64,000 nt of DNA from Bugula neritina (Eukaryota; Bryozoa; Gymnolaemata; Cheilostomatida; Bugulidae): positions 4,755,662 to 4,819,661 of the forward strand of contig OZ037770.1 of assembly GCA_964035545.1 (NCBI GenBank), written 5' to 3'. The notes beneath the pieces were generated by a model. That model did not search any database. It saw only the letters and a list, made by a program, of their open reading frames with translations, and had not been told where the DNA came from. The position numbers and the translations under genes are program-made. Below, in pieces: positions 1 through 64,000 of this stretch. Positions within the stretch are counted from its first letter, which is position 1; each line of letters opens with the position of its first letter.

Positions 1-248
1 ATTGTGTTGTATTCCAAACAACAGCCTTGGACCTATTACACACTAGACTGAGACCCATGGCCAAAGCTGTGAGAGCCGGGTTCGTGTTGGTATACTCAGC
101 GTCCACCATCAACACGGTATCCGTGACAACCGCTTTTTGTCCCACTTCCCCGAGCAGAATCAGCCCCGACAGCAACTCTGGAACAGTGCCGGAAGCCCCA
201 GGTGTCTCTGCTAGCCACCTTAGGGTGTCTACAGGTGCAGCATAAGTG
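1..248 (-). CDS. PRODH2: PRODH2-like dehydrogenase, internal exon (fifth found), continues past window edge
   Basis: The minus strand encodes a stretch containing VLMVDAEYTNTNPAL and, at the edge, VVWNTTQ. These match the FAD-binding barrel strand of mitochondrial proline/hydroxyproline dehydrogenases (VDAEYT..NPAL and the WNTYQ motif), and are closer to the hydroxyproline enzyme (PRODH2) than to PRODH, which has VDAEQT. The family oxidises proline or hydroxyproline to the pyrroline in mitochondria. The exon follows an acceptor TTATACAG and begins with one base that completes a codon from the exon at 1,578-1,687. No stop is present. The rest of the catalytic domain lies outside the window. 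Confidence 0.75.
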
Positions 249-1577
249 CTGTATAATGCAGTGGAAGTAATTATGAATTTCAGACCAAAATTTTAGTTGA
301 TATTTGAATTATTTAAAAGGAGTCAACACAGACTTATATAACAAAACACACTCAAGTTTAAAGTCCGTATCCTAGATGGACGAGATATTTTAAAAGCTGG
401 CTAAAAACCTAAATTATCATGTAGCACAATGGTAAATCACACATGACCTTTACTGGGAATTGACCCCATCACCTTGGTGTTACTATGTCAGCAATCTAAC
501 CCCTAAAACACTGCTGCTTCCTAACATATTTATAGGATAAGCAAAAGGTATAATAATATGCAGATTTGGTGAAGATCAAATTTTTTGCACACTGAGGTCT
601 TTGAGCTTCACAATTGGCACGTTGAATCTGCACTCCAAACCAAAACACATGATTACAATATAGGAACTTAAGCTATATCTCATACAATCCATAGATCTAA
701 ACGACTTATCACTTACACAGATTACAGACTATCACTGCTTCTCACTGCTACAGGACTATCAGGACTATCAAGAGAAAAGATTTAATGTGAACCAGTTACA
801 ACTGGTTTCAACCAAAACATTGGGATATGTAAATTCTTTTTCAATGATGGCTGTCACTGAGACATGACAAGATGACAGCCTATGATAAGCTGACTGACAG
901 CACAATACCAGGGAGACTGAAAAACTCATTTGTTGTGAATTATGACATTTATTTTGTAACGAACCTTAAATCTGCCAGCCTACACTGCAAATGCTCTTAT
1001 ATAATTGAGAGCTCCTCCCCCCTCCCCCTACACTATGCCTTTTGTATAACCCCCTTTTCCCCTTCCCACACCACTTACACTCACTGCATGTCCATCATTG
1101 CATTATGTGAATGAATTGTTCATTTGGTCAACATGCAGAAACAACTACTTTGAATGAAACCACAACCAGAAGTTATTACAAACTACAAGCACAATTTAAT
1201 CTGTTACCATAATGGCAGCCAAGCTTTATGATGTAGAATGTTCTAGAAATATAATGAATAAACTATGGGGGTTGTGTAAATACACAATGGCGTTGTTTCC
1301 ATGACAACAAAGTCCATCTACATTCACACTAAACATTATATTATGTGTAAACCCATGTAGTTCTTAATTCATTGTTTTTTTCAAGTTCTCAAATAGAATT
1401 CACACTTTCTATAAAGTGTATAAGTGATGCATATTTACAGTTGAAATTGAAATTTATGATTTCTAGTTCAAAGTTTGGGTGCAGAGCGAAATTAGGTTAT
1501 AGTAATATAGGTAAAACCAAAATATATAAAAATAACTACAGCTTAAAAACGAATAAAAAACCCCTTATTAGCCTGAC
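249..1577 (-). other. Intron of the PRODH2-like gene
   Basis: AT-rich intron without convincing coding sequence. Around 430-520 the minus strand has a weak tRNA-like pair of boxes (TTTTAGGGGTTAG followed by GGGGTCAATTCCC), possibly a very decayed pol III SINE. The short open frames at 872-1,114 and 1,372-1,584 have no recognisable content. Confidence 0.45.
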
Positions 1578-1687
1578 AGACTAGAAGAGATAGCTGATGT
1601 CATACCAGGGTTGTGGGTGCGCATGTACTCAGCTGAACTATAAATAACTTTTTCTCTCACTTCATCAGACAGTAGGGACAGTGACTT
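1578..1687 (-). CDS. PRODH2: PRODH2-like dehydrogenase, exon 4
   Basis: Reads KSLSLLSDEVREKVIYSSAEY and so on, in phase with the exon before it (which ends on a whole codon) and leaving two bases that join the exon at 1-248. It fits the poorly conserved segment between the first barrel strands of PRODH family proteins. The acceptor (ACAAG) and the donor (GTCAGG) are both weak, so the edges are the least certain of the gene. Confidence 0.5.
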
Positions 1688-2019
1688 CTTGTCAAATATA
1701 GAATAGTATATGTATTATGAGTATATCGAGCTATATTTCTTCATGTATATCAACATGTCCTAAATTATAATTAAACAATATAATTACATGCATAGATCTT
1801 CTATTTATAGCAATATTGTTTTACATTATAATTGTTCTAAAAAATATTATAGTTTCTAAGTCTTACATTTTTCTACAATTGACAACAAAACAGATTTAAT
1901 GCTTTTATAAACATAACATATATATTTTTCTTAGGATAAATCTAAATGCCAAGTTTTACTAATTAAAATACTGAAACCAGAACTCGTAGCTGAAACAACA
2001 AAGCAAGCAGTGAACTCAC

Positions 2020-2146
2020 CAACAGGTGTGAAGAGAACATAGCAGAAATACGAATTTGCATGTAGGAGCCATAAGGAGTTATCTTTTCAGTAATACCTTC
2101 CATCATTTTGATGATGTTTTTAGCATTTTCATTAGCTTCCTCCACC
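2020..2146 (-). CDS. PRODH2: PRODH2-like dehydrogenase, exon 3
   Basis: Encodes KVEEANENAKNIIKMMEG through SYMQIRISAMFSSHLL, which lines up with the PRODH2 segment ending in a MQLKVTAL-type barrel strand. The first base (G) completes the AA left by exon 2, giving AAG, and the exon ends on a whole codon before GTGAGT. Phase agreement on both sides is good support that this belongs to the same gene. Confidence 0.65.
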
Positions 2147-2764
2147 CTTTAAAGCAATATATTTCAATTACAAAACTAGAATAGAGCCAATAATCAAAAA
2201 CTGAAAATGAAATCATTTTCTTCATTCTTAGTTTGCAGTCACAGTTGTTGTTTTGATAAAGACACAAAATATTGTTATTAAAAACTGTTTTAATAAAAAG
2301 ACGCTAGTGTATCACTGATGATAAAGTACATCATATGACGTGTGTGGATCCCAAAAGTAACAGTATAAGTTAAAAGTCGAACATGTTATATAAGTTTGAA
2401 TACGTTATATAACATTTGCTGATACCTTATGGCACATTGGCAAGCATACGGTATTGGGCTGCATGCACTGCAAAATCTTGAATGTCAAGCTTGCTATGTT
2501 AATTATAATCAGCAAAGTACTGAATCAGATCACATCTCAGATCAAGTCACAGTTCAAGTCAATTATGGCAATGCATGACTATAGTGTTTATTGAATTGAA
2601 AATACAATATAACCAATCAATTGCTCTAACAGCATATATTAATCACAGTTTCCAAAATACTTTTTGTAATCATAGTACCAAAAACTTAAGCAACAGATAT
2701 TTCAAGTGTTGCTATAAAGTTATTAAATACAATTTTATTGATTCCATATTCTATAAAACTATTG

Positions 2765-2852
2765 TCACCACTAGGATCCGATCCCGATACCCGCCAGTTG
2801 CAAGTGCAGACACACTAACCATTACACCAAAAGGCCTATTGGATAACCGCAA
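2765..2852 (-). repeat. tRNA-like sequence (SINE head or tRNA pseudogene)
   Basis: On the minus strand an A-box-like TGGTGTAATGGTTAG is followed about 35 bases later by a B-box-like GGGATCGGATCC. The spacing fits an internal pol III promoter, but the anticodon stem does not pair well, so a working tRNA is unlikely. It lies in the intron between PRODH2-like exons 2 and 3. Confidence 0.35.
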
Positions 2853-3124
2853 TAATACGCACTTGCTCAAAACTTAACTCATTTCAGAACATTTTTCAAG
2901 ACAAGTTGCATATATAGTCAACACTCTAACTAAGTCCACAGGTGAGTTGAATAAAATTAGCTTGAATAAACTCTGAGAATTAGTAAGTCATTTAGCTGTC
3001 CCATGCATAAAGAAGGCAGACAACTTAAAAATAGTTCTTAGGTATTTCATGAACTACACATTGCTACGCTTCGGGCCGTCATATACCAACCCTCTAATCT
3101 ACTTGAAAGAGAAAGGAAACTTAC

Positions 3125-3171
3125 TTGTCTATGGCCTCCATTACCATCAGAACAAACGTGCCACTGTTGGC
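3125..3171 (-). pseudogene. PRODH2: PRODH2-like exon 2, 3' part, beyond the element 1 insertion
   Basis: The minus strand continues the exon broken at 7,937. It starts with the target-site copy GCCAA and reads NSGTFVLMVMEAID, ending AA before a strong donor GTAAGT. With one copy of the duplication removed, the two halves give a single 179-base exon whose phase matches exons 1 and 3. No other damage is visible in this half. Confidence 0.65.
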
Positions 3172-3361
3172 TGTTATAGCATGACATTGCATAAATCTAA
3201 AATATGTAATGGCTTTTTCATGTTAGCTTCAGCGCTCATTTTGTTTATTTATATACAGCTATATCAGCTTTTCTGTGCAAGGTAATATATAGGGTGGTAA
3301 CACTTCTACTGTTTTCATTGTAAATTATTTTATGATCAATACACCTGTTTGAAACACAACA
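3172..3361 (+). repeat. Element 1 5' LTR
   Basis: 190-bp direct repeat of 7,747-7,936, bounded by TG...CA. The putative primer-binding region (TTTTGGCAACGAGGAC) follows directly. Confidence 0.9.
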
Positions 3362-3488
3362 GATTTTGGCAACGAGGACAGGATCAGCTTCAAGGATTTT
3401 CAACTGATCATCTACTTTTACTTTATGCGGTTATCATCAGAATCTTCAAATCTTCAAAGACTCTTCATTTAGACATACTTCAAAAATT

Positions 3489-4445
3489 ATGTTTACACCT
3501 ACAGATCAACTGATAGCTTTGCTAACTTAGCAGTTGGCACAGCAAAAGGAACAGATGGATTTGCAGAAGCAACAGATGGAACAGCAAGAAGCAAGGATAG
3601 AACAGCAAGAAGCAAGGATGGAACAGCAGCAAACAGAAAATCGGGAGCTGATTCAACTACTCACCCAGTCAGCAGAGAAGAAAACCCCAGCATCAACCCC
3701 GAATTTTGCAGCATTTGATCCAAGTACAGAACTATGGACTCAATATTCAGCAAGATTCACCACCTTTATTGGAGCCAACTCAATCGCAGAGGATAAAATA
3801 CCACAAGTATTTTTGACAAACCAATCAACAGCCATCTACAAGCAGTTGAGTGATTGGGCGGAGCAGCAGACACCAAAGAAGGAGATCAACAAACTGACGA
3901 TGGATGAAGTTAACAACTACATGATGACACAATATAACCCAAGGACATTCATCATCAGAGAAAGATACAGATTTTGACACGACACGAAAAGGAAGCCAGG
4001 GGAGACTATTCCAGAACTAGCAGCTAGGATTCGACATGACGCAACAACTTGTGACTTTTCTTCAATTACTGACCCACAAGATGAAGCACTTCGTACCAGA
4101 TTTATATGCTCAGTAGGAAATGAAGCTATACTGAAGGCAATCTTTAAACTCAAGGACGAAGATCTCACTTTCAACAGAGCTACTGAAATCGCTGTGGAAA
4201 CTGAAGAAGCAGCTAAAGTAGCTAAAGAAACTGTTCATGGAGAGGTCAACGCTCTCCATAAAGTCAGCAAGAAGAAGAAGATGACTCCAAGCTCTACACC
4301 ATCGACCCAGCCAACACAGGTCAACAAACCCTGTTATTGCTGTGGAAAGACCAATCACCAGCCAGCAGAATGCAGATACAAAAGTTCTACATGCAACTAC
4401 TGCAAACTCACTGGACATCTTGAAATTGTATGCCGAAAGAAGAAA
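3489..4445 (+). pseudogene. gag: Element 1 gag, broken
   Basis: Open frame with a Gln-rich coiled-coil start (repeated KQQMEQQEAR units), a capsid-like middle and two CCHC knuckles: CYCCGKTNHQPAEC at 4,332-4,373 and CNYCKLTGHLEIVC at 4,392-4,433. The likely start is ATG 3,489, since the frame is continuous with the rest. Two in-frame stops break it: TAG at 3,528-3,530 and TGA at 3,975-3,977. Gag and pol share one frame, so no frameshift signal would have been needed. Confidence 0.8.
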
Positions 4446-7400
4446 ATGAATGACAGCAAACCACTCAAAGTTATCAGGACTTTAAAGACTATGAACACAG
4501 TTCCTCAACTACAAGTAGATGTAACTCTTCAACGCCAACCTTTTCAATTAAAAGTCGACACTGGAGCAGGAGACAACTTCTTGTCTTTAGAGAACTGGAA
4601 AAGACTAGGATCACCTAATCTTCAATCACAACAGATACATTATGAATCAGCTACGCATCATCCAATTGACATCATGGGAACCTGTAATCTCTTCACCAAA
4701 TTCAGAGGCCAGCAGGAGAAGAAACTTGAATTCGTCATCAGCAGAATATCCAACCTAAACCTACTCGGCAGAGATGGAATTCAACAACTGGGAGTTTCTG
4801 TAGATTCCTTGATGCAGCCTACAGATGGAAAAGACATCAGCAAAGATGTTCATAATGTCAACCTCAATCTCAAGGAATCCTGTAAAAAACTAACAATGGA
4901 GTTCAGCAGCCTCTTCAAACCAGAACTGGGATACCTCAAAGATTTTGAATTAGAATTCAAATTCAACAAAGATGCTAAGCCAGTATTCTGCAAACCCCGA
5001 CTTGTACCTTACGCCATTCAAGAAGACTTAACTCAAGCCTATGATGTTGGAATTGCTAAAGGAGTATGGGAGCCAGTGCAGTTCAATTCCTATGGCACCC
5101 CAGTAGTTCCTATACGCAAAGCACAACTACCTAGACAGCCAAAGCCAAAGCTACGTGTATATGGACTCCACATACACGTAGCTTTGGCGGAGACTACTAG
5201 AGACTACTCTGTTTCAGTCAACTCTCAACTAGAGTATCATCATCAACCAATTCCTTTACCAGAAGACCTGATGAGGAAACTTGGAGGAGGACATGGTTTC
5301 TCGAAGATTGACTTGGCAGACGCATACAATCAGATTCCTCCAGCTCCAGAAAGCCAAAGAAGGTTGGCTCTCAGCACTCATCGTGGTGTTCTACTACAGA
5401 AGCGCTTACCTTTTGGTATCAGCTCAGCACCCGGTTATTTCCAGGAGATTATGGAGCAGCTCACATGTGATATACCCGGAGTAGCAGTCTATTTGGATGA
5501 CATTCTAGTCAGTGGAGCCACAGCCACAGATCACATCACAAATCTACGAAGATTATTGCAACGGCTGCAAGACCGAGGATTAAGATGCAAACTGGAGAAA
5601 TGTGTATTCGCAGAACAGTCAGTAGAATACCTGGGACACAAGCTTTCTGACAAAGGTATAGAAAAAGGATCTGGTGTAGAAGCTTTGAAGAAGATGCCAG
5701 CCCCGACTGATGTTAGAAGCTTGAAATCCTTCCTAGGATCTATACAGTTCTACCACAAGTTCTTGCCGGATCTTTCCACGGTCACATCACCACTTCAAAA
5801 GTTATTGCAGAAAAGAGAGCAATGGCAGTGGGGTACTACGCAGCAAACATCATTTTTACAACTGAAGAAGATGTTGAGCAGTGATCTGGTATTAGCACAC
5901 TATGACCCCTCTCTACAAATTGGCATATCCTGTGATGCATCAGAAGTTGGAATTGGAATTGTGTTGTTTCATCGTTACCAAGACGGGACAGAGTGACCAA
6001 TTGCCCATGCCAGCAAAACTCTGACAAAAACTCAGCAAAGATACAGTCAAGTACAGAAGGAAGCACTCTCAATCATATTTGGAATCACCAAGTTTCATCA
6101 GTTTCTGTATGGAAGAAGCTTTGTATTGGTTACAGATCACCGACCACTACTGGCAATCTTTGGACCCAACAAAGCAACACCAGCTATAGCAGCCAACAGA
6201 CTTGCTAGATGGGCACTCACTCTCAGCCAATACAAGTACACCATTGAACACAGAAAGACCTCGGACCACTGCAATGCAGACGTACTGAGTTGTCTACCAA
6301 TGGGGTCAGACGATGGCTTTGATAAAGAGGAAGAAGGTGTAGATATCGACAAAGTTTGCACAATAAAGACTATTGGAAAGCAGCTGAAACCTACAGATCC
6401 TGGAGTTCTAAAGAAAGAGACAGCCAAAGATTTAGTACTCAGCACCGCACCCCGCTATACACTATGGAAGGATGGATGGATGGTGAAGAAAGCAAAGAAT
6501 CATCAGAAACAATCGCTGATGGCTACACCATTAAAGACTTCAAGAAGATCGCAACCTCACTGACAGTTGAAAGCGGATGCCTACTCTATGGAGCAAGGAT
6601 TGTCATACCTTTATCCCTGCAGAAACAAGTGTTAGAAATACTACATATGGGACACTTTGGCAGACAACGTATGAAGCAACTTGCCCGCACAGCAGTCTAT
6701 TGGCCAAGATTAGACAACAACATTACAGAATTGTCACAGCAATGCTCAACCTGCGGAGAGCACCAAAACCAGGAAAAGAAGTCACCAGTTCACCCTTGGA
6801 TGATGCCTGAAAAGCCATGGAGCAGACTACACGTAGACCATGCAATCAACTTTATGGGAACAAATTGGCTAGTGCTTGTGGATGCATTCACCAAGTATCC
6901 TTGCATTCATCCTACAAGCTCTATATCAACCAAGATGACAACTAACTCATTGGAGACAGACTTCGCTCACTTTGGTTACCCTCATACCATAGTGACAGAT
7001 AATGGACCCAGTTTCACGTCAGAAGAATTCCAACAGTGGTGTAAAAATCGAGGAATTGTCAACCTAAGAGGAGCACCTTATCATCCCGCTACCAATGGAG
7101 CAGCAGAACGACTAGTAGAATTCTTCAAGCAGTCGCTGAGAAAGTCTACACTTCCACCCAGGGAGGCCCTCCAAGAGTTCCTAATGCAATACAGAAGAAC
7201 ACCATTGCCTTATGGATTTTTTCCAAGTGAGCTACTGAATGGGCGACAGATTAGAACCAAAATAGATGTTCAACTTCCCTCTCCAGCACACCTATCTCAA
7301 AGACATCAGATGCAACAGAACAAGACTACCAACAAACTACACTGCTACACAGTTGGAACGCCTTGCTATGCTCTATACTATGGGCCTAGAAGAGACAGAC

Positions 7401-7714
7401 AACCCAAGTGGATCAAGGCAGTTGTGATCAAAGTTTTGGGGAGCCGCTCTGTGAATGTGAAAGTAATACCTAAAGGACCATTTTGGAAACGACACATTGA
7501 CCAACTCTGTCCACGACATTCCAGTACAGAAGATACAGAGCCACCTGATGATTTGATGGTTACCACTGAAAATACTGCACAACAAGAGGAAACACCAGAG
7601 CCAGATCCTGTACCCTCACAACCTAGACGCAATCCTAGACAACCAGATGGTGATGAATATACCCGGGACCATCCAAGACGCTCAACCAAAACCCGATGGC
7701 AAACTAGACGCTAA
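4446..7714 (+). pseudogene. pol: Element 1 pol (PR-RT-RNase H-IN), broken
   Basis: Protease with VDTGAGD (Asp codon near 4,557), RT with FSKIDLADAYNQI, LPFGISSAPGYFQ and YLDD at 5,490-5,501, RNase H starting around SCDASEVGIG, a zinc-binding HHCC integrase region (6,640-6,760), and an integrase core with HVDHA, TDNGP and AAERL carrying the DDE triad. Damage: an insertion of about 36 bases in the RT core (5,163-5,200, an inverted copy of nearby sequence), TGA at 5,994-5,996, and a frame change near 6,450-6,475, after which the frame is open to the stop at 7,714. It is not expected to make active enzyme. Confidence 0.85.
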
Positions 7715-7746
7715 AAGAAACATAGTACTTTAAGCTAGTCGGGAGG

Positions 7747-7936
7747 TGTTATAGCATGACATTGCATAAATCTAAAAGATGTAATGGCTTTTTCATGTTA
7801 GCTTCAGCGCTTGTTTTGTTTATTCATATACAGCTATATCAGCTTTTCTGTGCAAGTTAATATATAAGGTGGTAACACTTCTACTGTTTTCATTGTAAAT
7901 TATTTGATGATCAATACACCTGTTTGAAACACAACA
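7747..7936 (+). repeat. Element 1 3' LTR
   Basis: 190-bp direct repeat of the 5' LTR, preceded by a purine-rich run (GGGAGG) and followed by TTGGC, the target duplication. Confidence 0.9.
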
Positions 7937-8073
7937 TTGGCTTTAGCCAGTTTATCAATATTATATCTAACATCGGCTATAGTCACACCCCCAACAAACT
8001 GGTCATAGAACGAAGGCTTTACAAAGGCAGAAGACAGTCTTTTACCCAGAATTCTCTGTGTCCTTTCAAATAT
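7937..8073 (-). pseudogene. PRODH2: PRODH2-like exon 2, 5' part, interrupted by element 1
   Basis: After acceptor TGTTACAG the minus strand encodes IFERTQRILGKRLSSAFVK, then FYDQFVGGVTIADVRYN and DKLAKAN. This is the PRODH/PRODH2 signature region (SRxLLGxRLxxxLLRxTFYGQFVAGE). The exon is cut after GCCAA by the LTR of element 1. Reading on into the LTR adds VVFQT and reaches CAG|GTGTAT, a possible splice donor at 7,919/7,918. Confidence 0.75.
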
Positions 8074-8628
8074 CTGTAACAAAACAATTGCTGCTCAATA
8101 CTCTACAAATATTTTCCAACTGAGACATAATATATGTACAGAACTAACAATATTCTATAACATTGTTCCACCTTTATATTATGTCTGTTTAAATCACTGA
8201 GTGAAGCACATCACCAAATGATGTGATGGCAAAGGTCGCTGATGTCGACTTTGATGATATTGGTTTGTTTAATAAATATGTTCCAATGATTCACTAAAGA
8301 ATTTTTTTTCAATAATTATTTTTATTTGCTTTTTTTCTATAAAATTAAATTTGCTGGTGATTTTCAAGTCTTACTGGTTAAGAGTTGTATGCTCCTGTCA
8401 TATATCACAATAACATTATATTGAGTTATAATTAAGAAGCACATTGAGATGTAAGTTATAATAAACTGTGACATTACATTGTGCATGAATTTTACAACTT
8501 CACTATAATAAGATAATGATGTGCAATATTATACAAAGTTGTGGTGTTTTGTAATACAATACCCTATATAATTTACATAGTAAGTTTCAAAAGTAATGTA
8601 AAGCAAGACTCAGTATGTAACACATAAC
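8074..8628 (-). other. Intron 1 of the PRODH2-like gene
   Basis: AT-rich and without coding signal. A 22-codon open frame at 8,227-8,295 (plus, MAKVADVDFDDIGLF) is too short to support. Confidence 0.5.
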
Positions 8629-8898
8629 CTCTGCTGATCTGCTCACAAATGTCCTGTTGGAACAAACTCTGAAGACTGTTAGAGCTCTCACAATCTCCCA
8701 CAATGACTTCTCTTTGAAAGCTTGCCTGTGATCAGTGAAATCCAAATCTGCAACTGGAGATGTTGCTGTATCTTCTGCAACTGTTTCTTGGTTTATTAAA
8801 GCTGCCTTTTGCTGACGCGGCAAGACAGTTGATAAATATTTCTGCTGCCGAAAATGTCGCGCAGAGAGCTTGAGAAAAGACATTACTGGACAAGTCAA
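8629..8898 (-). CDS. PRODH2: PRODH2-like dehydrogenase, first exon with start
   Basis: The reading frame starts at ATG 8,898 (a second ATG at 8,883 is just as good). The N-terminus is basic and Ser/Arg-rich, as expected of a mitochondrial targeting peptide (SFLKLSARHFRQQKYLS). It is followed by DFTDHRQAFKEKSLWEIVRA and LTVFRVCSN, which match the conserved N-terminal helix of PRODH family proteins (F..AFK.KS.WELLRAL.VF.LC). The exon ends GAG before GTTATG, and the next exon starts on a whole codon. Expected role: FAD-dependent oxidation of proline or hydroxyproline at the inner mitochondrial membrane. Confidence 0.75.
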
Positions 8899-10310
8899 AA
8901 TCTGAGTGCAAATTAAACTTGTTTTACAAAATAATGTTGTGAGAGATTCTAATGTCGGCTGTCAAGTGTGGTTACTGCAGAATGTGTTGTACTGTGAACA
9001 GTAAACTTCTAACACTCAGTTTGATTGGCTTAACAGGAGTGTCTGGTCAGTTACTTACAACAGACCAGCCACTGTGTAACATATTAATATAACACTGAAG
9101 TAAAGATTTACACTATATTCTGATTGGTATAATTATAATATTATTTGCCTACATCAGTCTTGGTATATTTAGCTCCCTTCCAGGGACTGCATTGTGCAAA
9201 CGAATTTCTCATTGATGCATGGGGACAGTGTCTTTAAGGACACAAATCCATTCAAACGGTTCTATCAAATGATGCGAAGCTGATTTATGTATCGATGCCC
9301 TTTAACCTTTTGGTGCGAAGCCCTTCAATCAAGTCGGATAAACTCTTTTGTCGCAGAGGCAGAGATCGGTAATCGTACTGGCTCTAGTTACATAGTTACA
9401 AGATGTAAGCAATAAAATTCTCCAACTACGACTAAAAACTAAAATGTTATTTCACAACCAATTTGAACAAATTATTTCATGTATTTTAGCTGCCATTATT
9501 TTAAATAATTATTTTTCACTGTGAATCTTCGTAATTTTTCTGTGATTGTAAAGAATTAAACTTCCAATGGCTAAAACAAGCCAACGGCTAGTTTGAAAGT
9601 AGGTTTTATTCTGAAAACATTTAGTAAGCCTTTATTTCATGCACCATGAAAAGTAAGGCATTCATTTGTTAAAACCTTTAAAATTTAAAAAAAAGTTTGA
9701 CACAATAAATTTAATTTAGCAAAAACCAAGATAGAGTGAATGGCGTAAAGTACCATGAAGTAGTAGCACTGACTCGATATTAGCCATATCTGTCGACAAT
9801 ATGCCGCCGCAGGAGTGCGTGTTTTGCTGGCAGAATAGTCTTAGAGCACATTATTTAAAGAAAAGACAACTTTGCACAAATTGCCTGTAGCACTGTGTTC
9901 CTATTATTCTGTTTAACCCGGGCAGGAATATTTGTGAAAAGGTAGTTAGTGCGCTGTGAAAGCTTAATATAAATTAAAAATAAAATTTCATTGCAGCAAC
10001 TTGGATATATGACTATGAAGTTATATGCACCTACATATCAACTGAAAGTTTTATTTTTGTGTTTAATAACTACTTTTGGAAATTCATGGTGTCTTTAAAA
10101 TAATTACAACATAAATTTTGTGCATCAGTTTGAAATTGCTTGTTTTTAATCCTAAATGTTAGCTATATTCTAAAATCAGTGTCAAGAATGGTGGTGTCAT
10201 CACTGCATGCAAGAAATGCTGTTTCATTGATTTCTGTTTAATTTTGATATTTTATGCTATTATGTGATGAAGCCTCAGAGTTTAACTGTTAGTGCACCAA
10301 CTGTTAGTAC
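8899..10310. other. Intergenic, upstream of the PRODH2-like gene
   Basis: AT-rich with no convincing ORF. A 29-codon frame from about 9,801 (MPPQECVFCWQNS..., with paired cysteines) is isolated and unsupported. The promoters of the PRODH2-like gene and any neighbour would lie here, but I see no clear core motif. Confidence 0.4.
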
Positions 10311-10440
10311 TATACTACTACTACTACTACCACTACTACTACTACTACTACTGCTACTACTACCACTACCACTACTACTACTACTACTGCTACTGCTGCT
10401 ACTACTACTACTACTACTACTACTATTACTGCTACTGCTG

Positions 10441-10489
<49 letters not shown>

Positions 10490-10491
10490 CA

Positions 10492-10527
<36 letters not shown>

Positions 10528-10560
10528 ATAGTACTAGTACTACTGCTTCTACTACTACTC
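10311..10560 (+). repeat. CTA/ACT trinucleotide microsatellite
   Basis: About 250 bases of nearly pure (CTA)n with scattered CTG and CCA variants. The long Leu, Tyr and Val open frames in this stretch come only from the repeat. Confidence 0.95.
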
Positions 10561-10722
10561 TGATTACAGCCACTATGACTACTGCTACTACCACCAGATC
10601 AAAATTGTCATTGACACATTGTTCAATACAAGACTAAAGAAATGAATTACTCAAATTTATGAAATAATATTTTATTTTGGTTCACTTTGCATAGAGAAAA
10701 TATAAATACTAATGAAATGGGT

Positions 10723-10884
10723 TCAGAGATTAAACTTCCGACGGCTGGTATCCATTTCATGTCTCTTGTGCATCCATTCATATTCACCGAACTTGGAGTC
10801 AAACGTCCCCTTCTGAATGGAACGCAGTTTGAGTGTGAATCTTGGGCCAAGCTCGTGCAAACCACACTTCTTCTCATTGCGGAA
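10723..10884 (-). CDS. RPF1: RPF1 (Brix domain ribosome production factor 1), last exon
   Basis: After acceptor TTTCAG the minus strand encodes [20 protein letters not shown] and then [20 protein letters not shown], ending [10 protein letters not shown] and a TGA at 10,725-10,723. This is the highly conserved C-terminus of RPF1 ([19 protein letters not shown]...[11 protein letters not shown]), including its natural stop. RPF1 is a nucleolar Brix-domain protein needed for 60S subunit assembly. The exon is 53 codons plus stop and joins 12,610-12,807 in phase. Confidence 0.92.
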
Positions 10885-12609
10885 CTGAAAATGATATACA
10901 GTAGTAGTAGTAGAGCAGTGTTTGAACTATACATTATAATATATAATATAATTTATACAATAATACAGCAGCTTTAGCTAACATAATAATGATAATTTGA
11001 AGTAAAATATTTTATATAATACACAGATATCTATTCAACAAGAAAATACTGATCTCCAATGGTATCTGGATTATTGAGTACAAACTTGATATCTCTAGTG
11101 TTTAGCTAGTTTCACAATTTAGTAGCTAATGTATATTTTTTTTGTCCCCTTCTAAGAAAATTTTAATAAATACAATGAAAGTATGAGGGTTTTATCAAAT
11201 TTTGCTTGAATTCCCATGTTTGAACCTAACTTTTTAATAAATTGGGAGATGAGGACCACAAGGAAAAAACCATCTCCCAACTCCAAATCCGAGAATCCCT
11301 CACTACTGCACTCAGTTACACGCATCACGGAACTGCTTGCAGAATGATTCAACTAAAACCACCATTAGCACAAGTTCTAATTCATTATTTTTTGAAGTGG
11401 CTGGGGTGCTTGCTACATTTTATTCAATCTAAAGCTGCATGTACACTGGTTGATTTTTTCAGCCGATTTTGTATTTTTATTCCCCCTCCCCCCCTTATCT
11501 CCCTGCTTGCGTTTTATTGGCTGACGGCTCTCCGTCTATATAACTTTCTTCTAGGTTCATGCGCAGAGGTCAAGATGCTAACACTGGTTGCATGAATATA
11601 AAAAGTAAAACTACAAGTTATAAATTATGTTATAAATGAGTAAAAGTTAAGAATAATACCACATGTTTGTTCGGATGTTCTAATAAATAAAAACTGAATA
11701 AAATAAACTGGCTGCGTATAATTTGTTGACAGCTTGCTGCCTTTGAAAGCTGCGTAAAAATGTATCACTAATTGTAGTATTAAATTAAAAATCAAATAGC
11801 TGGCTTGGTAGCTATTTATTTAACAATATTTACTAACTATAATTATCCATAAATTACTAAGCTACACTATTAACATCTCTCACCAATTTTTTTAAGCTAA
11901 TTAGTTTAAAACTAGAAGTTCAACTCAAGCGTTATTTTTTAAAGAGTTGATGAAAACTTCTGATTGCAGCAAATCTGTTCTCCAAGAAAATATCTAAATT
12001 ATAAAGTTGAGATACTCATACTAATACTGGTTACATGAATATAAAATTAGCAAAATTTAAACTACAAGTTTGAAGTTATAAATTATAATTTACATTAGTA
12101 AAAGTTAAGAATAATAATAATTTTCTATTTAAAAAAAGAGCAATGTTTAAGGAATTTCCACGAAAGTGAAACTAACTTTCAAAGTTACACAACAACCAAT
12201 GCGTTGTTATTACTACTATTGCTATTGATAGTTATTGTAATTAATTTTATTTTGTAAATGATGTATCGTAGTGATAGCAACGTATTAGTTACTTCCTGGT
12301 TGTATTTCAACAATGGTGCTAATTTCACTCGCTGTCATGATTTTCTGCCACCTTTTGATTGGCTGGCTTAACAGAAAATCGGCAAAAATTGATCATGTTC
12401 AATTCTGAAAATCGCTTCAAAAATCGGGCAAAAGCAAAAATCGCCGATTAATTTAGAAATCCTAAAAAGTCGAGAACAGTAAATCGCTGTGTACATGCAG
12501 CTTAAAGGAAAGATGCTGCCATTTTCCATTATTTTTAAACTAATGGGGTTTCTCTACTTTAATTCAACAACTCTAACCCACAACTAATCTAAAAACAACT
12601 GTCCCTCAC
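10885..12609 (-). other. RPF1 intron containing a MITE
   Basis: Intron between the two RPF1 exons (donor GTGAGG, acceptor TTTCAG). Most of it is the transposon at 11,433-12,502. Two direct repeats of roughly 90 bp (about 11,588-11,672 and 12,028-12,118, sharing CTGGTT.CATGAATATAAAA) lie within it. Confidence 0.7.
11433..12502. mobile_element. Harbinger/PIF-like non-autonomous element (MITE)
   Basis: The ends are 14-bp perfect terminal inverted repeats (AGCTGCATGTACAC and its complement), flanked on both sides by TAA (11,430-11,432 and 12,503-12,505). A 3-bp TWA duplication is typical of PIF/Harbinger. The element is about 1,070 bp and has no transposase-like reading frame. The region just inside each end is also loosely complementary (GCCGATTTT and AAAATCG motifs). 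Confidence 0.65.
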
Positions 12610-12807
12610 CTGATATCTGTGATGTCTAAAGAAGATGAAGTCTCTCTGATTGTGAAATGTGATGACCCTGCGACCATTGAACTGAGGGTCATGCGGGAAC
12701 AGCGAGGCAAACATCCTTCCCACGGTCAGCCCTAGCCTTGTGTTGAAGTTGTTGAGTATTACCTCTGGAAGATGGGACGTCGTCTCCCCAGCCTTCTTTA
12801 TTTCAGT
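12610..12807 (-). CDS. RPF1: RPF1, penultimate exon (Brix domain core)
   Basis: Encodes [20 protein letters not shown] and then [20 protein letters not shown], followed by [20 protein letters not shown], matching RPF1 ([44 protein letters not shown]). It is 66 whole codons between good splice sites (acceptor CGTTTCAG, donor CAG|GTGAGG). The N-terminal half of RPF1, with the first Brix motifs, should lie at higher coordinates, but I could not find it before the next elements. Confidence 0.92.
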
Positions 12808-14871
12808 CTGAAACGAAAAACATCATAGCAAATAGCTGTGGAGATGCTGGATTACTTATTGTTTATGTGTACCCTTAATATAGCTATAGGTAGTCCACCA
12901 GTATGTCTCACATGTTAGTTGAAACATCTCTTTACATGGATAAGTCCATACTATACAGTGTGATAACATTGTATTGGCCATGCCCATTCCCTTATATTAT
13001 CAATATGCAGTCAGCTACATACTATGACCTTGTTACATAATAGAATACAAGTATGTCAGGCATCATACCAACTAAGCAACAGGAAGTAACAAGAGAGGAC
13101 AACATCAAATTGAATCGAAATCAATGTCAACATCCAATATTCCTCTAAAAAGATGGAATTAAACTAAATTGTGCGCTTTTATTTTCACGACTTTCAATCA
13201 AAAATTTGATTTTGTCGACTTGAAAATTTCACCGAGTTGAATTGCATTGGAAAAGCCACTCATCAAATCCTTTCACTTGCGACAACTTAATTAGCCGAAT
13301 TTAGAATAACAATCAGTGGGGAAGATAACTCCTTGTAGAAATCGATATTCAATGATGACTTCAGAGACTGGATGACATACTTATAGTATGTTTATAATTA
13401 TATTGGCTAAGTTTTCTCAATTATTGCATTAATGATGTCAACTTGACAAATTCACTACAGTTTCAAATGGCATCAACTAACTAACTTAGAAAGGGAGTTT
13501 CCACATCAATATGATTTCAATGGGTTTCAGTTTTTAACTATAAAGGGGTACTCAGCCGAGTGAAATTGACTGAAACTCAGTAATTTAATATATTAAAAAA
13601 ATTAAAGAACTTAGGCTATCTCCATTTCTCTACTACTGCTCCTAAATGCTTTATAAGTTTAGGTTTAGAAGTAAAAGGTTAAGTCCTTCAAAGAAAGTGA
13701 CTTATTTAACTATACGACTTATTAGAACACAGGTTATTCTGAATTTCCAAATGACTGCCCCTACTTTGAGATGAAATCCCAGGTACTGGTCACCTTAGCC
13801 TACTTTTCAAACATGTCTCACTACAAGAGGGGGCCCAGGTAAGAGCCCAGAGTGAAACTGATAAACTGAGTTGTGGGAAACAAGGAAGTTTCATTCTCTC
13901 AGACTGGGAGCGTAGCAGCTCAAACTCACATGAAAACCGACTAATAGAAAACCAGAACTCAAAGAGTATTAGCCTGTGAATGTACCTGAGTGTAATTTAC
14001 TGGGTTGGAGCTAAGGCTAACAAATATATTCCAACTACAAACAATTATTGCTGAAACCACTGAAGTGATGCTACAGCATAGAAAGTGTAATCAACTATGT
14101 GAAATATCAACAGAGAAATAATACATCGTAATTAAATTTAAATAAGTTTGTGCCATCCACTACTTTTACTGTCATTACAGAGCTTGGTAACCTTGCATTA
14201 ACAAATAAATAGCGTATTATGTACGTTTTATCTATATTGTTCTCCACTAGAAAAGATAAAAACCTATGACTTAAGCATAGAATTCTTTTAAGAGAAAACA
14301 AGAGTCAATATCTGGTTAGTATCAAGGAAACAAGGACTATGATATTGTAGACTTTTGTTTAGTGGTTTGTGCAGTGCTACATGATAGAATGAATAATTAG
14401 TCCATGATAGTGTTACTTTAGTACTTATATAAAGGCTACTAGCATTGGGAGTGATCAGTCAGTGAGCGACTCAGATACTCAGTGAGTGAGTTTATTAAAT
14501 AGTAATTCAAACAACCTGCAGGACCCATTCACTGATTAAACTAATGGATATCCAAGCCAGTTAATGAATTACAGAGTGAATATACAAATATCTCATTTAA
14601 ATCAAAACTCAAATCAGTGTAGGCCTGTCAGAACAAGTCAACAAGTGAAAACCTCACAGCTAGAAATCTACAGAATAATTCTGAAGGGCATAAAATGTCT
14701 CACTGTGAGAGGAAAGTAACAGGAAATGAAATAAACTCATGTCACGGAATATCAATATAATGCACTTTCCTTTGCAAGGGAAATGAAGCCCTGACTTTGA
14801 TATTCATAAAAGCAACATTTCTAACATAAATACAATGAGTATACAAGAGTGTAAAGATACAAATATTTTAC
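12808..14871. other. Non-coding, AT-rich
   Basis: No supported gene. The upstream exons of RPF1 and any cytoplasmic-tail exons of the transmembrane gene at 14,872-15,028 would be expected here or nearby; none was recognised. Confidence 0.4.
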
Positions 14872-15028
14872 CTCCTGAAACAAAAGAGACAGGTGAGCAG
14901 CACTACCACAATGATAATAACACACAGTGCTACAGTCAGTCCAGTGATTATCATATCCCTCTGAGTTAGACCTCCATCACTACCTCCTCCTTTGTCAGTT
15001 GTTGATGACATAACTACATCTGGAAACA
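14872..15028 (-). CDS. Transmembrane exon of a single-pass receptor-like protein
   Basis: A 157-bp exon on the minus strand between acceptor TGTTTGCAG and donor GAG|GTAAAA. It reads VFPDVVMSSTTDKGGGSDGG, then LTQRD, then a strong hydrophobic run MIITGLTVALCVIIIVVVLL, then TCLFCFR. A short Ser/Thr/Gly linker, one membrane segment and basic residues on the cytoplasmic side are the usual type I receptor layout. I cannot name the family, and no neighbouring ectodomain exon was recognised. Confidence 0.55.
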
Positions 15029-16154
15029 CTGCAAACAGAAATATCAAAATACTGTAAGTTCCGTGGAATCATTCAGATATATATAAGAAAACCATATGGG
15101 CAAACCACTAATCAATTGTTGATAATTATTAATAACCAATCACTGCCAACTATGAGTATTAAATTTCATGCTAATCATTAAATGGAATAGGAGCATCAAA
15201 TATGCACAGTGCTCCCCCATATCTCACAAAATCTCACAGGTCAGGAGAAGAGCTTGGACTCTCACCAAATGTATGAGTTCTGTTCAGTGATAACTAGTAA
15301 GTATCATCTGGGGGTGAGTCAACCCAACCAGTCTGACCAGCTGGTTGATAATAGAAATAATCTTCATTGAAAAAATGAGCCCATTCTCTGTCTAATAAGA
15401 GTTATGTCTTGTGTAAATAACTGCTGATTGGCTGGTTTGAAGTCACATGAACGATGATGTCTCGTGTTTCCGAATTATCTCGGAGAGACACTCGTTTGTG
15501 ATGTTGTGCCACATGATATTCTGATTTCCTCCTGGGCGCCTTCGTACCTTTTTCTTGTGGTCCCGATATCTACAATTACAAGAGTTATTTCCTCTGTATA
15601 TGCTTAATTCAGAAGCACTACCTTTTGAGTTTACATTCACTACTTAATTTTTAATTTTCTACAATGCATTAGGCTCAGTATATATGCATCCAATTATGTT
15701 AGCAAAAAAAGCTTGATTTATAAATCCCCATTAAAAGTAAAGGCTAGTTACAGAAAATTATTTTAAAATTTATTCTATTTCTACAACTTATTATTGCAAC
15801 ATCTAACTTAATTTGAATAACAACTTGTTTTAGAGCTTCCATTTTCAAAGCAACAGAAATTCAGAATATTGTTTTGAGATACCTACAGAATTAGTTTATC
15901 TATCAATTTATTCACTAGAACATATTAAATACAAAATCACAATCAGCAGAGCTAATCACAGCCAATAGCATAGTATGCTTTATAACACTGACTATGTTTT
16001 CAACAGTAGCAGAAGATACTTATATTGATATTTACAATGAGAAAAAATTTAAATCATGCGCTAAAAATCAAAAGACCAGGCTAGACCTAACTATCACTTG
16101 TAGTCAATTATTACAATTATAATGATAATTATGTTAATGCTACAATTCAAGCAG
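15029..16154. other. Non-coding, AT-rich
   Basis: No supported gene. A minus-strand frame around 15,300-15,370 ends in a tyrosine-rich tail (NEDYFYYQPAGQTGWVD...) with a stop. It could be a terminal receptor exon, but I see no firm acceptor. The ORF at 15,443-15,640 has no recognisable domain. Confidence 0.35.
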
Positions 16155-16640
16155 TTTATTATTATTATTGGTTGTATCACAGCTTTTAGCTGGTGTAACC
16201 TTCTACCATCGGCCTAGTTCCACTAGGCTGGGATGGATAGAACTTTCCTCAAGATGTGAGCTGATCCTAGTAAGGCTGTCTGCTGAATCAGTGGGTACTT
16301 GTTTTCAGCTACTCCAAGTAGTGCCATCCAGTCTACAGTCATGTGTGAAGCTCCAAGGGCTCCAATTACAATGGGGATGACTTTTGTTGATGTTTTCCAA
16401 AGGCGGGTTAACTCTAGTGCTAAATCCTGATATTTTCCTATCTTCTCTGATTCTTTTTCTTTTACTCTGTAATCACCAGGAACTGCGATATCGATGATTG
16501 TTGTTTCAGCATTACGCTTATCAACTACTACTATATCAGGCCTCCTAGCTTCGATGACTCTGTCGGTGTGTATGTTGAAGTCCCACAATATTTTTACATT
16601 GTCATTCTCCAGTGCTGATTCCGCTCGGTGGTCGTACCAA
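16155..16640 (-). mobile_element. 5'-truncated LINE, 3' end with restriction-like endonuclease region
   Basis: From 16,640 down to a stop at 16,223 the minus strand encodes the C-terminus of a non-LTR retrotransposon polyprotein: KILWDFNIHTDRVIEARRPD, then IVVVDKRNAETTIIDIAVPG, then KYQDLALELTRLW. The RPDIVVVD stretch looks like the PD-(D/E)XK endonuclease found after RT in R2-like LINEs. A short 3' UTR with an ACCAGCTAAAAGCTG hairpin ends in (AAT)n at 16,169-16,155, the usual short-repeat tail. The RT is missing, so the copy is 5'-truncated. Confidence 0.75.
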
Positions 16641-16757
16641 TTTATTATTATTATTATTATTATCATACTAATACTCATTATAATAATCAACTATAAAGAA
16701 AGGTATAGTCATAGGGATTGTAACACTAACAGTCATACTCATACTCCTAATAACAAT

Positions 16758-17092
16758 GGCAATGATATTCATATTAAATTTGATAAGATACAATCAATAC
16801 ATAACTTTGTGAACACTAAAAATTAATAGTAAGAGAGAATAATTTAAACTTCAAATTATGTATAACAATTAACATGAAAACTTACTGATACTAAAACTAA
16901 TACTAATATTATAATCATAATGGCAATAATGGCAATGATATTCATATTAAATTTGATAAGATACATAACTTTGTGAACACTAAAAATTAATAGTAAGAGA
17001 GAATAATTTAAACTTCAAATTATATATAACAATTAACATGAAAACTTACTGATACTAAAACTAATACTAATATTATAATCATAATGATAATC
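16758..17092 (+). repeat. Tandem duplication, two copies of about 165-173 bp
   Basis: 16,758-16,930 and 16,931-17,092 are almost identical, both starting GGCAATGATATTCATATT. The first copy has eight extra bases (ATCAATAC). Confidence 0.85.
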
Positions 17093-17345
17093 ATAATACC
17101 AATATTATTAGGAAAGTCATTATTAATTTGGAGATCATTATTGATTATTCAATATGAATATGAATATCACTATGACCACCGGAATACGTTGACAATCACA
17201 GTGACACGTAATTTTGAAAAGCAAAATGAATGTGTTGTCAAATTCAAACTCAATCAGTCAATGTGTTTTAGTATGAGTTTCATTCCTAGTTCTACTTTAC
17301 TCTTAGTATTAGTAACTTTAAAACTAAAAGAGAGTGAGTTCAGGA

Positions 17346-17412
17346 ACAAATAACGCGTAATAATGACACATAATTATTAAATTATGTGTTATTATATTTA
17401 TTACGCGTTATT
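17346..17412. repeat. Inverted repeat with ACGCGT arms
   Basis: AAATAACGCGTAATAA and TTATTACGCGTTATTT face each other across about 35 bases that also pair in part (ACACATAAT and ATTATGTGT). Confidence 0.75.
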
Positions 17413-17571
17413 TCATATTTGTTACTATTAGTATTACTATTATGATAATAGTAATAGTAATACCATTGGCAATAGTGAGTAACACTAGTAATAGTAATAC
17501 TAAGAGTAGGAGTGTAGTACAACTACTACTAGTACTAGACCTAGTAGTAGTACTAGGTTTAGTGGTACTAG

Positions 17572-17924
17572 TGTAGTAATTTGTGCAATTACCGAGCGTG
17601 AGTTATTTACTTGCGTATAGTTAGCTGGTTATTCTGTTATCAATTACTAGGGTAGCTGTCGAGTAATTATATTTATTATCCACAATAAAGCATAAACCAA
17701 ACATCACATCAAATTATCCTATACAAGAGTCAACTACTAACACATGTTACTACTCCAAGCCTCCGCTTACAACAACGTGATATAATGTTAATAACCCGGG
17801 AAGTGTCACGTGAATCGGAAGCATATCTTCCGGAGCTGCTAATTGGTTGCTACATAAGAGTCTAAGTATTCCAAGAGTAGGGAGAAGGCGATTCCCGTGT
17901 TTGTACTTTGCACTACTCACTACA
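17572..17924 (-). repeat. Element 2 3' LTR
   Basis: 353 bp, two mismatches to 21,737-22,089 (in the ATTATATTT/ATTTGATTT stretch). It includes the palindrome CGGAAG-CATAT-CTTCCG. Confidence 0.9.
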
Positions 17925-17937
17925 CCGTCCCCCCCAG

Positions 17938-17956
17938 CAGAAAGCCCTACTTTCTG
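17938..17956 (-). other. Element 2 hairpin next to the polypurine tract
   Basis: CAGAAAG and CTTTCTG pair across a 5-nt loop, 13 nt inside the 3' LTR. The same position in elements 4 and 5, and in element 3 with a longer stem, also holds a hairpin. Confidence 0.6.
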
Positions 17957-18217
17957 ATAACACAATAAAAAAAACACATAATGAAAAACTATACAATAAT
18001 CCAAAAAGAAAAACATACATAAGTAAACCCACAAAGAGTAAGAAAAGAAATAGTTAAACACGACAACATTTACATTAGAAGACAACAGGGTGATCGATCA
18101 CACACATCTAGTCAGCTATTAAGAGAGAGGGTGCTTACCAGCACGCGGGCCAATGTCGGAGCGCTCGTCACATTCCAAACGAGTATCGCTCAACGAAGGT
18201 GCCTACCCCAGGCATTC

Positions 18218-19054
18218 TCATTGGTTGGACTCTGATTCTTGTAGCGACCGTGCTCTGTGTCGAGCCTGTCGGGCCCGTAGCCGCCTCTTCAGTCGTCCCA
18301 CTGAGTCCTTCAACTGGTATAGACCTGTCGTCGTATCCAGCAGGTCAGGGGCAAGTTGTGTGAACTCGGCTTGTAGTCTTATAAGCCGCTCTTCTACGTT
18401 AGCCAGCTGGCTAGGCCTTGGTGGGGTTGTAGTGGTCTCCGTTAGAGGGGATATTGTTGTTTCTTCTACTTCTGGGGTGTTGCTGGGGTTGACGGGGGTA
18501 GGAGGTGGGCCCTGAACCATAGGGGACTTATGGCGGGCGGATAGTAGCAGTACGTGAAACCCTGACGTTAGTGCGGCCAGGGTGATAGCCTTCCTGATGA
18601 CTGGCTTGATGGCATCCAGGTATAGGGGGAAACTGTCTTCATCAACAGTGTGGTTCTCTCCGGCGAAGCAGCTTAGCTTATGTACTGTCACGGGATACGG
18701 GTAGACGTCGTGGAACCCGCAGGGACAGAAGTGGAGTAGGAAATGGGCGTCTACATGTAAACGCAGGGAGCGGTGTGATGGGCACTCCTCAAAGCAGACC
18801 TGGCAGGTTCGGTGTGGTCCACTGGTCCTATGTTGGTATCTCCTTGCGGAGCCCCTCCCACGGGGGGTTTTTGCACTTCCGGACCTGTTTCTGGTTCCGG
18901 AAGTGGTGATGATGGCAGGCTTGACGTTGGGGGCGGTGAGCGCACTTTCAAGGACGGAAGTGGCCTTTCTCGCCTCGCCAAGTCTTCCTGACGTGTCATG
19001 GAGGTGTTTCCGGCCAGGTTGACAGTCTCCGCCTGCCGAGACCTTCTCGCACAA
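18218..19054 (-). CDS. Element 2 zinc-finger and coiled-coil tail
   Basis: The conserved part starts near 18,830: CQVCFEECPSHRSLRLHVDA followed by HFLLHFCPCGFHDVYPY. This is a C2H2 finger (C-x2-C-x12-H-x3-H) followed at once by CPC...H...C, as in element 3. A Pro/Thr-rich linker and a heptad-like helix follow (NVEERLIRLQAEFTQLAP, then LKDSVGRLKRRLRARQ). It is in a different frame from the pol ORF, so it is either reached by a second shift or separated by a mutation. A DNA- or RNA-binding role is inferred from the finger pattern only. Confidence 0.65.
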   Translation of the reverse strand: MCEKVSAGGDCQPGRKHLHDTSGRLGEARKATSVLESALTAPNVKPAIITTSGTRNRSGSAKTPRGRGSARRYQHRTSGPHRTCQVCFEECPSHRSLRLHVDAHFLLHFCPCGFHDVYPYPVTVHKLSCFAGENHTVDEDSFPLYLDAIKPVIRKAITLAALTSGFHVLLLSARHKSPMVQGPPPTPVNPSNTPEVEETTISPLTETTTTPPRPSQLANVEERLIRLQAEFTQLAPDLLDTTTGLYQLKDSVGRLKRRLRARQARHRARSLQESESNQ

Positions 19055-20904
19055 TGCGTCTGCCGCCCCGCTTCACCAGGGAGACGGCTATGCTTGTTGG
19101 TCTGGCAGACTTTGCACCGTCTCACTCTGCGTCGGATATCCCGTTCCATGTTAGGCCAGTACCACCGGAGTTGTAGCTTGGTGACCACCCCTTGGACTCC
19201 TCCGTGAGTCTCCTCGTGGGTGTCTTGTATCAACTTCCGGCGGATGGCAACTGGGCAGACAACCCTCTTCCTGGCTGGCTGTCTGCTGTTGGCGGCCAAG
19301 GTCATGGTTAGCAGACCATCTGGCCCGACCCGCAGAGAGCTCCAACGTTGACAGTACAGCCGTAACTCGGCGCATCCCTGTCGCCGTTGTGTACTACTGG
19401 GTCGTCGCCCCTCCTGTTTCGCTCGGTACACGTCGGCTACCACCCCAGGAAGGCATTCCTGGAGCTTCGGCAGCTCCCTAACGTTACCAGCCCATACAGG
19501 TTTGGCGCGGAGGCTCTGGGCAGCCTCCGGGGGCGTGTCAGCCCTCTGTTGGAGTAGCTGAGCAGGGGCGGTCCTCGCCGCCCGTGGTATCTCACGGTAG
19601 CCTGCTCTATTTAGGCGGGCTCCGTGGTCTGTGTGGCTGAACGCCTCACTGTACCCATGTGGCAACCTAGCCATAGCCTGGCGCTTCCCGTTGCCTGTGC
19701 AGCCACGCGTCCCTGGAGGAGGGGAGGCGTGGGTTGGGACGATCCTCCGCCCTCGAGACGGGCTCTGCTGAGGACCTTCCGTCAGAGCTCCCGACGACGG
19801 CCCAATGGCTTCCTCCTGGACAGGATGGAAGCGACCCAGCATGGATCTGGGTGGTAGGTCTACTGTCTCTGAGAAGGGGTTGACACACTGCACTGAGATC
19901 TCTCCTTGCCCCGTGAGCCGGCTAAAACTACGGGCAAGTTGGACTCTCGAGTGCGTACTTTCGACAACTCCCAACTTAGAGGTTTGGCCACCGTCTACCT
20001 TGCAGCGGACGGTAGCCCGGGAGTGGCCTGGTATAGTACAGCTCCGTACTACCTGCACTGCTCCCGCTAGAGGACGACCAAACTTATTGACACAAGCGAT
20101 CTCCTTGTCGCCCATGATCATCGCAGATTTACTGAAATCGATGCGACAACCGTGTCGTTGTAAGAATGGCATCCCGAGGATAGCATCCTCGTTGAGCTGC
20201 CCGACGATAAACGTCTCCTGGATGGCCTGGTTACGGACGTAACCAGTTAGCTCAATAATGCCGTAGAAGGGAATGCACGACCCGTCTGCCAGGGTGCCAT
20301 GATCCCCCTCATACGGTGCCAACCCGTCCTTGACCTTAGCGCTGAGGGTGTCAAAGAACTGACGGCTAAGGAGGTTGGTGGTGCAGCCGGAGTCCAGGAG
20401 GAAGTTGGCAGGCTTGCCGGCTAGCTTCCCTGGTAGGAAGTAGCTACTTCCGTGCGGCTGCAATTGTGTGTGCCGTGGTTGCACCTCCCTCGCTGTGGGT
20501 CGAGGGGTCCACGGTCGGCGGCGACTATTGACCAGCTGCCGAGGTTGGGGCGATACGCCTTGCGGCGCCTGTACCGTTTCCCTCGCAGGCTCTGTGGTCA
20601 ACCGTCTGCCGGCTCCGTGTTGGTGCCGGAGTGGCGTAGAGGACCCAGGCGGCGAGTGGCTTGAGCCTATTTGCCGCGGGGGTCGCCACTTCACAGCATC
20701 TCCGCGCGGCGCCCAGCGGGGCGACAGACGCGCGGGCCTCCCTGGGTGATTCACAGACGGCCCGCAGGAGGTGGGAACATCTGCGGGCCGGGGTAGTTTA
20801 ACCCTGGTGGGAGCTGAGGGCAGTTTCTCTGGAAATGTCCTGGTCTTCCGCATTCCCAGCAGAAGTGGTGCCCCATGCCTGGTGATTGTACCTGCGGCCC
20901 GCAA
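18751..20904 (-). CDS. Element 2 pol-frame ORF: protease plus integrase zinc-binding part, no RT
   Basis: This 717-codon frame overlaps gag in the -1 frame. It has a Pro/Arg-rich start, then the protease region (FLLDSGCTTNLLSRQFFDTL, active-site DSGC), ILGMPFLQRHGC and a region matching element 3 up to the protease/RT border. It then jumps to ELPKLQECLPGVVADVYRAK and the integrase HHCC region (HEETHGG...CKVCQTNKH), and jumps again to the proline-rich tail (EDLARRERPLP). RT, RNase H and the DDE core are missing without loss of the open frame. The HHCC part could keep a nucleic-acid-binding role; enzymes must come from another element. Confidence 0.8.
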   Translation of the reverse strand: MRAAGTITRHGAPLLLGMRKTRTFPEKLPSAPTRVKLPRPADVPTSCGPSVNHPGRPARLSPRWAPRGDAVKWRPPRQIGSSHSPPGSSTPLRHQHGAGRRLTTEPARETVQAPQGVSPQPRQLVNSRRRPWTPRPTAREVQPRHTQLQPHGSSYFLPGKLAGKPANFLLDSGCTTNLLSRQFFDTLSAKVKDGLAPYEGDHGTLADGSCIPFYGIIELTGYVRNQAIQETFIVGQLNEDAILGMPFLQRHGCRIDFSKSAMIMGDKEIACVNKFGRPLAGAVQVVRSCTIPGHSRATVRCKVDGGQTSKLGVVESTHSRVQLARSFSRLTGQGEISVQCVNPFSETVDLPPRSMLGRFHPVQEEAIGPSSGALTEGPQQSPSRGRRIVPTHASPPPGTRGCTGNGKRQAMARLPHGYSEAFSHTDHGARLNRAGYREIPRAARTAPAQLLQQRADTPPEAAQSLRAKPVWAGNVRELPKLQECLPGVVADVYRAKQEGRRPSSTQRRQGCAELRLYCQRWSSLRVGPDGLLTMTLAANSRQPARKRVVCPVAIRRKLIQDTHEETHGGVQGVVTKLQLRWYWPNMERDIRRRVRRCKVCQTNKHSRLPGEAGRQTHCARRSRQAETVNLAGNTSMTRQEDLARRERPLPSLKVRSPPPTSSLPSSPLPEPETGPEVQKPPVGGAPQGDTNIGPVDHTEPARSALRSAHHTAPCVYM

Positions 20905-21716
20905 GGCTCACGGGCAGTATCTACCTGGCTTGGGGAAGCTAATGTGGTGACCAGTTTATCTAGCATGTCAGTCATCTGTGAGATTTTTGACGCTAGTGAC
21001 ATCTGGTTCCCATTAGCCACCGCGGAGGGTTCCGCGTTTAGTTCGGTGTGAGCAGTAGAGTGCTCCGTGGTCACCTGGCGGGAGGCCACGCGGTTGCGGT
21101 GCATATGAGTCGCCAAGAGGTAGGCTTCTCCCACCGCAAGTGCATCTTTGACTGTGGTGACTCCCCTCGCTTGGAGTTGATGGTGGAGCCCCAAGTCGTT
21201 GATGGACTGCACGAAGGCATCATAGGTATACCTCTCACGGTGTACCGGAGGCAGATCGCGGAATGCGATCTGTGCTAATGGGTATACCGTGGCAGCATGC
21301 TCTTCTAGTGACGTGTGAGGATCACGCCGCATCCTCTGTAGACGGGCCCGCGCATCTATGGGAGAGATGCCAAAACGGGCCCGCAGGGAAGCAAAGATTC
21401 CGTCTATGTCAGGTCCCGCTCCGTACGGCTTAGCTTTGCCCGTCAGCGCCATCCTGAGCTTGAGCAACGCCACCCTTGGTGGCCACTCCGCAATCTCCAT
21501 CACATCTTGGAATATTTGGATAAACTGCTCCACTGCTTCTTCGCCTGCGAAGGTGGGCGCCTTCATCCGGTATCTGTCTTCACCATGCTCTCTAAGAATT
21601 CTCACTTCTTCATCTAACACCACTGGTTCCACAGGTATATCAACATTATCTCTCTCACCTTCATTCAGTGGAATGGGTAGCTCCGTGCCGTCTTCTGCCA
21701 TGACTGCTATACGCAA
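20751..21716 (-). CDS. gag: Element 2 Gag
   Basis: 321 codons, start ATG 21,716 (or 21,701). The capsid-like part has APTFAGEEAVEQFIQIFQD and LRARFGISPIDARARLQRM, close to the element 3 Gag (LSPPTFGGDGDVEQFIREFQ). One CCHC knuckle, CWECGRPGHFQRNC, sits near the end. The capsid and knuckle should package element RNA into virus-like particles. The end of gag carries the frameshift signal at 20,758-20,802. Confidence 0.88.
   Translation of the reverse strand: MRIAVMAEDGTELPIPLNEGERDNVDIPVEPVVLDEEVRILREHGEDRYRMKAPTFAGEEAVEQFIQIFQDVMEIAEWPPRVALLKLRMALTGKAKPYGAGPDIDGIFASLRARFGISPIDARARLQRMRRDPHTSLEEHAATVYPLAQIAFRDLPPVHRERYTYDAFVQSINDLGLHHQLQARGVTTVKDALAVGEAYLLATHMHRNRVASRQVTTEHSTAHTELNAEPSAVANGNQMSLASKISQMTDMLDKLVTTLASPSQVDTAREPCGPQVQSPGMGHHFCWECGRPGHFQRNCPQLPPGLNYPGPQMFPPPAGRL
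20758..20802 (-). promoter_or_regulatory. Programmed -1 frameshift signal of element 2
   Basis: Minus strand: heptamer G TTA AAC in the gag frame (20,802-20,796), a 5-nt spacer, then a 10-bp stem (20,790-20,781 with 20,767-20,758) closing a 13-nt loop. The pol ORF is in the -1 frame. GUUAAAC is a known slippery sequence (used by an arterivirus). Element 3 has the same geometry with compensatory changes in the stem. Confidence 0.75.
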
Positions 21717-21736
21717 GATCCCACCGCTGCCACCAC

Positions 21737-22089
21737 TGTAGTAATTTGTGCAATTACCGAGCGTGAGTTATTTACTTGCGTATAGTTAGCTGGTTATTCT
21801 GTTATCAATTACTAGGGTAGCTGTCGAGTAATTTGATTTATTATCCACAATAAAGCATAAACCAAACATCACATCAAATTATCCTATACAAGAGTCAACT
21901 ACTAACACATGTTACTACTCCAAGCCTCCGCTTACAACAACGTGATATAATGTTAATAACCCGGGAAGTGTCACGTGAATCGGAAGCATATCTTCCGGAG
22001 CTGCTAATTGGTTGCTACATAAGAGTCTAAGTATTCCAAGAGTAGGGAGAAGGCGATTCCCGTGTTTGTACTTTGCACTACTCACTACA
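21737..22089 (-). repeat. Element 2 5' LTR
   Basis: 353 bp, bounded by TG...CA, followed internally (minus strand) by GTGGTGGCAGCGGTGGGAT, the presumed primer-binding site. Confidence 0.9.
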
Positions 22090-22190
22090 CTAGTACTACT
22101 AGTACTAGTAGTACTAGTAGTAGTAGTACTACTACTAGTACTAGTAGTACTAGTACTAACTACTAGTAGTACTAGTAGTAGAGTAATGAG
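22090..22190. repeat. ACTAGT/GTA-rich simple repeat
   Basis: Irregular ACTAGT, AGTACT and GTA units continue the same repeat seen at 17,515-17,571, so element 2 landed inside one simple-sequence tract. Confidence 0.85.
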
Positions 22191-23185
22191 TAGTACTACA
22201 TCGAGACTGAGCAGTGAAAACTGATGGTGATATGTACATATTGAAATATAAACTTATCAAAGTGATTAAATTACTTTGGTCAAATATTAATAAAATTATT
22301 AGCAACGCTAACCATTTTTTTTTAACTTTAGAGTGCAACACTAACTCACCCACTGCCACTGTGACACTGACTGGAAGCAGCTACATTCTGTTGCAAAATG
22401 AGAAATGAATTAAATATTGTCGGTTTCAGCGGCTAGAGCGGCAAGAGTCAGCAATCAAAATGTATTGGATGCAGTGGGGGAGGGGGTGGGGTGCTGCTTA
22501 GTACAAAACGATATTTTATGGATTTACTACTACGTCTGAGGCCTATTTCAATAATCGTATTGCTACAATCACTGAACTGAAACTATAACTATAGCTATAA
22601 CTATAACTATAACTATAACTTATAGTTCAATGGCTACAATACCATAAAACTAGGTGATCGATGGAAGCACAACTCTTATTTTAACAAACGGCAATTTCGT
22701 GTACGTCGTAAATTACCCTGTTCCCTGTAATCTGAAAATATTATAACAATTTTATTATAGAGAGATCTGAATAATTTATAGACCCAAAAGTTGTAATTTT
22801 TTATTTTTTCAATTATATTTTTTTTTCAAATATTTTTTTTATAATTGTCACTACCCCAATTAGAAAACTTAAAAACTTGTTTTCGAAACAGAGTAGAGAC
22901 GACTCTGAACATAATTGCTATGATACTAGACAGCAGTAGATGCCATCATATGCAATTTGTATAATTTCCCCGATTATATCGAAAAAAACATATTGCAATC
23001 TAAATATTGTTTTTATTATGACCATAAATATTATTAGACGTCAAAATAGAATAATTACGCACTATAATTTAAAAAAACTGTTTGTAGCTGTAGTGCTTTT
23101 ATCACAATAACTTTCTCACATTCAGCTCTTTCCAGCCTTAGTTTATTAGGTTTCAGATGACTCATTCGATGGCGATAGAAATATG
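22191..23185. other. Non-coding, AT-rich
   Basis: No gene seen. A run of ACTATA hexamers (about 22,578-22,628, repeated TAACTA) is the only notable structure; a similar run lies at 35,960-36,050. Confidence 0.5.
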
Positions 23186-23530
23186 GTTACTAGTGGTAAT
23201 CACTAACTTTAAGTCTATAATAGCTATTTTTTATGCTATATTTTACTCTAGAACACAGGCTTTTCTTAATTAATGCACCTACCTTGGCTGAGAATGCCTG
23301 CAGGGGCTGAGGCAAGAGTCAAGAACATTCCTTCAGGACAATGCTACCAAAGAAAAAGGGTTACTAGTTAATCGCTAACTCTAAGTCTAATAGTTATTTA
23401 TTATGCTACATTTTACTCTATAACACAGGCTTTTTTCATTTTCTTAATTACTGCACCTACCTTAGGCGAGCCATAACATGACAATGCTACCAAAATAGAG
23501 AGGTTGGCCCAGATTCCCTACAGAAACCTG
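23186..23530. repeat. Imperfect tandem duplication of about 172 bp
   Basis: 23,186-23,290 and 23,358-23,468 share TTACTAGT...CACTAACT, AACACAGGCTTTT and TGCACCTACCTT, and both are followed by AATGCTACCAAA. On the minus strand each copy has an acceptor-like TTTGGTAG|CATTGTC and a donor-like G|GTAGGTGCA, so a small exon with its intron may have been duplicated. Confidence 0.5.
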
Positions 23531-23850
23531 GATACAGCCGGCAGATGCTGGCCTTTGAGGCACACTCTTGACAAGTAGATGCTGAAGAGGGAGAGCTGTC
23601 TCGAATACATCAAAGGATCCACCAGTCGCAATCACTGCAGCTGCACCGGCCTCCACAGAAATCTCCATATTGCTAGAATTGGTGCGAGGTCTGCAGGCTG
23701 GAAGGCCAGTGCATCCCATCAGCAAGTCAAGGTGCTGAAAGACTGGTTCAGCATTCTAACTCGGGACCTAAAGCATTGTATGGAGAATTTAGACGACTCT
23801 GATGGCAGTCCCTGCATCTGGAGCAAGAAGTACTGCAGAGGCCGCACTCA
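23462..23850 (-). CDS. Hypothetical exon in a GC-richer island
   Basis: An 87-codon frame (SVEAGAAAVIATGGSFDVFE...) lies in a block clearly richer in G+C than its surroundings and close to the duplicated splice-like sites just downstream. A plus-strand frame (23,579-23,938) overlaps it, and I cannot tell which is real. I do not recognise either protein; this may be part of an old repeat. Confidence 0.25.
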
Positions 23851-23939
23851 TTTTTATACACACAAGCATGATGTTGTAATACTGTTAGATTCTATTGGTT
23901 ATCTTTTGTTAATGCAGGTGGCTGGCTATATTATGTAGC

Positions 23940-25817
23940 CAGGTACTTTCTTTGTCTAGTTTCTTCTCCTGTTATATAATTAGAGGGCCTGATTGTGACC
24001 TTTCTTATTCAGTTGTGTTTTTTAATACCGTGTTTATACTCTAGCGCAAAAAAACAAAAATAGCTTAAATTAAAGATATATATATAGTGTACTAACTTAA
24101 GTAAAATAACCCACATGTTCAAAGGTTTATCAGCCTAACTCAACCCGCACGTAATTCTTGCGTATTACTAAGACGCCAAATTACTACAATATCTCACAAA
24201 AATTTCGATATTTTAGTGAATTTGCTAATTAATACTGTTGTAGTTTTGTGCACTATTCTTTAGGGTGTTATTGCGTGCTCAATAAATACTGCATATCACT
24301 GTGAGGTTATGTGAAGAACCGAACCAGTTGATTATTTAACGAGAGAACTGTATTAGTATTTCAAGTACGCACTTGCAATAAAAAGTCATATATATATATA
24401 TAAGTATAAAAAAGAAAAGAGTACAATTAGTAAAATGTTGCACAAGGTTAACCTGTCTACTTAACTACCATCGTCTAGACTGGTGTAGATACTGGACGGC
24501 ATTGTTTATATATGAGGGGTTGATCTTGATTGGATTAATAAGGTTCTGGTGGCGTCACCATAGAGAGTGATACGGTGCCACACAGGGAAGCGCTATAACT
24601 AGCGGAGTTGTCCTCCTTGAGACAATAGTTGCACCATAATATATTGTAAGTCTGTAGCAGGGGCACTGAAGGGTGTGCTTCCCTAAACCACTGCAACATA
24701 CTATTAATATTAGCTAGTGTTCTATTTCTTACATTATCTTTTTTAACCTATATATAATTTACTTGTAGTTATAGTTTATTTCCACTTAGATCTATAGTTT
24801 TGTCTTAGACCTCAACTGTCTAGCTTCTGCACTGCATTCATGCAGCTGGATGAAGTCATACAAGTATTTTGTACCAACATGACTCTGGAGTAGGTTTATT
24901 CATAGCAACTGTATTATTTCTTCTTATAAACAGCATATAATTATACTTTATTATTATATTATCTAGTTGTCATGTTGTACTATTATATATAGCATCATTA
25001 TAATGGTATAGTATTATTGCATAATGTATAGCATCCTTATATCATAGCATTGTTATATATAGTATCATCTTATAGTTTTGTTATGTATAGTAATATTGTA
25101 TTGCATTATTGTGTAGTATTATTATATAGTACATATAGTTGTAGTAACTCTTTATTGAGTACAGCTGCATGCATATGCATGGTAATAATATAGATATTTT
25201 ATATATTATTATATGATATTATAATAGGCTACAGGGTGTCATTATGCAGTAGTCTGGTCAACTTTGTTTTGGTTTGATATTATATTATATTATGTTAGTC
25301 TTCATAAGTATTTCACTAAGTCTGCCTTTCTTTTTCACATAAAAATGTGTGTGTGATGAGTTTAAAATATTTAAAATTATATAGTACTTTTCTATAAGAC
25401 AACATTATGGTTCAAGTTCTGTTGATTAGTAAAAGTATTATACAGTTAGTTGAACAAAATATTATTATATAATATGTTGCATGCTTGTGAGCACTCATAC
25501 ATAACCTTAAATGTTAAATTAAGTACAAATGCATAGTGTATGATTATATATACAGTAATCATATATTTGTGTGTATTAGTATTGCATTCATTTAATACTA
25601 TAATCTATTTTATTTTAAAATATGTAGAAATTTATTGCAACTAAAACGTAATTCCACATGCAAGTGTTATGATATCATAATATATTTAGTACTGAGAAAT
25701 CTTATTCTGTATTAAAGTCCTATATACGCTATAATAGCATGTTTAGTGTTATGAATTAACATGGTAAATCACTTAACTCTCGTTTGTACTGACAATATAA
25801 CTATAATATGTTTCTAG
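23940..25817. other. Non-coding, very AT-rich
   Basis: No gene seen. About 24,093-24,118 (CTAACTTAAGTAAAATAACCCACATG) resembles the end of the MITE at 55,716-56,137 and may be a relic of that family. Confidence 0.45.
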
Positions 25818-26190
25818 GTTACAGAATCTACAGGAGTTACAGATACTAAACATATCAGAGAAAAACTTTACCAGTCTACCATCTTCAGTGTGCAGATTGA
25901 GTAGTCTGCTAGAACTCGAGTTAAATTAATCTTCAATGACTGCATGACATCGTTTAATCAGCTGAGATGCTATATAGCTTACACATCTTAATTCTTTAGA
26001 CTAGGTGGATGTAATGCTCTTACAGCTCCTCCACTATAAACCTGTAAGAAAGAAGGTTAGATGCTGTAAAACAATACTATAACACAGACTTGATTAAAGG
26101 AGCAGGTAGAAAACTTCCATTCATACAATAACTGTATTGTGAAAGACCAGCTTGCAGAGCACTAATAGGAAGTGGTGTCTGCAGGCTGAC
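25818..26190 (+). pseudogene. Decayed copy of the LRR/Roc exon of the ROCO-caspase gene
   Basis: After TTTCTAG the frame reads LQNLQELQILNISEKNFTSL and then PSSVCRLSSLLELE, matching the start of the exon at 53,357 (LKKLQKLTISENNFTSLPSS). The rest follows the same exon at the DNA level (GATGTAATGCTCTTACA.CTCCTCCA, GCAGGTAGAAA.CTTCCATT) but is broken by stops and frame changes; the P-loop region is missing. It marks a former second copy about 28 kb from the intact gene. Confidence 0.8.
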
Positions 26191-27572
26191 AATGTTTGCG
26201 CATATAATTATTAGGCTTATTTTACCACTGTATAAGTATATGTTTATACATCTGTGAGATTTGCCTGGTTTACCTATAAGCTTATGATGTCATTTCCTGT
26301 TACTTTACGCACTCTTGCAGTGTTTCATTTCACTGTATATCATATTATGATTATTTTAATTGATTTGTTTTAATTATTTCAATTGTATATTGTTATCTAT
26401 TAATTCAACGTTATTTACTAGTTATTTATGCCTCACGTACAATCTCAGCACCAGTTTACTAAATTATATACTGCTTATAATATTATGGTTCATTAATTTC
26501 CCACCAATATATATAATGCAAATACCTGTTCTTTCTTTTGAAGGTAATTAGTTGTAATGCTTTTTCTCCATTAGTCATCAACATTATTGCCTTTTTCTAT
26601 TTTTTTGTTTAAACTTCAATTTTATACTCTATGAATAAATTGTATGTGTTTATTATGAAGCTATATATGAGTTTTAATAATTCTACTCAAATGTAGAACT
26701 TTGCTTAGTTTTGAATGACAAATTAATTGTCTAAAAGTTTGAAGGTAAAGAAACTAGTAAAAAGTTTCGTCCATATAGCGGCTGGTTGATGGAAGATTTC
26801 AGATGTAAAACACACATTTATAGGTTGGATAATCAAATTATAATTGACGTGTTAACAATTCTTCAGGGCATGGTGAAAATGTGGCTATACACGTTGTGTG
26901 ACAGCTATAGTCAATAGAATTCAATAAATTTGCACAATTTTTTTAATGATGCTTATTTGTCCCCAAAACTTTGTTAATTTATTGGTAAACCAACTTCTAT
27001 AGCAGTATTATATAATGAAGGCGTAGAAAAGCAAAATATTCTATTGATCTAGAGAACATAATAATCTTAAATATGTGATATATAATAATTTACTGATATG
27101 ACTGACATATTAATACAGGTGCACAGTGAAAAATAATTGCCCGGCTGAGATTCGAACCCGTGATCTCTGGCTAACAATTATACACCAATGGACTACTGGG
27201 TATATTCACATGCAGCACTACACATAGATGTGGTTTCAACGTTTTTGAAAGTATTACATATTTCATTGTCCTAAATATTATAATATGGATATGATTATGT
27301 ATCTTTTACTAAAAAAATATTACTTTGAGACCTACTAATATTATTGATATAATGGTGACATAACCTCATATTAAAATTCACTCTTAATTGCCTGCCAGAT
27401 TTGTTGGAAAAAAATTAGCATGAAGTTCAGCATAAAGTTATTAGAAGCTATAATATGGATTATGTATTTCATTAAGGAGAAAGGATAGGCTGAGTCAAAC
27501 GCTGCAGTTGTGTTCTATACTATGTATTTGTTATCACAAGGGGATCATCAGGTGAGCAGAAACTCTGCATAT
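26191..27572. other. Non-coding, AT-rich
   Basis: No gene seen apart from the tRNA-like sequence at 27,138-27,202. Confidence 0.5.
27138..27202 (-). repeat. tRNA-like sequence (pseudogene or SINE head)
   Basis: The minus strand has an A-box-like TAGTCCATTGGTG and a clear B box GGGTTCGAATCTC. The ends TACCCAG and CCGGGCA pair at five of seven positions (two A.C mismatches). It is only about 65 nt, with poor T and anticodon stems, so it is probably not a working tRNA. Confidence 0.4.
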
Positions 27573-27922
27573 TGTGATAGATTATGCCTTTGGTTTATTC
27601 TTTTGTTCAATAATGTTAATTGGGGTCCGAAATTCGGAGTTCCGAATTTCGGCTTGACCGAAGATCGGTTCCCCCGATCTTCGGGCCTGCCGAATTTCGG
27701 AGCTACCGAACTTCGGGCCACACACACAAAAGATTCTTTGTTTTATGTTCTTTTGTTCGCTGTATATAAAAGCAGGCGAGTTACGGTGTAAAGCCAGTCT
27801 ACTACTGGAGCTCGCCTGGACAAGTTGACATTATTTTTCTAATACAATAAACATTTGGAACTCTACCACTTCAACCTATCTTGTTCTGCACTAAGTTACA
27901 TTCAACCCACAAGTTTATCACA
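27573..27922 (+). repeat. Element 3 5' LTR
   Basis: 350 bp. It contains a TATA box (TATATAAAA, 27,763-27,771), a poly(A) signal (AATAAA, 27,846-27,851) and a cluster of six palindromes at 27,627-27,716. Confidence 0.95.
27627..27716 (+). promoter_or_regulatory. Six 11-bp palindromes at 16-bp spacing in the LTR
   Basis: CCGAAATTCGG, CCGAATTTCGG, CCGAAGATCGG, CCGATCTTCGG, CCGAATTTCGG and CCGAACTTCGG start at 27,627, 27,642, 27,658, 27,674, 27,690 and 27,706. They lie upstream of the TATA box, as an array of binding sites for a dimeric factor would. The same array is in the 3' LTR. Confidence 0.75.
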
Positions 27923-27968
27923 TTGGTGGCAGCAGTGGGATTCTGAATACTAGTGTAAGAAGAACAAG

Positions 27969-28874
27969 ATGGCTCCAGGGGGTGAGGAGGCGACCCCTGG
28001 AGCAGCCGCGACACCAACCCTCACTGTGGAGGCTTTGGTGACAGCCCTCCGACAGTTGCAGGGGACAGGGCAGGCGCCACCTGGTGACAGGTACCGCCTC
28101 AGTCCCCCAACTTTTGGAGGTGATGGGGATGTGGAGCAATTCATCCGGGAGTTCCAGGACGTGGCCACCATCGCTGAATGGCCAGTGCCGGTGCGCGTCC
28201 TCCAACTCCGGGCCTGTTTGACAGGCCGGGCCAAGAGTTTCGCTCTGGGGCCCGATGAAGCACACATCTTACGTGCCCTAAGGGCCAGGTTTGGCATGAC
28301 GTCAGAGGAGGCGTCTGACCGCCTACAGGCCCTGAGAAGGGACAGGAGGACATCGTTGGAGGACCACGCCAACGTGGTGGAACGCTTGGCCCAGGCTGCT
28401 TTCAGCCAGGCTACCGGAACGGAAAGACAGCGCCTGGTGTACAACGCGTTTTTCCGGAGTATAAATCATCCTGACCTCCAACGCTATTGGATGGCTAGCA
28501 AGGTGGGCAGCCTGGACGAAGCTCTGGAAACGGGTAAAGCCTATTTCCAGGTAGAGGAGCTTCAGGGACCAAGATTCGCCGCCCGCCAGGTTGTCGATGA
28601 GGAGACCGCCCTGCCTGCTAAACCCCAAGTAGCGGCCGCAGCAACTAAATCACTCGAGCAGACGCAGCTCACCATGTTAATGGACATGATGAAAGGCCTG
28701 CAGGCTACAGTGACGAAGTTGCAGAGCGAACAGGCGGATAGGCGGGCTCCCCGTTCGCGGGACAACCCTGTCCGCCCATCTCTGCTAACCTGTTGGGGGT
28801 GCGGGGTGCAAGGGCATGTGAGGAGGCACTGCCCTAGAGGCCAAGGGCCTTTAAACACCCAAGGCTCACGGTAA
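27969..28874 (+). CDS. gag: Element 3 Gag
   Basis: 301 codons from ATG 27,969. Capsid-like central part (LSPPTFGGDGDVEQFIREFQ, LRARFGMTSEEASDRLQALR), a helix-rich stretch (TMLMDMMKGLQATVTKLQSE), then one CCHC knuckle CWGCGVQGHVRRHC. It should form the particle and bind element RNA. Its 3' end overlaps the pol frame by 36 nt and carries the slippery site. Confidence 0.92.
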   Translation: MAPGGEEATPGAAATPTLTVEALVTALRQLQGTGQAPPGDRYRLSPPTFGGDGDVEQFIREFQDVATIAEWPVPVRVLQLRACLTGRAKSFALGPDEAHILRALRARFGMTSEEASDRLQALRRDRRTSLEDHANVVERLAQAAFSQATGTERQRLVYNAFFRSINHPDLQRYWMASKVGSLDEALETGKAYFQVEELQGPRFAARQVVDEETALPAKPQVAAAATKSLEQTQLTMLMDMMKGLQATVTKLQSEQADRRAPRSRDNPVRPSLLTCWGCGVQGHVRRHCPRGQGPLNTQGSR

Positions 28875-31800
28875 CTTCCGCCAACCGTGGGCCTCACGCC
28901 AATCCCATCCGGGATAGGACTCGAAGAGGAGAGGAAGAGACCTCCACAGGGTCTGCCGATACCGAGTGGCAGAGGCCACGGAGATCTCGGAGACCGCAAG
29001 GTCTACCCGATCCTCCGGCCGTGTCACTCGAGACCCGGATGCAGCTAGAAGAAGCAGGATGGCAGGCACCTCGGAGATCTCGGAGACCGCAAGGTCTACC
29101 CGATCCTCCGGCCTGGCCACTCCAGAACCGGTTCGCGGGGTTGCCCGAGGAGGTTGTGGAAGAGGATTCAGCTTACTCGCAAGAGTACCCCAAGCTACCC
29201 TCCCGACCTCAGAAAACCCCCGTTGTCTCTAAGACAAAGAGGAGGCCCGCTGTGCGGACCCAAGTTGTGTCTCCCCCAGAGACTGACCGCTCCAGGAGCA
29301 CCCAGCCGTATGGAAGCAGCTACTTCCTGCCCGGAAAGATTTCGGGTAAAGCTGCCACATTCCTACTGGATACTGGGTGCACTACCAACCTGCTGAGTAG
29401 GCGTCTCTTTGACACCCTTGGTGCACGAGAGCGGGCGAGCCTCGAGCCGTATGAAGGTGCGCATGGTACGTTGGCGGACGGATCATGCATTCCTTTCTAC
29501 GGCATCATTTCACTACCTGGACGCGTCCGTGATCAAGCAATTCACGAGACGTTCATAGTCAGCCAGCTGAAGGAGGACGCCATCCTGGGAATGCCGTTTC
29601 TGGAGAAACACCAGTGTCACATGGATTTCCAGAAGTCAGTGGTGGTGATGGCTGGGAAGGAACTTGTCTGCGTCGACAAGTTCGGGAGGCCCTTGGTGGG
29701 CGGAGTCCAGGTAGTGCGGGACTGCACAGTTCCGGGGAGATCCCAGGCGACCCTTCGCTGCAGAGTCAACTGCAAAGGGATCGCCGACCTGGGGGTGGTT
29801 GAGGGAACGCACGGAGCGATCCGACTAGCAAACAGCCTGAATCGGCTAGATGGTCGGCAAGAGCTCCTCGTGCAGTGTATCAACCCCTTCACGGAACCTG
29901 TCCAATTATCGGCCGGAGCACTGGTGGGGAAGTACCACTCCATCCAGGAAGCGGATGTGGGTCCGGCACTGGAGACAGTGGCCGACACCCAGGGGAACCC
30001 CCTTCACACCAGACGAGGAGCAGTCCCGGAGCATATGGCTGACCTGTATGATGGAGCGTGTGGAAACTGTACAAGTAGTACTGAACGCCAAGTACTGGCT
30101 CAACTACTTGCGGAGTACAGTGATGTCTTCAGTCGTGGCGATAGAGACATGGGGCTGACCAAGGTCATCTCCCACGAGATACCCCTGGCAGCCGGCACCA
30201 CTCCCATCAGGCAGCCTACCCGGCGTCTAGGCCCGGAGAAGGAGAAGGAGGTGAGCCGACAGGTACAGGATCTTCTCGACCGGGATCTGATTGAGCCTGC
30301 CCACGGTGCGTGGAGCTCTCCAGTAGTCCTGGTCAAGAAGAAAGATGGTAGCTGGAGGTTCTGTGTGGACTACCGCAGACTCAACAGCGTTACTATCCAA
30401 GACGCCTACCCTCTCCCTCGGATAGATGAGTCTCTGGATGCCCTCGCGGGTAGCAAGTACTTCAGTACTTTGGATCTGCTTAGCGGGTACTGGCAAGTGC
30501 CTCTCAGTCCTGATGCCCAGGACAAAGCAGCATTCATTACTCGCGACGGGCTCTGGAAGTGGAAAGTACTGCCATTTGGACTAACGTCCGCCCCGGCAAC
30601 TTTCCAACGGCTCATGGAGCAGGTCCTCAGTGGATTACACTGGAAGACCCTCCTCATCTATCTGGACGACGTCATTGTCATCTCCCCAGACTTTTCGACT
30701 CATGTCAGTCGTCTGCGGGAGGTCTTTGACCGCCTCCGGGCAGCTGGACTCAAGCTGAAGCCCTCCAAGTGTGCACTCTTGCAGCCGGAAGTCACGTACC
30801 TGGGTCATGTGGTGGGCCGTGATGGGGTCGCTACCGACCCAGAGAAGGTACAGGCTGTGAAGGAGTGGACTGTCCCCCGTGACCTCCCTGAGTTGCGCGC
30901 ATTCTTGGGCCTAGTAGGGTACTACCGGCAGTACATACCTGGCTTCGCAGGAGTGGCTCAGCCGTTAAATCGGCTGACCGCAAAAGGGGTCCGGTGGCAG
31001 TGGACGCAGGAGGAGCAGCAGGCATTCGACCACCTCAAGCAACGTCTAATGGAGGCGCCAATTCTGGCGTATCCTGATCCAGCCAAGGAGTACATCCTGG
31101 ACACCGACGCCAGTGACCACAGCGTGGGAGCTGTCCTGTCTCAAGTCCAGGGGGGAAGTGAGGTGGTCGTGGCTTACTACAGCAAGACTCTCGCGGCCGC
31201 CGAGAAGAACTACTGCACCACTAGGAAGGAACTCCTAGCAGTAGTCAAGGCGGTCAAGCACTTTCGGCCATATCTGTATGGGAGAACGTTCCGTTTGCGA
31301 ACAGACCATGCATCACTGATATGGCTGTGTAAACGTGCGGAGCCCTCGAGCCAGGTAGCTCGTTGGCTAGAGATTCTTGCCGAGTTCTCCTACCGGGTAG
31401 AACACCGTGCTGGCCGGAAGCACGGGAACGCCGACGGCATGAGCCGCCGGCCGGTAGAGGACTGTAAGCAATGCCTGCACATTGAAAAGCGGGACGGGGG
31501 ACCCGCTCGCCTTGACGTGGAAACAGAGTTAGGGGAGGGCGCCGTCTATCGGTGGGAGCACGGCCATCTTCGGACCGAAACCCACTCAGACGACGTCCAG
31601 GCGCTTCACGCCAACCCCACTCTGTACCAGAATGTCAAGGAGCTGTGCCGACTCCAGGAGACGCTACCCGGCGCGGTAGCAGACATTTTCCGGGCCAAGA
31701 AGGAGGGCCGACGGCCTAGTGAGGAACAGCAGCGGCAGGGAGACGTTGAGTTTCAACTCCTCTGTCGTCGCTGGGATGCCCTCAAGGTCAGTCCTGATGG

Positions 31801-34516
31801 CCTCCTGATGATAACGTTAGCAGCAGACAACCGTCAGCAGGAGAGGGACCGCGTCGTCTGTCCACGCGCCCTCCGACGGGAACTGATCTGGGACACCCAT
31901 AAGCAGGCTCATTCTGGAGTCAGTCGGGTCATCAGGTGTCTGCGGCTGCGTTGGTATTGGCCCGGAATGACTCGGGACGTACGACTGCGGGTACGGCAAT
32001 GCGAGGTCTGCCAAGCTAGCAAGCATGGCCGCCCCACGGAAACCACTGGTCGACGCCGGCTGTACGCTGGTCGACCGTGGCAAGTAGTGGCGGTAGACCT
32101 TGTCGGGCCTATGCCGTTATCCGCCAGAGGGAACACCTGGATACTGGTGCTCACGGACCACTTTACCCGGTGGGCGGATGCTCTGGCTATCCCAGACGCA
32201 ACCGCCCCCACGGTGGCCCGGACCCTGGACCAACATGTGTTCTGTTACCTCGGTTTGCCCGAGCAGATACATACGGACCAGGGTGCCCAGTTCCAGTCCC
32301 AGCTCATGGGAGACCTCTGCCGGATATGGGGGGTGAACCAGAGTCGGACCACCCCATATCACCCACAAGGGAATGGAGTCGTCGAGCGGAACAACAGGAT
32401 GTTGGGTGACGCCCTCAGGAGCCTGCTCCTTGGTCGAGGTCAGGAAGAATGGGACGTGGTGCTGCCACAAATCATGCGGGCTTACCGCAGCACACCACAC
32501 TCCACCACACAGGAGACCCCAAACTTCCTGATGCTAGGCCGGGAAACGCGGGTTCCGGAACACCTGACATACCATGTTCCCGCCCCCGAATCACCGGTAC
32601 ATGAGTACGTAGAAAGACTGACAGAGATCATGGGTAAAGCCCATGATGCACTGCGGGCCCAGCAGTGGCAGATCCGCACAGAGGACTCAGAAGAGCCCCC
32701 ATTGTATCAGGTGGGAGACTGGGTCTGGATGGTGAGCTATCGTAGGCGTCGCGGACAGTCGGCTAAACTTCAGCCCAAGTTCGTGGGTCCCTACTGCGTG
32801 GTGGAGGTGCTGGCCAACCACACATACCGTGTGGAGCGCTCTGGACAGGTCTCAGTCCAGAGCGAACAGCGCCTGAAACCATACCATGCCAGCCCAGACG
32901 CGGTGGGTCAGGCTCCACCCCTCCTGGAGCCCAACCGCCAGCCTAACCAGCGGGGGAGAGTCACCCGGCCCCGGGAGGTGGAAATTGTCATCCGAAGGGA
33001 GGCAGAACAGGAGCAGGCTGCCCTACGAGAACAGTTGGAACAACAACAGAGGCAGGAGCAGCAGCAGCAACACGCCCCAGAGCCACCACCCCTCTTGGGG
33101 GAGGACACCCCCACCCGTATTACGGGTGAAGGCGGGGACCCCCCTACGGTGGCAACTGAGGAGCAACTGGCACCACCAGCACCCGCACCGCTGGAAAGGA
33201 GCCAGCGAGCGAGGAAACCACCCGGATATCTGGCAGACTATCACATAGGACACCTAGGGTTGCCCCCCCCAAGTGGGAATCCATCTGTCCAGGGCCATTA
33301 TTCCTCCTTAGTTAGTAAATTCTTCCACCCTCCTGGAGAATCACTACAAAAAGGAACAGTTGCAAACCGAAATTCGGAGGGCACGCGATTGTCTGAGTTG
33401 TCCCTTCAAAACTCGATGGGAATTCCCCACGATCGCGTAGCAGGTAAAAATATTGAAACACGAGGCTCGGCCATTTGCACTACTACTAACCCACTAGTAA
33501 CACGCAATTTTAAAGCTGAAACTTGTAATCGAATTAATCACAAATTGGATATGGGTATTACTCTTCCCGGTAACAACACTACAAACACAGGTATTTCATT
33601 AGAGTCAGAGCCTCCCGTACCGGAGTCTGACTCAACTGTAATTAATTGGGCTAGTTTAGATTTGTTAGAATCTAGTTTATTAACGGAGGAAGTCGATGTG
33701 AGTTTTGGAGAAGACTCTCTAAATGAGTTTTTATTAGACCAGGACATAGGGTCAGTCACTCTCCATGACTCACCTCGGCTCCCTACCACCCACAAAGTAC
33801 CCTATAAGGCGATGCCGAATTTCGGCGATGGCGAGACCGGCCTTACTCGGCCTCTGCTGTCTATTGTAGACACTGCAATGGAGTGTGATGAGGTGGAGGT
33901 CAGTCGAGTCGACTCCCCCCCTCCACCAGCCCCCGTGACGGCTCCTTGCAGCCCGCGGGTCGCCACAGACCGGACTGAGGTGCTATCCACCATGAATAGT
34001 GACCCTGTCGCCAACCCAGTTGAGCTACAATTAGCCGCCGGGGAGGAACAGGGAATACTATGCGGTGTGCCCTCCTCTACTCGAGCTGAAGACGGTGACA
34101 CCCCCACCTTGGCTCTACCCCAGGCACTGGTCGCCCGCCAGTCCTGGGTCTCTCGCGACACTAATCAGCAGATTAGTGAAGCATGCGGGGCAGCGGGCAA
34201 CCGCATCTGCCGGCAATGTCGGAGGAAATTCTCCTCCTCCCGGCGGTTGCGTGTTCACGCCCCACAACATTTCATCAATGTATTCTGCCCTTGCGGCGAA
34301 TACTCCTACCAGCGGGATTATGTGCTGCGCCACCAGCGCATCTCGCGCTGCCACTCAGGTCACGTGTTCACCGTGGATCAGGCCACATTTCCGGAGTTCC
34401 GGGACCTCATCCTGCCGCACGTCGCGGACCCCCACAAGCGTGCCACCCTCGGCCAAGGGTTTCCGGCGTGCAGAGCAATTCAAGAAGAAGACGGAGAACC
34501 CGCCGCCGCCCTCTAA
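28838..34516 (+). CDS. pol: Element 3 Pol polyprotein with C-terminal tandem zinc finger
   Basis: The frame opens at 28,838 by -1 shift; the first ATG is at 29,021 (residue 1 below). Protease with LLDTGCTTN (DTGC at 117-120), RT with DYRRLNSVTIQDAYPLPRID and YLDD at 547-550, RNase H (DTDASDHSVGAVLSQ from 694), integrase HHCC (H960, H964, C994, C997) and core D1026, D1086, E1122 with D35E spacing, then a GPY/F-type end (KFVGPYCVVEVL). A long unique region follows, then a C2H2 finger (C1730, C1733, H1746, H1750) and a second CPC...H...C finger (C1756, C1758, H1771, C1777). No stop or frame break. Residues about 1,420-1,600 are encoded by unusually AT-rich DNA. Confidence 0.93.
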   Translation, partial: RPRAFKHPRLTVTSANRGPHANPIRDRTRRGEEETSTGSADTEWQRPRRSRRPQGLPDPPAVSLETRMQLEEAGWQAPRRSRRPQGLPDPPAWPLQNRFAGLPEEVVEEDSAYSQEYPKLPSRPQKTPVVSKTKRRPAVRTQVVSPPETDRSRSTQPYGSSYFLPGKISGKAATFLLDTGCTTNLLSRRLFDTLGARERASLEPYEGAHGTLADGSCIPFYGIISLPGRVRDQAIHETFIVSQLKEDAILGMPFLEKHQCHMDFQKSVVVMAGKELVCVDKFGRPLVGGVQVVRDCTVPGRSQATLRCRVNCKGIADLGVVEGTHGAIRLANSLNRLDGRQELLVQCINPFTEPVQLSAGALVGKYHSIQEADVGPALETVADTQGNPLHTRRGAVPEHMADLYDGACGNCTSSTERQVLAQLLAEYSDVFSRGDRDMGLTKVISHEIPLAAGTTPIRQPTRRLGPEKEKEVSRQVQDLLDRDLIEPAHGAWSSPVVLVKKKDGSWRFCVDYRRLNSVTIQDAYPLPRIDESLDALAGSKYFSTLDLLSGYWQVPLSPDAQDKAAFITRDGLWKWKVLPFGLTSAPATFQRLMEQVLSGLHWKTLLIYLDDVIVISPDFSTHVSRLREVFDRLRAAGLKLKPSKCALLQPEVTYLGHVVGRDGVATDPEKVQAVKEWTVPRDLPELRAFLGLVGYYRQYIPGFAGVAQPLNRLTAKGVRWQWTQEEQQAFDHLKQRLMEAPILAYPDPAKEYILDTDASDHSVGAVLSQVQGGSEVVVAYYSKTLAAAEKNYCTTRKELLAVVKAVKHFRPYLYGRTFRLRTDHASLIWLCKRAEPSSQVARWLEILAEFSYRVEHRAGRKHGNADGMSRRPVEDCKQCLHIEKRDGGPARLDVETELGEGAVYRWEHGHLRTETHSDDVQALHANPTLYQNVKELCRLQETLPGAVADIFRAKKEGRRPSEEQQRQGDVEFQLLCRRWDALKVSPDGLLMITLAADNRQQERDRVVCPRALRRELIWDTHKQAHSGVSRVIRCLRLRWYWPGMTRDVRLRVRQCEVCQASKHGRPTETTGRRRLYAGRPWQVVAVDLVGPMPLSARGNTWILVLTDHFTRWADALAIPDATAPTVARTLDQHVFCYLGLPEQIHTDQGAQFQSQLMGDLCRIWGVNQSRTTPYHPQGNGVVERNNRMLGDALRSLLLGRGQEEWDVVLPQIMRAYRSTPHSTTQETPNFLMLGRETRVPEHLTYHVPAPESPVHEYVERLTEIMGKAHDALRAQQWQIRTEDSEEPPLYQVGDWVWMVSYRRRRGQSAKLQPKFVGPYCVVEVLANHTYRVERSGQVSVQSEQRLKPYHASPDAVGQAPPLLEPNRQPNQRGRVTRPREVEIVIRREAEQEQAALREQLEQQQRQEQQQQHAPEPPPLLGEDTPTRITGEGGDPPTVATEEQLAPPAPAPLERSQRARKPPGYLADYHIGHLGLPPPSGNPSVQGHYSSLVSKFFHPPGESLQKGTVANRNSEGTRLSELSLQNSMGIPHDRVAGKNIETRGSAICTTTNPLVTRNFKAETCNRINHKLDMGITLPGNNTTNTGISLESEPPVPESDSTVINWASLDLLESSLLTEEVDVSFGEDSLNEFLLDQDIGSVTLHDSPRLPTTHKVPYKAMPNFGDGETGLTRPLLSIVDTAMECDEVEVSRVDSPPPPAPVTAPCSPRVATDRTEVLSTMNSDPVANPVELQLAAGEEQGILCGVPSSTRAEDGDTPTLALPQALVARQSWVSRDTNQQISEACGAAGNRICRQCRRKFSSSRRLRVHAPQHFINVFCPCGEYSYQRDYVLRHQRISRCHSGHVFTVDQATFPEFRDLILPHVADPHKRATLGQGFPACRAIQEEDGEPAAAL
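28850..28894 (+). promoter_or_regulatory. Programmed -1 frameshift signal of element 3
   Basis: Canonical heptamer T TTA AAC in the gag frame (28,850-28,856), 5-nt spacer, then a 10-bp stem (28,862-28,871 with 28,885-28,894, one G.U pair) with a 13-nt loop that contains the gag stop. The pol frame is -1 and opens after a TAG at 28,835, so the shift must occur in exactly this overlap. Confidence 0.85.
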
Positions 34517-34543
34517 CCAGCAGCCACCCAGCCTCTTCGGGTC

Positions 34544-34807
34544 ATGCTGACAAGGGTCGGGGATGGTGCCAGACCCGGTACATCGGACCTGGACCCCCGC
34601 TCCTCGGCGGCAAGCAGACACCACCCAGAGCGCAGACAACACCCGGAGCGCAACACACTCCGCTCCCGACCGCAACTAGAAGAGGAGGTGCGCCACTTAC
34701 GGCGCCGCGTGGCACGGTGTGAGGAAGATCTGACACAATTGCGACGACGACTGATCCGGCTGGAACGACGTCAGACCGACAACGACGATGGGACATGGAG
34801 GGAGTGA
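34544..34807 (+). CDS. Element 3 coiled-coil ORF
   Basis: 87 codons starting 28 bases after the pol stop. The second half has regular leucine/valine heptads: LEEEVRHLRRRVARCEEDLT followed by QLRRRLIRLERRQ. Element 2 has a similar helix fused after its fingers, and element 4 a decayed one in the same place. This suggests a conserved dimerisation module. Translation after pol would need reinitiation or a separate mRNA; unknown. Confidence 0.65.
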   Translation: MLTRVGDGARPGTSDLDPRSSAASRHHPERRQHPERNTLRSRPQLEEEVRHLRRRVARCEEDLTQLRRRLIRLERRQTDNDDGTWRE

Positions 34808-34986
34808 GACCCGCCTCTCCCTGACTGGTGGCATGACAATTCTCTGTTATACATATTCGTTGCCCCTTATACTATGTACTTGGTGTTTTGTTTTGTTTTG
34901 TTTCTTTGTTCTCTCTCTTCTGTTTTTTTTTTTTTTTGTTTTGTTTATTGTCCGTCTCATTGTTATTATGTTATTATTCGCCCTCG

Positions 34987-35010
34987 TATCGGAAAGCACG
35001 CTTTCCGATA
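34987..35010 (+). other. Element 3 hairpin next to the polypurine tract
   Basis: TATCGGAAAG and CTTTCCGATA pair perfectly across CACG. The polypurine GGGGG follows at once and the 3' LTR starts at 35,020. Confidence 0.75.
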
Positions 35011-35019
35011 GGGGGTGTG

Positions 35020-35368
35020 TGTGATAGATTATGCCTTGGTTTATTCTTTTGTTCAATAATGTTAATTGGGGTCCGAAATTCGGAGTTCCGAATTTCGGCT
35101 TGACCGAAGATCGGTTCCCCCGATCTTCGGGCCTGCCGAATTTCGGAGCTACCGAACTTCGGGCCACACACACAAAAGATTCTTTGTTTTATGTTCTTTT
35201 GTTCGCTGTATATAAAAGCAGGCGAGTTACGGTGTAAAGCCAGTCTACTACTGGAGCTCGCCTGGACAAGTTGACATTATTTTTCTAATACAATAAACAT
35301 TTGGAACTCTACTACTTCAACCTATCTTGTTCTGCACTAAGTTACATTCAACCCACAAGTTTATCACA
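35020..35368 (+). repeat. Element 3 3' LTR
   Basis: 349 bp. It matches the 5' LTR apart from one missing T (ATGCCTTGG) and CTACTACTT for CTACCACTT. TATA at 35,209-35,217. Confidence 0.95.
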
Positions 35369-38328
35369 ATATTTCAAGTTGATAAATTTTTGTGTGGAGT
35401 AATACCTATGTCAGATCAACAGCTATATTTGAATGTTTGACATTTTCACATGTAGAATGCTACATTGTAGTATAATATCATATCATAATAGTATATTGAA
35501 TATTATAGACAGTGACTAGTGAGATAGTTGTCTCCCCTAATGCATTCCAATACAATCACCAGCTTGCTAAAATAGAACAAATCACACATAACTCTTAAAT
35601 TATTAATGAATACAATAATATAACTATATTAAACTATTATATTATTAATTATTGGCGCAGATAGATGAAAACAATGAAAACTGGTTTTAGCCGGGAGAAG
35701 AAAACTCTACAGTGCAAATAATAGATAGCGTATTGTTTCTAACCAGCGTGAGTAGTTGCGTTTCTTTGCCGTTTCCGACTTACTTCCTAGTTGACTAGAG
35801 TCACAAAATTCCTAACTCGTTAATTTTTAATCCGCCATTCCCTGTTATGGTAATTTCATTTATTTTATCTTGTTTTCAAATTGCTGTATTCAAATAATTA
35901 GGTTACATAAGTGTAAATTATGATATCTCTATAGTGGCAAATAATCGTTTTGATTATCAGGTTATACATATAGTTATACTTATAGTTATAGTTATAGTTA
36001 TATAACTATAAGTTTAAGTTATAACTATAAGTTACAGTTATACTTATAGCAATAGCTTATCACTTTATCAGTTATCATCAATATTATGATTGTGATATCA
36101 TTATCATCATTATGATAAATTGATTATGGTTTAGAAAACCATAACGGTAATTACTTTGACTTTAAGTTTATATCAATATAAATATTATTATGATTTTTGT
36201 TATAATATCAGTGATGATGATTATAGTTTTGCTGACAATCATAATGATGTAATACCAATAACATAAGGCGGTAAGCATTAATGGTTTTCACTATAGTTGA
36301 ATACTCTATGAATATGGATATATGATAATTCGATCTTAACCATATATCCATGACCAGAATGATTATGTAATACTAATACTAATACTAATAATAATATACA
36401 TATTTATTAATACTCTGGATATCAATATCAATATAAATATGATTGTTTATGTAATGTAAGTTCCTACTCACTCGACAGTCAGTGTTAGAGTCTTCACTTT
36501 TACGTTCACTCTCACAATAGCCAATATCCAAGCCTTACAAGCTGGTAGAAAACCCAAATACTTGTAAGGCAGTTAGCCAATCGCCTCAGGTTAGCTTGTA
36601 GCTTATCTGCTAAAGACTATAAACCACATTATATTCCAGTTTATAATATTGTTATGTAATACTTGTAGTAGTATGTATCGTAGTAATATTTATTGATGGT
36701 GATGATAATTAATGACTATCACTATGCTTGTTCTTAGCTTTAATATTTATATTAAACGAAAAGACTATGCTGAATTTTATATAGTTGATCTACACAAGTG
36801 CAGTACCAAAGGCAACACCCATGGGCGATTTTGTTTAATAGTTATAATGAAACTACACAGTAATATTCCAAATTAATTTGATGCTATTTTGGCAATAACG
36901 AAATGCATAAACAAAGCCACATGTTGATAGTGTAATTGTCGGTTTTTTCTTAAACTTCCAATTGGTTCTTCTTACAGTGTTTCTTCAAGGTTTTTTCTCC
37001 AATATATGTCAGAAAGTTAGCCATTTGCGCCTGCATGTAAAATTGCATAGTCTTTAACATGATTTAAATGGTTTTATAATCTTTTAGTGCATCAGTGAGC
37101 TCTTGTACTTGGTTTTCACAAATTGTGTTATTCTAGATACACTCTAACATGTGTCAAATTGTATTTCAGTAATTAAATAAATAAAGCTGTTTAAGTATAT
37201 ACAGCTATAGAAGTTTTATCACTGCTCCTTAGGCTAGTTGTAGTTATTGTACTTTGTTAGGAGTTATGTTTAGGTATTTTATAGCTACATTGCTTGTCCT
37301 AATACGATATAGTATGCCATTGTTTAACATCTATATTGTAATATTTGAGGAAATTTGCATGAAAAAGCAAACTAAATTAGCTCAAGGTGTGTTCTCAGCG
37401 TCATAAGTGTTTTGTATGTTTGTTGAAGTTAAGTTTTGAGGCTATTGTTATAGCCAGAGTTTAAGTTGTTTTCATGTAAAGGTTTTCATTACTTTTCTAT
37501 TTGTAATAGTTCTATATAATTTATTTTAGTGATCTCTTAATCTTTAGTATAAGTTGATTTAATGAACACCATCTATTAGTATTTCCAGTTCATCTGCATT
37601 GAGATCCGCAGCTTCTTTAGGATTTTCTGTTTCAAACATATAATTTATTGCACAGCCAACAAAATAGCTTTATATTCTTGAGAATGGTGGATACATATTT
37701 TGCAATAGGCAATATGTGAAATATGTGTTTAACAAACCACTTAATCAAAGTGTATGTGTCGACCAAATAAGATATTTGATTTGAGGATGTTGTAATTGCA
37801 TAATCCAAATAATAGGTGAGCTATTGGTCAGCTATATGACTATGGCTCTACATGGTCTAGGGGTTAGAGCCTAGAGGGTTTGCCTAGTAAGCAGAAAGTG
37901 ATGGGCTATATAGGTATAAAGGCTATATAGGCTATATATAGGTGATTGAAATGTTTAATAAAATTCCTTAGATATGAATTCTTTGCATTTTCCATAAAGT
38001 GTGTAAAGTCAAATAAAAACTATCACTTTCTGTTTGAGTCACAACTTATTCAACTTTAAAGTGTTTGATGCAAAGTCATATTAGTAATGATTATATATTT
38101 ATCCAAAATAAATTATGTTAGTGTTTGAGAAAAGTATCAAAGCCCCTGAATTAGGTTTGTTGACCTGATGTTTTGTTCAGCCCTTTCTGAGAAAATTTAT
38201 GTACTACAATACTGAAAATAGCAGGTGACCATATTTTATTACTTCATGTATAATAAATATTTTAGATGGAGTTGTTACACCGTAGCTAAAACTTATTACC
38301 AAGAAAGATAATCTACTATTTGGTAACC
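35369..38328. other. Non-coding, AT-rich, upstream of the ROCO-caspase gene
   Basis: No supported gene. 35,960-36,050 is a run of TTATAG/CTATAA hexamers folding back on itself. A minus-strand frame at about 37,563-37,643 (ENPKEAADLNADELEILIDG, then VH and a stop), preceded by an acceptor-like AAACAG, could be a terminal exon but has no visible partners. A tRNA-like A box (TCTAGGGGTTAG) is near 37,856. Confidence 0.4.
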
Positions 38329-38341
38329 ATGGCAACAGCTG
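38329..38341 (+). CDS. ROCO-caspase gene, first coding exon
   Basis: ATG GCA ACA GCT G before GTGAGT: four codons and one base. The G joins AA of the next exon as Glu. It is chosen because the ATG sits in a good context (AACCATGG) and the donor is strong; an upstream non-coding part is likely. With so little sequence it could be a chance fit. Confidence 0.5.
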
Positions 38342-38614
38342 GTGAGTAAATTTGATAACAACTTTATTCCCTTATTTCTTGAAAAGTAGAAATATTTAAA
38401 CTCTGAAGAAATGTTGATATTATGCCACCACCAATTAATATATATATATGGATAATTTTCTTTATGTAAAAATTTGAATAATCGGTATGCTTCATAGATT
38501 TTATTTATTTTTAGTCTAACACCTGAGGAGTGCAGTTTACTGCACGAAACTATATAGTCGTGTAAGATTTTTTAAAAAAATATATATGTATCATTAACAA
38601 TCTGAACACACTAC

Positions 38615-38665
<51 letters not shown>

Positions 38666-41600
38666 CTATAAAACTATTTTATTATCACTACTACATATAA
38701 TACTGTTTTATGTCACTAATTAGCGTAATACTTTGAAAATAGTAAAATAGATAAAATTACGCAAGCAGCTGGGTTAGAGTTGTCTTATCTCAACACAATA
38801 AACACTGAACTATAAACTATACATTAAATGATTATTTAGAAAGAATATAAAGCTATCCAATAAAATATATGTTACTCATGGTTATGACTACTGAAATCCA
38901 CCATATAATGAATTTATTCAATCAGTAGATGACAGGTGTCAGAATGATAGACACCACCTGCTAGCACTGTGTAATAATTGAACTGTCACTGTTTTTGTAT
39001 GATGTTACAGAAAATATGGAAATCTGGTTCAGACATTCTGGACAGTCTCCTGTAAGCTGGTGGGATGTATGGTCTGCTGATACCAAGTCATATACTACTG
39101 CTGAGGTGAAACGTGAAGTTGGGAGTTATAATATCACAGATTTGAAACTGGAAGAGAAAATTCCAAGTAACATTGGAGAGATTGCTGGTGAAGCCCTGCG
39201 TCTATGTGTTTCTAACCTGACTGACAGAGCAAGTCTAGACAAGTGAGTGTCTACTAAAATAGCAGTGTAAATGTTAAATGATAATGGATAATATATGCTG
39301 AAGCTGAAGGATATTTTTGCTCAGAATATATTCATACAATATAATATACATCAACATAGTAATATGTGCAACATTGTATGTAATCTAAGTGAGGTTATAG
39401 TTGTAGGAATTAAGGAGTGTAAAACTGCCTGTACTGTTATTTGATTATAGTATTGAATAAATCATGTTTCATGTAGCTAAAAACTGAAGTAATGTACAGT
39501 TTACAATATATTATACAAAAAATTATGTTTTGTCGTTAACTGCAAATATACAATATTAAACATTGGTTGATATATTAACTCACATAGGGTTGTAGAGTGA
39601 GGCCTTATGTACTATAAACTAACAGCTAACCTTGCATAATGAAGCTTCCTCTCCTCACCTACAACATAATATAACTGAATCTCTTAGCTGTTTTTTGCAG
39701 CAATATATCTGTTTCCTGCATGTTTTTTTTGTTAAATACACAAGTAGCATGATATATTAGTATATATTATTTTGATATGGTAGACATAAATAAATGAGAC
39801 ACTTTATATATTACAGTCTATGTCAGCTGACTCAGTTAGAGAGACTAGACATGGAATGGAATCCTCTCAACACAGTACCAGAAGTTGTGTCATCACTCAC
39901 ATCACTTAAAGAGTTGGATATGGGGAGCTGTAGATTATCTACTCTACCTGAGAGGTTTCTGTGTCACAGTCTCTCTTGTTTAAAACACTCAAAGATTCAC
40001 ATGTTGATATAATGCTTACGAAGTATTGCTAATTAGTATGTCACTATGTATTGTTGAAAAGCATAGAGCTATAAATTACAATTTTCTTGAAGCTATATGA
40101 TATTAGAATTTCTCAAAACTTGAAAATATTTTAAATATGTTTCAGTTATCTGGCATTACATTTCCTTTTGCTATAAAACTTTCTTCAACAAATACTATAG
40201 CACCCACTTGTAGTTTACTAGAATCTATTTCTTATTAAACGCTTATTAGCGTTCGGTATTTTGCTTTGAATTTGCTTTGTTGCAATAAATTTGTTTCTTG
40301 AATATTTTACCTGATTGAATACACAAGTATAGTATATACAGTATATAATAACATCCTGATACAGTGGATTATATATATTATGCACTTTATATTACAGTCT
40401 ATGTCAGCTGACTCAGTTAGAGAAACTAGACATAGGAGATAATCCTCTCAACACAGTACCAGAAGTTGTGCCATCACTCACATCACTTAAAGAGTTGTAT
40501 ATGAGGAACTGTGGTTTATCTACTCTACCTCAGAGGTTTGTGTGTCACAATAGTTATTTCTTGTGTATTAAACATTCCATATTTCACTTCTTTAATGCTT
40601 CTCAAGTAGTGTTATGCTATGATATCATATATTGCCAACGTATGTTAAAATACCTGAATATGCATTTTCGAACTTGTCCAATAGTTTGTGCTAAGGTGGA
40701 AATAATACAGCATTATGGTATGCCATTGTATATCCTTATATCACAAGAACCTTTTGTAATGAATAATAAAACAGCCATCTGCAGTTTACTGGCAATCATG
40801 GTAATAATCGAATCTTTCTTAGCTTCTTGCGTCTAGCACTTTGACTATCCATTACCGGAATGAATTTTTTTTCTGCATTTTTACTTGGTTGACTGTGCTT
40901 AGCAATAAAACATGTACAGTGTATATTATTATGACACAGGAGACTACATATATCATACCCGTTATAATTATTGCAGTCTATGCCAGCTGACTCAGTTAGA
41001 GAAACTAAACTTAAGAGGAAATCCTCTCAACACAGTACCAGAAGTTGTGTCATCATTCACATCACTTAAAGAGTTGGATATGGGGAGCTGTAGATTATCT
41101 ACTCTACCTAAGAGGTTTCTGTGTCGCAGTCTTTCTTGTTTAAAACACTCAATGATTCACATGTTGATATAATGCTTACCAAGTATTGCTAATTAGTATG
41201 TCACTGTGTATTGTTGAAAAGCATAAAGCTATAAATTACAATTTTCTTGAAGCTATATGATATTAGAATTTCTCAAAACTTGAAAATATTGTAAATATGT
41301 TTCAGTTAGCTGGCATAACATTTCCTATTGCTATAAAACCTTCTTCAACAAACACTATAGCACCCACTTGTAGTTTACTAGAATCTATTTCTTATTAAAC
41401 GCTTATTAGCTTTCGGTATTTCACTTTGAATTTGGTTTGTTGGAATAAATTTGTTTCTTGAATATTTTACCTGATTGAATACACAAGTAGTATATACTAT
41501 TATCATGATACAGTGGATTAAACATAATATAACACACTTTATATTACAGTCTATGTCAGCTGACTCAGTTAGAGAAACTGGACATGGGATGTAATCCTCT

Positions 41601-44600
41601 CCATACAGTACCAGAAGTTGTGTCATCACTCACATCAATTAAGGAGTTGGATATGTGGAGATGTGAATTATCTATTCTACCTGGGAGGTTTGTATTGCAC
41701 AATATTATCTCTGTTTCAAACATTCAATATTTCACTTCTTTAATGCTTATCAAGTAGTGTTATGCTATATATTATCATATATTGCCAACGTATGTTAAAA
41801 TACCTATAGATATGCATTTTCGAACTTGTCCAATAGTTTGTGCTAAGGTGGAAATAATACAGCATTATGGTATGCTATTGTATATCCTTATAACACAAGA
41901 ACCTTTTGTAATGAATAATAAAACAGCCATCTGCAGTTTACTGGCAATCATGGTAATAATCGAATCTTTCTTAGCTTCTTGCGTCAAGCACTTTGACTAT
42001 CCATTACCGGAATGAATTTTTTTTCTGCATTTTTTACCTGGCTGACTGTGCTTAGCAATATAACATGTACAGTGTATATTATTATGACACAGTAGACTAC
42101 ATATATCATACCCTTTATAATTATTGCAGTCTATGCCAGCTGACTCAGTTAGAGAAACTAGACATAAGATGGAATCCTCTCAACACAGTACCAGAAGTTG
42201 CGTCATCATTCACATCACTTAAAGAGCTGGATATGTGGAACTGTAAAATATTAACTTTACCTGAGAGGTTTGTGGAACACAGTCTTTCTTGTTTCAAACA
42301 CTTAATAATTCACAGTTTGATATAATTGTAAACTATCATCCCTGGTTTGTAAACAGGCACAATGTGGTCTTCAGTCTCTACTGATGTTTTATTGGTAAAA
42401 CTGTCGTGAAAACTACAATTGATGAAATTGTGAATTTGCCATAATGAATGATAATATGTGATAAAACTTTCATCAGTGGTAATTTGACACTAACTAATAA
42501 GCTTCAAGTAAAGAACAAGTATTGCTATAAAAATCAGTATACACCATCCAAGTTATTAAAATTGATATTAAAAAAGATAATACAAATGCCATAAATGATT
42601 GTCAAAAATACTACAATAACAACAATCACCTTGTTAGACCATCCGGGAATGGAGCTTATAACTTTGATGTTAATGTAGTAGGTAAATATTTTCTACTTTG
42701 ATAATATTGATTTAAATGCAACAAAATATTTAACATAACAAGTGAAAAGTTACTCAGCAGTTTATGCTACATGTTAGCTGACTAAAAGTGTAGCATAGAA
42801 CGAGAGCTGAGAGTAAAATATTCTTTAATGAATGAGTCATTTCAGGAAGCTGATGGTGTAAAAAGCTATTTATATATCTTAGTCATAGCGAAATCATACA
42901 CATGAGGAAATCATGTTGACTTTCGTGTGCAAATTTGTCATAGCCATAAAAGCAAAACAGCTACATATAAATGACTAATGCAATGGTTTTCTAATTATAG
43001 GCACGTTGGTTAACTTTGTTTGTTTTGATGAGAGCAAAAAATTTTACTGGCATTCCAATTAATTACAATAATGCTTACCAAGTATTGTCAATTAGTATGT
43101 CACTATGTATTGTTGAAAAGCATAAAGCTATAAATTACATATTTCTTGAGGCTATATGATATTAGAGTTTCTGAAAACTTGAAAATAAATATGTTTCAGT
43201 TATCTGGCATTACATTTTCTATTACTATGAAACCTTCTCCAACAAACACTATAGCACCCACTTGTAGTTTACTAGAATCTAGTTCACATTAAATGCTTAT
43301 TAGGTTTCGGTATTTCACTTTGAATTTGCTTTGTTGCAATAAATATGTTTCTTGGATATTTTACCTGATTGAATACACAAGTGGTATACACTATTATCAT
43401 GATACAGTGGATTAAACACATAACACACTTTATATTACAGCCTGTGTAAGCTGACTCAGTTAGAGACACTATACATAGGATGGAATCCTCTCAACACAGT
43501 ACCAGAAGTTGTGTCATCACTCACATCACTTAAAGAGTTGGATATGTGGTACTGTGAATTATCTACTCTACCTGGGAGGTTTGTATTGCACAATATTATC
43601 TCTGTTTCAAACATTCAATATTTCACTTCTTTAATGCTTATCAAGTAGTGTTATGCTATTTTATTATATATTGCCAACGTATGTTAAAAAACCTATAGAT
43701 ATGCATTTTCGAACTTGTCCAATAGTTTGTGCTAAGGTGGAAATAATACAGCCTCATGGTATGCCATTGTATATCCTTATATCACAAGAACCTTTTGTAA
43801 TGAATAATAAAACAGCCATCTGCAGTTTACTGGCAATCATGGTAATAATCGAATCGTTCTTAGCTTCTTGCGTCAATCACTTTGACTATCCATTACCGGA
43901 ATGAATTTTTTTCTGAACTTTTTACCTGACTGACTGTGCTTAGCAATATAACATGTACAGTGTATATTATTATGACACAGTAGACTACATGTATCTTACC
44001 CTTTATAATTATTGCAGTCTATGCCAGCTGACTCAGTTAGAGAAACTAAACTTAAGAAAGAATCCTCTCTACACAGTACCAGAAGTTGTGTCATCACTCA
44101 CATCACTTAAAGAGTTGGATATGAGGAGCTGTAAATTATCTACTCTACCTGAGAGGTTTATGGAGCACAATTTTTTTTCTTTCAAACACTCAATAATTCA
44201 CATGTTGATATAATGCTTACCAAGTATTGCTAATTAGTATGTCACTATGTATTGTTGAAAAGCATAAAGCTATAAATTACATATTTCTTGAGGCTATATG
44301 ATACTAGAGTTTCTCAAAACTTGAAAATAAATATGTTTCAGTTATCTGGCATTACATTTCCTATTACTATGAAACCTTCTCCAATAAATACTATAGCACT
44401 CGCTTGTAGTTTACTAGAATCTAGTTCGCATTAAATGCTTATTAGGGTTCGGTATTTTACTTTGAATTTGCTTTGTTGCAATAAATTTGTTTCTTGGATA
44501 TTTTACTTGATTGAATACACAAGTAGTATATACTATTATCATGATACAGTGGATTAAACACATAACACACTTTATATTACAGTCTATGTAAGCTGACTCA

Positions 44601-47600
44601 GTTAGAGAAACTAGACATAGGATGGAATCCTCTCAACACAGTACCAGAAGTTGTGTCATCACTCACATCAATTAAAGAGTTGGATATGTGGTGCTGTGAA
44701 TTATCTACTCTACCTGGGAGGTTTGTGTGTCACTACAAATTTTATATCATTTTTAACGTTCAATAATTATTATTTTGTAGGAGAATTTCAGCACAGTAAA
44801 TACTACATTAAGATGTTTATACTTTTTCTCTGCAAACCCCCATACGAATCTTAACGTTTCAGAGGATATTGTCAATTAGCACACTATCAGTTGTATAGTT
44901 GATTATTATTCACACACTGAGTATATATAATAATTGAATACTTGTATGCTATTATAATAAACTGTTAACTTCTCATGCTCTGCATGTAATATGCTACAAT
45001 AAGTTGCTTGGTAGTTGAGTTGTATATAGTTTTACCTGGTTGAAAACAAAATGTGAATATAGTATAAAATATTATAGTAATGCAGACTACATATATATCA
45101 TATACTATATATTACAGTCTATGTCAGCTGACTCAGTTAGAGAAACTGTACATAGGAGCAAATCCTCTCAATACAGTACCAGAAGTTGTGTCATCACTCA
45201 CATCACTTAAAGAGTTGGATATGAGGATATGTGAATTATCTACTCTACCTGGGAGGTTTGTATTGCACAATATTATCTCTGTTTCAAACATTCAATATTT
45301 CACTTCTTTAATGCTTATCAAGTAGTGTTATGCTATTTTATTATATATTGCCAACGTATGTTAAAAAACCTATAGATATGCATTTTCGAACTTGTCCAAT
45401 AGTTTGTGCTAAGGTGGAAATAATACAGCCTCATGGTATGCTATTGTATATCCTTATATCACAAGAACCTTTTGTAATGAATAATAAAACAGCCATCCGC
45501 AGTGTACTGGCAATCATGGTAATAATCGAATCTTTCTTAGCTTCTTGCGTCAATCACTTTGACTATCCATTACTTGAATGAATTTTTTTCTGAACTTTTT
45601 ACCTGGCTGACTGTGCTTAGCAATATAACATGTACAGTGTATATTATTACGACACAGTAGACTACATATATCATACCCTTTATAATTATTGCAGTCTATG
45701 CCAGCTGACTCAGTTAGAGAAACTAAAGTTAAGAGGAAATCCTCTCAACACAGTACCAGAAGTTGTGTCATCACTCACATCACTTAAGGAGTTGGATATG
45801 GGGAGATGTAACTTATCTACTCTACCTCAGAGGTTTGTGGAACACAGTCTTTCTTGTTTCAAACATTCAATAATTCACATGTTGATATAATGCTTACCAA
45901 GTATTGCTAATTAGTATGTCACTATGTATAGTTGAAAAGCATAAAGCTATAAATTACAATTTTCTTGAGGCTATATTGTATTTGAGTTTCTCAAAACTTG
46001 AAAATAAATATGTTTCAGTTTTCTGGCATTACATTTCCTATTGCCATAAAAAGTTCTTCAACAAATACTATAGCACCGCTTGTACTTTACTAGAATCTAT
46101 TTCAGATTAAATGTCTTTTACTTTAAATATGCCTTGTCAAAATAAATTTTTTTTGCATGTTATACCATATTGAATACACCACTGTAGTATACACAGTACA
46201 TAATATTATCCTGATACAGTGGATTGCATATATTATGCACTTTATATTACAGTCTGTGTCAGCTGACTCGGTTAGAAAAACTAGACATAGGATATAATCC
46301 TCTCAACACAGTACCAGAAGTTGTGTCATCACTCACATCACTTAAAGAGTTGTATATGTGGAACTGTAAATTATCTACTCTACCTGGGAGGTTTGTGTGT
46401 TACAATAATTATTTCTTTTGTTTTAAACATTCTATATTTCACTTCTTTAATGCTTCTCAAGTAGTGTTATGCTATGATATCATATATTGCCGACGTATGT
46501 TGAAAAACATAAACATGTATTTTTTTAACTTATCTAGTTGTTTGTCCTAATGTAGAAATAATACAATTTTATAGTGAGCCATTGTATATCCTTATATCAC
46601 AATACTTTTTGTAATCAAAAATAAAGCAGCCCTCTGCAGTTTACTGACAATCATGGTAATAATCGAATCTTTCTTAGCTTCTTGCGTCAAGCACTTTGAC
46701 TATCCATTACTGGAATGAATTTTTTTTCTGCATTTTTTACCTGGCTGACTGTGCTTAGCAATATAGTATGTACAGTGTATATTATTATGACACAGGAGAC
46801 TACATATATCATACCCTTTATAATTATTGCAGTCTATGCCAGCTGACTCAGTTAGAGAAACTAAACTTAAGAAGGAATCCTTTCAACACAATACCAGAAG
46901 TTGTGTCATCACTCACATCACTTAAAGAGTTGAATATGTGGGACTGTAGATTATCTACTCTACCTGAGAGGTTTGTGGAACACAGTCTTTCTTGTTTCAA
47001 ACACTCAATAATTCACATGTTGATAAAATGCTTACCAAGTATTGGGAATTAGTATGTCACTATGTATTGTTGAAAAGCATAAAGTTATAAATTACATATT
47101 TCTTGAGGCTATATTGAATTAGAGTTTCTCATTACTTGAAAATAAATATGTTTCAGTTATCTGTCATTACATTTCCTATTGCTATAAAACTTTTTTAACA
47201 AATATTATAGCATCCACTTGTAGTTTACTATAGTGTGTATTTCTCATTAAATGGTTATTAGAGCCTTCTGTACTTTACTATGAATATGCCTTAGCGTAAT
47301 AAATTTGCTATTTGGATATTTTACTTGATTGAATATGCAGTGTTTGTTATGATACAATAAATTAAATATATCACATACTTCTTATTACAGTCTATGTCAG
47401 CTGACTCAGTTAGAGAAACTAGACATAGAAGGGAATCCTCTCAACACAGTACCAGAAGTTGTGTCATTACTCACATCACTTAAAGAGTTGAATATGGAGA
47501 GATGTAACTTATCTAATCTACCTGAGAGGTTTGTGTGCCACAACGAGTTTTATATATCACTTTTAACATCCAATAATTGTTATTTTGAAGCAGATTTCAA

Positions 47601-50600
47601 CACAGTAAATACTACATTAAGATGTTTATACTTTTTCTCTGCAAACCTACATATGAATCTCATCGTTTCTGGGGATATTGTCAATTAGCACACTATCTAG
47701 AAGTTTCCTCTGCTTCACAAGTTATTTTATAGTATTTCTATATCTTTTTGAATATTTCCCATGATAGGTTGACTGGGCTGTTTTTCAGAAATCGTTTTAT
47801 TAACTCTTTTCATTATATTATAACTATAGCTACTTCTGTACACATAATATTATATTGTTATGGTAACGCAGTTTCTTATCACTGTCTAATTGAATGCACA
47901 AGTGCTATATACAGTACATAATATTATCCTGATACAGTGGATTACATGTATTATGCACTTTATATTACAGTCTATGTCAGGTGACTCAGATAGAGAAACT
48001 AAACATAGGAGATAATCCTCTCTACACAGTACCAGAAGTTGTGTCATCACTCACATCACTTAAAGAGTTGGATATGGAGAGCTGTGGATTACCTACTCTG
48101 CCTGAGAGGTTTGTGGAACACAGTCTTTTTTGTTTCAAAAACTGAATAATTCACATGTTTTTATAATGCTTACCAAGTGTTGTTAATTAATATGTCACTA
48201 TGTATTGTTGAAAAGCATAAAGCTATAAATTGAAAAATTTTCTTGAGTCTATATGATATTAGAGTTTCTAAAAACTTGAAAATAAATATGTTTCAGTTAT
48301 TAGGCATTACATTTCTCAATGCTATAAAGCCTTCTTCAACAAATACCATAGCATCCACTTGTAGTTTACTAGAATCTATTTCATGTTAAATGCTTATCAG
48401 CTTTCAGTATTTTACTTTGAATTTGCTTTATTGCAATAAATTTGTTTCTTGGATATTTTACCTGATTGAATACACAAGTATAGTATATACAGTATATAAT
48501 AATATCCTGATACAGTAGATTACATATATTATGCACTTTATATTACAGTCTGTGTCAGCTGATTCAGTTAGAGAAACTAAACATAGCATGGAATCTTCTC
48601 AAAACAGTACCAGAAGTTTTGTCATCACTCACATCACTTAAAGAGTTGAATATGAACAACTGTAAATTATCTACTCTACCTGAGAGGTTTGTTTGTCACT
48701 ACAAATTTTATATCATTTTCAACATTCAATAATTATTATTTTGTAGCATAATTTCATCACAGTAAATACTACATTAAGATGTTTATACTTTTTTTCTGCA
48801 AACCTCCATATGAATCTTACCGTTTCTGGGGATATTGTTAATTAGCACGCTATCTAGAAATTTCCCGACTTCACAAATAAATTTTTAGTCTTCCAATATC
48901 TTTTCTGAAATGCTTCCCATAATAGGTTGACTGGGCTTTTCTTCAGAAATCGTTTTATCAACTCTTTTCATTATATTATAATGATAGCTACTTCTGTACA
49001 CATAATTGGTATATATTGTAGTAATTTTGGTAATTACTGGTTTTGTGGGCTTCTAGCGAGCAATATATTTATATTATCTTCCAATAATATCACGGCTTGT
49101 AACAGGAATGAATGATTTATTTATACACAATAAAAGTAGTAGCAAAACGATAAATCCGGTATCACTGGTAAAAATATACATCTATCTTACACTAACTAGC
49201 CATCATACTCTGAGTATGGCTGCTATCTACATCCAGCGCCCTCTGCGCATCGCTGGGGCTCTCATGTGACAGATATATGATTGGCTGGGGAGCGCGTGGG
49301 ATAACATACTACACTCCCCACTACACTGCCTCTCCCAGCAGGAAGCCCACCTTCCTGATAATACCAAAATAAAAAATTAAAATAACAACAAAAAAACAAT
49401 AAGATATCTGCATCACAAGATCAAAAAATGTATACTTAGGCCAACGGCCTATTAAAAAAAAATCTTGTTAAAATATAAAAATTATGTACTATAAAACTAA
49501 GAGATTGTATATGTACCAAGAGCCTCTGGTCTGGCACCAAGAGATATGATGTGTAGAGAGACGGTAAGTGAGGCACCACCTGCGGCGCAGATCAGGAGGA
49601 CAGCTGGATGGAGTTAGGGACGGGGAAATAGAAAGGGAAGGAGAACGTCATCCATGACACGTGTCGGGGCAATGTGGAGGGTAGACACTCAGTCTTCATC
49701 ATCCCTCTTGAGCTGGGCCACATAGTCCCGGAGAGCCTTGAGTTCAGAAGCGGCGGCTGATATCCTAGGCGCCAACCGCTTGATCTCCCTCTCTCTAGTT
49801 CATGCATCCGTTGCTCCATCTCTCTTAGATTTCTAGCAACAGAGGAGTGGCGGTTGGGGGATGAAGATTGCTAACGCCGGCGTCATCTCTGGGGGATTTC
49901 TATCCGTTGTACGACTACTACGGGTACGGTGTTGGAAAAGGGCACAGTGTGAGCAGGGGGTGACGGGCGAGGTATTGTGAGCTTCCTAAACCCAGGGGAT
50001 TTGGGGCAGGGTCCTTGGGTAATGGTACGGGGAGCGGGGAATTTTTGGCTCAGCCGTTTGTAACGTGCAGGGTCTGAAATGAATGGCTTGGTGAGGCCTA
50101 GAAAAGTAGAGAAGGAAAGCTTGTTCACATTGTAGAGATGTCCAGTGTGACACTCCATAGTCCTCTGGTAACGGAGGATGTAGTCCCTGTGGTAGCTGTA
50201 CTCCCCACAGGGACAGAAGGTGGTGATGAAATGTTGAGGGATGTGTACTCGGAGGCGGCGAGGTGTGGTAAAATGCTGTTGACAAAGCCGGCAGGTGGTG
50301 CAGTCGTCGTCTCCTTTATTTTGTTGAATCATGTCCTCGGTATGTTGGGTAACCCAGCTAGACCGGGTTATGAGTATTTCTGGTAGTGTTGTGGAGGTAG
50401 GTTCCGTCTCCTAAGCCATCTCCAATGGTGGCATATCATTGTAGTTAGGAGAGCGAGTGGTACCTGAAAGAGCAGAATTATTGTTGGATCGAATTTGATC
50501 TTTACAGCATAATTCTGATGACAATCGACTGTTACTAGTCTGAGAGTCATGCATCTTTTTGTACGGCACTCGAGAGACTGTGTTTGGATGCCTAGACTGA

Positions 50601-53600
50601 CTGAGAAACATAGTGACATGGCTGGAACTGTTTGCCCCGGGCGCATTAATTCCACCTACTACTCCGCCCTCGCAAAAAATGATATTTTCGTGGTGTTTAC
50701 AACTCCCACGTTTCGCTGCCAGTCTCTCCGTACGGCACTCAGCTTGGCCTTCATATCTGCCGCTTGTAACACAGTCACATACGAAGTCTTTCAAATATGC
50801 TGGGGGTTGCCTAGTACGTTGTCCACTTTCTAAGGGAAGTGGTGTGCTAGTTGGGGGAGATGGTGTAGTCACTGCTGGTGGGGGTGTACTCACTGGTGGA
50901 CTTTTATGTTCCGCCGGTGGCGTTTTCGGCCTGCTATTGACTGTTGTATCATTTTCAAGATCTCCAGATGGAGCCCTCCCCTGGGGGGGTTATGCACTTC
51001 CGGAGCTGAAACAGGTTCCGGAAGTGGTGGCGTTAGACTTGGCGCTGGAGGTGGTGGGCGCACTTTTGGTAACGCAAGTGGCCTTTCCTGCCTCACCAAG
51101 TCTTCTGCCCGCGGCATGATCACTTCATACTCTGGTTCAGGTCGCCGCCGCCCGCGCGTTGCTGTCTGCCTCCTGGGCTCTAACAACGGGGGAGCTTTTC
51201 CTGCCGCACCTGGGCTAGTCCAATACGACTTCAAGCGAGCCTCATTTTAGATAGACACCTGTCCTGAGCGCTCAAACTTGTAGGTGTGATTGGGCATCAC
51301 TTCAACTACCGCGTAGGGTCTCACGAACTTAGGCTGTAGCTTAGCCGCCTGTTCTCGATGCCTACGGCAGTTGACCATTCAGACCCAGTCTCCAACTTGG
51401 TAGAGGGGTGGTTCTTCGGAGTCTTCTTTTTGCACTTGCCACTGCTTTTTCCGCAGTATTTCGTGTGCAACCTTCATTTGCTCTACCGATTTGCTGGCAT
51501 ACCCAAATCCCAAACCCCAAATCCTGGGGGGGTAACCCAGTCTTCCACAGCTCGTACTCTTTCAGGATCAGTCGCCACGCCATGACGGCCGACGTGGTGC
51601 CCCAGGTACTTCACCTCCAGCTGCAAGAGAGCGCTCTTGGAAGGTTTGAGCTTCAGGCCGGCACCTCTGAGTCATTCGAACATCTCCTGCATATGACTGA
51701 CGTGTGTCTGGAAATCCGGGAAAATCACAATGACAACATCGAGGTAGACTAGCAGTGTCTCCCAGTGGAGCCCACTGAGGACCTGTTCCATGAGCCTCTG
51801 AAACGTGGCGGGGGCGGAGGTCAACCCAAAGGGTAGTACTTTCCACTTCCACAGTCCGTTCCATGTGATGAACGCCGTCTTCTCCTGGGCGTCGGGAGTC
51901 AGAGGGACCTGCCAATAACCGCTCAGCAAGTTTAGTGTGCTAAAGTACTTGCTGCCGGCCAGGGCGTCCAGAGATTCATCAATCCGAGGTAGAGGGTAGG
52001 CGTCCTGTATGCTTACGCTATTTAGTTTGCGGTAATCCACACAGAACCACCAACTGCCGTTTTTCTTCCGGACCAGGACGACCGGCGAGCTCCACGCACT
52101 ATGTGCTGGCTCTATGAGGCCGCGGTCCAAAAGATCCCGGACTTGTCGGCTGACCTCCTTTTCTTCATTAGTAAAAAATCACTTAGTAGATTATATAGTA
52201 TGTTTGATTTAGGTAATTCAAGTTCTACTTTTATTTATTTTGAAATAAAAGATCTGCCTTTATATTGTAAACCAAAGAAGACAAAAAAAATTATTCAATA
52301 TTGCAACTTTGTTTTTTTTTCATGCTCTTTTTTGGTTATCTATCTCCAATTCTCAGTGTAATAGAAACCAATTTTTATCCTATTCCTGTTCTTAAACAGC
52401 CTGTTAATATATTGTTTCATAATTACTTTACAATTCTAAATTTTGAATTAACTTGCCTTTAAAAATGTAACGTGTTCCTGCAAGATGATGACTTTCCAGA
52501 ATTTTATTCTCTCGTAGTGAAATAATTCACAACTTCTATTTCCTGTCTAGAAACTATAATACATTTATTAGAGCAATTAGTGAGAGGTTGTGGCAGAAGT
52601 ATTTTATTCTACTTGAAATTACTTTAATTAATGGCTTGTGTAGATGTTTCAGAGCTCTACTGTGTTCCTATTTGATGATAAATTGCATGTATTATGACAC
52701 ATATAAAACAATATTCCTTATAATTATAACATCCATATAGTAGAATATCAGTGTGAGTAGTTACTCAGTGATCAGAAATGTCAGAAGTATTTTATTTTCA
52801 CTTGACATAACTTTAATGCCTTATGCGGAATATGCCACAAAGCTGTAGCCTACCATGTTCATGTTTGCTGATAACTGTGTTATGGCACATACTAGGAATT
52901 TTCTACTCTGTAGTATAAAATATTACTCTCTCTAGTAGAACAGCAGTGTGAACAGTTACTCAGTTATCTGCCATATAGAAAAAGATGATAGTATTACATG
53001 TAGGTTGTTGTTTTTTATGACAGTACTTAGTACAGATGTAGCACTTTTCTTACCAAATATATACTTACAATTATACTGTTATATTATAATATATCTTTAT
53101 AAAATAATTAAAATGTTATGCATCGTATATATATAATATGGTACTTGTACATAATTGTAACTTAGAAATACTTGTTTTCTTTCCTTAATTAATGTACTAA
53201 TTCAAAGTATTGTATATAAACTTGTTATAGTAACTGCCACTTGGTACTATATTATGTGTAATAATTGTTATACTAATATTGGGTATCTTTATGAAAACTA
53301 TTATATCATTTACCTGTATAGCTAGGTCTAATAATAGAAATATTATATATTATTAGAATACAGAGATTAAAGAAGTTACAGAAACTCACAATTTCAGAGA
53401 ATAATTTCACCAGTCTACCTTCTTCAGTATGTGCATTGATTAATCTGCACACACTGGATATATCCAGCAACAGATCCATGACATCTTTGAACCCTGAGAT
53501 ACTACAGCTAACACATCTTGGATCCTTCGATACAGATGGATGTGATGCTCTTACATCTCCTCCACAAGAAGTCTGTGAGAGAGGACTGGAGTCTGTGCGA

Positions 53601-56600
53601 CAATACTACACAGACTTGGCTAAAGGTGCAGGTAGAAATCTTCCATTTGCTACAATAGTGGTGTTGGGGAACACCATGGCAGGTAAAACCAGCCTAATCA
53701 GAACATTACAGAGCACTGACAGGAAGAGAGTTCTGACTGACAGAAGTCCTAATGCAGAGCATGATGAGACCACAAAGGTGTTTAATGTGGAAGAGGTGGA
53801 AGTGAATGGTACAACTCTTCGTCTCATAGATATGGGAGGCCAAGAGGTCTACCATATCACATACCATTTGACACTAAGACAGAATTGTGTACCAGTAGTT
53901 GTAGTCAACATGGAGCAGTATGATCAGATTTCGAAAATGTCTACAGACAGAGAGGCTGTGAGAAAGTTGGCCTTTGACTTCATGTCTCACCTCTATCTCG
54001 CTCATCCATTTCTTGGCCCACCTAAGCTTGTCTTCACACACAAAGATAAGTTTCCGAGTGAAGTTTTTCAACAGCTTCGAAGAAATCTTCTTGAAGTGTC
54101 TGAGCAGTTTTGCAAAAATATTCTTGAAGAAGAGAAAGGTTTAGAAGGTGACTTTGCTCGAATTCAACATTTCACTCAATCAAACGGAAAAGTGTTCTCC
54201 GACGACAACATATATGAAGTTGGAAAATTTGACGAGTACAAGATATTTGAATCGATTAAAAAATCTCTTCTTCAAAGTTGCCGACACTTTATCAAACCCC
54301 TTCCAAAAGTCTGGGAGGATGTCAACACAAAAGTGTTGTCCTTGCAGTCCGCACACAATACCTTTGATGAAATCCTGGCAGAGATGAAGAAAGAACGGAA
54401 TGATATTGATAGAAACCAATTGGATACCATCATCATGTACATGCATGATTGTGGAAAAGTTCTCTGGTATAAGAATGTTGATGCACTCAGGCCATACATA
54501 TTTCACAAGATTACAGAAGTTACCAAACTGCTGTGTGTCTTGTATCACCATGATCCAAACATCTGGCAGAGCAGAGTAGATCAGTTCAAACCATATTTTT
54601 CAAGAGGAGTGAGAATTGAGAAGCAGGACTTTGAAGAGTCTGTGAACTACTTCCAAGCAACTGGCCTAATGATGCAATCCCTTCTTGAATATCTGATAGC
54701 TCAGGAAACTTTATTTAGAAATCCGGGTGATGTTGAAATTGGGCTTTGTTTGCTCAGCACGTTCCGTTTGTTGTATGGCCCTAGGAATGATGAATCCTAT
54801 GATTCCTACTTCATAATCCCTCAGTTTGCCAAAGAATCTTACAGCCTCTCCTACACTCAACAAAAGGAGTTACTGCTTCATACTGAGACTCAGTTTAATG
54901 GTCTGGCATTACCGCAGCATGTCTACCATCAAATGACTGTTGGTTTGTTAGAGATGTTTTCTAAAGAGTTTGCTACAATGCAAGTGAAGAGGAATGGTGC
55001 TAACGTCTACCAAGATGAAATATACACACAACTGGTACACGATTACGCATTGAGAAGAGTTTTACTCTACGTTTCATCTGATGCGTCCAACATTTCCAGA
55101 ATGTGGGAGAATCTCATTTCGGTCAACAACAACATCCTCAGACATGTTATGGAGACTTGGACTGCTAGTCGACCAGTCACTGCCTGCATTTGTGCTCACT
55201 GCTTGCTACTTGGGGTTTCCTGTCCTAAAAAACTCTTTCACCCCAAATGGTGTCTTCGATCCTTAAAAAACCTGCTGCCACCTAATGTCAAGAAGTGTGG
55301 TGGAGCTTCAAAGATGTTATGTAATGGAGAGGAGGTCCCTAGCGCTTTAATCCACCCATGTATGTTCACTCATAAAATTGAATTTCAACAGAAATATTTT
55401 CAATAATTGTTTCAACAGATAAATATTTACTACTTTGTGTTGCAAAAAACTTTTAGTAAAAATTTTGAGCAATTAGTTGAATATTTTGTCTTAATTATAA
55501 AATCGCAACTTAAAAGCATGAGCTCCTATTCACATGTCATTATCTCGTAAATTAAATTCTTTAAGGTTTAGTAATACAAATCTTGTTTGTTCTATTCAGG
55601 TGAGAAATTGTCAGAAACAGAATCAAATAAGTTGAAGAAGCTAGTTGCTGAGCTCAAACTGCGAGGAGATCAGAACAATTCAACTGGTAAATTTTTTTAG
55701 ACTGAACTTGATGTGGGTCATTTTACTTAATTTAGTACAGGAGTATGACCTGTGTCATGAACACACCTAAATAATCAAACCTACTCCTAATTTTGCTTGA
55801 TTTCCCATGTTTTTTCCTAATTATTCAGCTACTTTTGACTGCAGACTGTCATGAAAAAACCATATTTCTCTGAAATCAAAAGTAGCTGAATAATTAGGAA
55901 AAAATATGGGAAATTAAGCAAAATTTAGAAGAACCTTGATTTTTTAGGTGTGTTCATTTAAGCTTTACTACTTTTGGGCAAAACTCATGTTCATTAGCAG
56001 CTAAAATGTAAAAAAATAGCTAAAAACAGGTGTGTTCATCACTTTTGGGCAAAAACTTATGTTAATTAGCAGTTAAATTGTAAAAAATAGCTAAAAACTG
56101 GAGATTTCCAGTGTGCACTAAATTAAGTAAAATGACCTATGTGTACAGCCACCACTTGATAAAACTCCTTGTTTTGCAAAGCTGGCCATACATGTAGATA
56201 TCTAAGAGCTTTTTTATGCATGCGTTCATTGTAATCCATTGCTTTTTGCTGCTAGTGGTTGAGAAAAATTTTAATTGTATGGCTTTTAAATGATGAAAAA
56301 AATCAACTGTTCACATGACTGTCTAGAAATATTAGCTGATGATCTGAGTGATCTCTCTGAAGATGATGACAATCTGTACCTTGATGGAGAGAATGGGGAA
56401 GGCCTGAAGCTGATACAACTTGAATTGAAGCCAACCACCAACCCAAAGATAAAGCAGTTGTTCTCAGATACTGACAAGGTGAATGTTTAATCAGTTGATG
56501 AATATACGTCTATAGACTCTTTTTACTAGATAATCATGACTATAGTCGTTCAATTACTTTTAGAAAAAGTTCAATCTGAACGCAATTTTTCCATTTACTT

Positions 56601-59591
56601 CAGTTAACTTTTAATTTTTAGCCATGTCTGTTTTTGGGCTGTGTCTGTTTGGTTAAGGTTTAATCTGTTGTCACACGGTTAGGAAATATTTGTAGTGTCG
56701 AGATTTCTGGCCCCTTTGATGTATTGATTTGTGCACCTGCATGCATGGTTGAATATTTTCTGCAACATATTCTGATTTTTTTGTGAAGAGTAGCAGTAGT
56801 ATAAACATTATTCCAAAAGATATTGAAGGTCAGATGTAAATAAAGACTAAAAGAGAGGTAGAGAGGTCCGTGGTGTCCTTAAGAAATAAACTGGATGTAG
56901 TGTTAAGATCGCCTATAAGTCTCTGTGGAATAATCTCAGTGGGACAAAATTGTTTTTCGCCTGGAACCTTAAACTTTTCTGTACCTTCGCCATAATTTGC
57001 TATTGCATTCTATGGTATCTTTAAAGTTAGTAAATACTTTGTTGAAGAGGTTTGGCTTTTGAAGTTTAGTTCACATATAATGGTTTAAATGTCAAAATTG
57101 ATGATATCTTGTCAGTATGGCCATGCATTGTCATTATTTACTTCCATAGCTTTACCAATTTATATACTTGATTTAGAAAAATGTAGGATTAATTACAAGC
57201 TATTATCAACAAATCAGAATTAATATACTTGTAGCCTGCTATTGTTTTTTAAACCATACCTCAATGATATTTTTTTATGCTTAACCGACTACCAAATGCA
57301 ATGAACTATTTCGTTAGTAAAATTATCATTCGGTCTGATACATTAAAATTAATTTTATTCTAGTTTATGCTACCCAATTGGCTAATAAAATAAAATCTAA
57401 AATACAAAAAGCAATTGAGATATAAAATGTTTTTTTTCAAAAGTATGTAATTTGACTGGTTTTTTACAAGACTTAAAAATTTAAGACTTGTTTGGAGTTT
57501 GTGAATTACTACTGTATGCAATGCTTTAAGCATATTTGTATCCAGGTGCTCAGTATGACCAGAGAGAGAGGAAGAGCTCTGATAATAAACAACAAAAATT
57601 TTGTTGAAAGACCAGACTTATGCAGGGAAGGTTCAGATGCTGATGTTGAGAACGTGTCTGTCATGTTGAAATCTCTCAAGTTTGATGTTGAGACAAACAC
57701 AGACCTGAAGGCAGAGGTATGTTGTTATGGTTGTTGCTGTTTTCTTTATTTCCATCAAAAAAAAAAAAAAAAAACAAAAGGACAAAAAAATACAAATATA
57801 CAACAGTAACACAAAAAGAGCTAAATTCAATTCAAAAACAATGCGAGCACTATTTAACCATCAACTTGAAAGTTGACACAATGATGGACTGTAACTGTTC
57901 AGTTTATCAATGCCTAAAAATTAGGACTATATAGAAAACCCTAAGCATGTTTGCTGGTCACAATTTTCTTGTTTGCAGGTTGGATAATTATTATTTTATT
58001 CAGTTTTTATAACTTTGTATCAATTGTTGAACATAGTTATTTTCATATTGGTAGGAAATGATGTCTGCTGTAAAGTCTGAGATAAGAATAGAGAAAAACA
58101 ATGGCTTGGGCTGTCAAATACTGGTTATTATGACTCATGGTGGAGAAGATAACTGCATCTATGGAACTGACCTTGAGCAGGTCAACCTTACAGACTTCTA
58201 TGATTTACTCGCTCCTTTGAGTCTGAAGCCTAAACCTACAGTTGTCATCCTACAAGCTTGCAGTGAAGGTAATTACATTTTTGTATAGGAAACTTTCATT
58301 TTTAGTCAAGTAGTGAAAATAATACAGAGACCCTTGAAAAGTTTTTTCTGTACTGATCAAATTTATTTTTTACTCATCACGGTGCAAGTTTGAATGCGTT
58401 TGTTTTTCTTGCAGCAAACATTGATGTTAATCGAGGCAGATCAGATCTTGCAGCAGCTCAAGAAGAAGAAACTGAAGCTGTCTCTTCTACACATTCTGAA
58501 GCTGATTATGATGATATTGTATATCCTGAAACACCCAGTGTGATAAGACCCATCAGACCTGTCTCACCACCAGAATATAGAGTAGAAGAACATATGACAA
58601 GACTGGATATTGATAATCTTCTTGTTCTGAAGAGTAACGTCTGCTGTAAGTATAATAAGAGACAGTGATAGGCTGATATTTCTAAACTGTTGTACTTTGT
58701 CACCTATCTAAAAATTGTTCTTTGCCGTTTTCTTGCGTTACTTCCACATTTTTAATCTTGTTGATTTGATAAGCTTCTAAACTGAGGTGACTAAAATGTT
58801 TTCTAGAACTTTGAGATTTAAATTGTGTTACACTTTAGCTTAAAACATCTTATACTTTGTCTGACTAGACCATGATTTTGGCTGCATTTAATATTATTAT
58901 AGCATCAAAGAGACATCCTGAGTATGGATCTCCCATGATTAGAGTCCTAGTATCTTCAATCTACAAACATGCCTGTCACCGTGATCTCCACACCATCTTT
59001 CAGCAGGTAAGTTGAAAGCTCAAAAGTGTTTTTGCTATTTTAACTTTTATTCAAGAAATAATTTCTCATCATGGCATCTCTTCCATCTCCATGTTCAAAC
59101 CATCATGTCATTTGAAAGAAACAATTTAAGCTGTTCTGAGTACAAGAGAAAGTCATTCAATGTTTTACTTGTTTAAATTGTAGAGTTTAGTTTCTGTTGT
59201 TTCAATTTCTTTAGAGTAATGGCTCAGTACTATATTGATAGTTTCTCTCCTTTTATAATATGTTCTTGTAGTCTGCTATAACAACTAGTTTAATTTATTA
59301 AATGACATGACTGTAGTGGACAACTCCTAAAGTTTTACTACTCAGGATTGTTAAAGTATATTCTAACAGCTGGGAGTTGTACCTTATTTCTTCTAGTAGT
59401 GAATTGATAAACAATCTTACTAGTTCTTACTTACTCTACAGGTACAGACTAAATTAGTGAAGAAACTCTATGCAGATGAAGATTCAGAAAGAAGCAGAAA
59501 TTTGGTTGTAATCTGGAAGACTCTTCCTACCCGTAAAAGACTTTACCTGTTTCCTGGCTTTGATGGGTTGAGTGAAGAGGCCAAATCCTAA
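38329..59591 (+). CDS. LRR-Roc-COR-caspase protein (ROCO family with C-terminal caspase), whole gene
   Basis: Twenty-five exons join in phase into 5,427 nt (1,808 residues plus stop). Order: N-terminal domain (1-81), fifteen LRR exons (about 82-771), two further LRR-like repeats and Roc GTPase (P-loop GNTMAGKT 876-883, DMGGQ 930-934, THKD 999-1,002), COR (HDCGKVLWYKN region), acidic linker (about 1,468-1,519), caspase (from 1,520; His1604, Cys1645) with p20 and p10 parts. ROCO proteins are dimeric GTPases; caspases cut after Asp. The likely role, inferred, is a cytosolic sensor in which ligand binding and GTP state control a built-in protease. There is no signal peptide, membrane segment or kinase. 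I know of no described ROCO protein ending in a caspase. Confidence 0.85.
38342..39010 (+). other. Intron 1 of the ROCO-caspase gene, with a TA microsatellite
   Basis: 38,614-38,663 is a pure (TA)n run. No coding content. Confidence 0.7.
39011..39242 (+). CDS. ROCO-caspase gene, exon 2: N-terminal domain
   Basis: After TGTTACAG it encodes ENMEIWFRHSGQSPVSWWDV, a Tyr/Thr/Lys-rich middle, then LKLEEKIPSNIGEIAGEALR and LCVSNLTDRASLD, ending AA before GTGAGT. The two bases join T of the first LRR exon as Asn. I do not recognise the domain; the last 30 residues look like an LRR cap. Confidence 0.75.
39817..39954 (+). CDS. LRR exon 1 of 15
   Basis: 138 bp, 46 residues, two 23-residue LRRs (LCQLTQLERLDMEWNPLNTV / PEVVSSLTSLKELDMGSCRL). 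Entered after two codon bases and left after two, like all fifteen. Variable residues: D-M-E-W and G-S.R. Confidence 0.88.
40398..40535 (+). CDS. LRR exon 2 of 15
   Basis: Same 138-bp design. Variable residues D-I-G-D in the first repeat, Y-M-R-N.G in the second. Acceptor type A (TATATTACAG). Confidence 0.88.
40977..41114 (+). CDS. LRR exon 3 of 15
   Basis: Variable residues N-L-R-G and D-M-G-S.R. Acceptor type B (ATTATTGCAG) and CTATGCCAG in place of CTATGTCAG. Confidence 0.88.
41550..41687 (+). CDS. LRR exon 4 of 15
   Basis: Variable residues D-M-G-C and D-M-W-R.E. Acceptor type A. Confidence 0.88.
42130..42267 (+). CDS. LRR exon 5 of 15
   Basis: Variable residues D-I-R-W and D-M-W-N.K. 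Acceptor type B. The following intron is longer (to 43,440) and holds about 700 bp not seen in the other introns. Confidence 0.88.
43441..43578 (+). CDS. LRR exon 6 of 15
   Basis: Starts C instead of T, so the junction codon becomes AGC, still Ser. LCKLTQLETLYIGWN...; variable residues Y-I-G-W and D-M-W-Y.E. Acceptor type A. Confidence 0.88.
44018..44155 (+). CDS. LRR exon 7 of 15
   Basis: Variable residues N-L-R-K and D-M-R-S.K. Acceptor type B. Confidence 0.88.
44583..44720 (+). CDS. LRR exon 8 of 15
   Basis: Variable residues D-I-G-W and D-M-W-C.E; LCKLT start as in exon 6. Acceptor type A. Confidence 0.88.
45118..45255 (+). CDS. LRR exon 9 of 15
   Basis: Variable residues Y-I-G-A and D-M-R-I.E. 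Acceptor type A. Confidence 0.88.
45695..45832 (+). CDS. LRR exon 10 of 15
   Basis: Variable residues K-L-R-G and D-M-G-R.N. Acceptor type B. Confidence 0.88.
46253..46390 (+). CDS. LRR exon 11 of 15
   Basis: Variable residues D-I-G-Y and Y-M-W-N.K. Acceptor type A. Confidence 0.88.
46833..46970 (+). CDS. LRR exon 12 of 15
   Basis: Variable residues N-L-R-R and N-M-W-D.R. Acceptor type B. Confidence 0.88.
47391..47528 (+). CDS. LRR exon 13 of 15
   Basis: Variable residues D-I-E-G and N-M-E-R.N. Acceptor CTTATTACAG (type A). Confidence 0.88.
47971..48108 (+). CDS. LRR exon 14 of 15
   Basis: Variable residues N-I-G-D and D-M-E-S.G, plus framework changes (LCQVTQIEKL). Acceptor type A. Confidence 0.87.
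48549..48686 (+). CDS. LRR exon 15 of 15
   Basis: Variable residues N-I-A-W and N-M-N-N.K; framework change NLLKTV. Its intron runs to 53,356 and contains element 4. Confidence 0.87.
49098..49325 (-). repeat. Element 4 3' LTR (boundaries approximate)
   Basis: TGTAACAGG...CCCACTACA, about 228 bp. The right end is fixed by similarity to elements 2 and 5 (CACTACA then polypurine, hairpin). The left end is the best TG available and is less sure. Confidence 0.55.
49339..49357 (-). other. Element 4 hairpin next to the polypurine tract
   Basis: CAGGAAG and CTTCCTG pair across CCCAC, 13 nt from the LTR as in element 2. Where element 2 has AAA/TTT this has GAA/TTC, so pairing is kept. Confidence 0.6.
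49689..49819 (-). pseudogene. Element 4 coiled-coil ORF, frame-broken
   Basis: Starts MEQRMHELE, then changes frame near 49,793 to REIKRLAPRISAAASELKAL and RDYVAQLKRDDED with a stop at 49,689-49,691. It corresponds to the coiled-coil ORF of element 3. Confidence 0.55.
49883..51530 (-). pseudogene. Element 4 integrase end and zinc-finger tail, broken
   Basis: From the high end: KEDSEEPPLYQVGDWVWM and KLQPKFVRPY (integrase C-terminal GPY/F part), SYWTSPGAAGKAPPLLEP, the proline-rich tail, RTRQPPAYLKDFV, GSCKHHENIIFCEGG, VPYKKM, then, after a TAG near 50,412, the fingers CRLCQQHFTTPRRLRVHIPQ and HFITTFCPCGEYSYHRD. The finger part (49,883-50,332) is an intact 149-codon frame. Several frame changes break the rest. 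Confidence 0.7.
51590..52170 (-). pseudogene. Element 4 RT fragment with mutated active site
   Basis: DRGLIEPAHSAWSSPVVLVR, DYRKLNSVSIQDAYPLPRID and LPFGLTSAPATFQRLMEQVL follow the element 3 RT closely. The catalytic YLDD is YLDV, and a stop follows FE at 51,672. Near 51,500-51,530 RT sequence jumps to the integrase C-terminus, so RNase H and the integrase core were deleted. Confidence 0.8.
52171..53356 (+). other. Rest of the intron before the Roc exon, no gene
   Basis: Very AT-rich. A short repeated motif (GTCAGAAGTATTTTATT / GGCAGAAGTATTTTATT near 52,600 and 52,780, each followed by ACTTGA.AT.ACTTTAAT) suggests an old local duplication. Confidence 0.5.
53357..55359 (+). CDS. ROCO-caspase gene: last LRRs, Roc GTPase and COR exon
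   Basis: 2,003 bp after TATTATTAG. The first base completes AGA from the LRR exon. LRRs: LKKLQKLTISENNFTSLPSS and LINLHTLDISSN. Roc: VVLGNTMAGKTSLIRTLQ (G1), DMGGQEVYHITYHLTLRQN (G3 and switch), VFTHKDKF (G4). COR: ILAEMKKERNDIDRNQLDTI, MHDCGKVLWYKN, LRPYIFHKITEVTKLLCVLY, then the COR-C half to about Pro1438. Roc Gly/Lys/Thr and Asp residues for nucleotide binding are all present. The donor is T|GTATGT; the frame running on to a stop at 55,406 would give an unspliced, caspase-less form. Confidence 0.92.
55600..55686 (+). CDS. ROCO-caspase gene, linker exon
   Basis: After TTCTATTCAG: CEKLSETESNKLKKLVAELK, then LRGDQNNST, a short helix. Phase fits on both sides (GT completes TGT; the final G joins AA as Glu). 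Confidence 0.8.
55716..56137. mobile_element. MITE with nested inverted repeat
   Basis: The ends GGTCATTTTACTTAATTTAG and its complement face each other. Inside, 55,759-55,955 is a long inverted repeat (arms about 80-95 bp, GAACACACCTAAA...GCTACTTTTGA). No ORF. The target duplication is unclear (ATGTG near both ends). It lies in the intron between the two linker exons. Confidence 0.65.
56327..56478 (+). CDS. ROCO-caspase gene, acidic linker exon
   Basis: After GACTGTCTAG: ILADDLSDLSEDDDNLYLDG, then ENGEGLKLIQLELKPTTNPK and IKQLFSDTDK, ending on a whole codon before GTGAAT. Many Asp residues precede the caspase, so this could be a site of self-cleavage (inference). Confidence 0.8.
56479..57545 (+). 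other. Intron before the caspase exons, no gene
   Basis: About 1 kb of AT-rich sequence, ending in TTTGTATCCAG. Confidence 0.7.
57546..57716 (+). CDS. ROCO-caspase gene, caspase p20 N-terminal exon
   Basis: 57 codons: VLSMTRERGRALIINNKNFV, then REGSDADVENVSVMLKSLKF and DVETNTDLKAE. This is the start of a caspase fold (RGYALIINNKNF, REGTDxDAExLxxLFxxLGFxV). Donor GAG|GTATGT. Confidence 0.92.
58055..58268 (+). CDS. ROCO-caspase gene, caspase catalytic exon
   Basis: Contains both catalytic residues: LVIMTHGGEDNCIYGTD (His1604; usual form LSHGxxGxIYGTD) and KPTVVILQACSE (Cys1645; usual form QACRG). The exon ends in G before GTAATT; with the next exon the sequence reads QACSEA. Confidence 0.92.
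58415..58645 (+). CDS. ROCO-caspase gene, p20/p10 linker exon
   Basis: ANIDVNRGRSDLAAAQEEET, an acidic Ser/Asp-rich linker (SEADYDDIVYPETPSVIRPI) and DIDNLLVLKSNVC, which matches the start of p10 (DFLLAYSTV). The linker is where caspases are normally cut. Confidence 0.82.
58903..59006 (+). CDS. ROCO-caspase gene, p10 exon
   Basis: SSKRHPEYGSPMIRVLVSSI then YKHACHRDLHTIFQQ. It aligns with the p10 segment SWR...GSWFIQALC...DLLTILTRV, though the two Trp residues are absent. Confidence 0.82.
59442..59591 (+). CDS. ROCO-caspase gene, last exon with stop
   Basis: VQTKLVKKLYADEDSERSRN then LVVIWKTLPTRKRLYLFPGF and DGLSEEAKS, stop TAA at 59,589-59,591. The end RKRLYLFPG matches the caspase C-terminus (TLRKKLYFFPG). 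Confidence 0.87.
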   Translation, partial: VQTKLVKKLYADEDSERSRNLVVIWKTLPTRKRLYLFPGFDGLSEEAKS

Positions 59592-60861
59592 TTCAATACA
59601 TGACTCTATTTGTAATTTGCACAACACTCAGTTTAAGTTTGACTAAAATTCCGTGACCATTAAACCTAAGCAGATAGTAAGTTTGTGTGAATGGGTAATG
59701 ATTACTTGACAGTCAAATTATCTATCAAAGATTTTTAACTTTTGTATCTTATTCTGAGTATAAAGCTATATACTGATAACATTTACTTTGGCAAATTAGC
59801 TTGTGATGTCATTTTTTAATAAATAATCATATTATATGATATAAGCTGTACTGCCATATTACAGGAATGATAAAAACAGCTCATTTGTGATTTTGTATGT
59901 TCTGCCTATATAGATTACTATGTTATAGCATAATTAGTATAATATGGTTGCAGTTGATTTTATGTCTTGTAAAACACTAACCAATCCTGCTTATATGGTT
60001 TTTACTTGGCCAAATTTGTTCTCATTTATATTTTCATGTGACACTAAGCACTGACTATGTTGTTTCATCCACATGTTCTGACGCCTATGCTAACATTATT
60101 ATCATAATTGCAGTAGCTTGCTAGTATATATCGAAGTTTGCTTTTTGTATTTTATCAATAAATTTATTCAAATATTTTATGTGAAAATTGTTTGCTGATA
60201 TGATTTCAAGGTCTGAATATTTCACTTCAATAATCTGTGACTAAAGAAACGCGTCCATTATCTACAAATAATAGTCATGAAATCAGTCATTTTCTTATCT
60301 GCATCTGCAAACCAATCAATTCTCAAATGGAATGATGACATTATTCTTTATTGAATGCTATTCAGACATTATGTGCAGATGGGGCTCATTAGTCTGTGAA
60401 GACAGCTCATTTCGGAGAAGAAACATTCTGATCTCAAACCTCTGCTGCCTTGCAGCAATACCTAATCAAGGGAAAGGCCTGGGGAGTAAACCCCAGGAAT
60501 AAATCAGGTGCTGGAGCCCAAAGGCATTTCCTGGTTATTTATAACCTCGACCTGGCAGCTTCTATGGCGATCCTGGTGCCGAGCCGTAATAGCCCTGCTG
60601 TTCCTTTGGATAGGTCAGTAATGTAGAGAGGTGGAACATGCTACATAAACAACAGCCTGTACTTCATATTATCAATGCCCAGGTGCACACCCACACACCA
60701 TCTTACTGAAAAGAACACTCTATCTTTGCCTTTTGTGTAGACGCAACACAAGAGATACCAGTTATAAGTTGGCTCTCCATTGGTATAGAGCAAAGCACGA
60801 GGGGGGGGGAATCAACAGTAGGAGAGGCTTTTATTTCTCACTGGAAAGTACCGCTGACTAT
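59592..60861. other. 3' UTR and intergenic region
   Basis: AATAAA at 59,818-59,823 is a likely poly(A) signal of the ROCO-caspase gene. 60,370-60,730 is richer in G+C and has the feel of a dispersed repeat (GGGGCTCATTAGTCTGTGAA, CTCTGCTGCCTTGCAGCAAT), perhaps a LINE 5' region, but no ORF supports this. Confidence 0.5.
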
Positions 60862-61210
60862 TGTAGTAATTCGTGCAATTACTGTGCGTGAGCTTTTGCT
60901 TGCGTATTTAGTAGGCTATTCTACTAGCAATTACTAGGGTAGCTGTCGAGTAATTACCTTTATTATCCACAATGCAATACAAAACAAACATTACATCAAA
61001 TTACAATACAAACTCAGTCACCACTAATACGTGTTTACACTGCAAGCCCTCGCTTACAACAACGTGATCATTGCTAATTGCCCGGGAACTGTCACATGAA
61101 TCGGAAGTACATCTTCCGATTCTTTTAATTAGATAATACATTGGGGCCTTAGTATTCCTCAAACGGAGAGAGGACGATTCCTATAATACTAGATTGCGTG
61201 ACCCACTAGA
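60862..61210 (-). repeat. Element 5 3' LTR
   Basis: Starts TGTAGTAATTCGTGCAATTA and ends CCCACTAGA, about 349 bp. Contains the palindrome GAATCGGAAG-TACAT-CTTCCGATTC. Confidence 0.8.
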
Positions 61211-61226
61211 ATGCCCCCCCCCCCAG

Positions 61227-61245
61227 CAGAAAGCCCTACTTTCTG
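61227..61245 (-). other. Element 5 hairpin next to the polypurine tract
   Basis: CAGAAAG and CTTTCTG across CCCTA, behind a run of C (G on the element strand). Same stem as element 2. Confidence 0.6.
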
Positions 61246-61825
61246 ATAACACACAAAAAAAAACACATACACAAAAAAACAATACAATAATCTAAAAAAA
61301 ATACATAATTAATAATTAAACCTACAAAAAGAAAAAAGAGAAATATTGGTGTACACACAAGCATATATATGAAAAAGTAGACGGAGTGGTTGAACACACA
61401 GTTGGTCAGCTACAGAGAGGAAGGGTGCTATACAGCATGTGGGCCAATGGTCGGGGGAGCTCGTCATCTACACAATGATAATGCAGTCCACCGAAAAGGT
61501 GCCTTTCACAGGCATGCTTATTGGGTGAGCTCTCACTCTTGTAGTGAACGCGATCTGTGCCGAGATTGTCGGGCACGTAGCCTCCGCTTCAGTCGCCCCA
61601 CTGAGTACTTCAGCTGGTATAGACCTGTTGTTGTATCCAGCAGGTCGTGAGTAAGTTGTGTAAACTTGGCTTGCAGTTTTAAAAGCGGCTCTTCTACAGT
61701 AGCCAATCGGCTGGGTCCTGGTGGGGTTGTAGTAGTCCCTGGGGTGGAGGTATCGTCATTTCTTCTGATTCGGGAGTGTTACTAGGGTTGGCGGGGTGGT
61801 TGACGGGGCCTTAACCATAGGAGAC

Positions 61826-62143
61826 TTATGGCGGGCAGGCAGTAGTAATACTTAGAACCCTGACGTTAGCGCTGCCAACCTTAATGATGTCTAGATACTG
61901 GGGGAAACTGTCCTCATCTACGATATGGCCCTCTCCGGCAAAGCAGCTCATCTTATGGACTATCACGGGGTACGGGTATACATCATGAAACCTGCATGGG
62001 CAAAAGCGTAATAGAAAGTGTGCGTCTACATGCAGACGCAGGGAGCGGTGTGACGGGCACTCCTCGAAACAGACCTGACAGGTTCGGCGGGGTCCGCTTG
62101 GTCCCCAGGCTTCCTCTATCCTCCTTTCCATCGTTGGTGACAC
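61826..62143 (-). pseudogene. Element 5 zinc-finger tail
   Basis: CQVCFEECPSHRSLRLHVDA then HFLLRFCPCRFHDVYPY, nearly the same as element 2. The Gly after CPC is Arg. A frame change follows near the end, but coding sequence like the coiled coil of element 2 can be traced to about 61,500. Confidence 0.65.
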
Positions 62144-62573
62144 CCATCAGTGTCGTCGACAGAGCACCACGGGCAGGCCATGTTCCATTACTGGTTCTTC
62201 CTCCATGGGTAGAAGGGTTGGCTGGTCCTGTGACCGGGAGGTGGTCACTCGAGTGTTATCTGAAAGATTAGCAGTGTTAAAGATTATACACTGAAGTACC
62301 GCCAGCATGTACAGCCTGACAGGTGCTCTGTTCAGTTACACTCGCGAGATGCAGATTAACGAATAGTTGGTCGAGAGAGCACACTCGCTATTGCAGATTA
62401 TTAAAATCCAAGTCGACGTGTGTTCTCACCACTGTATTTCATTGTCGAATCTCCAGCTCGCTAACTGGCATAGCTAGAGCTGACTGATGTAGTCTAGTTC
62501 CGGTACCAAAAACATAACTAACTCACCCTTCGATCCAGAATAGTAAGACATTTTGAATGAGAGCGGTAAATGA

Positions 62574-64000
62574 TTAGTGTTTAGTGGTACGTCTGCTCTT
62601 GACTGCATCAATGTAGGAAAAGACTGGGCAGCGTGGTTGCGAAACGTGACTAGGGCTTTTCACTTCCAGCGGATGAATCTCATTTGTGATTCCGCCGAGG
62701 CAAAAGTTGATATTTTCGTTGTGTTCACAACTCCCACGTTTCTTTGCCTGTTTTCCCATACGATACCTCGGTAAACTTTCATAACTGCCGCTTGTAGCGC
62801 GGTCATGTACGAAGTCTCCGAGGCACGCTGGGAGTTGCCTAGTGTGCGGTCCTGGAGGTATCGTCACTGTGGGAGGCGGTGCGCTCACCCATTGATTGTT
62901 ATGTCTCACGGGTAGTGTTTCCGGCCTGTTTGTGACAGTGGTTCCTGCATTGGTATTTCCGTACAGAGCTCTCCCACGAGGGGTTTTTGCACTTCCGGAT
63001 CCGTTTCCGGAAGTGGTGGTGGTGGCAGGCCTGAAGTTGGGGGCGGTAAGCGCGCTTCCACGAACGGAAGTGGCCTTTCCTGCCTTGCCAAGTCTTCCTG
63101 AGAGTTCAAGGGCGTGTTTCCGGCCAGGACGACAGTCTTTGATTGCCCAGACTCTTTAGCACAATGCGTCTGCCGCCCCGCTTCACCAGGGAGACGGCTA
63201 TGCTTGTTGGTCTGGCAGCTTTCACACTGTCTCACTCTACGCCGGATGTCCCGCTCCATGTTGGGCCATTACCACCGGAGTTGTAACTTGGCGACCACCC
63301 CCTGGACTCCTGCGCGAGTCTGCTGGTGGGTGTCCCGTATCAACTCTCGGCGGACGGCAGCTGGGCAGACTATCTTCTCACTTGCTGGCTGTCTGCTGTT
63401 GGCGGCCAAATTCACGGTCAACAGACCATCTGGCTCAATCTGCAGGGAGTTCCAACGTTGACAGTACAGCTGTAACTTGGCGCATCCCTGTCTCCGTTGT
63501 CTAGCACTGAGTCGTCGCCCTTCCTGTTTTGCTCCGTACACGTCGGCTACCACCCCAGGAAGGCTTTCATGGAGTTTCGGTAGCTCCCTAACGTCACCAG
63601 CCCAGACAGGTTTGGCGCGGAGGCTCTAGACGGTCTCCGGTTGGAGTCGGCCCGGGTCCCGTGTTGCCAACGGGAACCGCGGGGAACTCAGTTCTTCTTC
63701 GGGCCCAACCTCATCGTGGGCTGCCGAGTGGGGGCGGTCTCCGCCGCCTGTGGTATCTCACGACGGGCCACTCTATTTAGGTAGGCATCGTGGTCTGTGT
63801 GGCGGGGTGCCTCACTGTACCGGTGCGGCAATCAGGTTATGGCATGGCACTTCCCGTTGCCCGCACAGCCACGCGTCCCTGGATTATGGGAGGCGTAGGG
63901 TGGGACGGTCCTCCGCCCTTGTGACGGGCTCTGTTGAGGACCTTCCGTCGTAGCTTCCAATGACGACCAAATGTCTTCCTCCTGTACAGGATGGAAGCGG
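62574..64000 (-). pseudogene. Element 5 pol-frame remnants: protease end, integrase zinc-binding part, proline-rich tail
   Basis: 63,269-63,553 has YGAKQEGRRLSARQRRQGCA and TVNLAANSRQ; 62,906-63,259 has RRRVRQCESCQTNKHSRLPG, then the jump to AGNTPLNSQEDLARQERPLP; 62,574-62,909 has TRQLPACLGDFVHD and GSCEHNENINFCLGG, a segment that element 2 lost but element 4 kept. Frames change at several points. From about 63,600 to the edge it matches the protease-side region of element 2 (19,440-19,830), without RT between. Confidence 0.7.

Follow-up and report, generated by a model that had tools for sequence, protein, structure and literature searches.

The window analysed here, a stretch of 64,000 nucleotides of the Bugula neritina genome, carries on its forward strand a gene of 25 exons (38,329-59,591). 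Rebuilt base by base, the gene has GT-AG at every border and reads in a single frame of 1,808 amino acids, the sole stop being the terminal one. The matching phases that a sequence-only reading had proposed for these exons are thereby borne out, and the three junctions it had placed ahead of the caspase (55,359/55,600, 55,686/56,327 and 56,478/57,546) proved exact on rebuilding. The weakest parts of the model are the 13-base exon 1 and the acceptor of the Roc-COR exon, both picked by frame. The exons, and what each assignment is based on, are as follows.

38,329-38,341, + strand: exon 1, with the start codon (ATGGCAACAGCTG); frame and GT donor
39,011-39,242, + strand: exon 2, an N-terminal domain without a Pfam name; gene model and genome copies
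39,817-48,686, + strand: exons 3-17, fifteen LRR exons of 138 bases, phase 2-2, starting at 39,817, 40,398, 40,977, 41,550, 42,130, 43,441, 44,018 and 44,583 (exons 3-10) and at 45,118, 45,695, 46,253, 46,833, 47,391, 47,971 and 48,549 (exons 11-17); splice borders and alignment
53,357-55,359, + strand: exon 18, last LRRs, Roc GTPase and COR; Pfam and profile match
55,600-55,686, + strand: exon 19, linker; junction 18-19 open in 10 of 10 testable paralogues
56,327-56,478, + strand: exon 20, acidic Asp-rich linker; gene model and dN/dS of exons 19 and 20
57,546-57,716, + strand: exon 21, first part of caspase p20, with the S1-pocket Arg; gene model and alignment
58,055-58,268, + strand: exon 22, second part of p20, with the catalytic His (MTHGG) and Cys (QACSE); alignment
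58,415-58,645, + strand: exon 23, linker between p20 and p10 with several Asp; gene model
58,903-59,006, + strand: exon 24, p10; SKRHPEYGS against SWRHPTMGS of caspase-1, a weak match (E 0.018)
59,442-59,591, + strand: exon 25, end of p10 and stop codon; gene model

An AATAAA lies downstream of the stop codon, at 59,818. Elsewhere in the window, the start of a decayed Roc-COR exon survives in two pieces (25,816-26,122), 72-73% identical to the gene and with stops in its LRR part. Retrotransposon frames occupy 3,978-7,711 (+), 18,754-21,767 (-), 28,838-34,513 (+) and 51,672-52,178 (-), with Pfam matches to reverse transcriptase, RNase H, integrase, protease or zinc knuckle; the last of them sits inside intron 17, antisense to the gene.

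The order of domains, from LRRs through Roc, COR and a linker to a caspase, is as first read, with Pfam recognising Peptidase_C14, Roc and LRR, and COR-A remaining below its cut-off in this copy; the motifs of that reading (GNTMAGKT, DMGGQ, THKD, MTHGG and QAC) are all found in the window copy. The Pfam scan spanned the first 220 and the last 1,036 residues; for the LRR exons in the middle, the reading comes from alignment. In the scanned parts, LRR families exceed their cut-offs, Roc scores 30.8-31.6 bits against a cut-off of 27, and COR-A 17.9 bits, under its cut-off of 35.3; NACHT, NB-ARC, CARD and PYD gave no match in these same residues. Profile comparison with four Roco-like proteins from the protein collection (one of them named as that of a Saprospiraceae bacterium) runs from the LRRs through Roc into COR-A at 99.8% probability. 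Among 28 aligned relatives of the Roc-COR exon, Roc is matched in all, COR-A in 21 (at E 0.01) and COR-B, in the region after COR-A, in just two. The genome holds 23 COR-A matches, of which 12 reach the cut-off, ten of these beside a caspase. Over the 21 copies compared, the P-loop pattern is always kept, the G3 pattern (DxxG) is present in 15 and the G4 pattern (THKD-like) in 13, and the divergent copies L011 to L016 have neither of the latter two as written. From these domains, Roc-COR would be expected to act as a GTP switch.

At the caspase end, Peptidase_C14 scores 93.7 bits against a cut-off of 21.4 and covers profile positions 1-213 of 233. In the window copy, the His of MTHGG and the Cys of QACSE align to the catalytic residues of caspase-3 and the S1-pocket residues (in REGSD, QAC and SKRHP) are present; we take the His and Cys to be catalytic here as well, and the Arg, Gln and Arg presumably form the S1 pocket. 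The p10 part has its best, weak match in caspase-1. A search of the protein collection with the caspase returned nine proteins, eight from B. neritina itself (45-80% identity) and one from a snail (E 1e-4). A sponge origin, implied when the sequence-only reading turned to sponge proteomes, is rejected. The catalytic His is kept in 20 of the 21 copies, the Cys in 19 and the first S1 Arg in all. The residue before Ala-Cys, read by eye, is Gln in six copies, Glu in 11, His in two, Leu in one and Val in one, and the second S1 Arg, also by eye, is kept in 11 of the 19 copies that have exon 24. Two copies are without intact catalytic residues: L004, where the Cys has become Ser and the Roc-COR match contains two stops, and L015, where both residues are gone. 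By these residues, most copies look active, though with a variable S1 pocket they need not all cut after Asp. The dN/dS of exons 21 and 22 is 0.13-0.52 (11 pairs). Killing of the cell would be the expected effect of such a domain.

The putative sensor is built of repeated units. Each of the fifteen LRR exons codes for two LRRs and has an AG acceptor and a GT donor; in gap-free comparison their mean identity is 0.89, against 0.50 in the 60 intron bases before and 0.55 in those after. Tandem Repeats Finder has no row for these units, since they recur about every 577 bases and its period limit is 500. Changes concentrate at the exposed strand positions of the LRRs (one in 500 random sets of ten columns was as variable). 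As a domain, the LRRs may be expected to sense ligands. Their pN/pS is 1.26 at the exposed sites, 1.19 in the remainder and 1.45 overall (bootstrap above zero in 251 of 300), and as the exposed sites hardly differ from the rest, positive selection for LRR diversity is unproven by these values.

The gene has many relatives. The genome searched comprises 215.85 Mb in 295 contigs (the published chromosome assembly is 216.00 Mb in 320 scaffolds, PMC11480708), and merging searches with COR-A, Roc and P0039, an annotated B. neritina protein, gave 105 places, 103 of them in open frames of 450 amino acids or more. Of 150 Roc matches, 39 were used, namely those in an open frame of at least that length, and 111 were dropped, some read as other Ras-like GTPases; the C14 matches used were the 150 listed of 176. 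With all counts as lower bounds, 97 of the 103 long Roc-COR frames are followed on their own strand, at no more than 9 kb, by a caspase exon resembling exon 21 or 22, and 73 of them by both. Otherwise, there is one such match upstream and none on the opposite strand, so that chance neighbourhood can be rejected. Among the six other frames, caspase exons are present in divergent form at L015 and L016, and C1:361887 comes with a C14 match. For the remaining three, the nearest caspase exon, found by hand, is also on the same strand, at distances of 10.4, 11.9 and 15.1 kb downstream. The two short-frame COR-A places, C7:4828346 and C7:11451946, have no caspase match nearby. Exon 2 follows the same arrangement: it has 62 genome copies, of which 46 precede a same-strand Roc-COR frame within 30 kb and 55 within 60 kb, and none precedes an opposite-strand frame within 30 kb. 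What looked like an intronless copy of 2,363 amino acids at C1:33884575 was rejected, its open frame being a stretch of N. The best reading of these searches is that the window gene is one intact member of about 100 LRR-Roc-COR-caspase genes of B. neritina. Caspases of this kind may also occur apart: 27 of 123 exon-22-like matches have no Roc-COR frame within 9 kb upstream (e.g., at C2:30.51-30.55 Mb and C9:9.32-9.41 Mb). A CARD match at C6:14148625 lies about 4.7 kb before the caspase match at C6:14153371 on the same strand, and this pair is perhaps an ordinary CARD-caspase.

Twenty loci were fetched for comparison, 17 chosen with a known nearby caspase match and three without, and in all 20, the three picked blindly included, the Roc-COR exon is followed in order by exons 21 and 22. 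Junction 21-22 is open in all 20, as is the AG acceptor of exon 21 present in all; junction 20-21 is open in 17 (three unplaced), 18-19 and 19-20 in 10 (10 unplaced), 23-24 in eight (12 unplaced) and 24-25 in 14 (six unplaced). A script picked these borders by phase and open frame, and their openness is therefore partly built in; this does not apply to the offsets, which are mostly unshifted, to the residues conserved across the junctions or to the exon 18 donor GTATGT, present in 10 of 10. Doubtful picks are the borders of exons 24 and 25 in divergent copies and exon 24 in L005. In the fetched stretches, L001 and L007 yielded neither exon 24 nor exon 25, and L006, L015, L019 and L020 yielded no exon 25, in part because the stretch ends. 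The linker is under constraint, with dN/dS of exons 19 and 20 at 0.00-0.71 and below 1 in all 10 hand-picked pairs (49-78 codons); exon 18 gives 0.15-0.32 (10 pairs). Annotated proteins point the same way: P0039 (460 amino acids) takes in COR, the linker and p20 in that order, and in P0034 the linker is joined to p20; both belong to a gene set predicted by AUGUSTUS with transcriptome hints (PMC7576161). The protein collection yielded no full-length annotated fused protein, and the 27 sequences in it that closely resemble the Roc-COR exon each form a single-exon frame and lack a caspase. Because the linker exons code, the splice phases are conserved and the arrangement repeats about 100 times, a separate caspase gene is unlikely; the proposal of one gene in which the caspase exons are joined to Roc-COR is thus supported, and we are highly confident that LRRs, Roc-COR, linker and caspase form one chain.

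The two ends of this chain seem to have travelled mostly, though not always, together. Roc-COR and caspase distances correlate over the 21 copies (Mantel r 0.70, 0 of 5,000 permutations), as expected for parts inherited together. L006 and L020, however, are 84-89% identical to L007 and L019 in Roc-COR and only 41-42% in p20 where listed; their linker is also very different, and the Roc-COR and caspase trees differ accordingly. Read from these identities, the caspase end is exchanged as a cassette in L006 and L020. L004 and L010 lie on different chromosomes, yet their exons 24 and 25 are identical, exon 23 is 98% identical in DNA and Roc-COR 90% in protein, which points to recent gene conversion or exchange of exons 23-25.

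The best explanation of this architecture, and one we hold with moderate confidence, is that these genes code for one-chain receptors in which Roc-COR controls the pairing of the attached caspases. In an earlier proposal, ROC-COR is a device for dimerisation that depends on nucleotide (PMC4104024), and inflammatory caspases are activated by proximity (PMC10794067). Granted the fused chain, the following mechanism is on the whole probable. The LRRs would bind a ligand, probably microbial or non-self, and the nucleotide state of Roc-COR would then alter the pairing of chains; two caspase domains would meet and be activated by their proximity; they would cut the two Asp-rich stretches, one ahead of p20 and one separating p20 from p10, which are plausible candidate cut sites; and the active caspase so freed would kill the cell or set off some other protease response. 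Neither a CARD or Death domain nor an adaptor would be needed, because Roc-COR and the caspase are joined in one chain.

An immune role for the family rests on analogy. Bryozoans are colonial and sessile, and a one-chain protease receptor could instead serve colony allorecognition, or developmental cell death such as that of polypide regression and metamorphosis, rather than antimicrobial defence; the size of the family and the variety of its LRRs suit allorecognition as well as immunity. Nevertheless, a candidate role in immunity is discussed for LRR-ROCO and ROCO families of other organisms (PMC11378527, PMC4104024), and we consider this alternative rather unlikely. Less likely again is that the gene has two products, the full-length chain and a caspase-less receptor made by retention of intron 18: the Roc-COR frame does continue past the donor to a stop 47 bases on (55,404-55,406), and intron 18 contains an ATTAAA, but the GTATGT donor of exon 18 is conserved in every paralogue whose junction can be placed. 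Such poly(A)-like signals (besides the single ATTAAA of intron 18, another ATTAAA and four AATAAA in intron 20) carry little weight in AT-rich sequence, even if they make shorter transcripts possible. We give still less credence to two neighbouring genes, one for an LRR-ROCO protein and one for a caspase with a promoter of its own, that tandem duplication has kept adjacent. In its favour are the signals within intron 20, the exchanged caspase end of L006 and L020, and a Met four residues into exon 21 in all 21 copies. Yet this Met corresponds to the YKM motif, which we take to be part of ordinary caspases, and separate genes are hard to reconcile with exons 19 and 20 that are coding, conserved and in phase on both sides, with an exon 21 that invariably has its AG acceptor, with P0039 linking COR to p20, and with 97 of 103 frames in the same order. 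That the caspase end is inactive, a decoy or scaffold that cuts nothing, is very improbable as well, as the losses in L004 and L015 and the varying S1 pocket stand against a window copy that retains its His, Cys and pocket residues, the retention of His and Cys in nearly all other copies, and the low dN/dS of exons 21 and 22.

Several known systems resemble the window gene, none of them described in the literature searched as ending in a caspase after Roc-COR. The claim that a ROCO protein ending in a caspase is an architecture unseen in print held within the literature searched, where no description of a Roc-COR-caspase protein was found, all bioRxiv preprints and most subscription papers being outside its scope. 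ROC-COR proteins described in the available text carry kinase, CARD, death or TIR domains, or are plain LRR-ROC-COR (PMC4104024, PMC11378527), and the available part of a further paper names Roco in its reference list alone (PMC8195603). In LRRK1/2, DAPK1, MFHAS1 and the Trichoplax ROCOs, too, COR comes after Roc within a chain of several domains, LRRs frequently among them, and CARD, death and TIR domains are found among the placozoan ones; in the sections available, no caspase domain is mentioned for animal or placozoan ROCOs, whereas the C-terminal domain of the window protein is a protease (PMC4104024). The brown algal LRR-ROCOs have the same LRR-Roc-COR, tandem phase-2 LRR exons and an expanded family of suggested immune receptors. 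They differ, as far as the accessible text goes, in having one LRR per 72-base exon, as opposed to two per 138-base exon in the window gene, and in having LRR-ROC-COR as their sole architecture, to which the window gene adds a terminal caspase (PMC11378527). In the sponge Dysidea avara, the legend of figure 2 lists CASc and COR, once each, among the domains of NLR-annotated proteins; the genes are described as NACHT-LRR, and the text found describes no Roc-COR-caspase (PMC12909245).

In function, a comparison would be with an NLR inflammasome and its caspase, since both have an LRR sensor, a nucleotide switch and a caspase of inflammatory type. The NLR inflammasome, however, uses NACHT or NB-ARC, whereas the window protein has the GTPase Roc and a covalently attached caspase. 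Exon-by-exon searches of the genome, which may miss domains split by introns, gave one match to NACHT, none to NB-ARC, four to CARD and three to gasdermin, and NLRs are likely to be scarce in B. neritina. The three gasdermin matches are possible caspase substrates. As NACHT and NB-ARC are almost undetected, the LRR-Roc-COR-caspases may stand in for NLR inflammasomes.

In conclusion, there is perhaps an even chance that B. neritina has, in the stead of NLRs, a built-in inflammasome of about 100 receptors, each a single chain, whose caspases are paired directly by a GTPase instead of an ATPase, the sensors having been diversified by duplication of LRR exons and the caspase cassettes swapped (as in L006 and L020). 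The pairing of Roc-COR is debated for LRRK2 and its kin, and the attached caspase would be a ready-made reporter of it. If the interpretation is correct, a receptor that activates caspases can be built on a ROCO GTPase, with sensor, switch and protease in one molecule, and would be so in an animal in which NACHT and NB-ARC are almost undetected.
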